Source: Acidobacteriota bacterium (GTDB lineage: Bacteria; Acidobacteriota; Terriglobia; Acidiferrales; UBA7541). From it: DNA of 64,000 nucleotides. The position numbers and the translations under genes are program-made. Each line of letters opens with the position of its first letter. Within the stretch, counting starts at the first letter, position 1. The stretch lies in NCBI GenBank assembly GCA_021818865.1, contig JAKASX010000002.1, positions 27,209 through 91,208 of the forward strand, in the 5' to 3' direction. Below the pieces are notes generated by a model that did no database searches, had not been told where the DNA came from, and worked only from the letters and a program-made list of their open reading frames with translations. Positions 1 to 64,000 of the stretch are shown piece after piece.

Positions 1-81
1 CGCGTGCGCGAAAACTATCGAAGCGGAAGCTATCGGAAATCGGCAAGAAGGGTGCGGCGGCCCGGTGGGGGAAGAAAAAGC

Positions 82-96
82 CGGAGAGGGGGCGTT
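82..96. repeat. 15-bp direct repeat, copy 1 (upstream of integrase)
   Basis: CGGAGAGGGGGCGTT, containing the integrase ribosome-binding site. The identical 15-mer recurs at 1204-1218 in the last codons of the same gene. It could be a recombinase arm site, a trace of duplication, or coincidence in G-rich sequence. Confidence 0.6.
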
Positions 97-97
97 G

Positions 98-1228
98 ATG
101 CTTGCCATCTTCCGACGTCACAAGCGAAGCTGTTCGCACCGGTCCGAAGGCCGGGCCTACCGGCGCTGCCGCTGTCCGATCTCCGTCGAGGGCGTGCTTG
201 GCGGCAGGCTTATCCGCGAATCACTGAAAACGGCCGATTGGGAACGGGGGCAGGCAATCATTCGGGGGTGGGAAGCGGAGGGGCGGCTTGAGGAAACCCG
301 GCGCGTCACTCTGGCCGAGGGCTGGGACCGATTCCTTATTGACGCTGAGGCTCGAAAACTCCGCGCTGGAACGCTGGGGAAGTACAAGTCGCTTCGCCGA
401 CAGATGGAAGTTTTCGCTTCGCGCGAGCGGCTGGCGTTTCTCGATGAATTCTCATTAGACGTGCTGAGCGATCTTCGAAGTGGAATCGGAGGTGCGGCGC
501 TCAACCGGCTTCGAGCGTTTTTCCGAGTCGCCTTCGAACGGCGTTGGATTCCTGATAATCCCGCGCGCGTTTTGAAGCCGGCCAAAATTCAACGCAGACC
601 GACAATGCCCTTCTCGGCGGAAGAGTTGGGGAAGATTCTCGGGGCGGTCGAGGGATACGGCGAGCGAGCCGGTCGCGCCTACGCTCAGCGGCTTCGGGCG
701 TTCGTTTTGTTGCTGCGCTATTCAGGAATGCGGATCGGCGACGCTGTACAGATGACGCCGGATCGAGTCGTGGATGGTCGGCTCTTTCTCTACACGCAAA
801 AGACCGGCCAGCCGGTCAATGTGCTTCTGCCGCAGTTTTTGGCGCGCGAGCTTGCGGCCTGCCCGCGTGGTTCGAACGGGCATTACTTTTGGACCGGACA
901 ATCGAATTTGAAAACGGCGGTGAGCTTGTGGCAGCGGACGTTGAAAAGCCTTTTCGACCGCGCCGCGATTGTCGGCGGGCATGCGCACCGTTTCCGCGAC
1001 ACGTTCAGCGTGGAATTCCTTCTCGGCGGCGGAACGATGGAGCAGCTAGCGGTGCTGCTTGGGCACTCCAGCACGCGAATCACGGAGCGGCATTACAGCC
1101 CGTGGGTGCGCGCGCGGCAGGAGCAACTGGAGTCGGTTTTGGCTCGAATTTGGGCGCGCGATCCTGTGGCGCTCGTCGAGACGAACCACACGCCAGACAC
1201 ACACGGAGAGGGGGCGTTCTGCAACTGA
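98..1228 (+). CDS. Tyrosine recombinase / integrase (376 aa)
   Basis: Site-specific recombinase of the phage-integrase family, expected to integrate and excise a mobile element through a covalent phosphotyrosine intermediate. All six catalytic positions can be read: R212 (in YSGMRIGD), K235 (TQKTG), H297 and R300 (HRFR), H323 (LLGHSS) and nucleophile Y333 (RHYSPW). The core-binding domain lies at about 55-165 and the catalytic domain at about 175-350. The N-terminus has an HKRSCSH...CRCP cluster (H8, C12, H14, C24, C26) that could bind zinc and is typical of integrases in this kind of genome. The start at 98 is chosen over 65 because GGAGAGGGGG (83-92) is well spaced before it. The gene ends 21 bp from the encoded CCA end of tRNA-Phe, the usual position of an integrase next to its attachment site. 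Intact and probably functional. Confidence 0.95.
   Translation: MLAIFRRHKRSCSHRSEGRAYRRCRCPISVEGVLGGRLIRESLKTADWERGQAIIRGWEAEGRLEETRRVTLAEGWDRFLIDAEARKLRAGTLGKYKSLRRQMEVFASRERLAFLDEFSLDVLSDLRSGIGGAALNRLRAFFRVAFERRWIPDNPARVLKPAKIQRRPTMPFSAEELGKILGAVEGYGERAGRAYAQRLRAFVLLLRYSGMRIGDAVQMTPDRVVDGRLFLYTQKTGQPVNVLLPQFLARELAACPRGSNGHYFWTGQSNLKTAVSLWQRTLKSLFDRAAIVGGHAHRFRDTFSVEFLLGGGTMEQLAVLLGHSSTRITERHYSPWVRARQEQLESVLARIWARDPVALVETNHTPDTHGEGAFCN
1204..1218. repeat. 15-bp direct repeat, copy 2 (integrase 3' end)
   Basis: Exact second copy of CGGAGAGGGGGCGTT, 32 bp from the tRNA-Phe CCA end. Its position between the integrase stop region and the presumed attachment site is where accessory binding sites could lie. 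Function not established. Confidence 0.6.
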
Positions 1229-1249
1229 ATGAGAAAAAGAGAATTAAGT

Positions 1250-1290
1250 TGGTGCCGGGGGACGGAATCGAACCGCCTACGCCAGCCTTT
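1250..1290. other. Probable attachment site (att) in the tRNA-Phe 3' half
   Basis: Tyrosine integrases commonly recombine within the 3' half of tRNA genes, regenerating the tRNA. Here the integrase ends 21 bp from the tRNA 3' end, so the att core is inferred to lie in the T-arm, anticodon-arm or acceptor sequence. The exact core cannot be set without the other element end, which lies left of the window. Confidence 0.4.
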
Positions 1291-1324
1291 TCAGGGCTGC
1301 GCTCTACCAGTGAGCTACCCCGGC
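1250..1324 (-). tRNA. tRNA-Phe (anticodon GAA)
   Basis: Complete cloverleaf on the minus strand: acceptor GCCGGGG/CCCCGGC, D-stem GCTC/GAGC with loop ACTGGTA, anticodon stem CAGCC/GGCTG with loop CTGAAAA (anticodon GAA), five-base variable loop, T-stem GGCGG/CCGTC with loop TTCGATT, discriminator A and an encoded CCA (1252-1250). It has its own upstream promoter (1340-1368). Its 3' half points at the integrase gene, which suggests it serves as the attachment site. Confidence 0.97.
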
Positions 1325-1339
1325 ACGGGCCGAACCGTG

Positions 1340-1368
1340 ATTTTAAGGCATGCTGGCGAACGAGGCAA
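1340..1368 (-). promoter_or_regulatory. Sigma70-type promoter of tRNA-Phe
   Basis: On the minus strand, -35 TTGCCT (1368-1363), 17-bp spacer and -10 TAAAAT (1345-1340). Transcription would start near 1333, about nine bases before the tRNA 5' end. Confidence 0.65.
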
Positions 1369-1390
1369 AGAGTGGGCGCTGGCTCGCTAC

Positions 1391-1419
1391 TTCTTGGATG
1401 CTGCCGCTCACGCTATAAT
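1391..1419 (+). promoter_or_regulatory. Probable promoter of the GNAT gene
   Basis: Perfect -10 TATAAT (1414-1419) with a poor -35 TTCTTG (1391-1396) at 17-bp spacing. The predicted start near 1426 leaves a leader of about 32 bases before the ATG at 1458. Confidence 0.55.
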
Positions 1420-1457
1420 CCCGCCAATTCAGAGAGGCCGGGTGCAGCCGCGCCGAT

Positions 1458-2123
1458 ATGCTGAACCCTGAAATTGTGGGTTACCAAGCCGCCCAGCAGG
1501 CCGATGCCGCTGAAATCATTCGCTTGCTCGCGACGGTCTTCAGCCAATCCGAACCGCCCGCCGTCGCCGTGGGGCTCTCCTTCCGCGAAATGGAACAGTT
1601 TCTCGGGCTGTTCGCTCCGGGAGCGGTTGCGCTGGGGCTCACAATCATCGCTCGGGACAGGGAACGTGGGACGCTGGCCGGCGTGCTCCTCACTGACGAT
1701 TTCGCCGCCCCGCCAGCCGTCGATCCCAACCAAGTCAGCCCGAAATTCCAGCCGATTTTCTCGATGCTGGAAACGCTCGACGAGCAATTCCGCCAGGGAA
1801 AAACGATTTCCTCGGGTGAGTATCTGCACTTGTTCATGCTCGGAGTCGCTCCGGAATTTGCGGGACGCGGAATCGCGCAAGGCCTCGTCGCCGCTTGTCT
1901 CGATCGCGGTCTTCGTGCCGGTTATCGGGCGGCGGTGACGGAAGCGACGGGCAAAATTTCCCAGCGCGTATTTCGCAAACAGGAATTCACGGATCGCTTT
2001 TCCGTTTCTTATCGGAACTTCCGGTACGAGGGAAGGGAAGTCTTCAGCTCAATTCAGGACCACGAGGCCGCGATTCTGATGGAAAAATCGCTCGTTGCAA
2101 GTGCCGTTCCGCCCGAAGTCTGA
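1458..2123 (+). CDS. GNAT-family N-acetyltransferase (221 aa)
   Basis: Likely acetyl-CoA-dependent acyltransferase of unknown substrate. The acetyl-CoA pyrophosphate-binding motif A is visible as GVAPEFAGRGIAQGL near residues 131-145, preceded by a beta-strand segment (EYLHLFMLGV). The N-terminal region with SEPPAVAVGLSF is typical of GNAT proteins related to putative phosphinothricin or choline-type acyltransferases, but I cannot name a substrate. It is a single gene with its own TATAAT promoter, immediately outside the putative integrated element, and converges on ftsK across an 81-bp spacer that holds a REP-like repeat. The fold is clear; the function is not. Confidence 0.85.
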   Translation: MLNPEIVGYQAAQQADAAEIIRLLATVFSQSEPPAVAVGLSFREMEQFLGLFAPGAVALGLTIIARDRERGTLAGVLLTDDFAAPPAVDPNQVSPKFQPIFSMLETLDEQFRQGKTISSGEYLHLFMLGVAPEFAGRGIAQGLVAACLDRGLRAGYRAAVTEATGKISQRVFRKQEFTDRFSVSYRNFRYEGREVFSSIQDHEAAILMEKSLVASAVPPEV

Positions 2124-2145
2124 TTGACTCGCCGCGCGGCGCGAC

Positions 2146-2189
2146 GGGATCCTTCAGGCGGCCGAAAAGCGTCGGCCTTCAGGATGACA
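2146..2189. repeat. REP-like palindromic element, copy C
   Basis: Lies between the convergent GNAT and ftsK genes. On the reverse strand it reads TGTCATCCTGAAGG, a central hairpin (GGCCGACGCTTTTCGGCCGCC-like), then CTGAAGGATCCC. Similar ends are seen at 43766 and 46406. It may also act as a bidirectional terminator here. Confidence 0.6.
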
Positions 2190-2204
2190 TCACGTGGTAT
2201 GGGA

Positions 2205-4637
2205 TCAGTGGGATGAATCGTCCCACTCTTTCATCCATTCGCGTTTCTTCAGGACTTCGCGTGGCCGCGGGCCATCGGCGGGGCCGACGATGCCGTCTTT
2301 TTCCATGATGTCGATCAGGCGAGCGGCACGGCCGTAGCCGATGCGCAGCCGGCGCTGGAGCGTGCTGGTGGACGCGCGGCCCATTTCGCAGACCACTCGC
2401 ACGGCTTCTTCGTACAGGTTGTCGTCCACTTCGCCGTCGGCCGCCGCATCCTGTTCGTCGCCGTCTGTGCCACTTCCGCCGTTTTCGCCGCTACCGCCGG
2501 ACGCACGCTCCGCGGCTTCCAGGTCGTCTTTCGGCGGTTCGAGCAGTTCAGTGCGATAAGCGGGCTTGGCTTGCGAGCGCCAGAAATCGCAAAGCGCGAC
2601 GATTTCTTCTTCGGTGACGAGCGGCCCGTGAATGCGTTCCAGACGCGAGGATCCGGCCGGCAGATAGAGCATATCGCCGCGGCCAAGCAGCGATTCCGAG
2701 CCATTCGCATCGAGAATCGTGCGCGAATCCACTTTCGTCGCCACACGAAACGAAATGCGAGCCGGGAAATTCGCCTTGATGAGGCCGGTGATGACGTCCA
2801 CCGACGGGCGCTGCGTCGCGAGGATGAGATGGATGCCCACCGCGCGCGCCATCTGCGCGAGGCGCGTGATGGACTCCTCCACGTTGTTCGTATCCACCAT
2901 CATCAGATCGGCGAGTTCGTCGATCACGATCACGATGTAGGGCAGGGGCGTTTCGGCGGCTTCATCGGTGGAATCGGCGGATGGCTGCCGGCGGCCGAGC
3001 AGGCGATTGTACTGGTCGATATTCCGCACGCCGCGCTTCGCCAGGATTTTCAGCCGGCTTTCCATTTCCCGCGTGGCGTTCCGCAGCACGTTCGACGCGA
3101 CTTTGGGATCGGTGACCACAGGCGTAAACAGGTGCGGAATATCCTCGTAGAGGCCGAGTTCCAGACGCTTGGGATCGACCAAGATCAGCTTCAGCTCGTC
3201 CGGCGTCGCCTTGTACAGCATCGAGACGAGCATCGAATTGATGAAGACGCTCTTGCCCGTTCCCGTCGCGCCGGCGATCAGCAGGTGCGGCATCTGCGTG
3301 AGTTCCGCCGAGCGAATCCTCCCGATCAGGTCCTTGCCCAGCGCCAGCGTGAGCTTCGAGGGGGAATTGACGAATTCGGCCGATTCGATGATTTCGCGCA
3401 GCGCAATTGTTTGCCGGTGCGCGTTCGGGACCTCGATGCCCACCGTGGATTTGCCGGGCATCCGCTCGATCAGAATGGATTCGGCGCGCAGCGCGAGGCA
3501 CAAATCATCGGCCAGCGCGGTGATTCGGCTGTACTTCACGCCGGCTTCCGGCCGGAATTCGAACGTCGTGACCACCGGTCCCGGATTGATCTGCGCGATC
3601 TGACCGGCAACGCCGAATTCGGCGCATTTGCGCTCGATCGCCTTCGCGCAGAGTTTCAGATCGTCTTCGTCGAATTTCTCGGCGCGCTCGGCCATGTGGA
3701 GCAGACCGGGCGAGGGCAGGCGGAAACTTGCGCGGCTGTGCGCGATTTTCGGCTCATTGCGCTTCACGCTGCTTGGCGAGGGAGCTGGCCCATCCAGCAG
3801 AACGACGGGTGGCCCAGCCAAGGCTCCGCCGCGAGCGCGCGCGGGCGCGGCAACCGCCGCAGCCGCGGCAAACGCGGGAACCGCGTCATGCTCGATCGGT
3901 TCCGCTTCTTCCGCGACAGGTGGACGGGGCGCCGGTTGTTTGTATTGGATTTGAGTGGGTACCGGCGCCCGCCCTTCGTTGTGAAGTTTTTCCAATTGGC
4001 GCTTGCGCTTCGCTTCGACGCGCGCCTGCTGCCAATCATGGAATCCGTCCACGCGCTGCGCGATCCATTCTCCCGGCCAAATGCCGCCCAGCCAGTTGGC
4101 CGACCCAGTGAACGAGAATTTCGTCGTGAGAAAGAGCGCGACGAGCAGCGTCGCCAGCGCCACCAGATCCGCGCCCAGCGGATTGAACACCCTTATGAGC
4201 GCCCCGCCCAGCAGCGTGCCCACCAACCCTCCCGGCTCGAGCGTCCCGCCGATCCGCGGCAGCGCCACCAAGCCGCAAAACGCGTCCACCGAGAAGAGCA
4301 TCAGGCCGTAACCGATCAGTCGGGCGATGGGCGATTCCGACGGCCGGCTGCGAAACCACCGCAGCGTGAAAACGAAGAGCGCCAGCGGCAAAATCAGCGC
4401 CGCGTAGCCGAGCAACTGATACAGCATGTCGGCCAGATACGCGCCGAACATGCCGATCCAGTTCCGGGCCGGCTCGGAAAATCCTGCCGGAGCGGCCACG
4501 TCGAGCGAGATGTCGGACGCGTGATACGACACCAGGCTCAAGAGTAGCAACACGGCAATCGTCATGCCGACGAAGCCGACCAGTTCGTTCAGCCGGCGAT
4601 TCTCGGTTGGATTGAGTAAACGCACCACGCGCTCCAT
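2205..4637 (-). CDS. ftsK: DNA translocase FtsK/SpoIIIE (810 aa)
   Basis: Membrane-anchored, ATP-driven DNA pump that clears and aligns chromosome termini at the division septum. The N-terminal third holds four hydrophobic segments (about 20-190). A variable proline/alanine-rich linker follows, then the RecA-like motor with Walker A GATGTGKS (K462) and Walker B VIVIDELADL (D573, E574). The C-terminal winged-helix gamma domain (about 745-805, ending in REVLKKREWM) is the part that reads KOPS-type polar sequences in the family. The open frame extends upstream to 4751, but that extension is not FtsK-like, so the ATG at 4637 beginning MERVVRLLNP is preferred, although no strong Shine-Dalgarno is seen. 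Single gene; the 243 bases between it and the next gene hold nothing I recognise. Confidence 0.95.
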   Translation of the reverse strand: MERVVRLLNPTENRRLNELVGFVGMTIAVLLLLSLVSYHASDISLDVAAPAGFSEPARNWIGMFGAYLADMLYQLLGYAALILPLALFVFTLRWFRSRPSESPIARLIGYGLMLFSVDAFCGLVALPRIGGTLEPGGLVGTLLGGALIRVFNPLGADLVALATLLVALFLTTKFSFTGSANWLGGIWPGEWIAQRVDGFHDWQQARVEAKRKRQLEKLHNEGRAPVPTQIQYKQPAPRPPVAEEAEPIEHDAVPAFAAAAAVAAPARARGGALAGPPVVLLDGPAPSPSSVKRNEPKIAHSRASFRLPSPGLLHMAERAEKFDEDDLKLCAKAIERKCAEFGVAGQIAQINPGPVVTTFEFRPEAGVKYSRITALADDLCLALRAESILIERMPGKSTVGIEVPNAHRQTIALREIIESAEFVNSPSKLTLALGKDLIGRIRSAELTQMPHLLIAGATGTGKSVFINSMLVSMLYKATPDELKLILVDPKRLELGLYEDIPHLFTPVVTDPKVASNVLRNATREMESRLKILAKRGVRNIDQYNRLLGRRQPSADSTDEAAETPLPYIVIVIDELADLMMVDTNNVEESITRLAQMARAVGIHLILATQRPSVDVITGLIKANFPARISFRVATKVDSRTILDANGSESLLGRGDMLYLPAGSSRLERIHGPLVTEEEIVALCDFWRSQAKPAYRTELLEPPKDDLEAAERASGGSGENGGSGTDGDEQDAAADGEVDDNLYEEAVRVVCEMGRASTSTLQRRLRIGYGRAARLIDIMEKDGIVGPADGPRPREVLKKREWMKEWDDSSH

Positions 4638-4880
4638 GCCAAGGGAAGGCAAACAGCAACCCGCACCATCAAAGCGCGGGCGCTGGCGCGCGAAAACTGA
4701 TGGAGGTCGAACGAGGCAAGCATACCGGGAAGCAACCGAAATCGGTAGCAAACAAACGGCCCAGGCGGCGAAACTGCAAATAGCGCGCCGAGCCGCATTT
4801 GGGGGGATTCAGACCCGGTTTCGGCGCTCGCCATGCGGCATTCCGACCGAGCAAGCCCCACACGGGCGAGCGCCGCCGCG

Positions 4881-5324
4881 TCAGAGGGTTTTCACCATCC
4901 AGAACGCGTCGGTCCGATTCCGGTAGTACCGGCGATAAATTCCCGCCGCGCGATACCCGTGCTTCTGCCAGAAGAGGATTGCCGGGGCGTTGTCCACCGC
5001 CGTTTCCAGTTCCACCACGCGCACGCCGGTAGCCGCCATCTCCCGCTCCGCTTTGGCCACGAGTGCCGATCCCACGCCGCGGCGTCTCTCGGTTGGCGCC
5101 ACGTCGAGCGTCACGATGTGCCCCTGCGACGCATCGCAAAGCGCGATCAGGAAACCAGCAACGTCCGCTCCCGCAAGCGCGACCCACGTAGCTGCGCCGG
5201 GCATACCCAGAAATTCGCGCAGCGTCCGGCGGCTATACGCGATCCCGCGCTCGTAGCACACCTGATCCATCTGGTATAGCGTTTCGAAATCGTCGGCTTG
5301 GTAGGGCCGGAGCTGAAGTTTCAC
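4881..5324 (-). CDS. rimI: RimI-like ribosomal-protein-alanine N-acetyltransferase (147 aa)
   Basis: GNAT enzyme whose family acetylates the N-terminal alanine of ribosomal protein S18. The acetyl-CoA site is seen as VTLDVAPTERRRGVGSALVA (about 71-90), followed by the RimI-typical VELETAVDNAPAILFWQKHG with NxxAxxFWQKxGY, and a C-terminal YYRNRTDAFWMVKTL close to the YY..g.DA..M end of RimI proteins. Length is normal. Rather than lying beside tsaB/tsaE, it stands alone, divergent from the kinase gene and co-directional with ftsK. Assignment to RimI over another GNAT rests on these C-terminal motifs. Confidence 0.8.
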   Translation of the reverse strand: MKLQLRPYQADDFETLYQMDQVCYERGIAYSRRTLREFLGMPGAATWVALAGADVAGFLIALCDASQGHIVTLDVAPTERRRGVGSALVAKAEREMAATGVRVVELETAVDNAPAILFWQKHGYRAAGIYRRYYRNRTDAFWMVKTL

Positions 5325-5353
5325 GGTCGCCTCACGCGGCGCTTCAGTGTAGC

Positions 5354-5369
5354 GCGAGAACGGTCTCGC
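5354..5369. promoter_or_regulatory. Inverted repeat upstream of the kinase promoter
   Basis: Perfect 6-bp inverted repeat GCGAGA-ACGG-TCTCGC, 11 bp upstream of the -35 box in the divergent rimI/kinase spacer. Candidate operator; no regulator identified. Confidence 0.35.
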
Positions 5370-5380
5370 AGGCGTCCGTA

Positions 5381-5409
5381 TTGAATGGTACTGGACCAGA
5401 GGGTATGAT
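5381..5409 (+). promoter_or_regulatory. Sigma70-type promoter of the kinase-TPR gene
   Basis: -35 TTGAAT (5381-5386), 17-bp spacer, -10 TATGAT (5404-5409). Transcription from near 5416 would exclude the upstream in-frame ATGs at 5381 and 5405 as starts and supports the start at 5507. Confidence 0.6.
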
Positions 5410-5506
5410 GCCCTGGGGGTTTTGGCGAGGGGGACAACGGATTCAGCTATGGTTGCGTCCTCGCGACCATCCTCGGCCGCGCCAACAGCCGCGTGCCGCT
5501 AAGCGC

Positions 5507-8173
5507 ATGCCGGATACACAAGGGTCCATTCCGTCAGGCGAGCGAATCGGCGATTACCAGATCGTCGGGCGAATCGGCGCGGGCGGAATGGGGGTGGTCT
5601 ACAAGGCCATTGACCTGAAGCTCGACCGCACGGTCGCGCTGAAATTCCTTCCCGAAGATCTGGAGCCCGGCTCGGCTGACCGCGAACGGTTCCTGCGCGA
5701 AGCGAAAACCGCGTCTTCGCTCGATCACCAGAACATCGGCGTCATTCACGGCATTGAAGAGACTCCCGACGGCCGTCTTTTCATCGTGATGGCGTATTAC
5801 GAGGGCGAAACGCTCGGTCAGAAGATTCGCCGCGGGCCGCTGGGAGCGGCCGAAGCGCTGGACATGGCGATTCAGGTAGCGCGAGGGATCGAGGAAGCGC
5901 ATTCGCGAAAAATCATCCATCGCGACATCAAGCCGTCGAACGTGGTGGTGACGCGGCAGGGTGTCGCCAAAATCGTGGATTTTGGTCTGGCGCGCGTCGT
6001 CGCGACGACGGCAGCTTCGCAAAGCCTCGGCATTTCCGGCACCGTCGGCTACATGTCGCCCGAGCAGGCGATGAGCAAGCCGCTCGATCAGCGCACGGAT
6101 CTGTGGGCGCTGGGCGTGACGCTGGCGGAAATGCTCACCGGGCGGAATCCGTTTCAGGCCGAGAGCCCGGGCGCGACGATGGTTGCCATTCTGCACCAAC
6201 CGCCCAAAGGATTCGAAACTCAGCCGCCGGAAGTGCAAGCGATTCTCTACAGGGCGATGGCGAAAGACCCGGACAATCGCTACGGGAGTGCGAGCCAGAT
6301 GCTGGCGGATCTGGAGCGGGTGCGAGCGTCGATCAGTTCGGAATACGCGGCCGTGGCGGGCGATGCCCCGACGGTGACGCTGAACCCGAAAGAATCCCGC
6401 CGCACTAGCAAGGAACTGGAAAAGTACCTCGAACGCGCAACGGGATCGGCCGACATTTTCGGAAAGCCGCGCAAGACCCGGTGGAAAACGTGGACCGCCG
6501 TTGCGACAGCATTGGTCCTGGTCGTGGCCGCTACGCTCCTGATTCCGGCCGTGCGAAATCGGCTCCTTGGTGGAACGGCAGGCGCATCCACTTACCACGT
6601 CGCGGTGCTCCCGTTTCAAACCATCGGCGGCGGCGCATCGGATGCGCTGGTGGCCGAGGGCCTAATGCAGAGCCTGACGGGGAAATTATCGAATCTCGAC
6701 GTAGGCAAAAAATCGCTCTGGGTGGTGCCCGCGAGCGTCGTATTGTCGCGCAAAGTGACCGACCCCACGGCGGCGTTGCGCGACCTGGGCGCGACGGTGG
6801 TGGTGCAGGGGATGATCGAGCGGGAGGGCCAGGACGTTCACCTGACCGTCAACCTGATCGATACGAAGACACTGCGGCAGGTGGGTTCGGCGGAATTCGA
6901 GGACCCGGCGGGCGATCTGGCGACGCTGCAGAACGAAGCGGTTTCGCGCCTCGCCAACCTCATGGGCATCACCATGACGCCCGGAATGCTCGAAGCGACC
7001 GGCGGCCGCGTCGAGCCGGTGGCGTACGAATCGTATCTGAAAGGGCTCGGTTACCTGCAGCGCTACGACAAGCCTGGCAACATCGAAGCCGCCATTTCCG
7101 TGCTGCAATCGGCGACGAAGAGCGACCCGCAATTCGCGCTGGGCTACGCGGAACTGGGCGAAGCGTACCGTCTGCGCTATCAAATGGACAAGAATCAACA
7201 GTGGATTCCCGAAGTGACGGCGAATTGCAATCGCGCGCTGCAATTGGACAATCATTTGCCCGCTCCGTACGTCACGCTCGGGCAGCTACACGCCAAGCTC
7301 GGGAAGTACGATTTGGCACAGCAGGAATTTCAGCAAGCGCTTTCGCTCGATCCCAACGACGCCTCGGCCGAAATGGGGCTGGCGGGGAATTACGCGGCGG
7401 TGGGACGAAATGCCGACGCCGAGGCGGCATACAAGCGCGCGATTGCGCTGCGGCCCGACGACTGGAACGGATACAACAGCCTGGGCCTTTTCTACGACAA
7501 CCAGGGGAAATATCCGCAGGCAATCGCGGAAATTCAAAAGGCGATCGCGCTGACACCCGACAACGGTCAACTCTATTTCAATCTGGGGGCCTTCTATCTC
7601 GACACCGGGAATGCGAGCGGGTTTTCCAAGGCGGAAGCGGCGCTGAAAAAGTCGTTGTCGCTGGAGCCGAGCTATCCGGCGTATGCGAATCTTGGCTTGC
7701 TCTACATGGAAGAAAAACGCTATGCGGATTCGGCTGCGATGACCGAGCAGGCGCTCCAAATCAACAACAAAGACTTCCGCGTGTGGTCGAACCTGGTGCT
7801 AGCCTACGAATGGCTAAACGACAAGAGCAAAGCGGCGGCCGCGCGCGCACAGGAGATCGTACGGCTGAAGGAAGCAGCGAAACTGCGGCCGCAGGATGCG
7901 ACGCTGCAGTCGGCGCTGGCCGAGAGCTACGCGGAACAGGGTGTGCGCGAGAAGGCGTTTTCGCACTTGCAGACGGCACTGGCTCTTGCGCCGAAAAGCG
8001 CCCAGGTGCTGTTCGACGCCGGATCCACGTACGAGGTAGTGGGCCAGCGCAAGTTGGCCCTTCGCTATATCGAACAGGCGCTGCGACGCGGCTATTCTCT
8101 CGCCGACGTGGAGGCTAGCCCTGTTTTGCAATCTCTCTTGAAGGACCCGAATTTCCGGCCAAACGGAAAATAG
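5507..8173 (+). CDS. Transmembrane Ser/Thr protein kinase with TolB-like and TPR sensor half (888 aa)
   Basis: Hanks-type kinase. Glycine loop GAGGMG (24-29), ATP-binding K46 (VALKF), catalytic HRDIKPSN (D140) and DFG (D158) are all intact, so it should be active. A single transmembrane segment (about 328-350, AVATALVLVVAATLL) separates the cytosolic kinase from a C-terminal half. That half starts with a TolB/FlgO-like region (HVAVLPFQTIGG, about 365-500) and continues with about eight TPR units (about 520-870; for example YAELGEAYRLRY and YVTLGQLHAKLG). The layout is common among acidobacterial one-protein sensors and suggests a protein-protein interaction input. Start 5507 is chosen because the promoter lies over the earlier ATGs, although its ribosome-binding site is weak. 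A small lysine-tailed protein follows 27 bp downstream and could be cotranscribed. Confidence 0.93.
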   Translation: MPDTQGSIPSGERIGDYQIVGRIGAGGMGVVYKAIDLKLDRTVALKFLPEDLEPGSADRERFLREAKTASSLDHQNIGVIHGIEETPDGRLFIVMAYYEGETLGQKIRRGPLGAAEALDMAIQVARGIEEAHSRKIIHRDIKPSNVVVTRQGVAKIVDFGLARVVATTAASQSLGISGTVGYMSPEQAMSKPLDQRTDLWALGVTLAEMLTGRNPFQAESPGATMVAILHQPPKGFETQPPEVQAILYRAMAKDPDNRYGSASQMLADLERVRASISSEYAAVAGDAPTVTLNPKESRRTSKELEKYLERATGSADIFGKPRKTRWKTWTAVATALVLVVAATLLIPAVRNRLLGGTAGASTYHVAVLPFQTIGGGASDALVAEGLMQSLTGKLSNLDVGKKSLWVVPASVVLSRKVTDPTAALRDLGATVVVQGMIEREGQDVHLTVNLIDTKTLRQVGSAEFEDPAGDLATLQNEAVSRLANLMGITMTPGMLEATGGRVEPVAYESYLKGLGYLQRYDKPGNIEAAISVLQSATKSDPQFALGYAELGEAYRLRYQMDKNQQWIPEVTANCNRALQLDNHLPAPYVTLGQLHAKLGKYDLAQQEFQQALSLDPNDASAEMGLAGNYAAVGRNADAEAAYKRAIALRPDDWNGYNSLGLFYDNQGKYPQAIAEIQKAIALTPDNGQLYFNLGAFYLDTGNASGFSKAEAALKKSLSLEPSYPAYANLGLLYMEEKRYADSAAMTEQALQINNKDFRVWSNLVLAYEWLNDKSKAAAARAQEIVRLKEAAKLRPQDATLQSALAESYAEQGVREKAFSHLQTALALAPKSAQVLFDAGSTYEVVGQRKLALRYIEQALRRGYSLADVEASPVLQSLLKDPNFRPNGK

Positions 8174-8200
8174 TCAAATTCACGAAAGGAAACTTGATCC

Positions 8201-8698
8201 ATGGCAAAGCCCAAGCGCCTGACAGGCTACCCCAACCCCCTCGCGATCCGAGTCAATAAAAACCCGGATGGGAGATGGATCGCGACCCCTCCCGATCCAG
8301 AGCACGGAGCCAATGTTCGGGACAACGGCACGGTCGATTTCAACGTGGAAACTGCCGGTGGCTGCTGGGTGTATACAACCCCCACCAACGCTTTCCAAGA
8401 CGAGCCCAGCAACGGCTGCCTGAAACTCAACGAAGGGACGCATGACGAAGACCTCGCTTCCCCCGGCAACAACACGACGATTACCTACTACGTGGTAGAT
8501 CCGGGGCAGATCCCGCCGCGAAGCATTGATACCGGCCCCTACTCGATTAAATCGGGTTCGCAAATGCCGGGCGGAGCGAAGAAAGCGCCAAGGCGAGGGA
8601 AGAGGCGGCCTGCACCGAAAAAGAAGAAGGCAGCCCGTTCCGCGAAAAAAGCGCGCGGCGGCAAGGAGAAGGCAGTAGCACGGAGAAAACGGAAGTAG
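8201..8698 (+). CDS. Small protein with histone-H1-like basic tail (165 aa)
   Basis: Not recognised as a known family. Residues 1-120 look like a compact, mostly beta domain (VDFNVETAGGCWVYTT, two Cys, several Asn/Gly turns). The last 42 residues are 22 Lys/Arg with Ala/Pro/Gly spacers (GKRRPAPKKKKAARSAKKAR), resembling the disordered tails of histone H1-like and AlgP-type DNA-binding proteins. No signal peptide. A good Shine-Dalgarno (GAAAGGA) precedes the ATG; the gene sits 27 bp after the kinase and ahead of a strong terminator, so the two probably share a transcript. DNA or RNA binding by the tail, and being a kinase substrate, are inferences. Confidence 0.75.
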   Translation: MAKPKRLTGYPNPLAIRVNKNPDGRWIATPPDPEHGANVRDNGTVDFNVETAGGCWVYTTPTNAFQDEPSNGCLKLNEGTHDEDLASPGNNTTITYYVVDPGQIPPRSIDTGPYSIKSGSQMPGGAKKAPRRGKRRPAPKKKKAARSAKKARGGKEKAVARRKRK

Positions 8699-8719
8699 CT
8701 GAATCGCCAGCCGTCGAGG

Positions 8720-8770
8720 AGGCAGGCGTCCCCGTCGCCGCAAACGGCGTGGCGCCTGCCTTTCTGTTTC
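8720..8770 (+). terminator. Rho-independent terminator after the kinase operon
   Basis: Stem AGGCAGGCG (8720-8728) with CGCCTGCCT (8753-8761), an inner CGCCG/CGGCG stem, then TTTCTGTTTC. It lies between convergent genes and may serve the 165-aa gene and, less well, RNase J. Confidence 0.75.
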
Positions 8771-8807
8771 CACGGAAACGACGGCAGACGGGAACAGCGC
8801 CGACGGG

Positions 8808-10475
8808 TCAGATTTCGAGGATGACGGGAAGGACGAGCGGACGCTTGGACGTTTCGCGATTCAGGTAGCGGCGCAGATCGGCGCGGATTTTTTCCTTGAT
8901 CACGCTCCAGTCGGCCGTTTCATCGGTGTTCGAGCTTTCGATCGTGCGCAGCACCACTTCCCGCGCCTTGCTCGTGAGCTCCTGGCCGTTGTCGGAAGGC
9001 ACCAGACCGCGGCTAACCACTTCGGGCAAGCCCTCGATGCGGCCGGTATGCTTGTCGATTGCGATGATCGGCACCACCACGCCGTCTTCGGCCAGGTGCT
9101 GACGGTCGCGAATCACCGCCTCTTCCACTTCCTCGAGCGAGCCGGAATCGACGCACACGCGCCCGGCCGGAACGGTTTCGCCGATCGCCGCCAAATCGCG
9201 CGTGAATTCCACCTGCTGTCCGTTTTCAATCAGCAGCACGCGGCCGGGAACCACGCCCATCTGCTCGACCATCGCGGCGTGCCGGAACAGTTGCCGGTAT
9301 TCGCCGTGCACGGGCAGGAAATAGCGCGGACGAACCAGATTCAGCATCAGTTTCAGCTCTTCCTGGCTCGCGTGGCCAGAAACGTGAATCGGTTGGCCAC
9401 CGCCGTCCTCGTAGTAGACGAGTGCGCGCCGGCGGAACATATGGTCGATCATGCGAAAAATCGGCTTTTCGTTGCCGGGAATGATGCGCGCCGACAGAAT
9501 CACCGTATCGGAATGCTCCAGCGTCACGTGCCGGTGATTGTCCACGGAAATCCGCGAAAGCGAGCTGAGCGGCTCGGCCTGGCTCCCGCTCACCAGCACC
9601 ACCACTTTTTTCGGGTCCATTTCCCCGATGTTTTGCGGCTTGATAACCATGCCGTCGGGGATGCGCAGCCGGCTCAGGTCGTGCGCGATTTCGACGTTGT
9701 CCACCATGCTGCGCCCGACGAAAGCCACTTTGCGTCCCAGTTTTTCGGAGAGATCGATCACCTGCTGAATCCGGTGAATCGAGCTGGCGAAACAGGAAAC
9801 CAGCACTTTGCGCGGAGCCGAGCGGATCAAATCCTCGAGGCGCGGCGAAACCGCGCGCTCGGAAAGCGTATGCCCGGGCCGTTCGATGTTCGTGCTGTCG
9901 GCCACGAGGGCCAGAACGCCTTCATCGCCGTAGCGCGCCAGAGCGTGCAGATCGAACGCGCGCCCATCCACTGGCGTTGGGTCGATCTTGAAATCGCCGG
10001 TGTGCACGATCACGCCGAGCGGCGTGCGAATCGCCAGAGCCACGCAATCGATCGTGCTGTGCGTCACCTGAATGGGCTCGATCGTGAAGGGTCCGACGGT
10101 GAACGGCTTTTCCGGCGCGATTTCGCGCAGCCGCGCTTCGTCGGCCAGCCCGTGCTCTTCGAGGCGTCGCCGCACCAGCGCCAGCGTGAATTCGGTGCCG
10201 TAAACCGGCACGTCCAGATCGCGCAAAATGTAGGGAATCGCGCCGATGTGGTCTTCATGGCCGTGCGTCAGCACGATGCCGCGGACCGCCGCGCGATTGC
10301 GCTTCAGGTATTCGATGTCGGGGATGACGATGTCCACGCCGAGCAGTTCGGCTTCGGGGAACATCATTCCGGCGTCAATCACCAATATGTCGTCGGCGTA
10401 GCGAACGACCATCATGTTCAGGCCGAATTCGCCAAGGCCGCCGAGGGGAATCAGGCGGAGAGGGGCTTCACTCAA
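8808..10475 (-). CDS. rnj: Ribonuclease J (555 aa)
   Basis: Metallo-beta-lactamase/beta-CASP ribonuclease with 5'-3' exonuclease and endonuclease activity in mRNA decay and rRNA maturation. The zinc-binding motif HGHEDH is at residues 71-76. The beta-CASP region includes GDFKIDPTPVDG and ADSTNIERPG, and HVSGHASQEELKLMLNLVRP with PVHGEYR matches the RNase J signature. A C-terminal domain (about 450-555) completes the normal length. The N-terminus MSEAPLRLIPLGGLGEFGLN is the family's usual start. Cytoplasmic, single gene, divergent from the Asp-box protein gene across 184 bp. Confidence 0.96.
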   Translation of the reverse strand: MSEAPLRLIPLGGLGEFGLNMMVVRYADDILVIDAGMMFPEAELLGVDIVIPDIEYLKRNRAAVRGIVLTHGHEDHIGAIPYILRDLDVPVYGTEFTLALVRRRLEEHGLADEARLREIAPEKPFTVGPFTIEPIQVTHSTIDCVALAIRTPLGVIVHTGDFKIDPTPVDGRAFDLHALARYGDEGVLALVADSTNIERPGHTLSERAVSPRLEDLIRSAPRKVLVSCFASSIHRIQQVIDLSEKLGRKVAFVGRSMVDNVEIAHDLSRLRIPDGMVIKPQNIGEMDPKKVVVLVSGSQAEPLSSLSRISVDNHRHVTLEHSDTVILSARIIPGNEKPIFRMIDHMFRRRALVYYEDGGGQPIHVSGHASQEELKLMLNLVRPRYFLPVHGEYRQLFRHAAMVEQMGVVPGRVLLIENGQQVEFTRDLAAIGETVPAGRVCVDSGSLEEVEEAVIRDRQHLAEDGVVVPIIAIDKHTGRIEGLPEVVSRGLVPSDNGQELTSKAREVVLRTIESSNTDETADWSVIKEKIRADLRRYLNRETSKRPLVLPVILEI

Positions 10476-10659
10476 GCGGACGTCAACACCTCGTAGTGGA
10501 AACAGCCAAGCTGCGTTGCATGTACTATGCTACCACACCCGGCTCCCGCGCGTGCTTTTGCGCCCAGCCCGTCCGCGCGGTTTGCCATTTGCGTCCCGGC
10601 GAAAGCGGCTGTATGTTGCTTGAGTCTTCGTAGCGAAATTCGGCATCTTTGGACGCGAC

Positions 10660-13600
10660 ATGACCGCAAAACTCGGATCGGAAAACGCAAATCGTTTCGG
10701 AAAAGCAATCCTTTGGGCGCTGCTTCTGGCCGTTGCGGCAAGCATCGTCCCGGCGCGCAATCTTCGCGCGCAGCAAATCAGCCCGAACTATTACAGCGCG
10801 ATGCGCTGGCGTTCGATCGGGCCCTACCGCTCGGGCAACGTCTACGCCGTGAGCGGTGTTCCCGGCAAGCCCGCTCTCTATTACATCGGCACGCCCGAAG
10901 GCGGCGTGTGGAAAACCGCAGACGGCGGCACGGTCTGGAAACCGGTCTTCGACGCCGAGCACGTTCCCTCGATTGGCGCCGTCGCCGTCGCGCCCTCCGA
11001 TCCCCAGATCGTCTACGTGGGTACCGGAGACCCGACGTTCTGGTCGTTCACGCCGGGCTGCGGCGTCTATAAATCCACGGACGGCGGAAAAACGTGGCGC
11101 AACGTCGGCCTCGACAAAACGCTCTACATCAATTCCGTTCTCGTCGATCCGCGCAATCCGAATATCGTTCTAGTCGGCGCGCTCGGCTCGCGCGAATTCG
11201 GCGCCGAGGGTCCAAACCCCGCGCGCGGCGTCTATCGCACGACCGACGGTGGCCGCACCTGGAAACACGTCCTCTTCAAGGACGCGTACACCGGCGTCGA
11301 GGATATGTCCTGGGACGTGTTCGATCCGCGCGTCGTTTACGCCACGTTCGAGCGCCCCATTTTCGGCCTTCCCCCTGCCGAACGCAAGAAACTGCCCCCG
11401 CTCGGCTCGATCGTCTATAAATCCACCAACGAAGGCGCCACGTGGCAGCCGCTTTCCGACCAGGGCCTTTCGGCCAGGGCGCTCACCTACGATATCGCCG
11501 TCGCTTCCGGCACCCATGGGAGTCGCGTCTACGCCATGGCGCAGGGATACGGCCGCGACGCCCAGGGCGTCTATCGCTCCGATAATGGCGGCAAAACCTG
11601 GCAGCTTGAAACGCACGAAATCGGCAGCGCCGGCGGCCATATCTACGTCGACCCGAAAAATCCCGACGTCGTCTACCTGATGGGCACAGCGATGTACCGC
11701 TCCACCGACGGCGGACGCACCTTCGCCGCTTACAAAGGCGCGCCCGGCGGCGACGATGACCGCGCCCTCTGGATCGATCCGCAAAACCCCAATCGCATGC
11801 TGATGGGCGTGGATCAGGGCCCCACAATTTCAGTGGATGGCGGAAAAACGTGGACGCCGTGGTTTAATCTGCCGAATGGCCAGTTCTATCACGTCTCCAC
11901 CGACAATCATTTCCCCTATCGCGTCTACGGCGCGCAGCAGGATAGCGGCACCGCCTGCGTTTTGAGCCGGAGCGATTACGGCGAAATTCGCGATGGCGAC
12001 TGGTATCCCGTCGGAGGTTTCGAGGACGGCTACATCGCCGTCGATCCGCTCAATCCGCGCTTTGTCTTCACGCAGGGCTGGTATCACGTGCTGCGCGTGT
12101 TCGATCGTCGCACCGGCCAGGTCACCGTGCCCTATTCGCCCGGTCCCAAAGAGCGATTCACCGGCGCGCCTCCGCTCGTTTTTTCGCCGGAGAATCCTCA
12201 CGTGCTCTACATGGCCTCGCAATACGTTCTGGAATCGAGCGACAACGGCCGCGACTGGCGCAAAATCAGTCCCGATCTCACGATTCGCCCGAAATCCGCA
12301 AACGCCAATCGCGCCTTGCCTCCATTCTTGCGTCGCGCCGGCGGCGCGATTCAAACCCTCTCGCCTTCACCCATCGAGGCCGGAGAAATCTGGGCTGGAA
12401 CGAGCGACGGCCTGATTCAGCTCACCCGCGACGGCGGCAAAACCTGGATCAATGTCACGCCGCCCGGCCTGCCGGCCGGCGCCGCGGTGAATATCATCGA
12501 CGCTTCGCACCGCGATCCCGGAACGGCCTACGCCGCCGCGGAAAGCTTCCTCACCACGCAGCCGATGATTTATCGCACCAGCGACTACGGCAAAACGTGG
12601 CAGAAGATCGTGAATGGATTGCCCGATGACGTTCGCGTGCGCGTGGTCCGCGAAGACCCCAAGGATCCCGATCTTCTTTACGCCGGCACGGAAATGGGCG
12701 CATGGGTTTCGTTCGATCGTGGCGACCGGTGGCAATCGCTCCAGCTCAATCTGCCGAATACGGTGGTCAGCGATATGACCGTTCACGGCGACGATCTGGT
12801 GATTTCCACTTATGGGCGCGGCTTGTGGATTCTCGACGACGTAACCCCGCTCCGGCAGGCCGCTGCTGCCGTAGCGTCCAGCGCCGAGGCCTACCTTTAT
12901 CAGCCGGAAGCCACCTATCGCGTCCGCTGGGACAACGATCAGGATACGCCGCTGCCGCCCGAAGTCCCGGCCGGCCAAAATCCGCCGCAAGGCGCGATCG
13001 TCGACTACTACCTGAAAACTCCCGCCGCGGGCATCGTCACGCTCGGCTTCTACGACGCGCAGGGCAATCTGATTCGCCAGTATTCGAGCGTCGCGCCGCC
13101 CGAAGATAATTCGCCGCCGAACGTGCCGATGTATTGGTTCAAGCCGCCCGTGGTGCTCTCGACGGCCGCGGGCATGCATCGCATCGCGTGGGACCTCCGC
13201 TATCCCGCGCCGCCTTCGCTCACCTACAGCTATTTCGGCAATCTCCTCGATTACACCGAATACACGCTCACCTGGCACGCCATCAAAGGCCAGACACCGC
13301 GCATTCAGCCCGTCGGCCCGCTCGTTGTGCCCGGAACCTATCAGGTTCGTTTGACGGTCGATGGCCGCACCTACACGCGCGAACTCACCATCAAAAACGA
13401 TCCGCGCATTTCCGTCTCGCAAGCCGCGCTCGAAGCTCAATCGCGGTTTGAAAAGCAGATCATGGCGGGAATGGCGGCGAGCTACGACGGCTTCAACACC
13501 ATCGAAAAGCTGGCGAACGCGCTAAATGAGCGCGCAAGCCAGCTGCAATCCACGCCGAAACAAGCCAAGGCAGCCGCTGCGGCAAGTGACGCCGCCAAAA

Positions 13601-13896
13601 AAGTTGCGACCCTCGCCACGGGACGCAGCAGCGGCTTCGGCGTGGCAAATCGCGACCTCGGCCGTCACCTCGAAGACATGGAATTCGGCGATTTGCGCCC
13701 CACGCCCAGCGACCTGGCGACAGGGAATTACGATTTTTGTGAAATCGATCGCGCCATCGCCGGTTTCGCACAACTCCAGGCGGGTACGCTTGCGCCGCTC
13801 AGCCAGACCCTCGCGCAAGCGCACCTGGCCCCTCTGCCCGACGTCACGCTCCCGGCCGAACTGCCGTGCGGAGGGGGTTCGGGCGCCGCTCAATAG
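10660..13896 (+). CDS. Secreted Asp-box (VPS10/sortilin-like beta-propeller) protein (1078 aa)
   Basis: Large exported protein with a signal peptide (hydrophobic AILWALLLAVAASIVPA, likely cleavage near LRAQ at about residue 39). At least ten Asp-box motifs of the form S/T-x-D-x-G-x-T-W are spread over about 80-700 (KSTDGGKTWR, RTTDGGRTWK, RSDNGGKTWQ, RTSDYGKTWQ), which predicts one or two multi-bladed beta-propellers of the sortilin/sialidase type. A C-terminal segment (about 740-920) has beta-sandwich character with DNDQDTPLPPEVPAGQNP and a carboxy-terminal helical piece. Databases often call such proteins glycosyl hydrolases, but Asp-boxes are structural and I see no catalytic signature, so enzymatic function is not assigned. 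Stand-alone gene apart from a small protein 14 bp downstream. Confidence 0.88.
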   Translation: MTAKLGSENANRFGKAILWALLLAVAASIVPARNLRAQQISPNYYSAMRWRSIGPYRSGNVYAVSGVPGKPALYYIGTPEGGVWKTADGGTVWKPVFDAEHVPSIGAVAVAPSDPQIVYVGTGDPTFWSFTPGCGVYKSTDGGKTWRNVGLDKTLYINSVLVDPRNPNIVLVGALGSREFGAEGPNPARGVYRTTDGGRTWKHVLFKDAYTGVEDMSWDVFDPRVVYATFERPIFGLPPAERKKLPPLGSIVYKSTNEGATWQPLSDQGLSARALTYDIAVASGTHGSRVYAMAQGYGRDAQGVYRSDNGGKTWQLETHEIGSAGGHIYVDPKNPDVVYLMGTAMYRSTDGGRTFAAYKGAPGGDDDRALWIDPQNPNRMLMGVDQGPTISVDGGKTWTPWFNLPNGQFYHVSTDNHFPYRVYGAQQDSGTACVLSRSDYGEIRDGDWYPVGGFEDGYIAVDPLNPRFVFTQGWYHVLRVFDRRTGQVTVPYSPGPKERFTGAPPLVFSPENPHVLYMASQYVLESSDNGRDWRKISPDLTIRPKSANANRALPPFLRRAGGAIQTLSPSPIEAGEIWAGTSDGLIQLTRDGGKTWINVTPPGLPAGAAVNIIDASHRDPGTAYAAAESFLTTQPMIYRTSDYGKTWQKIVNGLPDDVRVRVVREDPKDPDLLYAGTEMGAWVSFDRGDRWQSLQLNLPNTVVSDMTVHGDDLVISTYGRGLWILDDVTPLRQAAAAVASSAEAYLYQPEATYRVRWDNDQDTPLPPEVPAGQNPPQGAIVDYYLKTPAAGIVTLGFYDAQGNLIRQYSSVAPPEDNSPPNVPMYWFKPPVVLSTAAGMHRIAWDLRYPAPPSLTYSYFGNLLDYTEYTLTWHAIKGQTPRIQPVGPLVVPGTYQVRLTVDGRTYTRELTIKNDPRISVSQAALEAQSRFEKQIMAGMAASYDGFNTIEKLANALNERASQLQSTPKQAKAAAAASDAAKKVATLATGRSSGFGVANRDLGRHLEDMEFGDLRPTPSDLATGNYDFCEIDRAIAGFAQLQAGTLAPLSQTLAQAHLAPLPDVTLPAELPCGGGSGAAQ

Positions 13897-13910
13897 AGCG
13901 CAGGGGGTGA

Positions 13911-14180
13911 ATGAGCGGGATGGCTGTGGCCGTGGGGAAGCGTGAAAGGGTCTGGGGGAATCGAGCGCTAAAACTGGGCGTAGCAATCTTCGTCTTCCCG
14001 GTTCTCGTTTTGGCCTTTCATACGCTGCTTTTGGTCCCAGCCGTTTTCCTCGATCTTTTGCTCACGCATTTCGCAGGGAACCCCGGATTCTGGGGAAAAA
14101 CACTGTCCGTCGTAGCCCTGCTTCCCGCGTGCTGGGGCGCGCTCACCGTGTGCAAGTGGATTTGGCCCGGTTCAAAGTAG
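13911..14180 (+). CDS. Small two-helix membrane protein (89 aa)
   Basis: Unrecognised short protein with two hydrophobic stretches (about 24-52, VAIFVFPVLVLAFHTLLLVP, and about 64-83, TLSVVALLPACWGALTVC) and short basic ends, so an inner-membrane hairpin is likely. It starts 14 bp after the Asp-box gene with AGGGGGTGA before ATG, consistent with coupled translation. No known motif. An alternative start three codons later is possible. Confidence 0.55.
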   Translation: MSGMAVAVGKRERVWGNRALKLGVAIFVFPVLVLAFHTLLLVPAVFLDLLLTHFAGNPGFWGKTLSVVALLPACWGALTVCKWIWPGSK

Positions 14181-14280
14181 CCCGCTGCCGGAGGTCGCCG
14201 CGTCTTGACCCTGCGGCGCGGCGAGGGTACGCTTACGAACAGATGAGAAACCTCATTCCTCATCGCATTTACCCACCTCA

Positions 14281-15273
14281 ATGAAACAGAGCGTTCCACT
14301 GGCTGGGGGTATCGAACAACTCTTTGGCACGCGCGACGAGAATCTGAAACTGCTCGAATCCGTTCTCGGCGTCTCCACCGTCCTGCGCGAAAATCAACTC
14401 GAAATCGAGGGCGAAGCCGAGTCGGTGGAGCGCGCCGCTGCCATCGTCGAGGGCTACAACGAGCTGATACGCGAAGGCCGGGTCTTCGATTACGCCGAAG
14501 TCAAATCCGCGCTGCGTCTCGCGCTCGCTGAATCGGACGTCACCCTCCGCAGCGTGCTCGCTCCTTCGCGCCCGCGCGTTTTCGGCAAAAAATCCGTCGC
14601 CCCGCGCAGCCCCAATCAGCGCCGCTACATGGAGCTGATGGAAAAATACGACATGGTCTTCGCCATCGGCCCCGGCGGCACGGGCAAAACGTATCTGGCC
14701 GTCGCCATGGCCGTTTCCGCGCTTCTCACCAAGCAGGTCAATCGCATCATCCTCGTGCGCCCGGCGGTGGAAGCGGGCGAGCGGCTGGGCTTTTTGCCGG
14801 GCACCATTCAGGAAAAAATCGATCCCTACATGCGCCCGCTCTACGACGCGCTCTACGACATGCTCGATGCCGACAAGCTCGAGCGCTATCTCGAGCGCGG
14901 CATCATCGAGGTCGCCCCGCTCGCCTTCATGCGCGGCCGCACGCTCAACGATTCTTTCGTCATCCTCGACGAGGCTCAGAATTCCACCACGGAACAGATG
15001 AAAATGTTCCTCACGCGGCTCGGATTCAATTCGAAAGCCGTCATCACCGGGGACGTCACGCAGATCGATCTTCCGTCCGAGCGGCGGTCGGGTCTGGTGG
15101 ACGCGATCGAAATCGTGGGCCGCGTCGAGGGAATCGCGCAGGTCTATTTCACCGAGCGAGACGTCGTCCGGCACAACCTCGTCCAGCGGATCATTCGCGC
15201 CTATGAGGAATTCGAAAGCCGCCAAGCTTCGGCCGCGTCGGCCCAGGCGCCACGGCGCGCCGCCGGTTCCTGA
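14281..15273 (+). CDS. phoH: PhoH-family ATPase (330 aa)
   Basis: PhoH/PhoL-type NTPase that, across bacteria, is encoded with ybeY and linked to RNA and ribosome metabolism. The N-terminal domain (about 15-95) resembles the KH-like part of the family. Walker A is GPGGTGKT (130-137) and Walker [10 protein letters not shown] (about 224-232), followed by [10 protein letters not shown] and the C-terminal [12 protein letters not shown], all typical. Length is normal. First gene of the phoH-ybeY-corC-era cluster; its last 71 bases overlap the start of ybeY. Cytosolic; the exact biological substrate of the family remains unsettled. Confidence 0.95.
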
Positions 15274-15748
15274 AGCGGCCGAAGCGAAACGAACGAATCC
15301 GGCGGTCCTCGATCGCCAGCGTGGAGTTCGTCTGCCCATCGCGGCGCTCGATCGTTTCTGGGCCCGGATGTGCGTCGCCTTGCGCCTAGCGCCCGGCGCG
15401 GCGACCATCTGCTTCGTTTCCTCGCCGCAAATGACGCGCTGGAATCGCGCCTATCGCGGAAAATCCGGCCCGACCGACGTTCTCTCGTTCCCTTCGCAGC
15501 CAAGCGCGGCGCCCGTGGTTACGCCGCGGCCGCGGTCTCGCGATTCCGAGTATCTGGGCGATATCGCAATCGCTCCGGCCGTTGCGCGCCGCAACGCCCG
15601 CCGCTTCGGCCGAACGTTCGACGACGAACTCCGCATCCTTATGCTTCACGGCGCGCTGCACCTGCTCGGTTACGATCACGAACGCGACCGCGGCGAAATG
15701 GAGCGGGTCGAGCGCCGCCTGCGTCGCCGCCTGGGACTCGAATCATGA
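15203..15748 (+). CDS. ybeY: Endoribonuclease YbeY (181 aa)
   Basis: Zinc-dependent RNase needed for 16S rRNA 3'-end maturation and 70S quality control. The signature H-x3-H-x5-H is present as HGALHLLGYDH (H149, H153, H159), with NRAYRGKSGPTDVLSFP upstream. The ORF begins inside phoH, with a 71-base overlap. The first ~45 residues are basic, low in complexity and not part of the family core, so the true start could be further in, for example a GTG. The stop TGA overlaps the ATG of the next gene (ATGA at 15745-15748), indicating translational coupling. Confidence 0.93.
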   Translation: MRNSKAAKLRPRRPRRHGAPPVPEAAEAKRTNPAVLDRQRGVRLPIAALDRFWARMCVALRLAPGAATICFVSSPQMTRWNRAYRGKSGPTDVLSFPSQPSAAPVVTPRPRSRDSEYLGDIAIAPAVARRNARRFGRTFDDELRILMLHGALHLLGYDHERDRGEMERVERRLRRRLGLES

Positions 15749-17037
15749 TGGGCGGCCTTGCATGGACGCTGGGCATCATCGCGCTCACCGCGGTCGTCTC
15801 GATCTTCGCCTATCTCGATCGCGTCTATCGCGAACTCGAGCGCGTCCCCACCGGCCGCCTTCGCCAGCGCCTGGAAGCCTTCGAGCAGAAGATCGAGCCG
15901 CGCCTCGGTTTCGATCGCCGCGCGGGCTCTTCGCTCGCCAGCCTGGTCACCCATTTGTGGCTAGCCGCGCTTCTGGCCGTCACGCTGATCGCCGTTCTGC
16001 GCCACGAACGCGTCATGTGGCACGCTGTCCTCGAGCTGATTTTCATCGTCGGCACGGAAATCGTTGTCGGTCTGCATTTCGTGCCGTCGGTGCTGCTCGC
16101 TCGTTCCGGCACGCGCTGGCTCGCCGCCGTCACTCCGGCGATTCGCGTCTGCTATCTGATCGCCAGCCCGCTCGAAACCGTCGTTTCGCTGGGCAAACTC
16201 CTCGCCGAGCTCAAGGAAGAACACGAGCCGGGCGTCGAAGCCGAACAGGAAGCGGCGATCGAAGCGCTCGTCGAAGCCGCGCAAGAGGAAGGCCTGCTCG
16301 AAAAAGACGAAGCGCGCCTGATCGAACAGGTGGTCGAATTCGGCGACAAGCGCGTGAAAGACATGATGACTCCGCGTCCTGACGTCATCGGGATTCCCGC
16401 GTCCGCTTCCATCGAGGACTTGCGCCGGCTCTTCATCGAAACGAAATTCTCGCGCCTGCCCGCCTACGAAACTTCCCTCGACGACGTCGTCGGCATCGTT
16501 TACGCGCGCGACGTCATGGCGATTTCCGAGCGCGAAGCCCCCTCCCGCTCCGTCCGCGAGCTGATTCGCCCGGTGCTGATGGTCCCCGAATCGAAACTTG
16601 GCTCCGATCTCCTGCGCGAAATGCAGCTGAAAAAGCAGCAGATGGCCATCGTGATTGACGAGTACGGTCTCGTCGCCGGCCTCGTCACCACCGAGGACCT
16701 CGTCGAGGAAATCGTCGGCGAACTCGGCGAAGAGGACCGCAAACAAGTTCCCGACGTCATTCGCGAAGCGCCCGACGTTGTCGTTCTCCGCGGCAGCGTC
16801 GGCATCGAAAAGCTAGAGGAGATGCTCAACATCGAACTCGACCGGGAGCGCACCGGCGACGCCACCACGATCGCCGGCCTGCTGAATCATCTGGCTGGCC
16901 ACGTTCCCCGCGCCGGCGAAGTCGTCGCAACCGACGGCCTGCGCTTCGAAATCCTCGAAGCCAATCAGCGCAAGGTCCTCCGCCTCCGCGCCCGCCGCAT
17001 GCCCCCCGTCCCCGCGTCAGGTTCGGCCGCAAGTTGA
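15745..17037 (+). CDS. CNNM/CBS-domain protein of the CorC/HlyC (hemolysin) family (430 aa)
   Basis: Integral membrane protein with an N-terminal CNNM-like membrane part (hydrophobic 5-25, 70-95, 97-125, 133-150), a helical EEEHEPG-type linker, two CBS domains (about 205-325, beginning VKDMMTPRPDVIGIPA), and a C-terminal CorC_HlyC domain (about 340-425, REAPDVVVLRGSVGIEKLEEML). The family is linked to Mg2+/Co2+ efflux or tolerance; older annotations call it hemolysin. The start is ATG 15745 in the ATGA overlap with ybeY; open reading upstream of this is only ybeY in another frame. Member of the conserved phoH-ybeY-corC-era neighbourhood. Confidence 0.9.
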   Translation: MMGGLAWTLGIIALTAVVSIFAYLDRVYRELERVPTGRLRQRLEAFEQKIEPRLGFDRRAGSSLASLVTHLWLAALLAVTLIAVLRHERVMWHAVLELIFIVGTEIVVGLHFVPSVLLARSGTRWLAAVTPAIRVCYLIASPLETVVSLGKLLAELKEEHEPGVEAEQEAAIEALVEAAQEEGLLEKDEARLIEQVVEFGDKRVKDMMTPRPDVIGIPASASIEDLRRLFIETKFSRLPAYETSLDDVVGIVYARDVMAISEREAPSRSVRELIRPVLMVPESKLGSDLLREMQLKKQQMAIVIDEYGLVAGLVTTEDLVEEIVGELGEEDRKQVPDVIREAPDVVVLRGSVGIEKLEEMLNIELDRERTGDATTIAGLLNHLAGHVPRAGEVVATDGLRFEILEANQRKVLRLRARRMPPVPASGSAAS

Positions 17038-17139
17038 CGCGGCGAGCTGGCTCGACGCAACGCAAAACCCCATGGCCCAAGGCGTCACTGCTCCTGTGCA
17101 ACGCAAGCGCAAGGCCGGCGCTTTGGGTAAACTAGCCTT

Positions 17140-18237
17140 GTGGCAACAGAATCGAAGAAGAAAAAGCCAACCAAACCGGCCGCGAGGCGCGCGCGCCCGG
17201 TGAAAGAGAAGGACGCCGCGCCGCTCGAGCTGCTCGCTCAGGAACCAGAAAGCGAAACGCAATCGGCGACCACCCCGGCGCCAATTCCCGCGCCGGAGCA
17301 GCTTCCCACTCCCACCGATGCTCCAACCGAGGCCTTCAAATCCGGTTTCGTCGCCATCATCGGCCTCGCGAATGCCGGCAAGTCCACGCTGGTGAATCGA
17401 CTGGTAGGCCGCAAAGTCGCCATCGTTTCCGGTAAACCGCAAACCACGCGCAATCGCATCATCGGCATCGTACATCGCCCGGGTGCGCAGATCGTTCTGA
17501 TCGATACGCCCGGGCTGCATCGCCCGGAAACGGCGCTCGGGCGCCACATGCTCGACGAAATCGAAAGGGGAATCGAAGGCGTGGACCTGGTCGCGATCAT
17601 CGTCGACGCGTCACGCGAATATCGCCCTGAAGACCGCTTTCCCATCGAACGCGCCCGCCGCTTTTCCGGCCCCGTGTTTCTGCTCCTCAATAAAATTGAC
17701 AAAATGCCCAAGGAGCGCCTGCTCCCGCTGATCGAACGCTACCGCAAGGAATATGACTGGGCTGAAATCATCCCGATTTCCGCGCTCACCGGCGACGGCA
17801 CGGACGACCTCCTCAAGGAAATCGTCCGTTACTTGCCCGAAGGCGCGCCCTATTTCCCGCCCGATCAGTACACCGACCAGCCCGAGCGTTTTCTGGCCGC
17901 GGAAATCGTGCGCGAAAAGGCCCTCGCGCTCGTCCGCCAGGAAGTCCCTTATGGAATCGGCGTGCTCGTGGAACGCTTCGAGGAATCGGAAAAGCTCATC
18001 CGCATCTACGCGACCATCCTGGCCGAGCGCGAAGGCCAACGCGGCATCCTCATCGGCAAAGCCGGCAGCACCATCAAGACGATTGGCACCGAGGCCCGTA
18101 AGGAACTCGAGGAAATCCTCGGCGCGAAACTCTATCTCGAACTTTTCGTGAAAGTGCAGCCGAACTGGCGCGACAATCCCGCCGTCGTCAGCCAGCTCGA
18201 CTGGCGCCAGGAATTCGAGCAGTTGGCCGACGAGTAA
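17140..18237 (+). CDS. era: GTPase Era with extended N-terminus (365 aa)
   Basis: Ribosome-assembly GTPase that binds the 16S rRNA 3' end through a KH domain. G1 GLANAGKST (75-83), effector TTRNRIIG, G3 DTPG, G4 NKID and a C-terminal KH domain with GIGVLVERFEE and ILIGKAGSTIKTIGTEAR are all present. Residues 1-66 are a lysine- and then proline/threonine-rich extension absent from typical Era (about 300 aa). The start here is GTG at 17140; no later start gives a standard-length protein because the nearest Met or Val lies inside the G domain. The extension may be real or partly an artefact of start choice. Last gene of the cluster. Confidence 0.93.
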   Translation: MATESKKKKPTKPAARRARPVKEKDAAPLELLAQEPESETQSATTPAPIPAPEQLPTPTDAPTEAFKSGFVAIIGLANAGKSTLVNRLVGRKVAIVSGKPQTTRNRIIGIVHRPGAQIVLIDTPGLHRPETALGRHMLDEIERGIEGVDLVAIIVDASREYRPEDRFPIERARRFSGPVFLLLNKIDKMPKERLLPLIERYRKEYDWAEIIPISALTGDGTDDLLKEIVRYLPEGAPYFPPDQYTDQPERFLAAEIVREKALALVRQEVPYGIGVLVERFEESEKLIRIYATILAEREGQRGILIGKAGSTIKTIGTEARKELEEILGAKLYLELFVKVQPNWRDNPAVVSQLDWRQEFEQLADE

Positions 18238-18367
18238 ACTCGCGTGCGCGACGCGCTGTGCAACTCGCGCCGCACCGGCCGAATCCAACGCTTTCGAGGA
18301 GCCGCGGCCGGCCCACCCGACCAGCCGCGCTGCGGCAGGGAGATTTTCAGAGTCGGGTTATGGAGAA

Positions 18368-20812
18368 ATGCGTAGCGGCCTTTTACTGATTGCGGCTTTC
18401 ATCCTCGGTACTCCATCTTCTGCGCTCGCTGCCGCAAAATCGTGTCCCGGCGCCCGCGCCGTGGGCCATTTGGCGATCTTGGTCACGCCGCCGAATTCGG
18501 GCCGCGCGATTCCCATCGAAAAAATCAATCTGATCGAGCGCGGCGACCATCTGGAATACCAGCCGGCGCCGGGTTCGGTGAAACACGGCAAGAAATCCAA
18601 GGCCAAAATCGCGCTCGTCGTCGTTCCTTCCGCTGAATCCGTAAAACAGGGCGTCGCGGTGCTTCCGGTGAAACCGGCGTGGGAAAAAGCGGAATGGCGG
18701 GCGCCCTATCGCGTGGCTGCCGTCGGCGTGGTGCTCGGCCCGCAGGGCCTGAGCGAGAAAAAAGTCAGCGCCTTCGTTCGCAAGAATCCCGCGCTCATGC
18801 CGCAGCTCGCCGATTACGCCGACCGCACCTCCAAAATCGCCGCGCTCATCACCACGATCTCGAAATACGAACAGTCCGCTCCGGGCACGGCCAACCTCCA
18901 ATCCGCGCTCAACAGTTTCTCGACGCAATACGGCGTAAAGCTCCCGGCGCTTTCCAGCAGCAGTTCCAACACCGCCCAAGCCAGCGCGATGCTCCACGCG
19001 CTGCTTCCCGCCGTCTCGTCTCCGCAGCCGCTCGATTCGAGCGCCTCGCTCATGAAGGGATCGGCCGGCCTCGCCGCTTCGATGGCTTCCATGTTTTTCG
19101 GCTCGCCCGTGGGCCTCGCCACCGGCGGAGCGGCTCTTTTCGAAAATCTCCGCGAATCGCTCTTTCCGCGCACGGATTTCCGCGCCGCCTTCGCTCAGCC
19201 CGCCGGAGCGAACGACGTCACCGTCTGCAGCGGCAAAGCCGCGGCCAAACCGGATACGAAGCTCGCCTATCTCTGGGTTCAGCGCGTTCCCAACGCCATC
19301 GCGCCCACCGTATCCCTGGTTCAATGGGAACGTCTTCCGCTCGCCGTGCGTTCGATCCTCAAGGTGACAACGGCCAGCGTCGCCCAGTTGCCACTCGTCG
19401 CGCGGGCGCGCGATTGGCGTCTGGTTTCCGGCAAGAAACGCTACGCGGTTCCCGTCCACGTCGCCGTCGAATCCAAGGACGATCTGGTTTCGCTCGATCT
19501 CCACAAATCGACGATTCCGCCCGGCGAATATCATCTCGAAGCGGATTGGGATTGGACCCCGCTTCCGGTCACCGGCACGCTCGATCTGCTTCCAATTCCC
19601 AGTCTTTCCGCGGCTGCGCTGACTCCGGGATCTTCCGACCGCCTGGTGCAGGGAAATGGCGTCGTTCCCGTCGGCGTCACGGGAGCCGATTTCGAATTCG
19701 TCAATTGGGTTGGCCTCGAAAACAAAGCGGATTCCACGGCTTCACCTACTGAACTCGCTTTTCGCATGGATGGCACTCCCGGCAAATCGACCAGCCTGCG
19801 CCTCGAAGTGGATTGCGACATTTTCAAGGCGGGGAACTACTCACTCGAACTGCGCCAGCGTAACGGCGCGATGCAAAGCGTTCCGCTCCTGGTTCACCCT
19901 CCCAATCCGCGCCTCGCCGGCCTCCCGCTCCGCGTGAATTTTGGGTCGCCGCAACAAACCGTGGTCCTCAAAGGCTCCGGCCTCGACCGCATCCAACGCA
20001 TCACCAGCGCCAACGCGATCTGGGCCCTCGCACCCCTCGCGGCAACGCAAAACGCCGCCGAGCGCCAGGCAACCGTTCGCCTCGAAGCCGGCGCCCGCGT
20101 CGGCAACCAGATCGCCGCCCAGATTTTCGTCTCCGGCATTTCCAAACCCATTTCCGTTCCGAACGTCCTCGAAGTCATCGGCCCGCTCCCGGAAATCGTG
20201 AAAGTGCGTAAATCGCTCGGCGAGTCTCCCGGCGTCGCGCTCTTTCCCGGCGAAATTCCCTCCGGCTCGGTGGTCAGTTTTCTTCTTTCGGTCGAGCATG
20301 CGGGAAGCGCGCCCATGCTTCACCTTTTCTGCGGCCAGTCTGGCGATGCCGCGCTCCTTTTGGCGCCGGGAGCGCGCAAGGATTCGGCGGAATTCGACGC
20401 GGCGGGCAGTGGCTCGTTTTATCTTTCGCTCGATCCCGGCCGCATCGGCTACTCCGGCTGCGCGCTCACGGCAACCATTGAAAATCAGGCTACGGGAACC
20501 TCCGCGCCCGCCACGCTCGGCCGCGTCATGCTGCTCCCGCAAATTGATAAATTCACGCTCGGCGACCGCAAAGCCGCTGATGGTTCGTATATCGGCACTC
20601 TGACCGGCCGCCATTTGCAGCAAATCTCCAAAACCGGCTGGGACCCCAACCGCGGTTTCGACGTGTTGGGCATCCCCACCCCGGTAGGCGGCCAGCCCGG
20701 CGAGCAAACCCTCGAAATCGCTATGCCGTGGCCGCCCCCCGAGCCCGAGGCTCCGCTTTTCATCTGGCTGCAAGGGGAAACGCGCGGACGCCGCACCACC
20801 GCCAGATATTGA
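18368..20812 (+). CDS. Large exported protein of unknown family (814 aa)
   Basis: Not recognised. A clear signal peptide (MRSGLLLIAAFILGTPSSALAAA region, cleavage near residue 22) indicates export. The first 330 residues are mixed, with an Ala/Ser/Gly-rich stretch (about 175-260). From about 330 to 810 the sequence looks like a row of Ig-like or IPT/TIG-like beta domains (PGEYHLEADWDWTPLP, VVLKGSGLDRIQRITSAN, GTLTGRHLQQISKTGW). No catalytic motif, no lipobox, no membrane anchor after the signal. The ATG at 18368 has only a weak ribosome-binding site. Flanking genes (era, a 179-aa unknown) give no functional hint. Adhesive or structural role is a guess. Confidence 0.75.
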   Translation: MRSGLLLIAAFILGTPSSALAAAKSCPGARAVGHLAILVTPPNSGRAIPIEKINLIERGDHLEYQPAPGSVKHGKKSKAKIALVVVPSAESVKQGVAVLPVKPAWEKAEWRAPYRVAAVGVVLGPQGLSEKKVSAFVRKNPALMPQLADYADRTSKIAALITTISKYEQSAPGTANLQSALNSFSTQYGVKLPALSSSSSNTAQASAMLHALLPAVSSPQPLDSSASLMKGSAGLAASMASMFFGSPVGLATGGAALFENLRESLFPRTDFRAAFAQPAGANDVTVCSGKAAAKPDTKLAYLWVQRVPNAIAPTVSLVQWERLPLAVRSILKVTTASVAQLPLVARARDWRLVSGKKRYAVPVHVAVESKDDLVSLDLHKSTIPPGEYHLEADWDWTPLPVTGTLDLLPIPSLSAAALTPGSSDRLVQGNGVVPVGVTGADFEFVNWVGLENKADSTASPTELAFRMDGTPGKSTSLRLEVDCDIFKAGNYSLELRQRNGAMQSVPLLVHPPNPRLAGLPLRVNFGSPQQTVVLKGSGLDRIQRITSANAIWALAPLAATQNAAERQATVRLEAGARVGNQIAAQIFVSGISKPISVPNVLEVIGPLPEIVKVRKSLGESPGVALFPGEIPSGSVVSFLLSVEHAGSAPMLHLFCGQSGDAALLLAPGARKDSAEFDAAGSGSFYLSLDPGRIGYSGCALTATIENQATGTSAPATLGRVMLLPQIDKFTLGDRKAADGSYIGTLTGRHLQQISKTGWDPNRGFDVLGIPTPVGGQPGEQTLEIAMPWPPPEPEAPLFIWLQGETRGRRTTARY

Positions 20813-20944
20813 CCCTTCCCGAAACGCCGCTCGCCGAGGAGCGCGGAAAGTCCTGGGAGGCGCAACGCCGCCCAACAAGCCGGCAATCTGCGTTTTTAGG
20901 TTTCCCCAGGAATAACTGATTGATAAAATGTCTTCGGCTGGGAC

Positions 20945-21484
20945 ATGGCCAATCCATTTCGCATTCTGAAGCGGTTCGTCGCGCCCGGGAGCTCCTCGGG
21001 CGAATACGCCCTAGCTGAAAACTACGCCGTTTTGCGCGATGCCGTGTTTGCCACGAGGCCGGAAACGCTTGGCCTGATCGAACCTTCCGACGATAACGCC
21101 GTTTGGGGCGTGGTGATGGAAACCGCTTATCCCGAGGCCATCGCCACGCTCGTCGCGATGGCCGATGGGGCTGTGAGTCTCTATTTCAGCAACGGCGGTG
21201 GGATCATCGGCGCCGGTTCGGCCCCAGCCGCGCGCCATGCCGCGCGAGCCCTGCTCGAGATGTCGCCTCGTTTCCTTTCCGCCTGCGCGCCGGCAACGAA
21301 ATTCCCGCTGCCCGAAAAATCCCACGTCCGTTTTTATCTGCTCGCCTGGCGCTCAACGCTCACTGCCGAAGCCGCGGAAGAAGCGCTCGCCGGCAACGGC
21401 CACGCGCTTTCCCCGCTTTTCCATCAAGCCCACGAAGTCATCACGCAAATCCGCCTCGCCGACGAACGCCACTCGCAAGCTTAG
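20945..21484 (+). CDS. Conserved-looking cytosolic protein of unknown function (179 aa)
   Basis: Unrecognised. No signal peptide or membrane segment. Composition and codon use match true genes around it; the sequence has a globular alpha/beta look (GLIEPSDDNAVWGVVMETAY, GAVSLYFSNGGGIIGAGSAP) with hydrophobic periodicity throughout. The GIIGAGSAPAARHAARAL stretch is glycine-rich but does not form a Rossmann or Walker motif. It starts at ATG 20945 shortly after TAAAAT (20933-20938), which could be a -10 box giving a very short leader. Converges on the NtrX-like gene. Confidence 0.7.
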   Translation: MANPFRILKRFVAPGSSSGEYALAENYAVLRDAVFATRPETLGLIEPSDDNAVWGVVMETAYPEAIATLVAMADGAVSLYFSNGGGIIGAGSAPAARHAARALLEMSPRFLSACAPATKFPLPEKSHVRFYLLAWRSTLTAEAAEEALAGNGHALSPLFHQAHEVITQIRLADERHSQA

Positions 21485-21554
21485 CCCCTCCCACGATTGG
21501 CCGTTCCCGGATTGTCCGTGTTCGAAGCGAAGAAGATTGCGCGTCGAGTCCGCC

Positions 21555-22910
21555 TCAGGCGGATTCCGCGGAAATTCCGAGCACCTTCATTTTCCGGTAC
21601 AGATGGCTGCGTTCGAGTCCGAGCGCCTCGGCGGTGCGCGTCATGTTCCACTGATTTTCTTCGAGCTTGCGAAGGATGAATTCGCGCTCGTACGCCGAGC
21701 GCGCTTCCTGCAGCGTGGCCGCACTCGATTGCGGCGCGCGTGCGGCGCCGCGAAAGAGTTCGGGCGGCAAATGTTGCGGTTCGATCGAATCGTCAGGGCA
21801 CATAATCACCAGCCGCTCGATCACGTTTTTCAGTTCTCGCACATTTCCCGGCCACGGATAGCGCAGCAGCACGGCAACGGCCGCGGGAGCGAGCTGTTTT
21901 GGCTTGCGCCCGTACGCGGCGCTATATTCGAAAAGAAAATGCGCCGCGAGCACCGGAACGTCTTCGGTTCGTTCGCGGAGCGGCGGAACGGACACCGGAA
22001 TCACGTTCAATCGGTAGAAAAGGTCCTCGCGAAACGTTCCCCGCGCGATCTCTTCTTCCAGCCGCTTGTTCGTCGCCGCGATCACGCGCGCGTCCACGTG
22101 CACCGGCTCGTTCGAGCCGACCGGCTCGACCCGCTGCTCTTCGAGCACGCGCAGCACTTTTGCCTGCGTTTTCAGGCTCATGTCGCCCACTTCGTCCAGG
22201 AACAGCGTGCCTCCATCGGCTTTTTGGAATTTTCCGGTTTTGTTTTCCGTCGCACCAGTAAAGCTTCCGCGCGTGTGCCCGAAAAGTTCCGATTCGATCA
22301 GCTCTTCCGGCAGCGCGGCGCAATTCACCTCGACGAACGCGCGCCCCGAGCGCGGGCTTTGCGCGTGCAGCGCGCGCGCCACGAGTTCCTTGCCCGTTCC
22401 GCTTTCGCCGTAAATGAGGACGCGGCTTGCCGTCGGCGCGGTCAGCGCGATCAGTTGCCGCAGCGCCTTCATCGGCACGCTATCGCCCAGAATGTGGTAT
22501 TTCCGTTCGAGTTCGGCGCGCAGCCGGCGATTTTCTTCTTCCAGGCGCAGGTGCTCAATCGCGTTTTTCACCACCAGCACCGTCTTTTCGAGCGCCAGCG
22601 GCTTCTCGATGAAATCGAATGCGCCGAGTTTCGTCGCCCGCACCGCCGTCTCGATATTTCCATGACCGGAGATCATCACCACCATCGGCATCGTTTCCGC
22701 TTCGAGCAGCCGCTCGAGCGTGTCGAGGCCATCCATCTTCGGGAGCCACACGTCGAGCAGCACCAGATCGAATGCGCGCGCCCGCGCGGCTTCGACGCAC
22801 TCCTCGCCCGAGCCAACCGTCTCCACTCGGTACCCCTCTTCGCGCAAAATCGATCCGAGCGAGGACCGGATTCCGGGTTCATCGTCCACGATGAGAATCG
22901 AGCGGTTCAC
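21555..22910 (-). CDS. NtrX/NtrC-family sigma54-dependent response regulator (451 aa)
   Basis: Receiver domain (1-120; phosphoacceptor D53, DE at 10-11, K103), AAA+ domain with Walker A GESGTGKE (168-175) and sigma54-contact loop GSFTGA (215-220, a variant of GAFTGA), and a Fis-type helix-turn-helix at the C-terminus (NMTRTAEALGLERSHLYRKM, about 423-442). The domain order and the C-terminus resemble NtrX. It would activate sigma54 promoters when phosphorylated, presumably by the kinase encoded just upstream: its GTG start (22910) overlaps the kinase stop as GTGA. A TCCGCC-TCA-GGCGGA hairpin spans its stop codon. Targets unknown; the divergently placed pilus genes are candidates only by proximity. 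Confidence 0.92.
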   Translation of the reverse strand: MNRSILIVDDEPGIRSSLGSILREEGYRVETVGSGEECVEAARARAFDLVLLDVWLPKMDGLDTLERLLEAETMPMVVMISGHGNIETAVRATKLGAFDFIEKPLALEKTVLVVKNAIEHLRLEEENRRLRAELERKYHILGDSVPMKALRQLIALTAPTASRVLIYGESGTGKELVARALHAQSPRSGRAFVEVNCAALPEELIESELFGHTRGSFTGATENKTGKFQKADGGTLFLDEVGDMSLKTQAKVLRVLEEQRVEPVGSNEPVHVDARVIAATNKRLEEEIARGTFREDLFYRLNVIPVSVPPLRERTEDVPVLAAHFLFEYSAAYGRKPKQLAPAAVAVLLRYPWPGNVRELKNVIERLVIMCPDDSIEPQHLPPELFRGAARAPQSSAATLQEARSAYEREFILRKLEENQWNMTRTAEALGLERSHLYRKMKVLGISAESA

Positions 22911-25045
22911 GAGCGGAGTTCCTCAACCGGTATGCCTGCCGCCGGCAGGCGAATGACAAATCGCGTGCCGAACGGCTGATTATCTTCGGCGCGGATCGTG
23001 CCGTGGTGCTCGGCCACCACGCGGCTCGCGATGGCAAGCCCCAATCCCGTGCCTCGATTCCGCGTGGAAAAATGCGGCAGAAACAGCTTGTCTTTGTCTT
23101 CGGGCGAAATCCCGTGCCCGGTATCGGAAACCACGAGTTCCACCGTATCGGCCGACCGATGCAGCCGCGTTTCCACCACCAGTTCCCGCATCGCCGCGCC
23201 TTCCATCGCTTCGGCCGCGTTGTCGATCAAGTTCACCAGCACCCTCCGCAATAATTCGCCGTCCGCCTGCACCATCAGCCGCTCCGGGGCCAGCTCCGCG
23301 CGCAACTGGATTCCATCGAGGCGTCCCTGAAACACGTCCATGGCCGAGCGCGCGATTTCGTTCAGGTCGGCCGGCTCCAGCCGCGCGGCAGGGAAGCGCG
23401 CAAACCGCGAAAATTCATCCACCAGCGACCGCAGCGATTCCACTTCCTGCCCAATCAGTCGCGCGCATTCGGAAACCACGCCGGGAAATTCGTCGCCTTC
23501 GGCGGTTGTTTCGGTCCGTCGGCTCGCGTGGCGAAGCAGCCGCTCGGCGGAAAGCCGGATCGGCGTAAGCGGGTTCTTGATTTCGTGCGCGATGCGCTGC
23601 GCCACTTCCTGCCACGCTGCCGCTTTTTGCGCGCGCAGCAATTCGGTCAGGTCGTCAATCACCACCACGTATCCTCGCGCCGATTTCGGCGCGCCCAGCG
23701 GGCTCACCGTTACCGCCGCGTGGAGCAGCCGCTCTCCCACGCCGATTTCCAGTTCCTCCGACGCCGCGCCCATCCGCCGCGACCGGTGCGCCAGCCGCAT
23801 CACGCGGGCGGCCGCGTCTTCACCCGCAAGTTGCGCGAGCGTGTGCGCGCCGCGTGCGCGCACGCCGAAAATCCGGAACACCGCGGGATTCGCCTGCGCG
23901 ATTTGAGAAGCCGTATCGAGCAGCAAAACGCCGGTGGGAATGTTTTCCAGCAGCGTCGTCATCAATTGCCGCCGGCTTTCGATTTCCTCGAGCGCCCGCT
24001 CCAGGTTCCGTTTCGACGCTTCGATCTGCCGCCGGCTCTCGCCCAGTTGCGCTGTCATCTGATTGAAGGAATTGACCAGCACGCCGAGTTCGTCCTGCGC
24101 CTGCACCGTTACGCGATGGTCGAAATTGCCGCGCGAAATTTCACCGGTCGCCTCGGCCAGCGCCTGGATGGGCACTGTCACGGTTTTCGACAAAAAGAGC
24201 GCAATCCACGTCACCGCAAAGAGCACCAGCACGGTGAAGAGCAGCAGGGCCAGCAGGATTTGGCGTTTGTACTGCCGCAAACCCTCCTGGCCTTTCCAAT
24301 ACGCCGCCGTTTCGCTCTGAATCCGGTCGAGCCGAACGAGAAAATTCGCCGGAGCGGCCCGCGCAACCATCAGCGTGCCCGCGCCCGTCGGCGCATGGCC
24401 CGCCAAATAGTCCGTTCCCGCCGCGTCCCACACCTCGACGCCTTCAGGCAACGTGCGCGTCAGCCGAACCTCCGGTGCCCGAACCATCGACGGACTGCGC
24501 GAAACGACGTTCGTCGGTTTTCCGTCTGTCTCGATCCACGCCAGGTCCGCGCCCGCTTCCACGGCGCGTTGCGGAGCGGTCGCAGCGTTCGATCCCTGCG
24601 CTGCCCATTGCGCCATACGGTCAAGCGTCGCCGTCGCGTCGGCCGCCTGTGCGTTCAGCAGTCTTCCGCCCTGCTCCGTGGCGATTTCGAGCGGATGCGG
24701 GAACCATTTGTTCAGCGTGCGATTCATCAGCGCGTAGCTGACGAAAAAGAGGAAAATCACCGGCAGCAGGGAAATCGCCATCGCGCCGTACACCATGCGC
24801 GTTTTGAATCGCGACCCCAGTTGCTTGGCGCGCTGTTCACCCCAGAGCCGCACCAGCGTCCGGCCCAGCACAAGCACGAAGACCAGAAACGCGGAAACTA
24901 CGAACACCGTGACGGAAAACAGGACCGGATTTGTGGGATGGAATGGCGTATTCAGCGAACCGAGCGTGAAAATCGCCGACGCCAGCAGCGCGACCACCAA
25001 CCCGCCCAGCGCCAGCCACACGCGTTGCGCCTTCGGCCGGCTCAT
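22907..25045 (-). CDS. NtrY-like membrane sensor histidine kinase (712 aa)
   Basis: Sensor kinase partner of the downstream regulator. N-terminal hydrophobic segments (about 10-32, 40-65, 85-110), a periplasmic portion, another membrane helix (about 260-285, ILLALLLFTVLVLFAVTW), a HAMP domain (VTVPIQALAEATGEISRGNF), a PAS domain (LLENIPTGVLLLD), HisKA with phosphorylatable His in AHEIKNPLTPIRLSAERL, and HATPase_c with N box LIDNAAEAM and G boxes DTGHGI and GTGLGLAI. The start at ATG 25045 forms an ATGA overlap with the stop of the upstream glycosylase gene, which is preferred over the longer frame to 25111. The three minus-strand genes are thus a coupled operon. Confidence 0.92.
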   Translation of the reverse strand: MSRPKAQRVWLALGGLVVALLASAIFTLGSLNTPFHPTNPVLFSVTVFVVSAFLVFVLVLGRTLVRLWGEQRAKQLGSRFKTRMVYGAMAISLLPVIFLFFVSYALMNRTLNKWFPHPLEIATEQGGRLLNAQAADATATLDRMAQWAAQGSNAATAPQRAVEAGADLAWIETDGKPTNVVSRSPSMVRAPEVRLTRTLPEGVEVWDAAGTDYLAGHAPTGAGTLMVARAAPANFLVRLDRIQSETAAYWKGQEGLRQYKRQILLALLLFTVLVLFAVTWIALFLSKTVTVPIQALAEATGEISRGNFDHRVTVQAQDELGVLVNSFNQMTAQLGESRRQIEASKRNLERALEEIESRRQLMTTLLENIPTGVLLLDTASQIAQANPAVFRIFGVRARGAHTLAQLAGEDAAARVMRLAHRSRRMGAASEELEIGVGERLLHAAVTVSPLGAPKSARGYVVVIDDLTELLRAQKAAAWQEVAQRIAHEIKNPLTPIRLSAERLLRHASRRTETTAEGDEFPGVVSECARLIGQEVESLRSLVDEFSRFARFPAARLEPADLNEIARSAMDVFQGRLDGIQLRAELAPERLMVQADGELLRRVLVNLIDNAAEAMEGAAMRELVVETRLHRSADTVELVVSDTGHGISPEDKDKLFLPHFSTRNRGTGLGLAIASRVVAEHHGTIRAEDNQPFGTRFVIRLPAAGIPVEELRS

Positions 25046-25758
25046 TGTTTCGGCTCCAGAAACCGTCCCAGCGGACATTCGCCGCACTGCGCCTTGCTTT
25101 TCAGGCACCACCGCTTGCCCGTTTCCACGAGCAGCGCGTGATATTCGGTGAAAAGCCTCGCTTCGCGCGGCAATTCGCGATGAAAGATCGCTTGCGCTTC
25201 GTGATACTCGACGTCAGGATGCGTCAATCCATGCCGCGAAAGAATCCTTCGCGTATAAGCGTCCATGACAAAAATCGGATGGTTTCCCGCGTAGAGCAAA
25301 ATCGAATCGGCTGTTTCCGGCCCAATGCCGTGAATGGCCAATAGGCGCGCCCGCAGAGCATCGGTCGGCTCCCGAAACATTCGCTCCAGCGATCCGCCGT
25401 ATTCCCGTTCGAGAAACCGCACGAACGCCTTCAGCTTTCGCGCCTTTTGCCGATAGTAACCTGACGGCCGCACCAGCCGTTCGAGCCGGCTCAGCCGCAC
25501 TCGCGAAAGCGCCGCGGGCTGGAGCAGGGAAGCGTTCCGCAAATTCGCGATCGCTCGCTCCACGTTTGTCCACGCCGTGCTCTGCGTCAAAATCGCGCCG
25601 ACGATCACCTCGAATGGCGTCTCGGCCGGCCACCAGTGCTGCGGACCCAGCCGCTGGTGCAGCGCGTGGTAGAAAGCGGAAAGCGTGCGTTCTGGCGCAG
25701 GCGCGGCAAGGGCCGGCGACGCGGCCGGAGCGGGCGCGGATACTAAGGCCAAGGTCAT
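25042..25758 (-). CDS. HhH-GPD DNA glycosylase, endonuclease III-related (238 aa)
   Basis: Base-excision repair glycosylase. The helix-hairpin-helix is LLAIHGIGPETADSILLYAG (139-158) and the catalytic aspartate is D166 (FVMDAYTRRIL). The position of the endonuclease III lyase lysine (K120 in E. coli) is E148, so it is probably monofunctional, like the MagIII/COG2231 group; the motif GYYRQKARKLKAF (100-112) fits that group. Only three iron-sulphur ligands are seen (C218, C225, C228: C-x6-C-x2-C); the expected fourth Cys is absent because the protein ends in PLGRFLEPKQ. Residues 1-22 are an Ala/Pro-rich lead. Upstream gene of the two-component pair, with which it overlaps by ATGA. Confidence 0.85.
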   Translation of the reverse strand: MTLALVSAPAPAASPALAAPAPERTLSAFYHALHQRLGPQHWWPAETPFEVIVGAILTQSTAWTNVERAIANLRNASLLQPAALSRVRLSRLERLVRPSGYYRQKARKLKAFVRFLEREYGGSLERMFREPTDALRARLLAIHGIGPETADSILLYAGNHPIFVMDAYTRRILSRHGLTHPDVEYHEAQAIFHRELPREARLFTEYHALLVETGKRWCLKSKAQCGECPLGRFLEPKQ

Positions 25759-25957
25759 CTCTTCACGGAAGATAGCGGTGGATTCCCGCCCGCGTCAAGC
25801 TGCCGCGGCCTCGCTCCGCTCCCGCCGGCCACCCAGACCCGCCAAACCGCCCGTTATCGTTTCCGCAAGCCGCACCGCCTGGCCTTCGTCACAGAGGGTG
25901 CGGGGCTGGTACACTGAAATCCCCTTCCTGTTCAGCTCTCTTCGTGAGAGTTTCCCG

Positions 25958-27670
25958 ATGTCCACTTGGCTGGGTGAATTTCTGGTAAAAGAACGGCTGG
26001 TGAGCCCCGAACAGCTCCGCCAAGCGCTTGACGATTCGCGTCTGAACGGCGGCCGATTGCAGTCCTCGCTCGTGAAGCTCGGCCTCGCCCGCGCCGAGGA
26101 AATCGCGCTCGCCATCGCTCGTCATTACGGCGTACCGTACATCAGCCTTCGCCATTACGAAATCGATGCATCCGTCGCGCGCCTCGTGCCGCAAGAGATG
26201 GCTCTGCGCCATCAGGTCTTGCCGCTTTCCCGCGTGGATTCCGTGCTCACCATCGCCATGGCCGATCCCGCCAATGTCTCCGCCATGGACGACATCAAAT
26301 TCCTCACCGGCCTCGAAATCGAACTCGTCGTCGCGTCGGAAGAGGCGATTCTCGCCGCGATCGAAAAGGTCCATGGCGAAGCGGCCGGCGCCGACGAACT
26401 CGATCGCCTCATCCGCGATCTCGGGGTCGAGCCCGATTCGCTCGAACTCGATACCGAACAGGAAGGCGCGGAAACATCCGCCGGCGAGCGCAGCGATCAG
26501 GCCCCGATCGTCCGCCTGGTCAACCTCTTGCTCGCCGAAGCGGTCGATCGCGGCGCAAGCGACATCCACATCGAGCCCTCCGAAAAGCAGCTCCGCGTCC
26601 GCTACCGCATCGACGGCGTCCTGGAAACGGTGATGAACCCTCCCGTGCGCCTCAAGGACGCCATCACCAGCCGCATCAAGGTGATGGCGAAACTCGACAT
26701 CAGCGAAAAGCGCCTGCCGCAGGACGGCCGCATCAAGAGCCGCTATTCCCGCTCGGGAAAATCGAAAACGGTCGACCTTCGCGTCTCGATCGTGCCCACT
26801 CTTTTCGGAGAAAAGGTCGTTTTGCGCCTGCTCGATCAGGAAAGCTTGCGCCTCGATATGCGCCTTCTCGGCTTCGAGCAATCCTCGCTCGAAAGTTTCG
26901 AGCGCTCGATCGAAAAGCCTTTCGGCATGGTTCTCGTCACCGGCCCCACCGGTTCCGGCAAAACGAACACGCTCTATTCCGTCATCGCTCGCCTCAACAC
27001 GCCCGATAAAAACATCCTCACGGCCGAGGACCCGGTCGAGTTCCAACTTCCTGGAATCAGCCAGGTGCAGGTGAAGGAACAGATCGGCCTCACCTTTGCC
27101 GCGGCGTTGCGCGCTTTCCTGCGCCAGGACCCGAACATCATACTCGTCGGCGAAATCCGCGATCAGGAAACGGCCGAAATCGCGGTCAAAGCCGCGCTGA
27201 CCGGCCATCTGGTGCTTTCCACCCTCCATACCAACGACGCACCCTCCGCCATCACCCGCCTCATGAACATGGGCATCGAGCCGTTTCTCGTTGCCACGTC
27301 GCTCAATCTCGTCTGCGCGCAGCGCCTCGTTCGCCGCGTCTGCCGCGAATGCCGCGAGCCGGTCGCCCTCCCGCAGGCCGCGCTCGTCGACGCCGGATTC
27401 AGCCCGGAAGAAGCCCGCACGGTGCAGCTGGTGCGCGGACGCGGCTGCCTCGCCTGCCGCCGCAGCGGCTATCGCGGTCGCACCGGCCTCTTCGAAGTCA
27501 TGGAAATCACGCCCGAGCTCCGCGAAATGATTCTGGTCGGCGCGTCGGCGCTCGAACTGAAACGCAAAGCCCTCGAAAGCGGCATGGTTACGCTCCGCCA
27601 GAGCGGCCTGCGAAAAGTCGCCGCCGGCGTCACCACGCTCGAAGAAGTGCTGCGCGAAACGATCGGCTGA
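25958..27670 (+). CDS. pilB: Type IV pilus assembly ATPase PilB (570 aa)
   Basis: Cytoplasmic hexameric ATPase driving pilus extension. N-terminal GspE/MshEN domain (about 1-150, GEFLVKERLVSPEQLRQAL), then the motor with Walker A GPTGSGKT (329-336), the Asp box and Walker B (ILVGEIRDQETAEIA) and His box (TLHTNDAPSA). A zinc-binding four-Cys motif (CRECREP near 462 and CLACRRSGYRG near 498) is typical of PilB and of GspE. Start ATG 25958 is chosen because the N-terminal domain begins there, although the frame is open from 25685. First of pilB-pilT-pilC, divergent from the glycosylase/two-component operon. Confidence 0.95.
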   Translation: MSTWLGEFLVKERLVSPEQLRQALDDSRLNGGRLQSSLVKLGLARAEEIALAIARHYGVPYISLRHYEIDASVARLVPQEMALRHQVLPLSRVDSVLTIAMADPANVSAMDDIKFLTGLEIELVVASEEAILAAIEKVHGEAAGADELDRLIRDLGVEPDSLELDTEQEGAETSAGERSDQAPIVRLVNLLLAEAVDRGASDIHIEPSEKQLRVRYRIDGVLETVMNPPVRLKDAITSRIKVMAKLDISEKRLPQDGRIKSRYSRSGKSKTVDLRVSIVPTLFGEKVVLRLLDQESLRLDMRLLGFEQSSLESFERSIEKPFGMVLVTGPTGSGKTNTLYSVIARLNTPDKNILTAEDPVEFQLPGISQVQVKEQIGLTFAAALRAFLRQDPNIILVGEIRDQETAEIAVKAALTGHLVLSTLHTNDAPSAITRLMNMGIEPFLVATSLNLVCAQRLVRRVCRECREPVALPQAALVDAGFSPEEARTVQLVRGRGCLACRRSGYRGRTGLFEVMEITPELREMILVGASALELKRKALESGMVTLRQSGLRKVAAGVTTLEEVLRETIG

Positions 27671-27683
27671 GAGGAAGGCCTGG

Positions 27684-28805
27684 ATGAGTGCTCCGAATCT
27701 GAGCGAACTGCTCAAAAAAATGACGGAAGCGGGCGCGAGCGATCTTCACATCGCCGCGCAAAGCCCGCCGCGCCTGCGCGTCCACGGGCGCCTAAAGCCG
27801 ATCGAGGGATGCGACCCGCTCACCAGCGCCGAAACGAAAGCCCTCGCGTACAGCGTCATGACCGACGCGCAAAAACGCAAACTCGAGGAAGACCTGGAAA
27901 TCGATTTCTCGTTCGGCCTGCGGGGTCTCGCCCGTTTTCGCGCCAACGTCTTTCATCAGCGCGGGGCCGTCGGCGCGGTTTTCCGCAGTCTCCCGTGGGA
28001 AATCCTCGGCTTCGAGCATCTCGGTCTGCCGCCCGTCGTCGGGGCTTTGTGCGAACGGCCGCGCGGCCTCGTTCTGGTCACCGGTCCCACCGGTTCGGGT
28101 AAATCCACCACGCTCGCCGCGATGATCGACAAGATCAATCGCGAGCGCGACCACCACATCGTGACCATCGAGGATCCGATCGAATTCGTTCATCAGCACA
28201 AGCGCTCGCTCGTCAATCAGCGCGAAATTCATGCCGATACCCACTCCTTCGCCAGCTCGCTTCGCGCCGTCCTGCGCGAGGATCCCGACGTCGTTCTCGT
28301 CGGCGAAATGCGCGATCTCGAAACGATCGAAGCCGCTCTCCGCATCGCCGAAACCGGTCATTTGACCTTCGCCACTCTGCATACCAATTCCGCCGCGTCC
28401 ACGATTCACCGCATCGTCGACGTTTTTCCCGCCCATCAGCAGGCGCAGATTCGCGCCCAGCTTTCGCTCGTCCTCGAAGGCGTCCTCTGCCAATCCCTTC
28501 TCGAACGCGCCGATGGCCGCGGCCGCGTGATGGTGATGGAAATCCTGATTCCCAACGCCGCCGTCCGCAATCTGATCCGCGAAGACAAAATCCACCAGGT
28601 CTATTCCACCATGCAGACGGGCACCGGCCAGAGCGGCATGCAAACGTTCAATCAGGGCCTGCTCAACGCCTATTCCGCCGGCATGGTGACGCACGAAGTG
28701 GCGATGGCCGCTTCCAGCCATCCCGACGAATTGAAGGACATGATTCGCCGCACCGGCGCCGCGCCCGCCGCTCAACCCGCGCTGCGGCCGATGATTCGGC
28801 ATTAG
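27684..28805 (+). CDS. pilT: Type IV pilus retraction ATPase PilT (373 aa)
   Basis: Retraction motor for twitching motility. N-terminal domain (1-100) with SDLHIAAQSPPRLRVHGRL, Walker A GPTGSGKST (about 133-141), LVGEMRDLETIEAALRIAETGHL (Walker B and the PilT-type AETGHL) and TLHTNSAASTIHRIVDVFP with the His box. The C-terminal segment contains the PilT retraction-associated AIRNLIRE-like motif (AAVRNLIREDKIHQ). Starts 13 bp after pilB with GAGGAAGG as ribosome-binding site. Length typical. Confidence 0.96.
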   Translation: MSAPNLSELLKKMTEAGASDLHIAAQSPPRLRVHGRLKPIEGCDPLTSAETKALAYSVMTDAQKRKLEEDLEIDFSFGLRGLARFRANVFHQRGAVGAVFRSLPWEILGFEHLGLPPVVGALCERPRGLVLVTGPTGSGKSTTLAAMIDKINRERDHHIVTIEDPIEFVHQHKRSLVNQREIHADTHSFASSLRAVLREDPDVVLVGEMRDLETIEAALRIAETGHLTFATLHTNSAASTIHRIVDVFPAHQQAQIRAQLSLVLEGVLCQSLLERADGRGRVMVMEILIPNAAVRNLIREDKIHQVYSTMQTGTGQSGMQTFNQGLLNAYSAGMVTHEVAMAASSHPDELKDMIRRTGAAPAAQPALRPMIRH

Positions 28806-28824
28806 GCGCCTGTCCGGAGGAGCG

Positions 28825-30030
28825 ATGCCCACCTACACCTTTCAAGGCGTGAACCGTTTCGGAGCCATCGTCCGCGGCGAACGCGCGGCGAACAGTCGAG
28901 AAGAGGCCGTCGCCGCCCTCGGCCGCCAGCAGGTCCGCGTCACGAAGCTGGCCGAAAAACGCTCGCGTCTGCGCTCGGCCACACCCGGGCGCGTCGGCTC
29001 CAGGGAACTCGCGATTTTCACTCGCCAGCTCTCCGTGATGATCGATTCCGGCCTTCCGCTGGTCCAATGCCTCGAAGTCCTCGCCGATCAGCAGGAAGAC
29101 AAGAATTTTCAGCGCGTCATTCGCTCCGTTCGCCAGTCCGTCGAGGGTGGCGCCACGCTCTCCTCCGCCATGGAGCAATTTCCGAAAGCCTTCGACCACC
29201 TCTACGTCAACATGGTCTCGGCCGGCGAAGCCGGCGGCATTCTCGACCGCATCCTCCAGCGCCTTTCCGCCTACATCGAAAAGAGCGTCAAGCTGAAGCG
29301 CCAGCTGAAATCCGCGATGATCTATCCCGTTTCCGTCATCGTGATCGCCGCCGGCGTCATCACGCTGCTCCTCTGGAAAGTCGTGCCGATTTTCGCCTCG
29401 CTCTTCGCCAGCATGAACGCGGCTCTGCCCCTTCCCACGCGTATCGTAATTGGCGCCAGCCGTTTCGTCGGCAGCCTCGGCGGCCTCGCAATTTTCGTCG
29501 GCATCGTGTTGGCCGTCGTCGGCCTCGCCGCGTGGTATCGCACTCCCTCGGGCCGTCTGAAACTCGACGGCATTCTGCTCCGTCTTCCGCTCGTCGGCGT
29601 CTTGCAGCGCAAAATCGCCGTCGCTCGTTTCACCAGCACGCTCGGCACGCTCATCACCAGCGGCGTTCCGATCCTCGACGGCCTCGAAATCACCGCGAAA
29701 ACCAGCGGCAACGCCGTCGTCGAGCGCGCCATCTTCGCCGTCCGCCGCGAAGTCGAAGCCGGCGGCTCGCTCGCCGGCCCGATGCGCGGCAGCGCCGTTT
29801 TCCCCTCCATCGTCACCCAGATGATTGAGGTCGGCGAGCAGACCGGCGCCATGGACGCCATGCTCCAGAAAATCTCCGAGTTCTACGAGGAAGAAGTGGA
29901 TATCGCCGTAAAGAATCTCATGGCGGCCATGGAACCGATGATGATCGTCGTCCTCGGTACGATCGTCGGGGGCATCGTCATTTCCATGTACCTGCCCATG
30001 TTTTCCCTCATCGGCAAGCTCAGCCACTAA
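28825..30030 (+). CDS. pilC: Type IV pilus inner-membrane platform protein PilC (401 aa)
   Basis: GspF/PilC platform protein that couples the PilB and PilT motors to the pilus base. Two GspF domains (about 70-195 and 270-395); membrane helices near 170-195 (MIYPVSVIVIAAGVITLLLW), 210-240 and 370-395 (MIVVLGTIVGGIVISMYLP). Motif LPLVQCLEVLADQQ and GVPILDGLEI are typical. Preceded by a strong GGAGGAG, 19 bp after pilT; same transcription unit. No assembly genes pilMNOPQ are seen in the window. Confidence 0.95.
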   Translation: MPTYTFQGVNRFGAIVRGERAANSREEAVAALGRQQVRVTKLAEKRSRLRSATPGRVGSRELAIFTRQLSVMIDSGLPLVQCLEVLADQQEDKNFQRVIRSVRQSVEGGATLSSAMEQFPKAFDHLYVNMVSAGEAGGILDRILQRLSAYIEKSVKLKRQLKSAMIYPVSVIVIAAGVITLLLWKVVPIFASLFASMNAALPLPTRIVIGASRFVGSLGGLAIFVGIVLAVVGLAAWYRTPSGRLKLDGILLRLPLVGVLQRKIAVARFTSTLGTLITSGVPILDGLEITAKTSGNAVVERAIFAVRREVEAGGSLAGPMRGSAVFPSIVTQMIEVGEQTGAMDAMLQKISEFYEEEVDIAVKNLMAAMEPMMIVVLGTIVGGIVISMYLPMFSLIGKLSH

Positions 30031-30127
30031 CGGCCCCGCACACGCCTCAAACCGGCCCGTTTCCAGCCCCGCCAGTGGCATGCCTGTTCGCCAATCGGCC
30101 ACGCCCCCGTTATCCTTGGCAAACACG

Positions 30128-30164
30128 GCTGTTCCTAAGGGGAACAGCGACCCCGTTTTGGGGT
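30128..30164. promoter_or_regulatory. Two tandem inverted repeats upstream of pilin 1
   Basis: GCTGTTCC-TAAGG-GGAACAGC (30128-30148, perfect 8-bp arms) followed at once by ACCCC-GTTTT-GGGGT (30150-30164). A -10-like TATCAT starts at 30164 with no -35 box, and the first repeat lies where the -35 would be, so an activator site or an mRNA leader structure are both possible. Confidence 0.5.
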
Positions 30165-30194
30165 ATCATGGGCAAGTTAGGTGGAGGCAGCCGT

Positions 30195-30734
30195 ATGTCT
30201 TGGAATCAAACGATGGAAGCAAGAAAGAAGCAGCGCGGTTTCACGCTGCTCGAGCTCCTGATCGTCATCGCCATTATTCTGATCATCGCCGCCATCGCGA
30301 TTCCCAACTTGCTGAAATCCCGCATTCTGGCCGATGAGGCTGCTGCCATCGGTGACCTGCGCGCGATCTACACCGCCGCAACCACCTATTCCGCCACCTA
30401 TTCGAACGGCTATCCGCCCAGCCTCGCCGCCCTCGGCCCTCCGCCCGGCGGTGGCAACAATTCCACTTGCAACAACGCGAACCTGATCGACAGCGTGGTG
30501 GCGGGCGGCAAGAAGGACGGCTACAATTTCACTTACACCGGCCAGAATCCCGTCGGCACGCCCGGCCAGGGTTGCTCGAATCCCGGTTTCAACAGCTTCA
30601 TCATCAATGCCGATCCGGTCACGCGCGGCACCACCGGCCAGCGGAGCTTCTTCATCGACGCTTCGGGAACGATTCGCTACAACGTTTCGCAGCCGGCCAC
30701 AGCCTCCGATCCGCCTATCGGCGGCGGCGGCTAA
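30195..30734 (+). CDS. Type IVa major pilin-like protein, pilin 1 (179 aa)
   Basis: Prepilin with a short basic leader ending KKQRG, then the processing site G/FTLLE with conserved Glu at mature +5, and a long hydrophobic helix (LLIVIAIILIIAAIAIPNLL). The C-terminal globular part has two Cys (NNSTC and GQGCS) that could form the D-region disulphide, and Gly/Asn-rich segments. Cleavage and N-methylation by a PilD peptidase are expected; none is in the window. Start ATG 30195 is preferred over 30075 because GGAGG lies 7 bp upstream and gives a normal leader. It follows pilC after 164 bp and has its own regulatory region. Paralogue of the next gene. Confidence 0.92.
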   Translation: MSWNQTMEARKKQRGFTLLELLIVIAIILIIAAIAIPNLLKSRILADEAAAIGDLRAIYTAATTYSATYSNGYPPSLAALGPPPGGGNNSTCNNANLIDSVVAGGKKDGYNFTYTGQNPVGTPGQGCSNPGFNSFIINADPVTRGTTGQRSFFIDASGTIRYNVSQPATASDPPIGGGG

Positions 30735-31132
30735 CCAGAAAGCCCAGCCTCCCCAATCCGATCACGAATGCGCAGCCGCAACTGTGCATTGGTGTCTCGC
30801 GCCGTCTCGTTCGCGTGTCCGCTGCGCACTCAGCTCGCTCAGCGCGCCGCAAACGCGACGCGCAATCCGCGGCCAGCTCCCGCTCTGATCCCCTCCTCAC
30901 GCAAGGCTGCAATTTCGCTTCAATCTGGCATGGCCGAACCGCTCTGGAACACCACGAAAACTGGGCCAATTCGGCGCTCTTAGAATGGCTCTTCCCCGTC
31001 GTCTAAGCGCGTGCCAAAAAAGGTCTTTTCCCGTGTCCGCCGAGTAAACCTTTTAATGCTTCCTGGTGCGTGGCGTGCATCTTCCGGAAGCGTCCTCCGC
31101 ACGGAGCGAGGCGAATCCACGAGGAGCTTCCA
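30735..31132. other. Intergenic region between the two pilin genes
   Basis: 398 bases with no convincing gene. It has a 10-bp palindrome CTTCCGGAAG (31081-31090), an A/T-richer stretch (31010-31057) with TTTTAAT that could be a weak -10 element, and the GAGGAG ribosome-binding site of pilin 2. I looked for sigma54 -24/-12 boxes with correct spacing and saw none. Confidence 0.5.
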
Positions 31133-31639
31133 ATGCCTAGAAAGCAAGAGAAAGGTTTCACCCTGATTGAATTGCTGATCGTCATTGCGATTATTTTGAT
31201 TATCGCGGCGATCGCCATCCCGAATTTGTTGCGCTCGCGCATGGCGGCCAATGAAGCCTCGGCCGTCGGCTCGCTGCGCGCGATCACCACGGCGGCTATC
31301 ACCTATTCGGCCACCTACGGCAACGCCTTTCCGCCGACTTTGGCCGCGCTCGGACCGCCGGCCAGCGGCGGCACCGACAGTTGTGACACGTCGGGCTTGA
31401 TCGACAGCGTTCTGGCCTCGGGCACCAAGAGCGGCTACGCGTTTGTTTACGCCGGTGCCAGCCCGCTCACGGCCGCCGCGCCCGGCTGCACCACCGCCGG
31501 CGACAACACCTACACGATCAACGCCAATCCCGTCACTCCCGGCACCACCGGCATCCGCTATTTCTTCACCGATCAATCGGGCGTGATTCGCTTCAACGCC
31601 ACGCAACAGGCCGCGGTCACCGATCCCCCGATTCAATAG
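31133..31639 (+). CDS. Type IVa pilin-like protein, pilin 2 (168 aa)
   Basis: Second prepilin: leader MPRKQEKG, cleavage G/FTLIE, then a hydrophobic helix almost identical to pilin 1 (LLIVIAIILIIAAIAIPNLL). The globular half aligns with pilin 1 (TYSATYGNAFPPTLAALGPP, GTTGIRYFFTDQSGVIRFN) but has diverged, with two Cys (DSCDTS and PGCTTAG) kept. Start ATG 31133 follows GAGGAG at 7-8 bp. Its 398-bp upstream spacer suggests separate expression from pilin 1. Could be a major/minor pair or alternative major subunits; the sequence alone does not decide. Confidence 0.92.
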   Translation: MPRKQEKGFTLIELLIVIAIILIIAAIAIPNLLRSRMAANEASAVGSLRAITTAAITYSATYGNAFPPTLAALGPPASGGTDSCDTSGLIDSVLASGTKSGYAFVYAGASPLTAAAPGCTTAGDNTYTINANPVTPGTTGIRYFFTDQSGVIRFNATQQAAVTDPPIQ

Positions 31640-31772
31640 CAATTCGGCCTCGAAACGCCCGGGCCACGGCCGGTGGGGCGACGACTGTTTCCCGCGGGCG
31701 GATGGGCGGATCTTCCTTGCCGCCGGTCCGCCCGTTCTCATCCCGCTTTCGCCCTCCTGCTACACTCTAGGC

Positions 31773-32474
31773 ATGAAACGATTCGCACTGTTTTTGTCTC
31801 TTGCCGTTTTTGCCTTTTCGGTTCCCGCCTTCGCTCGTCCCCGTTCGCGCCACTCCGGCTCCCAGGCGAGGGAAATTTCCCGCGCCATCGCCGCTCACTA
31901 TCGCCGCGCGAAGACTCTCGAAGCAGTCTTTCTCGAAACCTATCGCGCCGGCGAAAATGATCTCCGGGTCGAATCCGGCCACGTCTATTTCCGCAGTCCC
32001 GGCCTGATGCGCTGGGAGTACGAGGCGCCAACAAAGAAGCTCTTTCTCACCGACGGCCACTTCGCCTGGTTTTACGTTCCCGCCAACCACACCGCCAGCC
32101 GCACGCCGATGCGCAAGAGCGCCGACTGGCGCACGCCTTTCGCCCTGCTCACCGGCAAAGCCGACTTGACCAAATTGTGCTCGGCATTGAGCATCGTTCC
32201 GAGCCCGGGAGGGCCCGGCGCGCCGCCGCCCGGCCATATCGTGGTGGGTTGCCGACCCAAAAAACACGAAGATTTTCTCGACGCACAGATCGAGGTGGAC
32301 CGCGAATCGAGAATCGTCCGCGTGACCGTGGAGCAGGCCGGCGGGATCACCACCGAAGTCCGCTTCGGGGCGTGGAAAGAAAATATCCCGCTCCCGAGAT
32401 CGCTCTTCCGCTTTTCGCCGCCGCCCGGCGTCGCCATCGTGGACCAGGAATCGCTCGCCGGCGTCGGTCCATAA
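31773..32474 (+). CDS. LolA-like outer-membrane lipoprotein carrier (233 aa)
   Basis: Periplasmic chaperone-like protein of the LolA superfamily, which ferries lipoproteins to the outer membrane. Signal peptide 1-22 (FALFLSLAVFAFSVPAFA). The family core is seen as YRRAKTLEAVFLETYRAG, GHVYFRSPGLMRWEYEAPTKKLFLTDG and FAWFYVPANHTASRTPM, followed by TPFALLTGKADL and the C-terminal VRFGAWKENIPLPRSLFRFSPPPGV close to LolA ends. An internal CSA...GPGAPPPG insertion is unusual. The gene stands alone after pilin 2; TACACT seven bases before the ATG may be a -10, giving a nearly leaderless transcript. Confidence 0.85.
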   Translation: MKRFALFLSLAVFAFSVPAFARPRSRHSGSQAREISRAIAAHYRRAKTLEAVFLETYRAGENDLRVESGHVYFRSPGLMRWEYEAPTKKLFLTDGHFAWFYVPANHTASRTPMRKSADWRTPFALLTGKADLTKLCSALSIVPSPGGPGAPPPGHIVVGCRPKKHEDFLDAQIEVDRESRIVRVTVEQAGGITTEVRFGAWKENIPLPRSLFRFSPPPGVAIVDQESLAGVGP

Positions 32475-32636
32475 GACGCTCGGAGCGATGCCGAGGGTTT
32501 GGCCTGCATCCCAAGTAATGGCGGATGGAGGGTTGGCGTAGAGGCACGCCTGGTAGGCCACGTTCGGGCGGCTTGCAACGTGCCCTTACGCTTGTTGCGA
32601 CGCGCCGCGAGGACTCGGGGAGGGGAACTGACCCAC

Positions 32637-32676
32637 AAAAAAAGGACGCGGCCCGGAAGGATTCTCGGGGCCGCGC
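32637..32676 (-). terminator. Rho-independent terminator of the TonB-receptor gene
   Basis: On the minus strand a CGCGGCCC/GGGCCGCG stem (32675-32668 with 32654-32647) is followed by CC and seven T (32643-32637). It lies 25 bp beyond the receptor stop codon. Confidence 0.85.
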
Positions 32677-32700
32677 CCAACAGAAATTCGGTTGGTTTGG

Positions 32701-35700
32701 TTAGAAGGAGTAAACCAGGCTGAATTCCATCACGCGAGGACTGGTCATCGTGCTGCCGTAAGCCCCGAACGACGGCCCGGCGGTCACATCCGACTGGATA
32801 GAGTTGGGATCGAACCTGTTGGTGTTCAGCACGTTGTAAACGCTCCAGCGCAATTTGACGGTCTGGTTTTCCACCCTCGGGATGTTCCAACCCTTTTGCA
32901 GGCTCATGTCGAGGCCGAAGTAGCCATCGCCGCGAATCGGATTGCGAGTGCCGCTTTGGCCGGGGAAAGCGTAACCGAAGTCGGCCGCTGCCGCGACGGG
33001 GTTCTTGAAGATGTTCGGGGCGTAGCCGGTGCCACCGATGTTGACGTTGGCAGTTCCGGTGGAGGGAGTGCCGAGTTGGTTCGCCCAGCCCATCTCATCC
33101 CAGTTCGTCGGCCAGACGTAGCCCATGAAAATGCTGGTGGGGAAGCCCGACGTCCAACGCCCGGTGCCGGACCACTGCCAACCACCGATGATGGCGTTGG
33201 CCCAGCCGCTGGCGTTTTTGCCAAACATCTGGCCGCGGCCGAAGGGCAATTGCGCCACCCAGTAGTAGTTGATCTGGTTGCGCAGATCGAAATTGCTGGG
33301 CCCGTACATCTGCTGCGGAGCCCAGGCGTTGATGGTGCTGCTGCTCAGGTATTGCCCGGAGCGCTCGACGTACGAACCCATATCGTTCGACACCGAGTAC
33401 GTGTAATTGAAGCCGAACAGGACGCCGTTCGACATCTGCTTGTGCAAGCCCAGTTGCAGCGCGTTGTAGTTCGAGTAACCGATCGACCGCCAAGCCCAAA
33501 GGGAAGAGTATTGGGGGTCGTAGTAGCTGTTCTTGCCGCCCACTGGCGCGACCGGGTAGCCAATCGTGTCCAGCAGGTACAACGCGGACGTTTCGTTGTA
33601 TAGGTTCCCGCAACCCGGCCCAAACACATCGTAAATCGACTGGTAGAAATCGGCCGTCGAACCGCCGGTCGAACAGATCGAATACGGCGTCGGGTTTGAG
33701 GATGTGGGCTGCGTTTGCTGGAACTCGTCGGCCCAATATTGCGCGGTCGGCCCGATGGTTGCCGGGGTGATCCCATTTTCGGAAACGCCGTTGCGCCAGA
33801 GCTGGGAAAGCTGGCTCGCCGCCTGGAAATAGCTGACCCCGGTTTTCGGATCCACCAGATTGAGCGGCATGGCGATGTCGTCCAGAACCAGCAAGCGGTG
33901 GGCATAGTTCCCGACGAAGCTGGCGCTGAGTACCATTTGGCCAGGCAGTTGGTGCTGGACCGAGAAGTCGAGCGCGTAGGAATAGGGAGTCTTGAGCGAG
34001 GGGTCGATCCCGTACGCGATGTTGTTTCCGCTCGTGCCAACCACTGGATAAGTCACCGGATAGGTGGACGGCGGCGCCGCAGGGAAGATGTTGACTCCCT
34101 GTGGGGTGGAGGTCGGAATGACGTTCATGCTGGTAATCCGCGGCACCTGGTTGATCGGGATCGCGAATTCGCTCGACTGGGCGGCGGTCAGCCCGAATTC
34201 GCCGGACGAGTTGTAGCTCATCGCGAGTTCCGGCCCGAAATTGTCGTAATACATGCCGAAACCTGCGCGAACTGTCGTGTTGCCATGCGACCAGGCGATG
34301 CCCAGGCGCGGCGCGAAATTCTTGCTTTGCGTGGAGTACAGCCCCGGCCCTCCCCAATGCGATCCCGAGGGTCCGAAGGTGATCAATGGGGCTTGGTTCG
34401 CGGGAACACCCGTCTGTCCTTCGATGCTCCGGATGTTGAACCACGTCCCCATGTTGATCGTCGGTTCCACTTGCTGGCCGGCGGTTTCCGTCACCGGAGT
34501 CATCAACTGATAGTTGATGCCGTAGGTGATCGAAAGATTGTGCATCGCCTGCCAGGTGTCCTGGAAATACAGGTTGTAATCGTCCGCCGCCCAATGGCGA
34601 GTGAGATTGGAGCCCTGGGAAATCGGCGTGGCGGCGGTAAGGCTGGTGACTTTGTAGTTGTAGACGGCGTCGAGTTCGCTAGCCATGCCCATCATCGCGG
34701 CCAGCGGAAAGTCATACGCGTGAGCGGAAGCCACGGCGGGATAGCCGTAGGTAGCCGGATCGAGCGCGTTGCCCTTGCCGGCGAAACCACCGCCCTGAAC
34801 CCAGTCGGCGTTGGTGAGCGCGTCGCTGAATGTATTGGCGTTGGATTGGCTAAGCGCCCGCATCAAGAGCAAATTGCCGCCGAACTGGAAGTTGTGCGAG
34901 CCGTGCAGCCAGCTCATCGTATCCACGATGTTGTATACGGGAGAAACCCATCGGCTGGATCGAGTGACGCCCTGACTCATGTCGCGCATGTAGACCCAAG
35001 GCTGATTCGAGTTCCCAATCGTGCCGTAGCTGGAGCGAGTGAGGCCGAAGCGGAAGCTATTGACCCAGCGCGGCCCGAAAACGCCGGTCCATCCGGCGAC
35101 GAAGCCTTTGCTCAGGGACACGAGGGATGACTGTGGCACCTGGCCCGGAAGGAATGCGCCAGCGGTCACGTCGCGGTCGTCAACGCCCGTTCCGCGGAAA
35201 AAGAGCGTCTGGCTGCCACTCTGGGTCAACCGGTAATCGAGGCGACCGATGTACCAGTTATCGGAGCTGGGGGTCGGTGAGGCAAACGTGTAATTGGCGT
35301 AGTTGGGAGCGTCGAGAGCCACGGCGCTGGTCGGCATGGGGAACGACTGGAAATACTTGAGCGCGACCGCGCTCGGCCCGATGCCCAGTGGATCCATCTG
35401 CTGTAATTGCGTCGGACCCAACGCGTAAAAGCCGGCGGGAATGGCGTAGTTGTTGCCATCCGCGCCCTGAACGTTCATGCCGGGGCATTGGCTAGGAGTC
35501 ACGCACTGATACTGGATGATCCCTTGGCGCAGCGTGGCGCTGGGAATCGTATCGGACTGAACTGAGCCGGTCCGTATACGTCTACCCTGGTAGTTGAAGA
35601 AGAAGAAGAACCGATTCTTCAGGAGCGGGCCGCCGATATCCGCGCCGAAGACGTTCCGCACCAGGTGCTGGGGCACGTTGGGCTGGCCGCTGGCCGCTTC

Positions 35701-36525
35701 GGCCGATTTCAGGAAATAGTCGTTGGCAATGCCCACGCTGTTTCGGTTGTATTCGTAGAGGTTCCCGTGGAACTGGTTCGTTCCGCTCTTGGTGACCAGG
35801 TCGATTTGTGCGCCGGCCGAACGGCCCTCGGTGGCACCGTAGTTGGAGGTGGTCACGCGGAATTCCTGCACGGAATAGGGAGTGGTGGGCAGGATGCCGT
35901 CGAAGGCATATCCGCTGAATTCGTCGTTGTTGCTCACGCCGTCGAGCGTGATGTTGTTCTGGTCGCCGCGCACGCCGTCCGTCGCGCCTGCACGGGAAGC
36001 CTGGGTGCCGGCGGGGGTACTGCCGAGGTAAACGACTCCCGGCTGCAAGCTCAACAGCAAGGCCGTGTTTTCGGCCCGCATCGGCAGGTTCTTGATTGCG
36101 CTCGATCCCATCGTCTGCCCTAGCGAGGCGTTGGTGGTATTCAGCAGCGGTGGCGCCCCGGTCACTTTCACCGTTTGGCTCACCGCGCCCACGCGCAAAG
36201 ATACGTTCACGGCTGCCGGAAGGCTCACCTGCAGGATCAAGCCGGTGTGGAGGTACGTCTGGAAACCTTTCGCTTCCACTTTCAAGTCGTAGGTGCCGGG
36301 AAGCACCGCGGGAAACGAATAAACGCCCGTTGCCGTGGTTACCGTCTCGCGCGGCACGTTGGTTTCGCTATTAATCAGGGTCACTTTCGCGCCGGGAACT
36401 ACGCCGCCCGACGGGTCCGTGACGATGCCGTGCAGCGACGTCGTCGCCTGTGCCCACGCGGAAACGCTGAACGCCGTCAGGGCAAGCAGCATCACCCACC
36501 CACGGCGAATCTGACTCCAACTCAT
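32701..36525 (-). CDS. TonB-dependent receptor with carboxypeptidase-regulatory-like domain, Oar type (1274 aa)
   Basis: Outer-membrane transporter or adhesin of the Oar/CirA class, abundant in Acidobacteriota. Signal peptide 1-25 (MLLALTAFSVSAWAQ), carboxypeptidase-regulatory-like Ig fold (about 28-115, LHGIVTDPSGGVVPGAKVTL and VLPGTYDLKVEAKGF), plug domain (about 120-240, LPMRAENTALLLSLQPGVV and NITLDGVSNNDEF), then a long beta-barrel ending in EFSLVYSF with the terminal Phe needed for barrel assembly. No TonB box was identified with confidence. GGGAGGA precedes the ATG. A terminator follows the stop, so it is monocistronic, and it is divergent from a GntR regulator. Substrate unknown; carbohydrates are typical for the class. 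Confidence 0.93.
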   Translation of the reverse strand: MSWSQIRRGWVMLLALTAFSVSAWAQATTSLHGIVTDPSGGVVPGAKVTLINSETNVPRETVTTATGVYSFPAVLPGTYDLKVEAKGFQTYLHTGLILQVSLPAAVNVSLRVGAVSQTVKVTGAPPLLNTTNASLGQTMGSSAIKNLPMRAENTALLLSLQPGVVYLGSTPAGTQASRAGATDGVRGDQNNITLDGVSNNDEFSGYAFDGILPTTPYSVQEFRVTTSNYGATEGRSAGAQIDLVTKSGTNQFHGNLYEYNRNSVGIANDYFLKSAEAASGQPNVPQHLVRNVFGADIGGPLLKNRFFFFFNYQGRRIRTGSVQSDTIPSATLRQGIIQYQCVTPSQCPGMNVQGADGNNYAIPAGFYALGPTQLQQMDPLGIGPSAVALKYFQSFPMPTSAVALDAPNYANYTFASPTPSSDNWYIGRLDYRLTQSGSQTLFFRGTGVDDRDVTAGAFLPGQVPQSSLVSLSKGFVAGWTGVFGPRWVNSFRFGLTRSSYGTIGNSNQPWVYMRDMSQGVTRSSRWVSPVYNIVDTMSWLHGSHNFQFGGNLLLMRALSQSNANTFSDALTNADWVQGGGFAGKGNALDPATYGYPAVASAHAYDFPLAAMMGMASELDAVYNYKVTSLTAATPISQGSNLTRHWAADDYNLYFQDTWQAMHNLSITYGINYQLMTPVTETAGQQVEPTINMGTWFNIRSIEGQTGVPANQAPLITFGPSGSHWGGPGLYSTQSKNFAPRLGIAWSHGNTTVRAGFGMYYDNFGPELAMSYNSSGEFGLTAAQSSEFAIPINQVPRITSMNVIPTSTPQGVNIFPAAPPSTYPVTYPVVGTSGNNIAYGIDPSLKTPYSYALDFSVQHQLPGQMVLSASFVGNYAHRLLVLDDIAMPLNLVDPKTGVSYFQAASQLSQLWRNGVSENGITPATIGPTAQYWADEFQQTQPTSSNPTPYSICSTGGSTADFYQSIYDVFGPGCGNLYNETSALYLLDTIGYPVAPVGGKNSYYDPQYSSLWAWRSIGYSNYNALQLGLHKQMSNGVLFGFNYTYSVSNDMGSYVERSGQYLSSSTINAWAPQQMYGPSNFDLRNQINYYWVAQLPFGRGQMFGKNASGWANAIIGGWQWSGTGRWTSGFPTSIFMGYVWPTNWDEMGWANQLGTPSTGTANVNIGGTGYAPNIFKNPVAAAADFGYAFPGQSGTRNPIRGDGYFGLDMSLQKGWNIPRVENQTVKLRWSVYNVLNTNRFDPNSIQSDVTAGPSFGAYGSTMTSPRVMEFSLVYSF

Positions 36526-36537
36526 AAATTTCCTCCC

Positions 36538-36555
36538 TGCCAGTCGTCACTGGCA
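36538..36555 (-). promoter_or_regulatory. Leader hairpin next to the receptor ribosome-binding site
   Basis: Perfect TGCCAGT-CGTC-ACTGGCA, 12 bp upstream of the receptor ATG and touching its GGGAGGA. In the mRNA it would be a 7-bp hairpin abutting the ribosome-binding site, and so may affect stability or initiation. Confidence 0.5.
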
Positions 36556-36645
36556 AAACACCGTAGACGTGTTGAATTGACGCGCGGTAACGCATCGCCC
36601 TGGCGCGTCGTTTTAGAGGAGGTCGCCCTGAAGACTCCCCCGACG

Positions 36646-36717
36646 TTTTGACACTCAGCGCTGCCCGCAGACGAAAACGTTCCCCCGGGAGCGGGGAGAA
36701 CCGTCGCTGAGTCAAAA
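36646..36717 (-). promoter_or_regulatory. Long imperfect hairpin in the receptor leader
   Basis: Arms TTTTGACACTCAGCG (36646-36660) and CGCTGAGTCAAAA (36705-36717) enclose a second GTTCCCCC/GGGGAGAAC-like stem (36679-36701). If the receptor is transcribed from above 36720, this forms a two-tier structure in its 5' leader. No known riboswitch class fits. Confidence 0.45.
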
Positions 36718-36772
36718 AATCGCCGCAGCTATTCATAGACCCGTTGCTTGCTGATGTCAAGAGGTGACTACC

Positions 36773-36786
36773 GCTGATATATCAGC
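36773..36786. promoter_or_regulatory. 14-bp palindrome, candidate GntR operator
   Basis: GCTGATATATCAGC is a perfect palindrome located centrally between the divergent receptor and regulator genes, as expected of an operator bound by a GntR/FCD dimer. Binding is inferred from position and symmetry only. Confidence 0.45.
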
Positions 36787-36830
36787 CATCACAACACGAA
36801 GGTCAAAGGTCGTACCGGAACGCCGGAACG

Positions 36831-36851
36831 CACAGCAGCTGTCCTGCTGTG
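36831..36851. promoter_or_regulatory. Inverted repeat CACAGCAG-N5-CTGCTGTG
   Basis: Perfect 8-bp arms separated by CTGTC, 45 bp from the palindrome at 36773. Second candidate operator in the divergent spacer. Confidence 0.4.
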
Positions 36852-37022
36852 ACCACGCTCACAATCCGCTTGGAAAGCGGCTGCCCGCAGTGCAACGGTT
36901 TTCGGAAAACTTCGCAGGCAGCAAGCGACAAATAGCATCTTTGACTGGCCTCCGCGGTCAGCGCGGGCTAGAATCCGCTGTGCGCCTTCGCGGGAACGCT
37001 ACCCACGAGAGCGCCGGTACTT

Positions 37023-37781
37023 ATGAGAGTCAGGCAAACAGGCCCGCATCGCGCCAAGCCGCACCCAATCGCTCGCCCGCACCAGCGCCACAAATCCCGC
37101 AAGAAGCAGAGCGAATCGCTCAGCGAACGCGCGTACGAGGTTCTTTCTAATGCCATTGCCACGGGCCGCCTTAGCCCCGGGACGCGGATTTCAGAAAAAG
37201 AGGTGGCGAGCCAGCTTCAGATCAGCAGAACGCCGGTACGCGAAGCGCTGTTGCGCCTTGAAGTGGAGGGAGTGGTTCGGTGCACCAGCCGCCGCAGTTA
37301 CAACGTGGGAACGCTGACGGTCGAAGACGTTCGCGAACTCTACCAAACGCTGGCGATTCTCGAGGCGGCGGCAGCGGCCGGGGCAGCTAGTCAAATTACC
37401 GCCGCGGACCTGAAGCTCCTCGAAACTTACAACCGGCGCATGGCAAGGTCCGCGCGCCGGGGTGACCTGCCGGGATTTGGCGCTTGGAACCGGCGCTTCC
37501 ACGGCGTGTTCCTCGAAAAGCTCGGGAATCAGACCCTGCGCCGCGCCTGCGATTCCATCCGCGCCCGGCTCTACACATTTCCGGTTCGCCGGTCCTCTCT
37601 TTCGCAATGGCTATGGAAGTCCGTGAACGAGCATCGGGAAATCATCCGCTTGGCGAGCGCACGCGACGCCGAGGGTCTCGCCGCTTTCTTCCGCGAAGTC
37701 CACTGGGGCTACGAGAAAAACTGCGACTTTATCCGGGATGCTTTCGACCGCAAAGGGAAGGGCGCTTTGCACCTGGCGTGA
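37023..37781 (+). CDS. GntR-family transcriptional regulator, FadR/FCD subfamily (252 aa)
   Basis: DNA-binding regulator with an N-terminal winged helix (about 33-98; GRLSPGTRISEKEVASQLQI and SRTPVREALLRLEVEGVV, the GntR signature) and a C-terminal all-helical FCD effector domain (about 108-235) that in this subfamily binds small carboxylic acids or sugar acids, often with a metal. Metal-ligand-type residues are present (NRRFHGVFLEKLGN and NEHREIIRLASARD: Asn/His-rich positions of the FCD fold). The first 30 residues are a basic His/Lys/Arg-rich extension. Divergent from the TonB receptor and so a likely regulator of it; nearby palindromes support this. No strong Shine-Dalgarno precedes the ATG. 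Confidence 0.9.
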   Translation: MRVRQTGPHRAKPHPIARPHQRHKSRKKQSESLSERAYEVLSNAIATGRLSPGTRISEKEVASQLQISRTPVREALLRLEVEGVVRCTSRRSYNVGTLTVEDVRELYQTLAILEAAAAAGAASQITAADLKLLETYNRRMARSARRGDLPGFGAWNRRFHGVFLEKLGNQTLRRACDSIRARLYTFPVRRSSLSQWLWKSVNEHREIIRLASARDAEGLAAFFREVHWGYEKNCDFIRDAFDRKGKGALHLA

Positions 37782-37808
37782 CGCCTGCTCCAGCTCTTTC
37801 TACCGGCG

Positions 37809-39077
37809 CTAGCCCGAAATCCGTTCGATCCGCCCGCCCAGTGCGCGCAGCTTTTCCTCGATTCGCTCGTAGCCCCGGTCAATGTGGTACACGCGATCCA
37901 CAATTGTCGTTCCTTGCGCCGCCAGGCCGGCGATTACGAGCGACGCGCTCGCCCGCAAATCGGAAGCGATTACGGCCGCTCCGCTGAGCGGCGTCGGTCC
38001 GCGCACGATCGCCTGATTGCCGCGAATCGCGATATCGGCGCCCATCCGAACCAGTTCGCTCGCGTGCAGGAAGCGATTCTCGAAAATCGTTTCGGTCACG
38101 ATGCTCGTTCCCGCCGCTTGCGTCACGAGAGCCATGTATTGCGCCTGCATGTCGGTGGGAAATCCCGGATATTCTTCCGTGGTCACGTCAGCCCCGCGCA
38201 GCCTGCCGCCTCCGCGCACGCGCAATCCTTCCTGCTCCTTCGTCACCGTCACGCCGCATTCCGCCAGCTTGTCCACCACCGCGTCCAAATGCTCTCCGCG
38301 TGCCCCTTCGAGCAGCAAATCGCCGCCCGTGATCGCTCCCGCTGCCAGAAATGTCCCCGTCGCGATCCGGTCCGCAATCACTTCGTGTTTCGCTCCGTGG
38401 AGCGAAGCAACGCCCTCGATTCGAATCGTCGAAGTCCCCGCGCCCTCGATCCGCGCGCCCATCGCAACGAGCAGTTGCGCCAGATCGGAGACCTCCGGCT
38501 CGCGCGCCACGTTTTCGAGCACCGTTTCGCCCTCCGCCAGCGTCGCCGCCATCATCACGTTTTCCGTTCCCGTCACGGTGATCCGGTCGAACACCAGCCG
38601 CGCCCCGCGCAGCCGCTTCGCTTTCGCCTCCACGTATCCGTGCTCGGTTGTGATTTCCGCGCCCAGCCGCTCGAGCGCCTTCAGGTGCAGATCGATTGGC
38701 CGCGCCCCGATCGCGCAGCCGCCCGGCATCGAAACCCTCGCGTAGCCGGTGCGCCCCACCAGCGGCCCCAGCACCAGCACCGACGCCCGCATCGTTTTCA
38801 CCAGATCGTAAGGCGCCTCCGCGTGCGAAATCGTTTCCGCCCGCAAGCGCACGCGCGCCTCCGCTCCTTCGCCTTCGGGACCTTCCACGCCCACGCTCAT
38901 GTGCCCGAGCAGCCGGGCCATCGTCTGGATATCGCGCACGCGCGGCAGATTGCGCAGTTCCACCACTTCGTTCGTCAGCAGGCAAGCCGCCAGTTCCGGC
39001 AGCGCCGCATTTTTCGCGCCGCTGATGCGCAGCGTTCCTTCCAGGCGTCGCCCGCCCTCGATCCGGAATTTATCCAT
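37809..39077 (-). CDS. murA: UDP-N-acetylglucosamine 1-carboxyvinyltransferase MurA (422 aa)
   Basis: First committed step of peptidoglycan synthesis: transfers enolpyruvate from PEP to UDP-GlcNAc. The fosfomycin-reactive cysteine is present (C121 in [15 protein letters not shown]); catalytic K22 (SGAKNAALP) and the C-terminal [18 protein letters not shown] are typical. Full length. Its ATG overlaps the end of murQ by eight bases, so it is read from the murQ transcript, with GAGGG-type ribosome-binding sequence inside murQ. Converges on the GntR gene 27 bp away. Confidence 0.97.
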
Positions 39078-40038
39078 GGCGTTTCACCCTCCCTCGGCGA
39101 CGCCCGCGCGCAGGTGATTTCTCGCCACTCGCCGCGGCGCCCTCCGCCACGCCCATGGCGATAGCCTTGCGCACGTTCCCGCCCGCGCCGCGCAGCCGCC
39201 GCTCCGCCTCGGCCCGCTCCACGCCTGTTTTCAGCATCACCAGCGCCACGGGAACGCGCTCCGCCAGCGCAAGCGCGCGCCGCGCTTCCGATTCGCGTAC
39301 GCCCGCAAGATCGGCCAGCAATTCGAGCGCCCGCGTCCGCAATTTCACGTTGTTCAGCGCCACGTAAATCATCCGGTTATCGTAAACGCGTCCCAGACGC
39401 GCCATCGCCGCCGTCGTCAGCATGTTCAGCACGAGCTTTTGCGCCGTGCCCGATTTCATTCGCGTCGAACCGGCCAGCACTTCCGGTCCCACGTCCGCGA
39501 CAATCGTGATATCCGCCAGCCGCGCGAGCGCCGGCCTCGGATTCGTCGTCACCAGCACCGTTTTCGCTCCCCGTCGCCGCGCTTCGCCGAGCGCACCGCC
39601 CACGTACGGCGTCGTTCCGCTCGCCGCGATGCCCACCACCACGTCTTTCCGCCCCGCTCCCACGCGCGCCATTTCCCGCGCGCCGTTTCGCGCGGAATCT
39701 TCAGCTCCTTCCACCGCATGGTCCAGCGCCCGTCTCCGTCCGGCCAGCAGCGCCAGCACCTGTTTGTCCGTCAACCCAAACGTCGGCCGGCATTCCGCCG
39801 CGTCCAGCGCGCCCAGCCGCCCGCTCGTCCCCGCGCCGGCGTAGATCAGCCGTCCGCCACGCGACAGCCCGGCCGTAATCGCATCCACGGCGCGAGCAAT
39901 CGCCGGAATCGCGCGCGCCACGGCAAATGGCACGCGCTGATCTTCGTGATTCAGCAGCCGCAGCAATTCAAGAGTGGATTTCTGGTCCAGGTTTCGCCAG
40001 CGAGGATGAGGCCGTTCGGTGAGTGGTCGATTGCGCAC
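39070..40038 (-). CDS. murQ: N-acetylmuramic acid 6-phosphate etherase MurQ (322 aa)
   Basis: Cleaves the lactyl ether of MurNAc-6-phosphate to give GlcNAc-6-phosphate and D-lactate, the key step of MurNAc salvage. SIS domain with [22 protein letters not shown] (68-89); the two catalytic acids of the E. coli enzyme correspond to E82 and E113 (GAEDS). The N-terminal [15 protein letters not shown] is the family start. GTG start at 40038. Overlaps murA by eight bases, so salvage and de novo UDP-MurNAc synthesis are transcriptionally linked here. The C-terminal Arg/Lys-rich tail ([15 protein letters not shown]) is longer than usual. Confidence 0.95.
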
Positions 40039-40047
40039 AGGCGACGA

Positions 40048-40674
40048 TTATAGCGTGCCTTCGGTCGTCGTCTCTTCCGTCAGCGATTCCAGGTTTTCCT
40101 TTGCCGGAGCCGGCGCCATGGCGCGCGATTTGCGTCTCGCATGCCGCACGCGCAGCCAGACCGACGCCGCCACGATCAGGATGCAGCCCTCGACAAACAG
40201 TTTTCCCCCGTCCAGCGGCCTAAACGGCGTCCCATTGAGATGCGGATCGGTCAGCAGGCCATGCACGAAAATAGCCCCGGCCATCAGGTACGTCGAGAAA
40301 TGCAGCGCCTTCCACCGTCGCCGTCCCAGCTCCACGCGGTAATGCGACGTAATCAGCACGAACCCCAGCGTGTACACGCCCACCGCGCCCAACAAATTGA
40401 TCGTCGGCTGCCGCGGCGCCCACGCGGGAAACACGACGTCCAGCCAGTCGAAACCAGCGCGCGGGGAAAACAGCAGCAGAACCGGATGCAAAATGCACGC
40501 CCCGAGCGCCGCGAAACCCGTCTGATTGTGTATCCGGAAAATATTGATTCGCCTGTGCGGCCAGAATCGCCATGGGCTGTATCGCACCGAAATCAGCAGC
40601 CCCAGCAGCAGATTCGCCGTCAGCAAAAACAGCGCAATAAGCCCCACGTCGCCTGAAAGCGCGATGGCCGACAA
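40048..40674 (-). CDS. Ferric-reductase-like (cytochrome b561 / MsrQ type) membrane protein (about 208 aa)
   Basis: Multi-spanning membrane protein with a ferric-reductase-like transmembrane domain. Five or six hydrophobic segments; paired haem-ligand-type histidines are seen in HNQTGFAALGACILHPVLLL and in TSHYRVELGRRRWKALHFSTYLMAGAIFVHG. The start is unclear because there is no ATG: TTG at 40674 has GGAG six bases upstream and gives 208 aa, and GTG at 40800 would give 250 aa with a weakly plausible N-terminus. The gene ends 9 bp before murQ starts and begins about 176 bp after the NagZ-fusion gene ends. No MsrP, flavin or NAD-binding reductase partner is nearby, so electron donor and acceptor are unknown. 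Confidence 0.75.
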   Translation of the reverse strand: MSAIALSGDVGLIALFLLTANLLLGLLISVRYSPWRFWPHRRINIFRIHNQTGFAALGACILHPVLLLFSPRAGFDWLDVVFPAWAPRQPTINLLGAVGVYTLGFVLITSHYRVELGRRRWKALHFSTYLMAGAIFVHGLLTDPHLNGTPFRPLDGGKLFVEGCILIVAASVWLRVRHARRKSRAMAPAPAKENLESLTEETTTEGTL

Positions 40675-40850
40675 ACGCGGCTCCGATCCTTGGCCCCGAA
40701 TTTTGGTTTCCCGCGTCCGCGCGCCGGAAATTGCCGCGCGCCCCGGGCCAGTTTGCGCCGCCTCGCGCCAGGAGCCTTGCCGCTTTGACGCCCGAATCAC
40801 TATAGGGGGTTGCAGAGCTTTCGGTTCGCGTTTTCTTGCCGCCGTTCGCG

Positions 40851-43709
40851 TCAGGGCTCGGGCTCGAGGCTGAGCGCGCGGACCACTGCGTCGTGCAGCG
40901 CCGGCCGCACCTGCCGGATCTTCACGTTTTCCGCCGAAGGATAGACGCGATTGGTCAGTAAAACGACGAAAAGCTGTTTCTCCGGATCGATCCAGATCGA
41001 AGTTCCCGTATAGCCCGTATGCCCGAAACTCTTCTCGGAAAAATAATGCCCGCTCGACGATTCCCCCGTCGGCACATCCCAGCCCAACGGGCGCGCCGAA
41101 TCGCCGATCGTCTCGCGCCGCGTAAACCGCTCGATCGTTTCCCGTCGAACGATGCGCCTGTGCGCGTAGACGCCGCCATTCAGAATCATCTGGCAGAAAA
41201 TCGCCAGATCCGAAGCGGTGGAAAATAGCCCCGCATGGCCCGCCACGCCGCCCATCGCCGCCGCATTCGAATCGTCCACTTCGCCCCAAATCTGCCGTTT
41301 CCGCCAGTTCGCGTCGTATTCCGTGAGAGCAATCCGAGCCCGCAACCGCCGCGCAGGCCGAAACAGCGAATCCTTCATCTCGAGCGGCTCGAAAATCTCC
41401 CGCTTTGCGTAACGTTCGAGCGTTTCTCCCGTAATCTGTTCCAGAATTTCGCCCAGCAGAATGAATCCCAGATCCGAATACAGAATCTTCGTTCCCGGCT
41501 CGTATTCAAGCGGCTCCGCGAGCGCCCGCGCAACGATGGCATCTCGTCCTTTCGCCTGCCGATAAAATTCCCGATGCGCGCGCAGCCCCGCCGAATGCCG
41601 CAGCAGATCCGCGATGGTTGCCTTGGCCCTCCATTCCGTCTGCCCCGCGTCGGCCCATTTCGGCAGATAATGCGCCACCGGCGCATCCAGCCTCAGCGCG
41701 CCCTTTTCCACCATTTGCATCGCAGCCGTCGTCGTCACCACCACCTTCGTCAGCGAAGCAGTGTCGTAAATCGTTTTCGGCGTCACCGCCGGCGATTTCC
41801 GCAAATACGTAAATCGTCCGAAAGCTCGAGTTGCGAGCCGATTTTCATGCCCCACGGCAAGGACCGCGCCGGGAAACGACTTTTCAGCAATCGCACGCTC
41901 CAAAATTTCATGCGCAGGGGCGAGTGCGTTCCGCATTGCTTCCGGTGCGGGCTCCAGCGTCATGGGCTTGGCCGCAATCGCGTGTCCTGCGCCGAGCGCC
42001 GCAACGCCCGGAATTTCCACCGGCAGCCTTCCGCCGATAGCCGTTTCTCCAAAAAGCGCCGCGCCCATCGCGCGTTCCGCAACCAGTTGCGTGCTGGCCG
42101 CGTTCAGCCACGTTTGAGCGGCCGGGAAACGGGAAACCAGATAGGGACTGCCAAACGAAAGCACAACGGCGGGCTTTTGGCGTGCCAGTACCCGATCCAC
42201 AAGTCCAGCCAGTTCACTCGGCAGCGCCACGCTGCCTTTCCGGTCCGCCACGCGCACGGAAATCGCCACAATCGCCAGGTCGTAAGCGGATTCCGCCGGC
42301 AGCTCGACATGCCTCGCGGGAAAAAATCGCGTATCCGCTCGCACCACGTCGAGCGTTCCCAGCCGCGCGCGCAATTCGTCTTCGATTCCATCGCCCGGCG
42401 CCGGATCGGGATCGGCGGAAATCGCGACCAGCAGCGCGCGCACGGCCTTTCGCGCATCGAGCGGCACGAGTCCCTGCTCGTCGCGAATCACCATGATTCC
42501 GCGGCTCGCAATATCGAGCGCTTCACGCGCAAATTCCGGCCGCGCAAACGTTTCGCCGAGCCGGGCAAGGTCAACGCGCGCTCCGCAGTTGAGGCCAAGT
42601 CGCGCCTTGGCCATAAGAATCCGTGTCACCGCAGCGTCAATTTGCGCTTGTGAGATTCGCCCATCGCGCACTGCCGCGCGCAGTGACTCCGTCGCGGCGT
42701 CCAGGTCGAGCGGATTGAGCAGCAGATCGGCTCCCGCGGCAATCGCCAGTTCGGCCGACCGGTTCACCGGATACCGCAGCGTGACGCCCGCCATATCGAG
42801 CGAGTCGCTCACGATCAATCCGCCAAATCCCATTTCCCGGCGCAGCAATCCGTTCAGAATGTTCGGCGAAAGCGTGGCCGGCAACGCCGGATCCGGTTCG
42901 AGCGCTGGAACCAGCAGATGTCCGGTCATAATCGTACTGGCGCCCGCACGAATCGCCGCACGAAACGGCGCGAGTTCCATTCGTTCCAGCCGCTCCCGCG
43001 ACGCCGAAATCACCGGCAATCCCGAATGCGAATCCACGTCCGTATCGCCATGCCCGGGAAAATGCTTCGCCGTCGCCAGCACGCCGTTTTCCTCGGCTCC
43101 GCGCACGAATTCCGCCACGAACCGGCTCACCGTTTCCGGCCGCTCGCCGTACGACCGGATATTGATGATTGGATTCGCCGGATTGTTATTCAGATCGGCC
43201 ACCGGCGCGTAAATCCAGTTCACGCCCACCGCGCGCGCCTCGATTGCCGTGATTCTCCCGGCCGCATACGCGTCCCGCGCGTCGCCCGTCGCCGCGATGG
43301 CCATCGCATGGGGCAGGGAAGTCCCTTCGGAAATTCGCATCGCCGTGCCCGTTTCGAAATCGGCTCCGACGAGCAGCGGAATCCTCGCCCGCTGCTGCAG
43401 CTCGTTCAGGACGGCGGCCGTGGGATACGCCTGCGCCAGCGCGATTCCGGTCCGCGTGCGTTGCGCCTCGATCATCACGCCGCCCGCTCGTCCCTCCGCC
43501 ACGACCTGCGCAAGCTGCCTGAACGCCGGATCTTCAAACGAAGTGAATCGTCCCCACGCCCGCACGACAAACAGCTGCCCCAGTTTTTCGTCGAGCGTCA
43601 TCCGCCGCAAGTGGCTCTCGACCCATCGCGCCACGGCCTGCGCGTCGCGCCGGCGCGAATCGCCGCGGGAAGGTTTGGCTCGCGCCGGCTTGCGGTCGCG
43701 GGACGTCAC
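40851..43709 (-). CDS. NagZ-type GH3 beta-N-acetylglucosaminidase fused to a class-C beta-lactamase-fold domain (952 aa)
   Basis: Two enzymes in one chain. Residues about 30-590 are a GH3 beta-N-acetylglucosaminidase: KHFPGHGDTDVDSH (215-228) with the His-Asp dyad and SDSLDM with nucleophile D302, plus the C-terminal GH3 domain found in Gram-positive NagZ. Residues about 620-945 are a serine hydrolase of the class-C beta-lactamase fold: SLTK (S652, K655), YSD, and GHTGYTGTSIWID as the third motif. In Bacillus subtilis NagZ and the beta-lactamase-fold amidase AmiE are adjacent separate proteins, so this domain is likely an AmiE-like MurNAc-L-Ala amidase. No signal peptide is seen, so a cytoplasmic location is inferred. 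GTG start at 43709; further upstream the frame runs into repeat DNA. Confidence 0.92.
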   Translation of the reverse strand: MTSRDRKPARAKPSRGDSRRRDAQAVARWVESHLRRMTLDEKLGQLFVVRAWGRFTSFEDPAFRQLAQVVAEGRAGGVMIEAQRTRTGIALAQAYPTAAVLNELQQRARIPLLVGADFETGTAMRISEGTSLPHAMAIAATGDARDAYAAGRITAIEARAVGVNWIYAPVADLNNNPANPIINIRSYGERPETVSRFVAEFVRGAEENGVLATAKHFPGHGDTDVDSHSGLPVISASRERLERMELAPFRAAIRAGASTIMTGHLLVPALEPDPALPATLSPNILNGLLRREMGFGGLIVSDSLDMAGVTLRYPVNRSAELAIAAGADLLLNPLDLDAATESLRAAVRDGRISQAQIDAAVTRILMAKARLGLNCGARVDLARLGETFARPEFAREALDIASRGIMVIRDEQGLVPLDARKAVRALLVAISADPDPAPGDGIEDELRARLGTLDVVRADTRFFPARHVELPAESAYDLAIVAISVRVADRKGSVALPSELAGLVDRVLARQKPAVVLSFGSPYLVSRFPAAQTWLNAASTQLVAERAMGAALFGETAIGGRLPVEIPGVAALGAGHAIAAKPMTLEPAPEAMRNALAPAHEILERAIAEKSFPGAVLAVGHENRLATRAFGRFTYLRKSPAVTPKTIYDTASLTKVVVTTTAAMQMVEKGALRLDAPVAHYLPKWADAGQTEWRAKATIADLLRHSAGLRAHREFYRQAKGRDAIVARALAEPLEYEPGTKILYSDLGFILLGEILEQITGETLERYAKREIFEPLEMKDSLFRPARRLRARIALTEYDANWRKRQIWGEVDDSNAAAMGGVAGHAGLFSTASDLAIFCQMILNGGVYAHRRIVRRETIERFTRRETIGDSARPLGWDVPTGESSSGHYFSEKSFGHTGYTGTSIWIDPEKQLFVVLLTNRVYPSAENVKIRQVRPALHDAVVRALSLEPEP

Positions 43710-43722
43710 GAAGGTCTCCGCT

Positions 43723-43739
43723 CCGGTCCCGAGGACCGG
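43723..43739. repeat. Short hairpin CCGGTCC-CGA-GGACCGG
   Basis: Perfect 7-bp inverted repeat just upstream of the NagZ-fusion start, within the 176-bp divergent spacer to the NamZ-fusion gene. Could be part of the adjacent REP-like element or a leader hairpin. Confidence 0.4.
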
Positions 43740-43765
43740 GAAGGCGCGAGTTCCTTCATCGGATC

Positions 43766-43836
43766 GGGATGCTTCGCTTCGCTCGGCATGACAGACGTGG
43801 TGAATTACCTCGACAATTTCGGTTACGGGGCACTGG
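43766..43836. repeat. REP-like element, copy A, with 3' tail
   Basis: The core reads TGTCATGCCGAGCGAAGCGA on the reverse strand, then AGCATCCC. A tail (43794-43836) resembles the tail of copy B (46459-46501), with both containing GTGAAT-YAY-CT and CGGTTAC-GGGCA. It occupies the divergent promoter region of the two fusion genes. Confidence 0.65.
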
Positions 43837-43885
43837 CATCAGTTGACGCGGACGGCTCGGGGCTGTATATAGCACAAGCTCGGCC

Positions 43886-46318
43886 ATGAACACACATCTT
43901 ACGTCATCAAAGTCGTCCAAAGCGTTTCTTCTCCCCCTGCTTCTGGCGCTGGCCGTTGCCGGCTCGCTCATTGCGGCCGTGCCCGGTCCGCCGAAGCTTT
44001 CCGACGTTGACGCCGTCATCAATCGCGCCATCGCCAAAAACGAACTGCCCGGCGCGGTCCTGCTCGTCGCGCATCGCGGGCGCATCGTCTACCTGAAGGC
44101 CTACGGCGAGCGCGCGCTCGTGCCGCATCGCGAGCGCATGACCGTCAACACCATCTTCGATCTCGCCTCGCTCACCAAGGTCTACGCCACGGCGCCTTCG
44201 ATCATGCTCCTCTTGCAGCAGGGCAAAATCCGCCTCAGCGAACCGGTCGCGCACTACCTGCCCCAATTCGCCGCCAACGGCAAGGACCAGATCACCGTGC
44301 GCATGCTCCTCACGCACTTTTCCGGTCTGCGGCCCGATCCCATCATTCCGCCCGGCGTCACCGGCTACAACGCGATCCTCAATATCATCTACGCCGATCG
44401 CCCCGTCTTCCCGCCCGGCATGCGGTTTCTTTATAGCGACTGCAATTACATCGTTCTCGGCCAGCTCGTCCAGAAAATTTCCGGCCTCCCGCTCAACGTT
44501 TTCGCCCAGCGCTACCTCTACAAACCGCTCGGCATGCGCCACACCGCGTTTCTCCCGCCCAAACGCTGGATTCCTCGCATCGCGCCCACACTCGAAATCG
44601 ATCTTCCGCCCGGCGCTTCTCCGATGTCCGGCAAGGGCGTGGTCCTGCGCGGCGTCGTCGAGGACCCGACCGCCCGCGCCATGGGCGGCGTCGCCGGCCA
44701 CGCCGGTCTTTTCTCCGACGCCAGGGATCTCGCCCGCTTTTCCCAGATGATGCTCATGAATGGCAAAATCCCGCGCGGCCGCTACCGTGGCCGCCGCCTG
44801 TTTGCCGCCGCGACCATCCATCTGATGACCTCCAATCAGTCACCGCCGTGGAGTCCGGTACAGGAAGGTTTGGGCTGGGAAATCGACAGCCCGTATTCCA
44901 ACAATCGCGGCGAGCTTTTCCCCGTCGGCGGCTACGGCCACACCGGCTGGACCGGCACGTCCATCTGGATCGATCCCGCGAGCCAAACCTTCGTCATCCT
45001 GCTCGCCAGCCGCGTCCATCCGTACATTCGGCCGCCGATTATCGCGCTCCGTGCCGAAGTGGCGAATCTGGTTGCGGCGGCTCTGAATGCCGGCGGGACC
45101 ACGGGTGAAACCTCCCCGCTCGTGCGCAGTCTGGGCGCCCAGGATCGTTCCTACGGGGTCGGCGGCGTCACGCTCCACAACGATCAAACCTTCACCGGCA
45201 TCGACATTCTCGAACAGGAAAATTTCGCCCCGCTTCAGGGCAAGCGCGTCGGCCTGATCACCAACAACACCGGTGTCGATCGCGAAGGCCGGCGCACCAT
45301 CGACGTCCTCGATCACGCCCCCGGCGTCAAGCTGGTGGCAATCTTCAGCCCGGAGGGCGGCATCCACGGCACGGCTAACACCTTCGTTCCAAACAGCAGG
45401 GACCCGGCGACCGGCCTGCCCATCTACAGTCTCTACGGCAAGACGACGCGCAGGCCCACGGCCAGAGAGCTGAAGGGTATCAACGCCCTCGTCTACGACC
45501 TTCAGGACGCCGGCGTGCGCTTCTACACATTCACCACAACCTTGGCCTATTGCATGCAAGCCGCGGCCAAATATCACATCCCGTTCTTCGTGCTCGACCG
45601 TCCCGATCCGCTCGGCGGCGAAATGATCGATGGGCCGATGCTCGATCCCGACCGGCTTTCCTTTGTCGGTGTCTTTCCCATGCCGGTCATTTACGGCATG
45701 ACCATCGGCGAGCTGGCGAAAATGTTCAACGCCCAGGACCACATCGGCGCCGATCTCACCGTTATCCCGATGCAAAACTGGCATCGCGAGGATACCTTCG
45801 ATCAGACCGGCCTCGTCTGGATCGCTCCCTCGCCCAATCTCCGCACCGTCAACGAGACCCTCCTTTACCCCGGCATCGAAATCCTACAGGCTGGCGGCGT
45901 TGCCGTGGGTCGCGGAACGGATACGCCGTTCGAGGTCCTCGGCGCGCCGTACATCCACGCCGGCGAATTCGCAGACTACCTGAACCATCAGTTCGTTCCC
46001 GGCGTCCGCTTCGTTCCGACGATGTTCACGCCGGCTTCCGGCATCTATCACGGCCAGCTGTGCCACGGCATCGAGCTGCTCGTCACCGATCGCGCTTCGC
46101 TTTCGCCCATTCTGATGGGAGTCGAAATCGCCTCGGCTCTGCACAAGCTCTATCCGCAGAATTTCCAGCTCGGCCGCACGATTCAGCTGCTCGGTTCGCG
46201 CAAGACGGTCGAGGAACTCGAAAACGGCGAAGCGCCCTCGCGCATCGTCGTCGGCTGGCAGAAGGAAATCAACCAGTTCCGCAAAATGCGCAGCAAATAC
46301 CTGATCTATCCGCGTTGA
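43886..46318 (+). CDS. Exported class-C beta-lactamase-fold hydrolase fused to NamZ (DUF1343) exo-N-acetylmuramidase (810 aa)
   Basis: Signal peptide or membrane anchor at 12-31 (KAFLLPLLLALAVAGSLIAA) indicates export. Residues about 40-400 are a serine hydrolase with SLTK (S95, K98), YSD and GHTGWTGTSIWID, clearly paralogous to the C-terminal half of the neighbouring NagZ fusion. Residues about 445-805 are a DUF1343 domain (GKRVGLITNNTGVDREGRRT, FSPEGGIHGT, VYDLQDAGVRFYTFTTTL, GRGTDTPFEVLGAP). DUF1343 founder NamZ of B. subtilis removes terminal MurNAc from peptidoglycan fragments, and there namZ, nagZ and amiE are neighbours. The fused hydrolase would strip peptides and NamZ release MurNAc outside the cytoplasm. 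Divergent from the NagZ fusion across 176 bp. Confidence 0.93.
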   Translation: MNTHLTSSKSSKAFLLPLLLALAVAGSLIAAVPGPPKLSDVDAVINRAIAKNELPGAVLLVAHRGRIVYLKAYGERALVPHRERMTVNTIFDLASLTKVYATAPSIMLLLQQGKIRLSEPVAHYLPQFAANGKDQITVRMLLTHFSGLRPDPIIPPGVTGYNAILNIIYADRPVFPPGMRFLYSDCNYIVLGQLVQKISGLPLNVFAQRYLYKPLGMRHTAFLPPKRWIPRIAPTLEIDLPPGASPMSGKGVVLRGVVEDPTARAMGGVAGHAGLFSDARDLARFSQMMLMNGKIPRGRYRGRRLFAAATIHLMTSNQSPPWSPVQEGLGWEIDSPYSNNRGELFPVGGYGHTGWTGTSIWIDPASQTFVILLASRVHPYIRPPIIALRAEVANLVAAALNAGGTTGETSPLVRSLGAQDRSYGVGGVTLHNDQTFTGIDILEQENFAPLQGKRVGLITNNTGVDREGRRTIDVLDHAPGVKLVAIFSPEGGIHGTANTFVPNSRDPATGLPIYSLYGKTTRRPTARELKGINALVYDLQDAGVRFYTFTTTLAYCMQAAAKYHIPFFVLDRPDPLGGEMIDGPMLDPDRLSFVGVFPMPVIYGMTIGELAKMFNAQDHIGADLTVIPMQNWHREDTFDQTGLVWIAPSPNLRTVNETLLYPGIEILQAGGVAVGRGTDTPFEVLGAPYIHAGEFADYLNHQFVPGVRFVPTMFTPASGIYHGQLCHGIELLVTDRASLSPILMGVEIASALHKLYPQNFQLGRTIQLLGSRKTVEELENGEAPSRIVVGWQKEINQFRKMRSKYLIYPR

Positions 46319-46405
46319 GGGCTGGTGTCCTGAAGCGGCGGCTCGCGATATAAGCGGCATGTTCCGGGCCGGATGCCCAGGGAGGGACGAGTTCCGATGT
46401 TGGAT

Positions 46406-46501
46406 GGGGATGCTTCCCACCAAAAAAGCCGGTGGGCAGGCACTTCGCTCAGCATGACAAGCGCCGTGAATCATCTGGTAATCCCGGTTACCGGGCAAAG
46501 G
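46406..46501. repeat. REP-like element, copy B, with central hairpin and 3' tail
   Basis: Ends match copies A and C (reverse strand TGTCATGCTGAGCGAAG ... AAGCATCCC). The centre holds a CCCACC-AAAAAAGCC-GGTGGG hairpin absent from copy A but like the one in copy C. The tail (46459-46501) resembles that of copy A and adds GGTAA-TCCCGG-TTACC. It ends 27 bp before the next gene. Confidence 0.65.
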
Positions 46502-46528
46502 CGCAGAAGCGGAAGGTAGATATCGGCC

Positions 46529-47206
46529 ATGAGCGCTCGTCCCAAAGCGTGGCTTTCCTGGAGCAGCGGCAAGGACAGCGCCTGGACGCTTCACGCGGTG
46601 CGCCAGAGCGGCGACGTGGAAATCGTCGCTCTGCTCACCACCATTAATCGCGCATTCGGGCGCGTCGCCATGCACGGCGTGCGCGAATCGCTCGTGGATG
46701 CCCAGGCGCAAAGCGCCGGCCTGCCGCTCGTCAAGGTTCCGATCCCGTATCCCTGCCCGAACGAGGCCTACGAGCGAGCCATGGCCGAAGCAATGTCCCG
46801 CGCCCGCGCCGAAGGCGTCACTCACATGGTTTTCGGTGATCTCTTTCTCGAAGATATTCGCCAGTATCGCGAGGAAAAACTCGCTGCCTGCGGCATGACG
46901 CCCGTTTTCCCTCTCTGGCGTCTCGATACCGCCGAACTGGCTCGCCAAATGATTGCCGCCGGCCTCGAAGCCTGGCTCGCCTGCGTCGATCCGCGCAAAC
47001 TCGACCGCCAATTCGCCGGCCGCCGCTTCGACGCGCGGCTTCTCGCCGATCTTCCCTCCGGAATCGATCCTTGCGGCGAATTCGGCGAATTTCACACGCT
47101 GGCGACCGCCGGCCCGATGTTCCGCGCGCCGGTGAACGTCCAAGTCGGCGAAATCGTCGAGCGCGACGGCTTCGTTTTCGCCGACTTGCTCCCGCAACCG
47201 GCGTAA
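46529..47206 (+). CDS. Dph6-like ATP pyrophosphatase (PP-loop, diphthine-ammonia-ligase family) (225 aa)
   Basis: Adenine-nucleotide alpha-hydrolase fold enzyme. The PP-loop SGKDS is at 13-17; other family marks are ALLTTINRAFGRVAMHGVRE, MVFGDLFLEDIRQYREEKL and FPLWRLDT, and GIDPCGEFGEFHTL near the C-terminus, the Dph6/MJ0570 signature E-GE-HT. In archaea and eukaryotes the family amidates diphthine, but bacteria lack diphthamide, so the bacterial substrate is unknown; an amidation or ligation reaction through an adenylate is the likely chemistry. Its upstream spacer carries repeat B. Converges on the gene for the 510-aa exported protein 34 bp away. Confidence 0.88.
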   Translation: MSARPKAWLSWSSGKDSAWTLHAVRQSGDVEIVALLTTINRAFGRVAMHGVRESLVDAQAQSAGLPLVKVPIPYPCPNEAYERAMAEAMSRARAEGVTHMVFGDLFLEDIRQYREEKLAACGMTPVFPLWRLDTAELARQMIAAGLEAWLACVDPRKLDRQFAGRRFDARLLADLPSGIDPCGEFGEFHTLATAGPMFRAPVNVQVGEIVERDGFVFADLLPQPA

Positions 47207-47240
47207 TCGCGCCCCCCGCCCCTGGCCGTCCGTTCTTGCC

Positions 47241-48773
47241 TTAGTATCCCGTGGGATTCTGCGTGCCGAACTCGATGATCATCGGCGTGCCGCGCGCCAA
47301 AGTCACGTTGTGGCCCCGTGCGATGAAGTGCGAATACACCGACCGCGCGGCGCCGTAAGCGCCGAATGCCGCGCCAACAATCTGCGAATGCGCCACGATC
47401 CCGATTACGAATCCGACCAGTCCAAATCCCGACCCTCCTCCGATCGCATTTGTGCTGGCGTCGCCCCCGCCGGTCGCCGTATTCGCGGTACCCAGATGAT
47501 GGTCGCTGTCGCCGGACATGGTCGTTGCGGCCACGGCCAGGGAAATCGCGGTATCCAGGAATCGCCGCTTCGAATTCGGAATGCGCGCGCCGCCTTCCGG
47601 GCCGAGCGCGATGCCCGAATTCCCGCTCACTTCGAGGCCGGCGATGCTCGCGTCCACGCGCGAAGTCAAGCCCGAAGGCAGCGTCATCCGGCGAATCGCA
47701 AAGCGCAGCAAGCCGTTTCGGTCCAGCCGCCGCGCCGGCCTCACTTGCACCACCACCCCTTCCAGCTTCGTTCCTTCGGGCAGCAATAACTGTTTTTTCG
47801 CGGAAAAGAGCGGCTTCGTCACCACCGCCTCCATCGGCGTCCCTTTGTGCGCCGTCGCCGAACTGAGCGGCGTGACGAGCCGTGCTTCGACGATGCTGTT
47901 GGCCGGCGGCGCATCGCCGAAATGCGCCAGCGTGCCCGGTGGCACCTTTTCCCGCCCGAAATCGAGCGGCCGAAGCAGTTGCGCGTCAAAAACCGTGCCT
48001 TTGTGCAGGTATTCGGGCCGGTAGGGAAGTGTATGCATGACGAACTGCTTCAGCCGGTGCAATCGTCCCGGCTTGGTCACCTCGCCCACCGCGTTCTTCC
48101 AGTCCTGCTCTACCGCTTGCTTGGCCTGCCCGATGAGTCCCGGCTTTTTCTTTCCCGGCTGCGTCACCAACCGGATCACGTTCGGAATCCCCTGCGAAAC
48201 CCGCGTTTCCACGCGAATCCGTTTCCCATTCGGCAGCGTCAGCGAGCTGAATTCCAGCCGCGCGCTATCGAGCGGCGAGAAATTGCCGTCCATGAATGCT
48301 TCCGTCCGCCGCAATTTCGTCGGCGGAAGGATGCGAATCACTTTTCCCGTCACTTTCGTTCCCGCGGGAATCACCATCCTGTCGAACGCGTAAACCGGCT
48401 GGGTCACTTTCGCTTCCACCGGATCGCCCACCTTGCCCACGTGGACTTTCTTCAGCAGCGCCACGCGCAGCGGCGTCCCGGCCGGCACGACGAGCGAAAT
48501 CCGTCTTGGCGCGGGAGCAGCCGTTGCGCTCGCGGTGGGTGGTTCGGGCGCTTGCGGCGGCATCACGTGCATCAGCCGCGGCCCGGTATAAGGCTTCTTG
48601 GTGGATTTCTGGGCTTTCGCAGGTGTGGCGCGTTTCGCTTGCGGAGCTTTCGCCTGCGGCGTCTGCGCCGCGGCCCCCACGGCCAGCAGGGAACACATCC
48701 ATCCGGCGAGCACCAGCGTGCGCATGCATCTTCGACAAATAGGCCGCACGCGCGCCGCGTTGTCTCTGCCCAT
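47241..48773 (-). CDS. Exported protein of unknown function with repeated beta modules (510 aa)
   Basis: Not assigned to a family. Signal peptide (RTLVLAGWMCSLLAVGAAAQ, about 18-38), then a Lys/Pro/Ala-rich low-complexity stretch (40-90). From about 90 three or four similar modules follow the pattern G-T-P/x-hydrophobic...V...P..F....I/LPAGTK-hydrophobic-x-G-x-V (LVVPAGTPLRVALL, MVIPAGTKVTGKVI, TPMEAVVTKPLF, LLLPEGTKLEGVVV), suggesting repeated beta-barrel domains. A glycine-rich hydrophobic segment (about 445-480, GFGLVGFVIGIVAHSQIVGAA) could span or insert into a membrane. Start 48773 is chosen over 48797 because AGGGGAAAGG is properly spaced. Appears widespread in type rather than mobile; role unknown. 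Confidence 0.75.
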   Translation of the reverse strand: MGRDNAARVRPICRRCMRTLVLAGWMCSLLAVGAAAQTPQAKAPQAKRATPAKAQKSTKKPYTGPRLMHVMPPQAPEPPTASATAAPAPRRISLVVPAGTPLRVALLKKVHVGKVGDPVEAKVTQPVYAFDRMVIPAGTKVTGKVIRILPPTKLRRTEAFMDGNFSPLDSARLEFSSLTLPNGKRIRVETRVSQGIPNVIRLVTQPGKKKPGLIGQAKQAVEQDWKNAVGEVTKPGRLHRLKQFVMHTLPYRPEYLHKGTVFDAQLLRPLDFGREKVPPGTLAHFGDAPPANSIVEARLVTPLSSATAHKGTPMEAVVTKPLFSAKKQLLLPEGTKLEGVVVQVRPARRLDRNGLLRFAIRRMTLPSGLTSRVDASIAGLEVSGNSGIALGPEGGARIPNSKRRFLDTAISLAVAATTMSGDSDHHLGTANTATGGGDASTNAIGGGSGFGLVGFVIGIVAHSQIVGAAFGAYGAARSVYSHFIARGHNVTLARGTPMIIEFGTQNPTGY

Positions 48774-49029
48774 GCTCGCCTTTCCCCTCAACGCCAATCA
48801 GTTGGATTCTAACAGAAGCATTCGGGTGGCCTCGCAGGCCGTTTCATTGGCCCATACTGACAGGGGAACCGCGTGCGTATTTGCTCTCTTCTTCCGGCAG
48901 CTACGGAAATCCTTTGCCCCGGGGATGGCGCCGAGGCTGCCGTGCGTCCGCACGGCGATCGTTCCGCAGTGGCGCGAGGCGCCAAGCGCTGATTTCGGCG
49001 AAGCTTGTTGAACGAGGAAAATGCCGCCG

Positions 49030-50424
49030 CTATCGGACCCTGTCCGCCGCCGGCCGCGACTCCCAGTGCCGGTAGAAAAACAGCCCGATCAGAATCGCCA
49101 CCAGCCCCAGCCCGGCCCGCAGCGGCCGTTCGATCAGCACGCTCGTGCTGATGGCCAGCGCGCCCAAAATGAACGCAACCTGCACCGCCGGGTAGCCCCA
49201 GCTTTTGAATGGCCGTTCGAGATCGGGTTCCCGGCGCCGCAGCCGAATCACCGCCGCCGTCGCCAATCCGTAAAAAATGAATTGCACAAAAATATAGAGC
49301 GAAGCGAGCTGAATGAACGTCCCGGTCAGCGCCAGAACCGACGCCAGGCACGCCTGGAAAATGAGCGCGTTCCCCGGCGTCCGGAAACGCGGATGGATTC
49401 CGCCCGCGATCCGGAAAAATCGCCGATCCCGTGCCATCGCGTAATCCACGCGCGCCCCGGTCAGAATCGAGGAATTCAGCGTGCCCAGCGCGCAGATGAC
49501 CATCGCAATCGTCAGCCAACCGGCCACGTGCGTTCCGGCCACGCGCGCGATCGCGTCCGAAGCGATGTGCTTCGAGGCCGCCGCTTCCGCGAACGGCAGC
49601 ACGTGAAAACAGGCCCCGCTCATCAAAATGTAGAGCAGCGCGACCAGCGATACGCCCCACACCAGCGCTCGCGGAATGTTCCGCGCCGGGTTCGCCACTT
49701 CCGAACCCACCAGCGTCACGTTGTCCCATCCGTCGTACGCCCACAGCGCCGCCACCAGCGCCACGAAAAATCCGCCCACCGTCGCTTGTCCCACGATGCT
49801 CGCCGCGCCCACCGCAATCGGGTGCCCCGTGAAGCTGAATCCCGCCAAAATCACCGCCGCAATCACCGCGACCTTGACGAGGGTCAGCACCACCTGCACC
49901 TGCCCGCCCAGCTTCACGCCCAGGTAATTGATGAACGTGACCGCGACGATCGCCACCGCCGCCAGCGGCATCGCCAGCGTAAACACAAAAACGTGCGGCG
50001 CGTGGCTCCAGGGCAGGGAATAATGCAGCGTCGCGATCGGCCGCATCACCCTCGGGTCCAGAAATCCCCAAAACAGCATCAGACCCGCCGCAATCGTCGC
50101 CACCGACGATGGCCGTCCCACAACCGAATGCATCCATCCAAACAGGAATCCCCACACCGGCCCGAATCCCCGGCTGATGAATGCGTATTCGCCGCCGGCT
50201 TCCGGTATCGCCGCGCCCAGCTCCGCGTAGCTGAAGGCCCCGAAAAGCGATAGAACCCCTCCGACCACCCACACCACGAATACCAGCCCCGGCGACTTCA
50301 CCGTCCGCGCCATATCGGCGGGAACGATGAAAATCCCGGTTCCGATCATCGTTCCGACCACGATCGCCGCCGCCGCCCACGCGCCCAGTGCGCGAACCAG
50401 ACCGTGGTCGCGTTCTCCGCTCAT
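49030..50424 (-). CDS. Amino-acid permease, APC superfamily (464 aa)
   Basis: Inner-membrane transporter with 12 predicted helices. The first helix carries the APC signature GTMIGTGIFIVPADMA, with unwound GxGIF; further marks are PEAGGEYAFISRGFGP and AYDGWDNVTLVGSEVANPARNIPRAL, typical of LAT-type amino-acid exchangers. The start at 50424 (MSGERDHGL) is fixed by the ATGA overlap with the stop of the upstream symporter gene; the frame is open 33 codons further but only inside that gene. Cotranscription with the symporter is very likely. Substrate unknown; uptake of amino acids or small peptide products from wall turnover would fit the neighbourhood but is inference. Confidence 0.9.
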   Translation of the reverse strand: MSGERDHGLVRALGAWAAAAIVVGTMIGTGIFIVPADMARTVKSPGLVFVVWVVGGVLSLFGAFSYAELGAAIPEAGGEYAFISRGFGPVWGFLFGWMHSVVGRPSSVATIAAGLMLFWGFLDPRVMRPIATLHYSLPWSHAPHVFVFTLAMPLAAVAIVAVTFINYLGVKLGGQVQVVLTLVKVAVIAAVILAGFSFTGHPIAVGAASIVGQATVGGFFVALVAALWAYDGWDNVTLVGSEVANPARNIPRALVWGVSLVALLYILMSGACFHVLPFAEAAASKHIASDAIARVAGTHVAGWLTIAMVICALGTLNSSILTGARVDYAMARDRRFFRIAGGIHPRFRTPGNALIFQACLASVLALTGTFIQLASLYIFVQFIFYGLATAAVIRLRRREPDLERPFKSWGYPAVQVAFILGALAISTSVLIERPLRAGLGLVAILIGLFFYRHWESRPAADRVR

Positions 50425-51908
50425 TGCGCCTCCGCCGAATTCGCCGGCCCGCCCCAAACGCGGCTCACTACCCATCCCGTCGTGAATGTCACAATCGTTC
50501 CCAAGGCCACGTACCAAGTCCACGCAATCGTATGGTGCAACTGGATGCCAAAAAGCCCAGCCAGCGGCTTCGCATATTGCACGCCAATCATAACCGCAAG
50601 TCCCGTCGCGAGTCCCACCAGCGCCCCGCGCGGTGTGGCGCGTCGGCTAACAATCGCCAGCAGGAATATGCCCAGCAATCCGCCATACGTGATCGAAGCG
50701 ATCGTCAGCCCCGCCACCAGCACCACGCCCCAGTGCAGCAGCCCCAGCGCTCCCAGCACCAGCCCCCACGCCACCGTCACCCAGCGCGACGTCTTCACCA
50801 GGCTCTGGTCGTCGAGCGTTTTCCCGCGCCGCAAATGCTGAAAATCCACCATCGTCGAAGACGCCAGCGAATTCAGCGATCCGCTCGCGCTCGACATCGC
50901 CACGGCGAAAATCGACGCCAGCACCAGCCCCGAAAGACCGTCCGGCAGAAATCGCACGATGAATTCCGGAAACAGCCGGTCGGTATCTCCGCCCGGCGGG
51001 ATCAGCATGGTATGCCGCGCGAAAACGTACAGCATCACGCCGATCACCAGAAACAGCGCGAACTGCACGAAAATCACCACACCGCTCGCCAGCAGCGCCA
51101 CTTTGCTGTCCCGCTCGTTTCGCGCCGCCAGCAGCCGTTGCACCATCGTCTGGTCGGTGCCGTGGCTCGCCATGACCAGAAACGTTCCGCCGATGACGCC
51201 CGCCCAGAAGTTATAGCTGTGGGTGAGGCTGAACCGGAAATTGAACACCCGCAGTTTGTGCCCGCTCGCCGCGGCCACGCGCGTCACTTCGCCCCATCCG
51301 CCCGGAATCTTGTGCAGAAGCAGGAAAAACGCGATCGCCGACCCTCCCAGATACAGGATCAGCTGCACCATGTCCGTCCAGATCACCGCCCGCATTCCGC
51401 CCTCGAACGTGTACAGAATCGTCAGCGCCGTCATGATCGCCACCGACGCGCTTTCCCCCGTTCCCAGCGCAACGCTGACCACTTTTCCGATCGCGTTGAT
51501 CCGCACGCCCTCCGCCAGCGCCCGCGTGATCATAAAAACGGTCGCCGTCGCCGACTTCACCTTCGGCCCAAATCTCTTTTCGATGAACTGGTAAGCCGTG
51601 TAAAATTCCCCGCGAAAATAGCGCGGCAGAAACACCAGGCACAGAATGACCCGCGCCACAAGGTAGCCCATCACCACCTGGAGGAAACCCAGATTCCCGG
51701 CGTAGGCGAGTCCCGGCGTGCTGATGATCGTCAGCGTCGAGGTTTCCGTCGCGACGACCGATCCCGCCAGCGCCCACCACGGCGCCGCGCGACTGCTCAG
51801 GAAATATTCGCGCAGGCTCGTCTGCTTCCGCCGGAAGCGCATCCCGAAAAGGGTCACGCCCGCCAAATACGCCAGAACTATCCCGAGATCGAGCCCGCTG
51901 ATCCGCAT
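50421..51908 (-). CDS. Sodium:solute symporter, SSS family (495 aa)
   Basis: Secondary transporter with about 13 helices of the LeuT-fold SSS family. N-terminal YFLSSRAAPWWALAGSVVATETSTLTIISTPGLAYAG region and the core GxxR/GEFYTAYQFIEKRFGP and SSASGSLNSLASSTMVDF (the family's C-terminal Na+-site helix with Ser-rich motif) are clear. It closely resembles sugar/sialic-acid type SSS members rather than proline permeases, as judged by eye. It lies divergent from a BadF-type sugar kinase (179 bp) and 8 kb from a MurNAc-releasing enzyme, so an amino sugar such as MurNAc is a reasonable substrate guess. Upstream gene of a two-gene operon with the APC permease. Confidence 0.92.
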   Translation of the reverse strand: MRISGLDLGIVLAYLAGVTLFGMRFRRKQTSLREYFLSSRAAPWWALAGSVVATETSTLTIISTPGLAYAGNLGFLQVVMGYLVARVILCLVFLPRYFRGEFYTAYQFIEKRFGPKVKSATATVFMITRALAEGVRINAIGKVVSVALGTGESASVAIMTALTILYTFEGGMRAVIWTDMVQLILYLGGSAIAFFLLLHKIPGGWGEVTRVAAASGHKLRVFNFRFSLTHSYNFWAGVIGGTFLVMASHGTDQTMVQRLLAARNERDSKVALLASGVVIFVQFALFLVIGVMLYVFARHTMLIPPGGDTDRLFPEFIVRFLPDGLSGLVLASIFAVAMSSASGSLNSLASSTMVDFQHLRRGKTLDDQSLVKTSRWVTVAWGLVLGALGLLHWGVVLVAGLTIASITYGGLLGIFLLAIVSRRATPRGALVGLATGLAVMIGVQYAKPLAGLFGIQLHHTIAWTWYVALGTIVTFTTGWVVSRVWGGPANSAEAQ

Positions 51909-52087
51909 CGTGTCGAGGGCCGCGATGCTAGCGGGCCGCGTCGAGCCGCGTCAAGTGCCCTTTCGCCTTCGATTCCGCTTTCGCCGCTCAGGCTTCCCGC
52001 CGCGGCCTCCGCGCATCCAATTGCCTGCGTGGCCGAAACCGGCGCGCTCGGCCCTCGCCCGTTGCATTTCTTCGCGAAAGGATTGCC

Positions 52088-53011
52088 GTGAAGTATTTTC
52101 TCGGCCTCGATGGCGGAGGCACGAAAACCGACGCCGCGCTCATTGACGCTTCTGGTCGCGTCATCGCCCAGGCTCGTGGCGGGGCGTCGAATCCTTTGCG
52201 TTCGAGTTTCGCCCGCGCCTTCACTTCGCTCGACGATGCCGCGGCACGCGCCCTCGCCGCGGCCGATTTGGAAGCCTCGAGCATTCAGGGCGTCGTTGCC
52301 GGTCTTGCCGGCGCCGCTCAGCCTCGCGTCGCCGCCCGCGTCGCCGCCTTTCTCGCCACGCGTTTCCGCGAAGCCGAAATCGAGGCCATCGCCGATCTCG
52401 AAATCGCTCTCGAAACCGTCTCCGAATCCGGTCCCGCAGTCGTTTTGATCGCCGGAACCGGCTCGGCCGCGTTTGGCCGCGACGTCGAAGGCCGCACCGC
52501 CCGCGCCGGCGGCTGGGGACCCTGGTTCGGCGACGAAGGCAGCGCTTTCGCCATCGCTCGCGCCGCACTGCAAACCATCGCTCGCGCCCACGACGCCGGC
52601 GCCTTGCCTTCCACCTTCGCCCAAGCCATCGCGTCTTCGCTCGGCTTGAAATCCTGGCCCGAAGTCTTCGATTTCGTTTCCCGCAAGCCGCTCGAGCGCA
52701 TGCCGTCCGTTTTCCCCGCTGTCGCCGAAGCCGCCGACGCCGGCAACGAAACCGCCCGCGAAATCCTCGATGGCGCAGCGAACGATCTCGCCGCGCTCGC
52801 CTCCACGGTCATCGCCCGTCTGGAACTCGGCGAGCAGGAATTCCTCCTCGGCCGCGTCGGCGGCGTTTTTGGCCGCTTTGCGTATTTCGACGAACGTTCC
52901 GCCGCGCGACTTTCCCAGCTTTCCCCGCTCCTGCGCATCGTGGCTCCGCGTTTTTCTCCCGCCGTGGCCGCCGCTCACCGAGCGCTTCGCCGCGCTTCCA
53001 ATCCTGCCTGA
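52088..53011 (+). CDS. BadF/BadG-type sugar kinase (N-acetylglucosamine kinase / MurK-like) (307 aa)
   Basis: ASKHA-fold kinase of the BcrAD_BadFG family. The phosphate-1 motif is GLDGGGTKTDAALID (6-20); phosphate-2 is VLIAGTGSAAFG (about 120-131); GGWGPWFGDEGSAFAIARAAL (about 139-159) with the Gly-Asp-Glu-Gly-Ser signature is typical of NAGK-type enzymes. The family includes N-acetylglucosamine kinases and MurK of Clostridium acetobutylicum, which phosphorylates both GlcNAc and MurNAc. With MurQ in the window needing MurNAc-6-phosphate, a MurK role is plausible. GTG start at 52088 after AAAGGA. Divergent from the symporter operon. Activator subunits of dehydratases share the fold but have Cys ligands that are absent here. 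Confidence 0.88.
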   Translation: MKYFLGLDGGGTKTDAALIDASGRVIAQARGGASNPLRSSFARAFTSLDDAAARALAAADLEASSIQGVVAGLAGAAQPRVAARVAAFLATRFREAEIEAIADLEIALETVSESGPAVVLIAGTGSAAFGRDVEGRTARAGGWGPWFGDEGSAFAIARAALQTIARAHDAGALPSTFAQAIASSLGLKSWPEVFDFVSRKPLERMPSVFPAVAEAADAGNETAREILDGAANDLAALASTVIARLELGEQEFLLGRVGGVFGRFAYFDERSAARLSQLSPLLRIVAPRFSPAVAAAHRALRRASNPA

Positions 53012-53055
53012 GAATCTTTTGCTTTTTCCTGTCGATTCCCCCAAGATGGAGCCCA

Positions 53056-53328
53056 ATGAGCCTCAAAATCAAGCTTGCCATTGCCGTCTTCGTCATCGCC
53101 GTCGGCGCCGTGCTCGCCATTTCCTCCATCCAGGCCACGCGCGTCAGCTATCGCGTCTGCATGAGCATCGACGGCCGCTCCCATTGCGCCGTCGCCGAAG
53201 GCCATTCCGAAAAGGTCGCGATCCAGAGCGCCATGGAAATCGATTGCGGCCTCATATCCGCCACGCGCGATCAGTTGATGGTTTGCGAAGGCACGCAGCC
53301 CACCTCGGTTGAAAAAGTCGAAAAGTAG
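53056..53328 (+). CDS. Small single-span protein with periplasmic Cys-containing tail (90 aa)
   Basis: Unrecognised. An uncleaved signal or anchor helix (7-25, LAIAVFVIAVGAVLAISSI) is followed by a small domain with four Cys (RVCMSIDGRSHCAV, IDCGLISA, MVCEGTQP) that could form two disulphides. Good GGAG before ATG. It lies 44 bp after the kinase and may be cotranscribed, but nothing suggests shared function. Confidence 0.6.
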   Translation: MSLKIKLAIAVFVIAVGAVLAISSIQATRVSYRVCMSIDGRSHCAVAEGHSEKVAIQSAMEIDCGLISATRDQLMVCEGTQPTSVEKVEK

Positions 53329-53434
53329 AACCGTTTCCCCTGCCCGCCGCGCCCGCGCGCAGAGCTGCTTCGCTGCGCCATACCCCGCGCCAGAATTGAC
53401 ATTTCCGCCGCTCGGCGCCTAGCATCGGCTCGGA

Positions 53435-54121
53435 ATGTTCCGTTCCGGCGCCCAACGCTGTCTCAATTGCGATGCCGTCCTCACCGGCCCCGTTTGCGAA
53501 TCCTGCGAGCTGACCCCGCAAGCCGCCAGCCTCGTTCTTCGCCGCAAGCTCGTGCTTCGCACCGGCCTGTTTCTGCTGGGCTCGCTCGCCTTCGTTGCCG
53601 CCACCTATCGCTATCCTCCGCTCGATGTCGACGGCATGCTGGTTTTCTGCGGCGTGGTTTTCTTCGTCGGTCTCGGGCTCGCCATCTGGGTCGAGCGCGG
53701 AGCCATCCGCGGGAGCCAGGTGGCCATCCGCAAGCGTCTGTTTCTGGCGCTACTCCCCGTGCCGTGGCTTCTCGCCGGCCTGCTGGTGGTCAATGCGAAA
53801 CTCGACGATGCCAAGGTGCGCGAACATTACACGCGCGTCGTTGGCAAATTCTCGATGTCCGCCATCGTTCCCACGCGCCGCCTCGTCGTCGTCTCCTGGC
53901 GCGCGGGTCGCCGCTTCGAGCGCGTTCCCGTCAGCCAAAGCGAATACGCGCAGTTTCGCGTCGGTCAGGAAGTTGTAGTGGAAATTCACCCCGGTCTGGG
54001 AATCCCGTGGGTCGCCGGCGTCGTCCCCGCGAACAATCTCTCCGGTCCCACGGCCGGCGATCCTTCTCCCGCGCGGTCCCAGGGATGGTCCCCGCGCCGG
54101 CCGCGCTCGGACGCGCCGTAG
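53435..54121 (+). CDS. Membrane protein with N-terminal zinc ribbon (228 aa)
   Basis: Unrecognised family. The N-terminus has CLNCDAVLTGPVCESCEL (9-26), two C-x2-C knuckles forming a zinc ribbon. Three hydrophobic helices follow (about 40-56, 66-84, 103-120). The C-terminal soluble part (about 125-210) has a beta-rich OB- or SH3-like look (LVVVSWRAGRRFERVPVSQ, GQEVVVEIHPGLGIPWVAGVV) reminiscent of DUF3592-type domains. The last 20 residues are Pro/Ser/Arg-rich. Independent gene converging on the dihydropyrimidinase gene with 17 bp between. Confidence 0.65.
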   Translation: MFRSGAQRCLNCDAVLTGPVCESCELTPQAASLVLRRKLVLRTGLFLLGSLAFVAATYRYPPLDVDGMLVFCGVVFFVGLGLAIWVERGAIRGSQVAIRKRLFLALLPVPWLLAGLLVVNAKLDDAKVREHYTRVVGKFSMSAIVPTRRLVVVSWRAGRRFERVPVSQSEYAQFRVGQEVVVEIHPGLGIPWVAGVVPANNLSGPTAGDPSPARSQGWSPRRPRSDAP

Positions 54122-54138
54122 CGATCCGTCTCCGACAG

Positions 54139-55530
54139 CTACAAGCTGCCGTGCGTGCGCCGCTTCAGAAATTCGCCGCGCCCGGGCTTTCCCAGAAAAT
54201 TCCCGCGCTCCAGGATCACCTCGCCACGGCTCAGCACCTTCCGCGCCACGCCTTTCACCCGAATTCCCTCGAACATCGAATAATCCACACGCATGTGGTG
54301 CGTTTTCGCGCTGATTGTTTCTTCCGCCTCGGGATCGAACAGCACGATATCCGCATCCGAGCCCACGGCGATCGTTCCCTTGCGTGGATAGAGGCCAAAC
54401 AGCTTCGCCGGCGCCGTCGAAACCACCTGCACGAACCGGTTCGGCGAAAATCGGCCCGTCTGCACCCCGCCCGTGTACACCAGACTCATCCGGTTCTCGA
54501 CGCCCGGCCCGCCATTGGGGATCTTGGTGAAATCGTCCTTCCCCAGTTCCTTCTGCTCCTTGAAGCAGAACGGACAATGATCGGTTGAAACCACCTGCAA
54601 GTCGTCCCGCGTAAGCGCGTTCCACAGCTTTTCCTGGTGCCATTTTTCGCGCAGCGGCGGCGTGAACACGTATTTCGCGCCCTCGAATCCCGGCGCGTCG
54701 AAATTCTCGATCGAAAGAAACAGGTACTGCGGACACGTCTCCGCGTACACCGGCAGCCCGCGCTCCCGCGCCTCGCGCACCCGTCCGAGCGCCTCGTTGC
54801 AGGAAAGATGCACGATGTAGACCGGCGCGCCGGCCATTTCCGCGAGAGCGATCGCGCGCCCCGTCGCTTCGCCTTCCGCCGTCGTCGGCCGCGTCAGCGC
54901 GTGGTATTTCGGCGCGCGTTTTCCCTCCGCCAGCGCCCGCTTCACGATCACGTCGATCGCTCCGCCGTTTTCCGCGTGCATGCAGATGAATGCGCCCACG
55001 TCCGCGGCCACGCTCATCGCGCGGAAAATCGTCGCGTCGTCCAGCATGAAGACGCCCGGATACGCCATGAACAGCTTGAAACTGCTCACACCCTCCGCCG
55101 CCAGCTGCTTCATCTCCTTCGCGCGTTCCTCGTCCAGTTCCGTCACGATGCAATGGAACGCGTAATCGATCGTCGCCTTGCCGTCCGCCTTTTTCATCCA
55201 CGTGTCGAACGCGTGATGCAGGGTCTGCCCGTGGTATTGAATCGCGAAATCGATCAGCGTCGTCGTCCCGCCCCACGCCGCCGCCCGCGTTCCCGTCTCG
55301 AAATCGTCCGCGCTCGTCGTTCCGCCAAACGGCATGTCCAGATGCGTGTGCACGTCGATTCCGCCCGGCATCACCATCAGGTTCGCCGCGTCCACCACCC
55401 GCCGCGCGCCTTCCATCGGCAGTTCGCTCCCGACTGAGGCGATTTTGCCGTCGCGGATGCCGACGTCGGCCCGATAGGTGTCGGTCGCCGTGACGACGGT
55501 GCCGTTCCGAATCAGTGTGTCGAATGTCAT
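54139..55530 (-). CDS. Dihydropyrimidinase / D-hydantoinase (463 aa)
   Basis: Zinc amidohydrolase opening the dihydrouracil or dihydrothymine ring to N-carbamoyl-beta-amino acids. Metal ligands HTH (H61, H63 in GGIDVHTHLDMPF), carbamylated K152 (SSFKLFMAYPG), later His in AENGG and VHLSCNEALG, and STDHCPF with the catalytic Asp are present; the order and length fit dihydropyrimidinase better than allantoinase or dihydroorotase. Start ATG 55530 shares a base with the stop of the flavin oxidoreductase gene (TGATG), so the two are translationally coupled. Last gene of the minus-strand pyrimidine-degradation set. Confidence 0.94.
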   Translation of the reverse strand: MTFDTLIRNGTVVTATDTYRADVGIRDGKIASVGSELPMEGARRVVDAANLMVMPGGIDVHTHLDMPFGGTTSADDFETGTRAAAWGGTTTLIDFAIQYHGQTLHHAFDTWMKKADGKATIDYAFHCIVTELDEERAKEMKQLAAEGVSSFKLFMAYPGVFMLDDATIFRAMSVAADVGAFICMHAENGGAIDVIVKRALAEGKRAPKYHALTRPTTAEGEATGRAIALAEMAGAPVYIVHLSCNEALGRVREARERGLPVYAETCPQYLFLSIENFDAPGFEGAKYVFTPPLREKWHQEKLWNALTRDDLQVVSTDHCPFCFKEQKELGKDDFTKIPNGGPGVENRMSLVYTGGVQTGRFSPNRFVQVVSTAPAKLFGLYPRKGTIAVGSDADIVLFDPEAEETISAKTHHMRVDYSMFEGIRVKGVARKVLSRGEVILERGNFLGKPGRGEFLKRRTHGSL

Positions 55531-56540
55531 CAGAGTCCCTCCGGTCCCTGCGCGCGAAAATGCGGCACGATTTCGCGCTCGTACGCGTCGAGCGTCGCTT
55601 CCTCTTCGCCCGACATCAGGTAAATGTTGAATTGCGTGGCGCCGGCCCGCTTCAGTTCTTCCATCCTTCGCCGGTGCGCTTCCGCCGTCCCGACGATCGC
55701 GAACCGGTCGATCACCTCGTCGCTCACGAAATCGGCATTCGAACTATCTACTTCGCAGTGGTGCAGATAATCGTAGCCGGGCCGGTTGCGCACGTACGTC
55801 GTCAGTTCCGCCGGCAATTCCTCCGGCTTGTAGCGCGAAATCAGGTCCACCACGTGATTCGAAACGAGCGCCGGAAACCATCGCACCCGCTCCCGCGCCT
55901 TTTCCAGGTCCTCCGAAACCCACACCGCCGCGGCCGACATCACCTCGATCTTCCCTGGATCGCGCCCCGCGGCTTCGGCTCCCTTGCGCACGAATTCCAG
56001 GCACCAGCGAATCAGGTACGGATCGGCAAATTGCAAAATGATGCCGTCGGCCACGCGCCCGGCCAATTCCAGCGCCTTCGGTCCGTAGCCGGCTACCCAC
56101 ACGCGCGGGCTGCCTTGGGCCCACGCCAGCCGCACCGGCGACCCTTCGTACGTCACTTCTCGCCCCGCCGTCAGCTCGCGAAACATCCGGATCGTTTCCT
56201 CGAGTTGCACGAGCGTCGTCGGCCGTTTGCCCATTACTCTCCGCGAACTGTCTCCGCGCCCGATCCCCAACTCCATCCGCCCGCCGGAAATTTCCTGCAG
56301 CGTGGCAAACAGGCTCGACGTCACCGTGACGTCTCGCACCGCCGGATTCGTCACGCACGTTCCCAGCCGCATCGCACGCGTGTTCGCCGCCATCAGCGTC
56401 AGCAGCGGGTACGGCTCTTTCCACAGCACGTGCGAATCGAACAGCCAGCCGTAACCGAATCCGGCGCCTTCCGCCTGCCGCGCCAGCCGCAGCAGGCGGT
56501 CCGTCGTGAGATCTGGCTTGAGAGTGATTCCGAAATCCAT
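55530..56540 (-). CDS. LLM-class flavin/F420-dependent oxidoreductase (336 aa)
   Basis: Luciferase-like monooxygenase fold (TIM barrel) enzyme. N-terminal MDFGITLKPDL, GTCVTNPAVRDVTVTSSLFATL, GRMELGIGRGDSS and VWVAGYGPKALELAGRVADG (the glycine-rich cofactor-binding piece) are typical of F420-dependent and FMN-dependent LLM proteins. A subgroup of such proteins is found in hydantoin and pyrimidine degradation clusters. RutA, the uracil oxygenase, is also of this superfamily, but the cluster encodes the reductive route, so a RutA role is not supported. Overlaps the dihydropyrimidinase start (TGATG). Strong GGGAGGGGGAG before ATG. Confidence 0.88.
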   Translation of the reverse strand: MDFGITLKPDLTTDRLLRLARQAEGAGFGYGWLFDSHVLWKEPYPLLTLMAANTRAMRLGTCVTNPAVRDVTVTSSLFATLQEISGGRMELGIGRGDSSRRVMGKRPTTLVQLEETIRMFRELTAGREVTYEGSPVRLAWAQGSPRVWVAGYGPKALELAGRVADGIILQFADPYLIRWCLEFVRKGAEAAGRDPGKIEVMSAAAVWVSEDLEKARERVRWFPALVSNHVVDLISRYKPEELPAELTTYVRNRPGYDYLHHCEVDSSNADFVSDEVIDRFAIVGTAEAHRRRMEELKRAGATQFNIYLMSGEEEATLDAYEREIVPHFRAQGPEGL

Positions 56541-56559
56541 CGTTTCTCCCCCTCCCGCA

Positions 56560-57006
56560 TCAATACACCACCAGCGGATGCGGCAGTTCGAGCGACAGTT
56601 CGCCGTGCCCCTCGGCGATCTGCACCGTGATTTTCTGCGCCGGACCGATATCGTGCGAATCCCAGGTTTCCGTGCGAACGAGCGGCATCGTGTTGTCCGG
56701 GCCAGGCCCTTCCAGATTTTCCCCGTGAGCCTTGTACCAACTCTCCTCGACGCGATACAGCCGCTTCTGCTTCAAACTGATCAGGTACCAGTCTTTCATC
56801 ACTTGCAGCAGCAGCAGATTGCGGTCTTTCTTCGCCCGCCACACGTTCCACTTCTTCACCGGGCGCTCATTCCACGTGAAGAGCGCCGCGCTCACCGGTT
56901 TCCACACCAGCCGTTTCCCCTTCAGCTGCGCGCCAGCCGCCGCCAACGGAAAAATCAACGCCAGCGCTAGCGCCGCCATCCAAATTCCGCTGCGTGCGCG
57001 CGTCAT
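56560..57006 (-). CDS. Exported protein of unknown function in the pyrimidine cluster (148 aa)
   Basis: Unrecognised. Signal peptide 1-26 (GIWMAALALALIFPLAAAGA). The mature part is a small beta-rich domain with RNLLLLQVMKDWYLISLKQKRLY and a C-terminal VQIAEGHGELSLELPHPL. AAGGAG precedes the ATG by eight bases, and the gene lies 18 bp after the aldehyde dehydrogenase and 19 bp before the oxidoreductase, so it belongs to the operon even though an exported product in a catabolic pathway is unexpected. Confidence 0.75.
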   Translation of the reverse strand: MTRARSGIWMAALALALIFPLAAAGAQLKGKRLVWKPVSAALFTWNERPVKKWNVWRAKKDRNLLLLQVMKDWYLISLKQKRLYRVEESWYKAHGENLEGPGPDNTMPLVRTETWDSHDIGPAQKITVQIAEGHGELSLELPHPLVVY

Positions 57007-57024
57007 CGCTTCGTCTCCTTCGCT

Positions 57025-58521
57025 TCAGTAAGCCCGCGTCTCGCGCCGGCTCCCCGTGTAATCGATGTAGACGGCCTTCACTTCGGTGAAGAAATCCACC
57101 GCGCCGTGCCCCATCTCGCGCAGCCCCACTCCGGTCGCTTTCATCCCGCCGAACGGCAAATGCGCCTCGCCGCCCACCGTCGGCGAATTCACGTGCGTGA
57201 TTCCCGTCTCGATCCGGTCGATAAACGCGAAAATCTTCGCGGCATCGTTCGAATAGAGCGAACTCGACAATCCGTACTTCACGCTGTTCGCCACATCCAT
57301 CGCCTCGTCAAAATCCTTCACCCGCACCACCGACAGCACCGGCCCGAATATCTCGTCCTGGGCAAGGGAACTGTCCCGCGCCACATGATCGAAAATGGTC
57401 GGAGCGACGAAATAGCCGCGGTCCCACGCCCCTCCTGCAAGCCGTTCCCCTCCCAGCACCAATTTCGCAGCGCCTTTTCCCGTCTCGATGTACCGCATGT
57501 CCGTTTCGATCTGTTGCTCGTTCACGGCCGGTCCCATGTCCACGTCCGGTTCGAGCCCATTGCCCACTTTCCATTTCTTTGCCCGGCTCGCCACCATCTC
57601 CACGAACCGGTCGGCCACTTCCTTCTCGATCACCACGCGGCTCGTCGCCGTGCACCGCTGCCCGGTCGAAGCGAAAGCTCCAAACACCGTCGCTTCCGCC
57701 GCCAGTTCCAAATCCGCGTCCTTGAGCACCACCAGCGGATTTTTGCCTCCCATTTCGCACTGGCATTTCTTCATGCGTTCCGCGCCGGCGTGATAGATCC
57801 CGCTGCCCACCGCGTTCGATCCGGTAAACGAAACCGCTCGCACATCCGGATGCTCCACGAGCGTTCCTCCGGCTTCGCGCCCCGATCCCACCACCATGTT
57901 GACCACCCCCGCCGGAACGCCCGCTTCGGCCAGCAGTTCCAGCGTTTTCGCCGCCGTCTGCGCCGTAAACGTCGAAGGTTTCAGCACCACGGTATTTCCC
58001 GCCACGATCGCCGGCGCGATTTTCCATACCGGAATCGAAACCGGGAAATTCCACGGCGTGATCGCGCCCACTACCCCCATCGGCTGCTTGATCGTGTACG
58101 CGAAATTTTTCGGCAAATCGCTTGGCATCGTTTCCCCAGCGAGCCGCATCCCTTCGCCCGCCATGAATTCCAGCACCCGCACCGATTTGATCACCTCGCC
58201 GAGCGAATCTTTCAGCGTTTTTCCCTCTTCACGCGTCAGCAGCCGCGCCAGTTCCTCTTTTCGCTGTTCCATCAACTGCGCCGCACGCGCCAAAATACGT
58301 CCGCGCGCCGGCGCCGGCGTGTCGCGCCACGCGGGAAACGCGCGACGGGCCGCTTCGATCGCCTGCCGCATCTCCTCCGCCGTCGAAAGCGGCACGATCG
58401 TCACGATTTCGTCGAAATTGGCCGGATTCCGTCGTTCCACCACGCGTGCCGAGCGCGACGCCACCCACTCCCCGCCGATGAAATTCCGGCACAGTTGCTC
58501 TTCGAGAGCCGCGGTTGCCAT
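57025..58521 (-). CDS. Aldehyde dehydrogenase, probably a semialdehyde dehydrogenase (498 aa)
   Basis: NAD(P)+-dependent dehydrogenase. Catalytic Cys in GQRCTATSR, general-base Glu in CQCEMGGKNPLVVL, cofactor segment PWNFPVSIPVWKIAPAIVAGNTVVLKPS and the C-terminal GGMKATGVGLREMGHGAVDFF are all intact. Sequence is close to alpha-ketoglutaric-semialdehyde (YcbD-type) dehydrogenases, but the operon context (beta-ureidopropionase, aminotransferase) suggests oxidation of malonate semialdehyde or methylmalonate semialdehyde made from beta-alanine or beta-aminoisobutyrate. GGAGGGA before ATG. The last four genes in the operon follow with short gaps. Confidence 0.92.
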   Translation of the reverse strand: MATAALEEQLCRNFIGGEWVASRSARVVERRNPANFDEIVTIVPLSTAEEMRQAIEAARRAFPAWRDTPAPARGRILARAAQLMEQRKEELARLLTREEGKTLKDSLGEVIKSVRVLEFMAGEGMRLAGETMPSDLPKNFAYTIKQPMGVVGAITPWNFPVSIPVWKIAPAIVAGNTVVLKPSTFTAQTAAKTLELLAEAGVPAGVVNMVVGSGREAGGTLVEHPDVRAVSFTGSNAVGSGIYHAGAERMKKCQCEMGGKNPLVVLKDADLELAAEATVFGAFASTGQRCTATSRVVIEKEVADRFVEMVASRAKKWKVGNGLEPDVDMGPAVNEQQIETDMRYIETGKGAAKLVLGGERLAGGAWDRGYFVAPTIFDHVARDSSLAQDEIFGPVLSVVRVKDFDEAMDVANSVKYGLSSSLYSNDAAKIFAFIDRIETGITHVNSPTVGGEAHLPFGGMKATGVGLREMGHGAVDFFTEVKAVYIDYTGSRRETRAY

Positions 58522-58558
58522 GACTATCCCTCCTCGCTTGCCTGCGTTCGACCGGCCA

Positions 58559-59881
58559 TCACGCCGGAACGGGCACTTCGCCCAAGGATTTATCGAGCAG
58601 GCGCACCGCTTCGTCCACGTCCGCCTTGGAAATATTCAGCGGCGGGGCGAGGCGAATGCAGTTCCCATACAAGCCGCCTTTTCCGATCAGCAATCCATTG
58701 TCGCGCGCGCGTTCGAGCAGCAATCCGGTTTCCTGCGGCGCCGGCTCTTTCGTCTTGCGGTCGCGCACCAGCTCGAGTCCCAGCATCAATCCCTTTCCGC
58801 GCACCTCGCCAATCAGCTTGTGTTTTTCCGCCAGCCCGTCCAGCCCCGCGCGGAAATGCGCGCCCATCGTTGCGCAGTTTTCGAGCAGTTTTTCCTCTTC
58901 GATCACCTCGATCGTCGCGCGCGCCGCGGCGCAGCTCACCGGATTGCCGCCGAACGTCGAAATCGTCAATCCCTGGAATTTCCGCGCCAGTTCCGCCGTC
59001 GTCACCGTGGCACCCATCGGCGTGCCGTTGGCGATGCCCTTGGCGCACGTGATGATGTCCGGCGTCACTTCCCACTGCTCGATGCCAAACCATTTCTTTC
59101 CCGTCCGCCCGAATCCGGTCTGCACCTCGTCCGAAATGAAGAGTCCGCCGTAATCCTTCACCGCGCGGAAAACGATCTTGAAATATTCCGGCGGCGGCGT
59201 GATGAACCCCCCCACGCCCTGAATCGGCTCGGCGATGAACGCCGCGATCGACCCTCCGCTCGACGTTTCGATCAGGTTGCGCACGTCGTTCGCGCACGCC
59301 ACGCCGCAATCGGGATACTTCAGGCCCAGCGGGCAGCGGTAGCAATACGGATTGATCGCGTGCTCGATCCCCACGCTTACCACTCCGCCCTTGCGCCACG
59401 CCGCGTGCGCCGTCAGCGTTTTTCCCAGTTGCGACGCGCCCGAATACGCATGCCGCAGCGCGATCACCTCGAATCGCCCGGTCGCCATTCGCGCCAGCAT
59501 CACCGCCGCTTCATTCGCTTCCGTTCCCGAATTCGAAAAAAAGCTGCTCGTCAGCTTGCCCGGCGTGATCTGGGCGATTTTTTCCGCCAGTTCCACGATC
59601 TGCTCGTTCGGATAGAGCGTCGAAAGGTGCTGCAACCTTCCCGCTTGTTCCTGCACCCGCGCTGTGACTTTCGGATGGCAATGTCCCACGGAAACCGTCA
59701 GGATGCCGCCGAAGAAATCCAGATACCGCCGTCCCTCGATGTCCCAGACGTGCTGCATCGAGGCGCGATCGGCCACCAGCGGCCGCTCGTAAAAATTCGT
59801 CACTGCGGGCCACAAATATTCGCGGTGTTTGCGCACCACTTCCGCGCTGCGATTGGTCTTTCCGGTGGCTGGGGTGGTCAT
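58559..59881 (-). CDS. Class-III PLP-dependent aminotransferase (440 aa)
   Basis: Omega-amino-acid transaminase of the AGXT2/ornithine fold. PLP-binding signature LFISDEVQTGFGRTGKKWFG with DEVQ, and the Schiff-base lysine in IITCAKGIANGTPMGA; SSFFSNSGTEANEAAVMLAR is the N-terminal cofactor-phosphate motif. It resembles alanine-glyoxylate / beta-aminoisobutyrate aminotransferases (AGXT2, PYD4 types), matching a role in converting beta-alanine to malonate semialdehyde. A YCYRCPLGLKYPDCGVAC segment (four Cys) is present, as in this subgroup. AGGAGGA before ATG. Between the nitrilase-type amidohydrolase and the aldehyde dehydrogenase genes. Confidence 0.92.
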   Translation of the reverse strand: MTTPATGKTNRSAEVVRKHREYLWPAVTNFYERPLVADRASMQHVWDIEGRRYLDFFGGILTVSVGHCHPKVTARVQEQAGRLQHLSTLYPNEQIVELAEKIAQITPGKLTSSFFSNSGTEANEAAVMLARMATGRFEVIALRHAYSGASQLGKTLTAHAAWRKGGVVSVGIEHAINPYCYRCPLGLKYPDCGVACANDVRNLIETSSGGSIAAFIAEPIQGVGGFITPPPEYFKIVFRAVKDYGGLFISDEVQTGFGRTGKKWFGIEQWEVTPDIITCAKGIANGTPMGATVTTAELARKFQGLTISTFGGNPVSCAAARATIEVIEEEKLLENCATMGAHFRAGLDGLAEKHKLIGEVRGKGLMLGLELVRDRKTKEPAPQETGLLLERARDNGLLIGKGGLYGNCIRLAPPLNISKADVDEAVRLLDKSLGEVPVPA

Positions 59882-59972
59882 TCGTGTCCTCCTGGAAAAG
59901 AAATTGGGTGGGCGGGATTACCGAGCCGGGCGAAGCGTCCGCGTGGCGGCAGCCCCGCTCCCGCCGCGCCGC

Positions 59973-60875
59973 TTAATCGGCGGCTTCGACGGCTTTGCTC
60001 GATCGGGTTTCCGCGATTGGTCCGTAGCTTTCCGGTCTCCGGTCGCGAAAAAACTGCCAAACGGTTCGCACTTCGCGTATCTCGTCGAAATTCAGGTCGG
60101 CGCTCAGCATCTCGTCCTTGTCGCGCGACGCCTGCGCCACGATTTTCCCGCGCGGATTGCAGAAATAGCTCTTCCCGTAGAATTCGCCGATATTCCACGG
60201 CGCCTCCGTCCCCACGCGGTTGATCGCCGCGACGAAATACCCGTTCGCCACGGCATGCGCTGGCTGTTCGAGTTCCCATAGGTATTCGCTCAGCCCCGCG
60301 ACCGTCGCCGAAGGGTTGTAGACGATCTCCGCTCCATTCAACCCCAGGATCCGCGCGCCCTCGGGAAAATGCCGGTCGTAGCAGATGTAGACGCCCACTT
60401 TCGCGTACCGCGTATTGAACACGGGATAGCCCAGATTTCCCGGCGTGAAATAGAACTTCTCCCAGAATCCCGGATGGCAATGCGGAATGTGATGCTTCCG
60501 GTATCGTCCCAGAAAGCTTCCGTCCGCGTCGAACACCGCCGCCGTGTTGTAAAAAACTCCCGTCATCTCCGCTTCGTAAATCGGCACCACCATGGCCATC
60601 TTGTGTTTCTTCGCCAACTTTTGCATCCGCTCGATCGTCGGCCCGTTCGGCACAGGCTCGGTCAGTTCGTACCACCGGGTCTGCTGCTCGGCGCAGAAAT
60701 ACGGCCCGTAGAAAAGTTCCTGCAGGCCGAGAATCTTCACTCCACGCTTGGCCGCCTGCGCGACCAGCTTCTCGGTCTTGCGGATCATCCTCTCCTTGAT
60801 TTCCCCAAGCGAAAATTTCTCCGGCGACCATTCACAACGCGTCTGAATCAAACCGCAACACACGGTGCGTGCCAT
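59973..60875 (-). CDS. Beta-ureidopropionase (N-carbamoyl-beta-alanine amidohydrolase), nitrilase superfamily (300 aa)
   Basis: Hydrolyses N-carbamoyl-beta-alanine to beta-alanine, CO2 and ammonia. Catalytic triad E53 (LQELFYGPYFC), K127 (YRKHHIPHC) and C165 (VYICYDRHFPEGAR). HHIPHCHPGFWEKFYFTPG and NRVGTEAPWNIGEFYGKSYF are typical of beta-ureidopropionase rather than plain nitrilase. Start at the ATG at 60875: AGGAGGG sits seven bases before it and only one base before the alternative ATG at 60881. A TAGAAT-like -10 (60915-60920) may drive the operon. First gene of the minus-strand pyrimidine-catabolic set. Confidence 0.93.
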   Translation of the reverse strand: MARTVCCGLIQTRCEWSPEKFSLGEIKERMIRKTEKLVAQAAKRGVKILGLQELFYGPYFCAEQQTRWYELTEPVPNGPTIERMQKLAKKHKMAMVVPIYEAEMTGVFYNTAAVFDADGSFLGRYRKHHIPHCHPGFWEKFYFTPGNLGYPVFNTRYAKVGVYICYDRHFPEGARILGLNGAEIVYNPSATVAGLSEYLWELEQPAHAVANGYFVAAINRVGTEAPWNIGEFYGKSYFCNPRGKIVAQASRDKDEMLSADLNFDEIREVRTVWQFFRDRRPESYGPIAETRSSKAVEAAD

Positions 60876-61055
60876 CGCCATCCCTCCTGCCGCCTCGCTG
60901 CCATTCCAGCCGTTATTCTACTCCCCGTAGCCGAGCGAAAGCGCGGATGTTTCCACGATGGCTGTCTTGCCGGGAGTTGAGACGGCTGCGCCCGGCCGGC
61001 CGCGGAAAGGGAACTGCTCCCGCAGCCGGACGAGCGCCTTGCGTCTAGCGGTTCG

Positions 61056-64000
61056 TTAGAACGAATACCGGAACGCGAACTGGAACGTCCGCGGCCCGTT
61101 CATCTGGTCAATCGATTCCAGCGTGCCGAAGGTCGGATCGGGCACGAGGTAGCAGGTCTGATTGGCGCTCGCGCCGTCTCCGCACGTCGCACCGTTCGAG
61201 ACGTACTGGTTTCCGGCCACGCTCTCATACTGCGTGTAGAAGTTGGGGTGGTTGAACAGGTTGAACACCTGCGCCTGGACGCTGAACCGCTGGTGCTCGG
61301 TAATCTGGAAAACGCGCGTCAGGCCCAGATCGATTTCGTCAATCCACGGCCCGTAATACCGGTTGTATCCGACGAACGGATTCGGTCCGTATCCGCCGAG
61401 TCCAAGACCGGTATTGTTCGTGGATTCGTTGAAAGCGCTGTCGTTCAGGTTGTTGCCCGCGCCGCCGTTATTCACTTCCAGCAGTCCCGTGTACGGCCGC
61501 CCGGAACTGAACGCCATCACCGTGCTCAGCCGCCAGTTTTTCAACAGGCTGTTCTCGAACGAGTTCGAAAGATGCCCGAAGTTGGGGCTGTAAACGGCGG
61601 CGATCGAAAGCCGATGCCGCTGATCGAGCAGCGACGGCCCGTGCGTGTTGACGAAGTTGAATTGGTTGTTGAAATCCACGCCGTTCGACTGGATGTTTTT
61701 CGAGAACGTGTAGGACAGCATCGTCGTGAGCCCGCGCCATTCGCGCTGCTGCCATTGTACGTAAAACGAATTGTAGTTGTTGTTGCCGGGGCTGATCAGC
61801 GCGTTCACCTGGCCCGGGAAAACCCCGCCGGAACACGTGTTGCATGGAATCAATCCCTCGGTCAGCAATCCGCTGTCGAGGTTCGGCCCAGTAGTCGTTG
61901 TGCCGGGCGTCCCCACGCATCCCTCCGGCGTCCCGGACGTCGCGGCCTGATAACCGCCCGGGCAAACGATGTACGTCGTAGTTCCCGTCGGCGGAATCAG
62001 GTTCAAATCGTAGGCGCTCGAGGAAATCAGGTGCGTCCCGTGCGTCCACATCGTTCCCACCGATAGCGTCGATCCGGCAAAGACCTCGCGCTGAATTTCC
62101 AGGCTCGCTTCCAGCACGTCCGGCGTCTGGAATCCGGGATCCACTACCGAAAGGTTCTGCGACGCGGCGAAAGCCGCCGTGTTTGTCAAATAGTTCGGAA
62201 ACGTGGGCGCGCCGAGCTCGCCGAACCCAAAGGACGTGCTCGTCTGGCCCGTGGGCAATCCGTTCGATACTACCGAATTTTCGTAGTTGATGCCGTCCAG
62301 AATTTCCCGGAAAATGCCGAACCCGCCGCGCACCACCGTTTTCGACATCGGCTGATATGCGAAACCGAAGCGCGGCGAAAACCGCTGGAATTGGTTGTGG
62401 AGCTGGCCGGTCAGGTACGCGATCTGCGGCCCGTAGAGCAGGTTCGGCGTCGGCTGCGGAAACACCTGGAAATCCTCGCGCAACCCGAAATCCAGCGTCA
62501 GTCGCCGCGTCGCCTGGAATTTATCCTGCGCGTAGAAGCCGTAATACGGATAGCTGAAGTTGATGCGCGGATTGCCCGCCGATTGAGAGAAGAAGAGATA
62601 GTGTCCCAGCGCGAAATTCGTGGGGTTGGTGAACGCGTAGGTGCCGTGGAAGCTGCCGGGGAAATAGTCGTTCGCGTGGGCGCGGCTGAAATCGAACCCG
62701 AACGAGAGCGTGTGCCGCCCGTAGATCCACGTCATCCGTTCGTTCAATTGAAACTGCGAGTCGAACGTATTGCCGTTGGCAAAGCCCGGATTGCCTAGCT
62801 CGAGGAAATTTGGCGAAAAAAGCTCGATCGTGCCGATATTCGTCGAGGTGAGTCCGGAGGGAGTTTCCAGTTGTTGGTCGCGCTGGTAGCTCATATCGAT
62901 GTCGTTCAGCAGGTTCGGCCCGAAAACGTGGGTCCAGTGAGCGATCACTTGGTTGTCGCGGACGTAGTTGTTCGAAAGCGCCTCGTCGCCGGCGAACGAA
63001 ACCGGGTTGAACGTGATTTCTCCGCCCGGCGAATCGAATTTGCTGTAGTTGTAGGAAAGCGTCAGGTGGTCGTTTGGCGTCATCTGCCAATCCACCTTCG
63101 GATAGAAGCTCAAATCGTTCGCCTGCCGGGCCCGCTGCCCCAGGTTCCGCGTGATCGCGTTCAGCGCGTTCGAAACCTGCTGCAAGTAGTTCGCGTAGTT
63201 CGGATCGCCCGGCATCGGCGCCGTCGTGTACGTGGACGGCACGGGATATGCCCCGTTCGGCGCGGGAAGCTGCGTCCCCGGCGCCACGTTTTCGAACGCT
63301 GTTTCGTTGAACGCGGTCGGCCCGCTCAGTGGAAAGCCCGGATTGATCACCGAAATCGGGAATTTCCGCCGCTGCTGTTCGTAGTCGAAGTAATACCACG
63401 CCTTCTGTTTTTTGATCGGCCCGCCGATGTCGGCCCCAAACTGCTGCAAAATATCGAGCGGCCGGGGAAGGCCCGCAGCCTTGTCGATCGCGTCGTTCGC
63501 GTTGCCCACGCCGGAATTGCGGTTGTAGTAAAAGAGGTTGCCGTGAATATGGTCGGTGCCCGATTTCGTCACCGTATTCACGAATCCGCTCCCCGCGCCG
63601 CCGTACGCCGCGTTATACGGGTTGTCGGAAACCTGAAATTCCTTGATGGATTGTTCGCCGTAAACGTAAGGCACGCGCGTCCGGCCGCGCGCCCCGCCGA
63701 AAAAGCTGCTCGTGAACTGCGCCCCGTCCACCGTGTAGGAATTGGCGCCGTTCCCGTTCGCGTAGCCGGAATCGCCGCCGCCCTGCTGTCCGCCGATACT
63801 CACCAGTCCGAATTGTCCATCGGCCGATGTGTTTGGCGTCAGCAGCACGAAATCGGTGTACCGTCGCCCGCTGAGCGGCAGGTTCTGGATCATCGTGCTG
63901 TTCACCACCGAACCGACTGTCGGCTCGCTGGTCCGCAAAAGCGGCGTTTGCCCGGTGACGATCACCCTCTGGTTCACCTCACCGACCTGGAGCGTCGCAT
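61056..64000 (-). CDS. TonB-dependent receptor, Oar type, N-terminus outside window (partial, at least 981 aa)
   Basis: Outer-membrane receptor related to the one at 32701. The visible part starts at the end of the carboxypeptidase-regulatory-like domain (ATLQVGEVNQRVIVTG), then plug motifs (LPLSGRRYTDFVLLTPNTSA, SYTVDGAQFTSSFFG), and a beta-barrel ending MNGPRTFQFAFRYSF with the terminal Phe. The reading frame continues past 64000, so signal peptide and most of the N-terminal Ig-like domain are missing by truncation, not by mutation. The barrel has DQRHRLSIAAVY and DFGLREDFQVFPQPTPNLLYGP blocks found in Oar-type receptors. 180 bp separate its stop from the ureidopropionase start, on the same strand; any substrate link is speculative. 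Confidence 0.92.
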   Translation of the reverse strand, partial: ATLQVGEVNQRVIVTGQTPLLRTSEPTVGSVVNSTMIQNLPLSGRRYTDFVLLTPNTSADGQFGLVSIGGQQGGGDSGYANGNGANSYTVDGAQFTSSFFGGARGRTRVPYVYGEQSIKEFQVSDNPYNAAYGGAGSGFVNTVTKSGTDHIHGNLFYYNRNSGVGNANDAIDKAAGLPRPLDILQQFGADIGGPIKKQKAWYYFDYEQQRRKFPISVINPGFPLSGPTAFNETAFENVAPGTQLPAPNGAYPVPSTYTTAPMPGDPNYANYLQQVSNALNAITRNLGQRARQANDLSFYPKVDWQMTPNDHLTLSYNYSKFDSPGGEITFNPVSFAGDEALSNNYVRDNQVIAHWTHVFGPNLLNDIDMSYQRDQQLETPSGLTSTNIGTIELFSPNFLELGNPGFANGNTFDSQFQLNERMTWIYGRHTLSFGFDFSRAHANDYFPGSFHGTYAFTNPTNFALGHYLFFSQSAGNPRINFSYPYYGFYAQDKFQATRRLTLDFGLREDFQVFPQPTPNLLYGPQIAYLTGQLHNQFQRFSPRFGFAYQPMSKTVVRGGFGIFREILDGINYENSVVSNGLPTGQTSTSFGFGELGAPTFPNYLTNTAAFAASQNLSVVDPGFQTPDVLEASLEIQREVFAGSTLSVGTMWTHGTHLISSSAYDLNLIPPTGTTTYIVCPGGYQAATSGTPEGCVGTPGTTTTGPNLDSGLLTEGLIPCNTCSGGVFPGQVNALISPGNNNYNSFYVQWQQREWRGLTTMLSYTFSKNIQSNGVDFNNQFNFVNTHGPSLLDQRHRLSIAAVYSPNFGHLSNSFENSLLKNWRLSTVMAFSSGRPYTGLLEVNNGGAGNNLNDSAFNESTNNTGLGLGGYGPNPFVGYNRYYGPWIDEIDLGLTRVFQITEHQRFSVQAQVFNLFNHPNFYTQYESVAGNQYVSNGATCGDGASANQTCYLVPDPTFGTLESIDQMNGPRTFQFAFRYSF

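Follow-up and report, generated by a model that had tools for sequence, protein, structure and literature searches.

The window (the whole stretch of 64,000 nucleotides analysed here) contains two adjacent, divergent genes, each fusing a wall glycosidase to a serine hydrolase. The first, P1 (40851..43709, minus strand), encodes a NagZ-AmiE protein of 952 aa without a signal peptide, and its sole plausible start is a GTG codon with GGAG in front. P1 comprises a NagZ catalytic domain (42615..43598, minus strand; PF00933, residues 38-365, E-value 2.5e-84), a GH3 C-terminal domain (42006..42479, minus strand; PF01915, residues 411-568, just under its curated cut-off) and an AmiE-type serine hydrolase of lineage B, the NagZ-linked lineage (40914..41903, minus strand; PF00144, residues 603-932, E-value 8e-69), which carries ASLTK, YSD and GHTG. 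The KHFPGHGDTDVDSH motif of the NagZ domain is kept, being identical in B. subtilis NagZ (3bmx), and the Asp-His dyad motif KHFPGHGDTDxDSH is present in P1 and absent from the other GH3 proteins of the genome. P1 is the only NagZ found in the genome. The second gene, P2 (43886..46318, plus strand), encodes an exported AmiE-NamZ protein of 810 aa. It begins with a Sec signal peptide recognised by a heuristic scan (MNTHLTSSKSSKAFLLPLLLALAVAG...; 43886..43978, plus strand), followed by an AmiE-type serine hydrolase of lineage A, the NamZ-linked lineage (44009..45022, plus strand; PF00144, residues 42-379, E-value 8e-65), and by the N-terminal catalytic domain (45248..45850, plus strand; PF07075, residues 455-655, E-value 3e-79) and C-terminal domain (45860..46309, plus strand; PF20732, residues 659-808, E-value 3e-41) of NamZ, both above their curated cut-offs. 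The coordinates and strands of the original prediction were correct, and the Pfam domains confirm the two architectures that it had proposed. An assembly accident was rejected as their source, given that the same divergent, adjacent pair recurs in many relatives. Comparison with the congener G003 gave dN/dS values of 0.06-0.12 for the domains of P1 and P2, indicating purifying selection; along P1 the values were 0.09-0.12, with little constraint on the N-terminal 24 codons (0.67). Just upstream of P1 lies a repeat-like stretch translating as HAERSEASRSDEG (43710-43800), present as a single copy in the window, and a search for promoters between the genes, based on sequence only, gave a single weak site. 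A predicted small membrane protein without a Pfam match is encoded between P1 and MurQ (40141-40770).

Over ~345 aa, the PF00144 domains of P1 and P2 share 42% identity (E 1.7e-64), well above what chance would produce. Both retain SxxK, YSD and GHTG together with the GHAGLFS signature. The stretches quoted in the original prediction as shared by the two domains are indeed present in both, and mark the AmiE family as a whole: SGHAGLFS and GHTGWTGT occur in the Bacillus enzyme as well. A tree of 64 domain sequences, including Bacillus AmiE, YfeW, AmpC, AmpH, the esterase 7pp3 and S12 proteins of relatives, was built to place them. IQ-TREE set P1 and P2 inside an AmiE clade, with support of 97/88 without one divergent haloarchaeal sequence and 35/64 with it, and FastTree agreed that this clade excludes AmpC, AmpH, the esterase and the other S12 proteins of the relatives. 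P1 falls in a sublineage of NagZ-linked domains with Bacillus AmiE and E. coli YfeW (support 94/89), and P2 falls in the sister sublineage, which holds all NamZ-linked domains including AmiE-NamZ of Burkholderia and Cupriavidus (support 76/80). The tree thus supports placing both hydrolases with the AmiE/YfeW kind, the outcome on which the original assignment had been made to depend. It also bears on the idea that the domains are mirror-image paralogues: they are paralogous and stand in opposite order, but by their positions in the tree they represent old, separate lineages and not a local copy that was turned round.

The PF00144 family is broad, and the hydrolases might instead be esterases, beta-lactamases or DD-peptidases that came by chance to sit on wall glycosidases and strip no peptide from MurNAc. 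Among NCBIfam models, both match PBP4B (E. coli YfeW) best, and both score under its equivalog cut-off. YfeW itself was reported to be a penicillin-binding protein of low affinity (PMC5061867). However, the tree sets P1 and P2 apart from AmpC, AmpH, the esterase and the S12 paralogues, all of which lack the signatures GHAGLFS and GHTG-x-TGT that P1 and P2 keep. Fusion and neighbourhood further tie these domains to NagZ, NamZ, MurQ and AnmK in several phyla, and such a chance association is therefore considered very unlikely. In E. coli, the YfeW gene adjoins murQ and murP.

The NamZ half of P2 departs from its family at one site. The motif PEHG is found in 56 of 58 aligned NamZ domains, the exceptions being L018 (PESG) and the window, in which the codon at 45356..45358 (plus strand) gives Gly for the near-invariant His (PEGG). 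The motif is intact in the congeners G001, G003 and G004, of which G003 is 90% identical to the window. A local double frameshift was rejected as the origin of PEGG, since DNA alignment with three congeners showed substitutions only at the motif. By its domains P2 is classed as a NamZ despite the missing PEHG, and the NamZ activity of this copy appears doubtful after the loss of His. The NamZ half may be dead in this strain, leaving the AmiE half alone working, and the restriction of the loss to the window and L018 speaks for this. However, the Glu of the motif is retained, the local DNA alignment gives no sign of a compensating frameshift, and the dN/dS of 0.12 across the whole NamZ domain indicates purifying selection. 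A dead NamZ half is regarded as possible but rather doubtful.

In a phylum-wide set of 197 genomes, almost all of which are at least 90% complete, 156 have NamZ. Among the 150 NamZ matches listed, 98 lie in frames of at most 600 aa and 47 in frames of at least 740 aa, the size of AmiE-NamZ. Frame length serves here as a proxy for fusion; a domain search of twelve long frames found AmiE with NamZ in eleven. Members of the window's family have either fused AmiE-NamZ or a lone NamZ at the same divergent site beside NagZ-AmiE. Other phyla were surveyed through plasmids and Bacillus loci only: NagZ-AmiE also occurs in Bacteroidota, and in haloarchaea AmiE, NamZ and NagZ are separate neighbouring genes. 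One haloarchaeal plasmid (L090) holds AmiE, NamZ, NagZ and AnmK genes together. Haloarchaea are not known to have peptidoglycan, and this gene set perhaps serves the scavenging of bacterial wall. In two further loci (L063:4953-7628 and L064:4319-6982), AmiE is fused at its C-terminus to a GH30-like domain (top PDB hit AcXbh30A, 7n6h, E 5e-28) whose usual NEP acid/base motif reads NRP and which may be inactive or changed.

The surroundings of the pair agree with the MurNAc salvage setting originally proposed, although that proposal missed the rest of the cluster, namely MurQ, the symporter and the MurK-type kinase. P1 is followed by the genes for the MurNAc-6-phosphate etherase MurQ (39070..40038, minus strand; above the curated cut-off of TIGR00274) and for MurA (37809..39077, minus strand), a conserved neighbour that overlaps MurQ; the two are adjacent in many relatives. 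P2 is followed by Dph6-like and TrbI-like genes, an APC amino acid permease (49030..50523, minus strand), which is a conserved neighbour of the symporter beside it, a sodium:solute symporter of the SSF family (50421..51908, minus strand) and a divergent BcrAD/BadFG-type sugar kinase (PF01869; 52088..53011, plus strand). The symporter, with or without the APC permease, occurs together with NamZ or AmiE-NamZ, NagZ-AmiE, MurQ and MurA in most same-family relatives read in detail; in G004 the salvage genes are spread over two contigs. Judged from contig numbers, the BadF kinase is on the contig of the cluster in this genome and several relatives. The symporter belongs to the SSF family and is linked to the MurNAc pathway, as expected of a MurT-type importer, and is probably a MurNAc importer. 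The kinase, a PF01869 protein beside that importer in a cluster with MurQ, is probably a MurNAc kinase of the MurK type. It also matches a GlcNAc-kinase model, under the cut-off of that model. This genome carries AnmK, as do 27 of 31 relatives; AmpG occurs in 2 of the 31, and none was found in this genome. The gene content points to an acidobacterium as the probable host. The region at 37.8-53.0 kb probably constitutes a MurNAc salvage cluster, a judgement made jointly with the pathway set out below.

Two further candidates in this setting were set aside. SSF_A, a symporter that stands beside MurQ in other families, was rejected as the importer here since it is absent from this genome. In G015, AmiE alone beside NagZ-AmiE was rejected as a split gene; it sits at the edge of a contig, and NamZ is found at a second such edge. 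Farther along the window (54139-60881), genes for an amidohydrolase, an aldehyde dehydrogenase, a class III aminotransferase and a carbon-nitrogen hydrolase stand in a row that resembles reductive pyrimidine breakdown.

The role of the symporter is informed by the genus g34 (e.g., G102 and G197), in which the phylum survey revealed frames of ~1400 aa that join SSF, AmiE and NamZ. The SSF part is 51-52% identical to the window symporter, which is unfused and lies 4.1 kb from P2. The triple protein was matched in 58 of 60 g34 genomes, including all 45 of good quality; in 29 genomes one alignment is near full length, many of these genomes being in one to ten contigs, and in more it is matched as two pieces of one frame. 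Examples are found at L186:4712-9013 and L187:7351-11571, and also in L198-L207. The joint in several g34 proteins resembles a signal peptide without its own Met (e.g., KHKAKILTTALLAILAFHAKPAEA-Q in L186), and AmiE-NamZ would be brought to the periplasmic side by this final membrane span; GTG or TTG starts near the joint are possible in some members. The evidence appears evenly balanced on whether g34 makes a single membrane protein, with the former signal peptide of AmiE-NamZ as its last span and the enzymes held in the periplasm on their own importer, so that peptide stripping, MurNAc release and import would be the work of a single machine, in which the sugar might be handed from one part to the next. 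In G181, a homologous symporter gene directly precedes AmiE-NamZ. The window holds the parts of the g34 triple protein in unlinked form. By the gene-fusion argument, since a homologue of the window symporter is fused to AmiE-NamZ in g34, the window symporter probably takes up what P2 releases, most likely MurNAc. A comparable SSF_A-AmiE-NamZ frame in G044 (L062:1036-5187) was rejected as firm evidence, given that 11 genomes of the same family show no such frame; it perhaps represents two overlapping genes, with an internal Met ahead of a good signal peptide. The argument uses the g34 fusions alone. No description of an SSF-AmiE-NamZ fusion was found in a partial literature search.

Signal peptides across the relatives were judged by a simple heuristic scan. 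Nearly all AmiE-NamZ and NamZ proteins carry one, as does NagZ-AmiE of most lineages. NagZ-AmiE without a signal was found in the window genus (G000, G001, G003 and G004), in G018 (a clear case), G029 and G048, and G033, whose only candidate is weak and poor, was counted with them. If read by genus, the signal would have been lost at least four times, in the window genus and in at least three other lineages. Signal-bearing relatives have an internal Met within the signal (LLLMTP/LLLMTS). Loss through use of an internal start is likely, because the shortened proteins of G018 and G029 start at the corresponding Met-Thr-Pro/Ser. The original prediction had split the two fusions between compartments; only the NamZ fusion has a signal in this genome, which upholds that part, but the split is not a general design. 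It would be the derived state of a few lineages, because NagZ-AmiE is exported in most relatives. It is conceivable that P1 leaves the cell by an unrecognised route and that both fusions are periplasmic, with no compartment split: most orthologues are exported, and in a genome without AmpG a cytoplasmic NagZ has no obvious supply. However, no convincing signal-like segment occurs at any possible start in the four of four genus members having the gene, and the N-terminal 24 aa are little constrained while the rest is conserved. Export of P1 by such a route is thus judged unlikely, and loss of export is preferred.

The pathway proposed from these domains, active-site motifs, neighbours and transporter fusions would begin in the periplasm with P2, whose AmiE domain would strip the stem peptide off a MurNAc residue that forms the open (non-reducing) terminus of a wall fragment. 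Its NamZ domain would next release that peptide-free MurNAc, and the fusion would hold the product of the first step beside the enzyme of the second. The sodium symporter (50421-51908) would import free MurNAc, the BadF-type kinase (52088-53011) would phosphorylate it, and MurQ would split the phosphorylated MurNAc into GlcNAc-6-phosphate and lactate. P1 would first release the GlcNAc cap and afterwards the peptide. Where P1 is exported, as in most relatives, the two fusions would take turns at the same end of the strand; in the window genus the signal peptide has been lost, and P1 therefore probably acts in the cytoplasm, on imported fragments. Several points count against this pathway. P1, the only NagZ found, is unexported and AmpG is absent, which leaves no obvious enzyme to uncap GlcNAc outside the cell and no obvious route for muropeptides to P1. 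Further points are the lost His of NamZ, the distance of the unfused symporter from P2, and the kinase family, BadF kinases also phosphorylating GlcNAc. With these points weighed, the salvage cluster and pathway as a whole are considered the likely explanation.

One close parallel is the murQ-murR-murP-amiE-nagZ-namZ cluster (ybbIHFEDC) of Bacillus subtilis, in which the three enzymes likewise share one neighbourhood with MurQ. According to work by Muller et al. in 2021, NamZ reportedly acts in sequence after NagZ and AmiE in this organism. The function of AmiE and NagZ is cited in PMC5061867. Unlike the separate genes of B. subtilis, AmiE is present twice in the window, once fused to each glycosidase, and PTS import by MurP is replaced by a sodium symporter and a BadF kinase.

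The fusions are less new than the original prediction implied: a 2008 survey of serine proteases listed one PF00144-DUF1343 case and two GH3-PF00144 cases (PMC2605481), and in 2020 RmNag3 of Rhodothermus marinus was characterised as a NagZ bearing an additional beta-lactamase-like domain (PMC6987092). P2 has the same order of PF00144 and PF07075 as DDPept-DUF1343 of the survey (YP_439122.1), a single listed case whose role was not discussed (PMC2605481). Homologues ~40% identical to P2 occur on Burkholderia and Cupriavidus plasmids (L088, L089, L096), where the genes preceding AmiE-NamZ encode a polysaccharide deacetylase and a putative glycoside hydrolase, and MurQ is not a neighbour. P1 resembles RmNag3 and the Bacteroides and Salinibacter GH3-beta-lactamase-fold proteins, which likewise carry an AmiE-type domain behind NagZ. 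RmNag3 is active as a NagZ and carries a signal peptide, and R. marinus encodes AnmK but not AmpG (PMC6987092). Unlike the exported RmNag3, P1 has no export signal; no adjoining NamZ fusion was described for RmNag3, and its C-terminal domain was not assigned as AmiE.

The window symporter, kinase and MurQ match by family the murTKQ products of Tannerella forsythia, in which the MurNAc importer MurT is of the sodium-symporter type and the MurNAc kinase MurK belongs to PF01869 (PMC5790795). However, no importer fused to wall enzymes has been described there, and T. forsythia has AmpG (PMC7670621), which the window genome lacks. A limited literature search found nothing specific on MurNAc recycling in this bacterial group, where it seems little studied and where wall-recycling enzymes are here linked into fused units. 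NagZ-AmiE offers a testable case of repeated compartment change, and the triple protein a gene-fusion argument for a MurNAc importer where AmpG and MurP are absent. Compared with these known systems, the two fusions taken singly are not new. The present analysis adds their placement in the AmiE family, the linkage to the cluster, the repeated losses of the export signal and the triple fusion; of greater interest than the rest of the finding is its extension to the importer.
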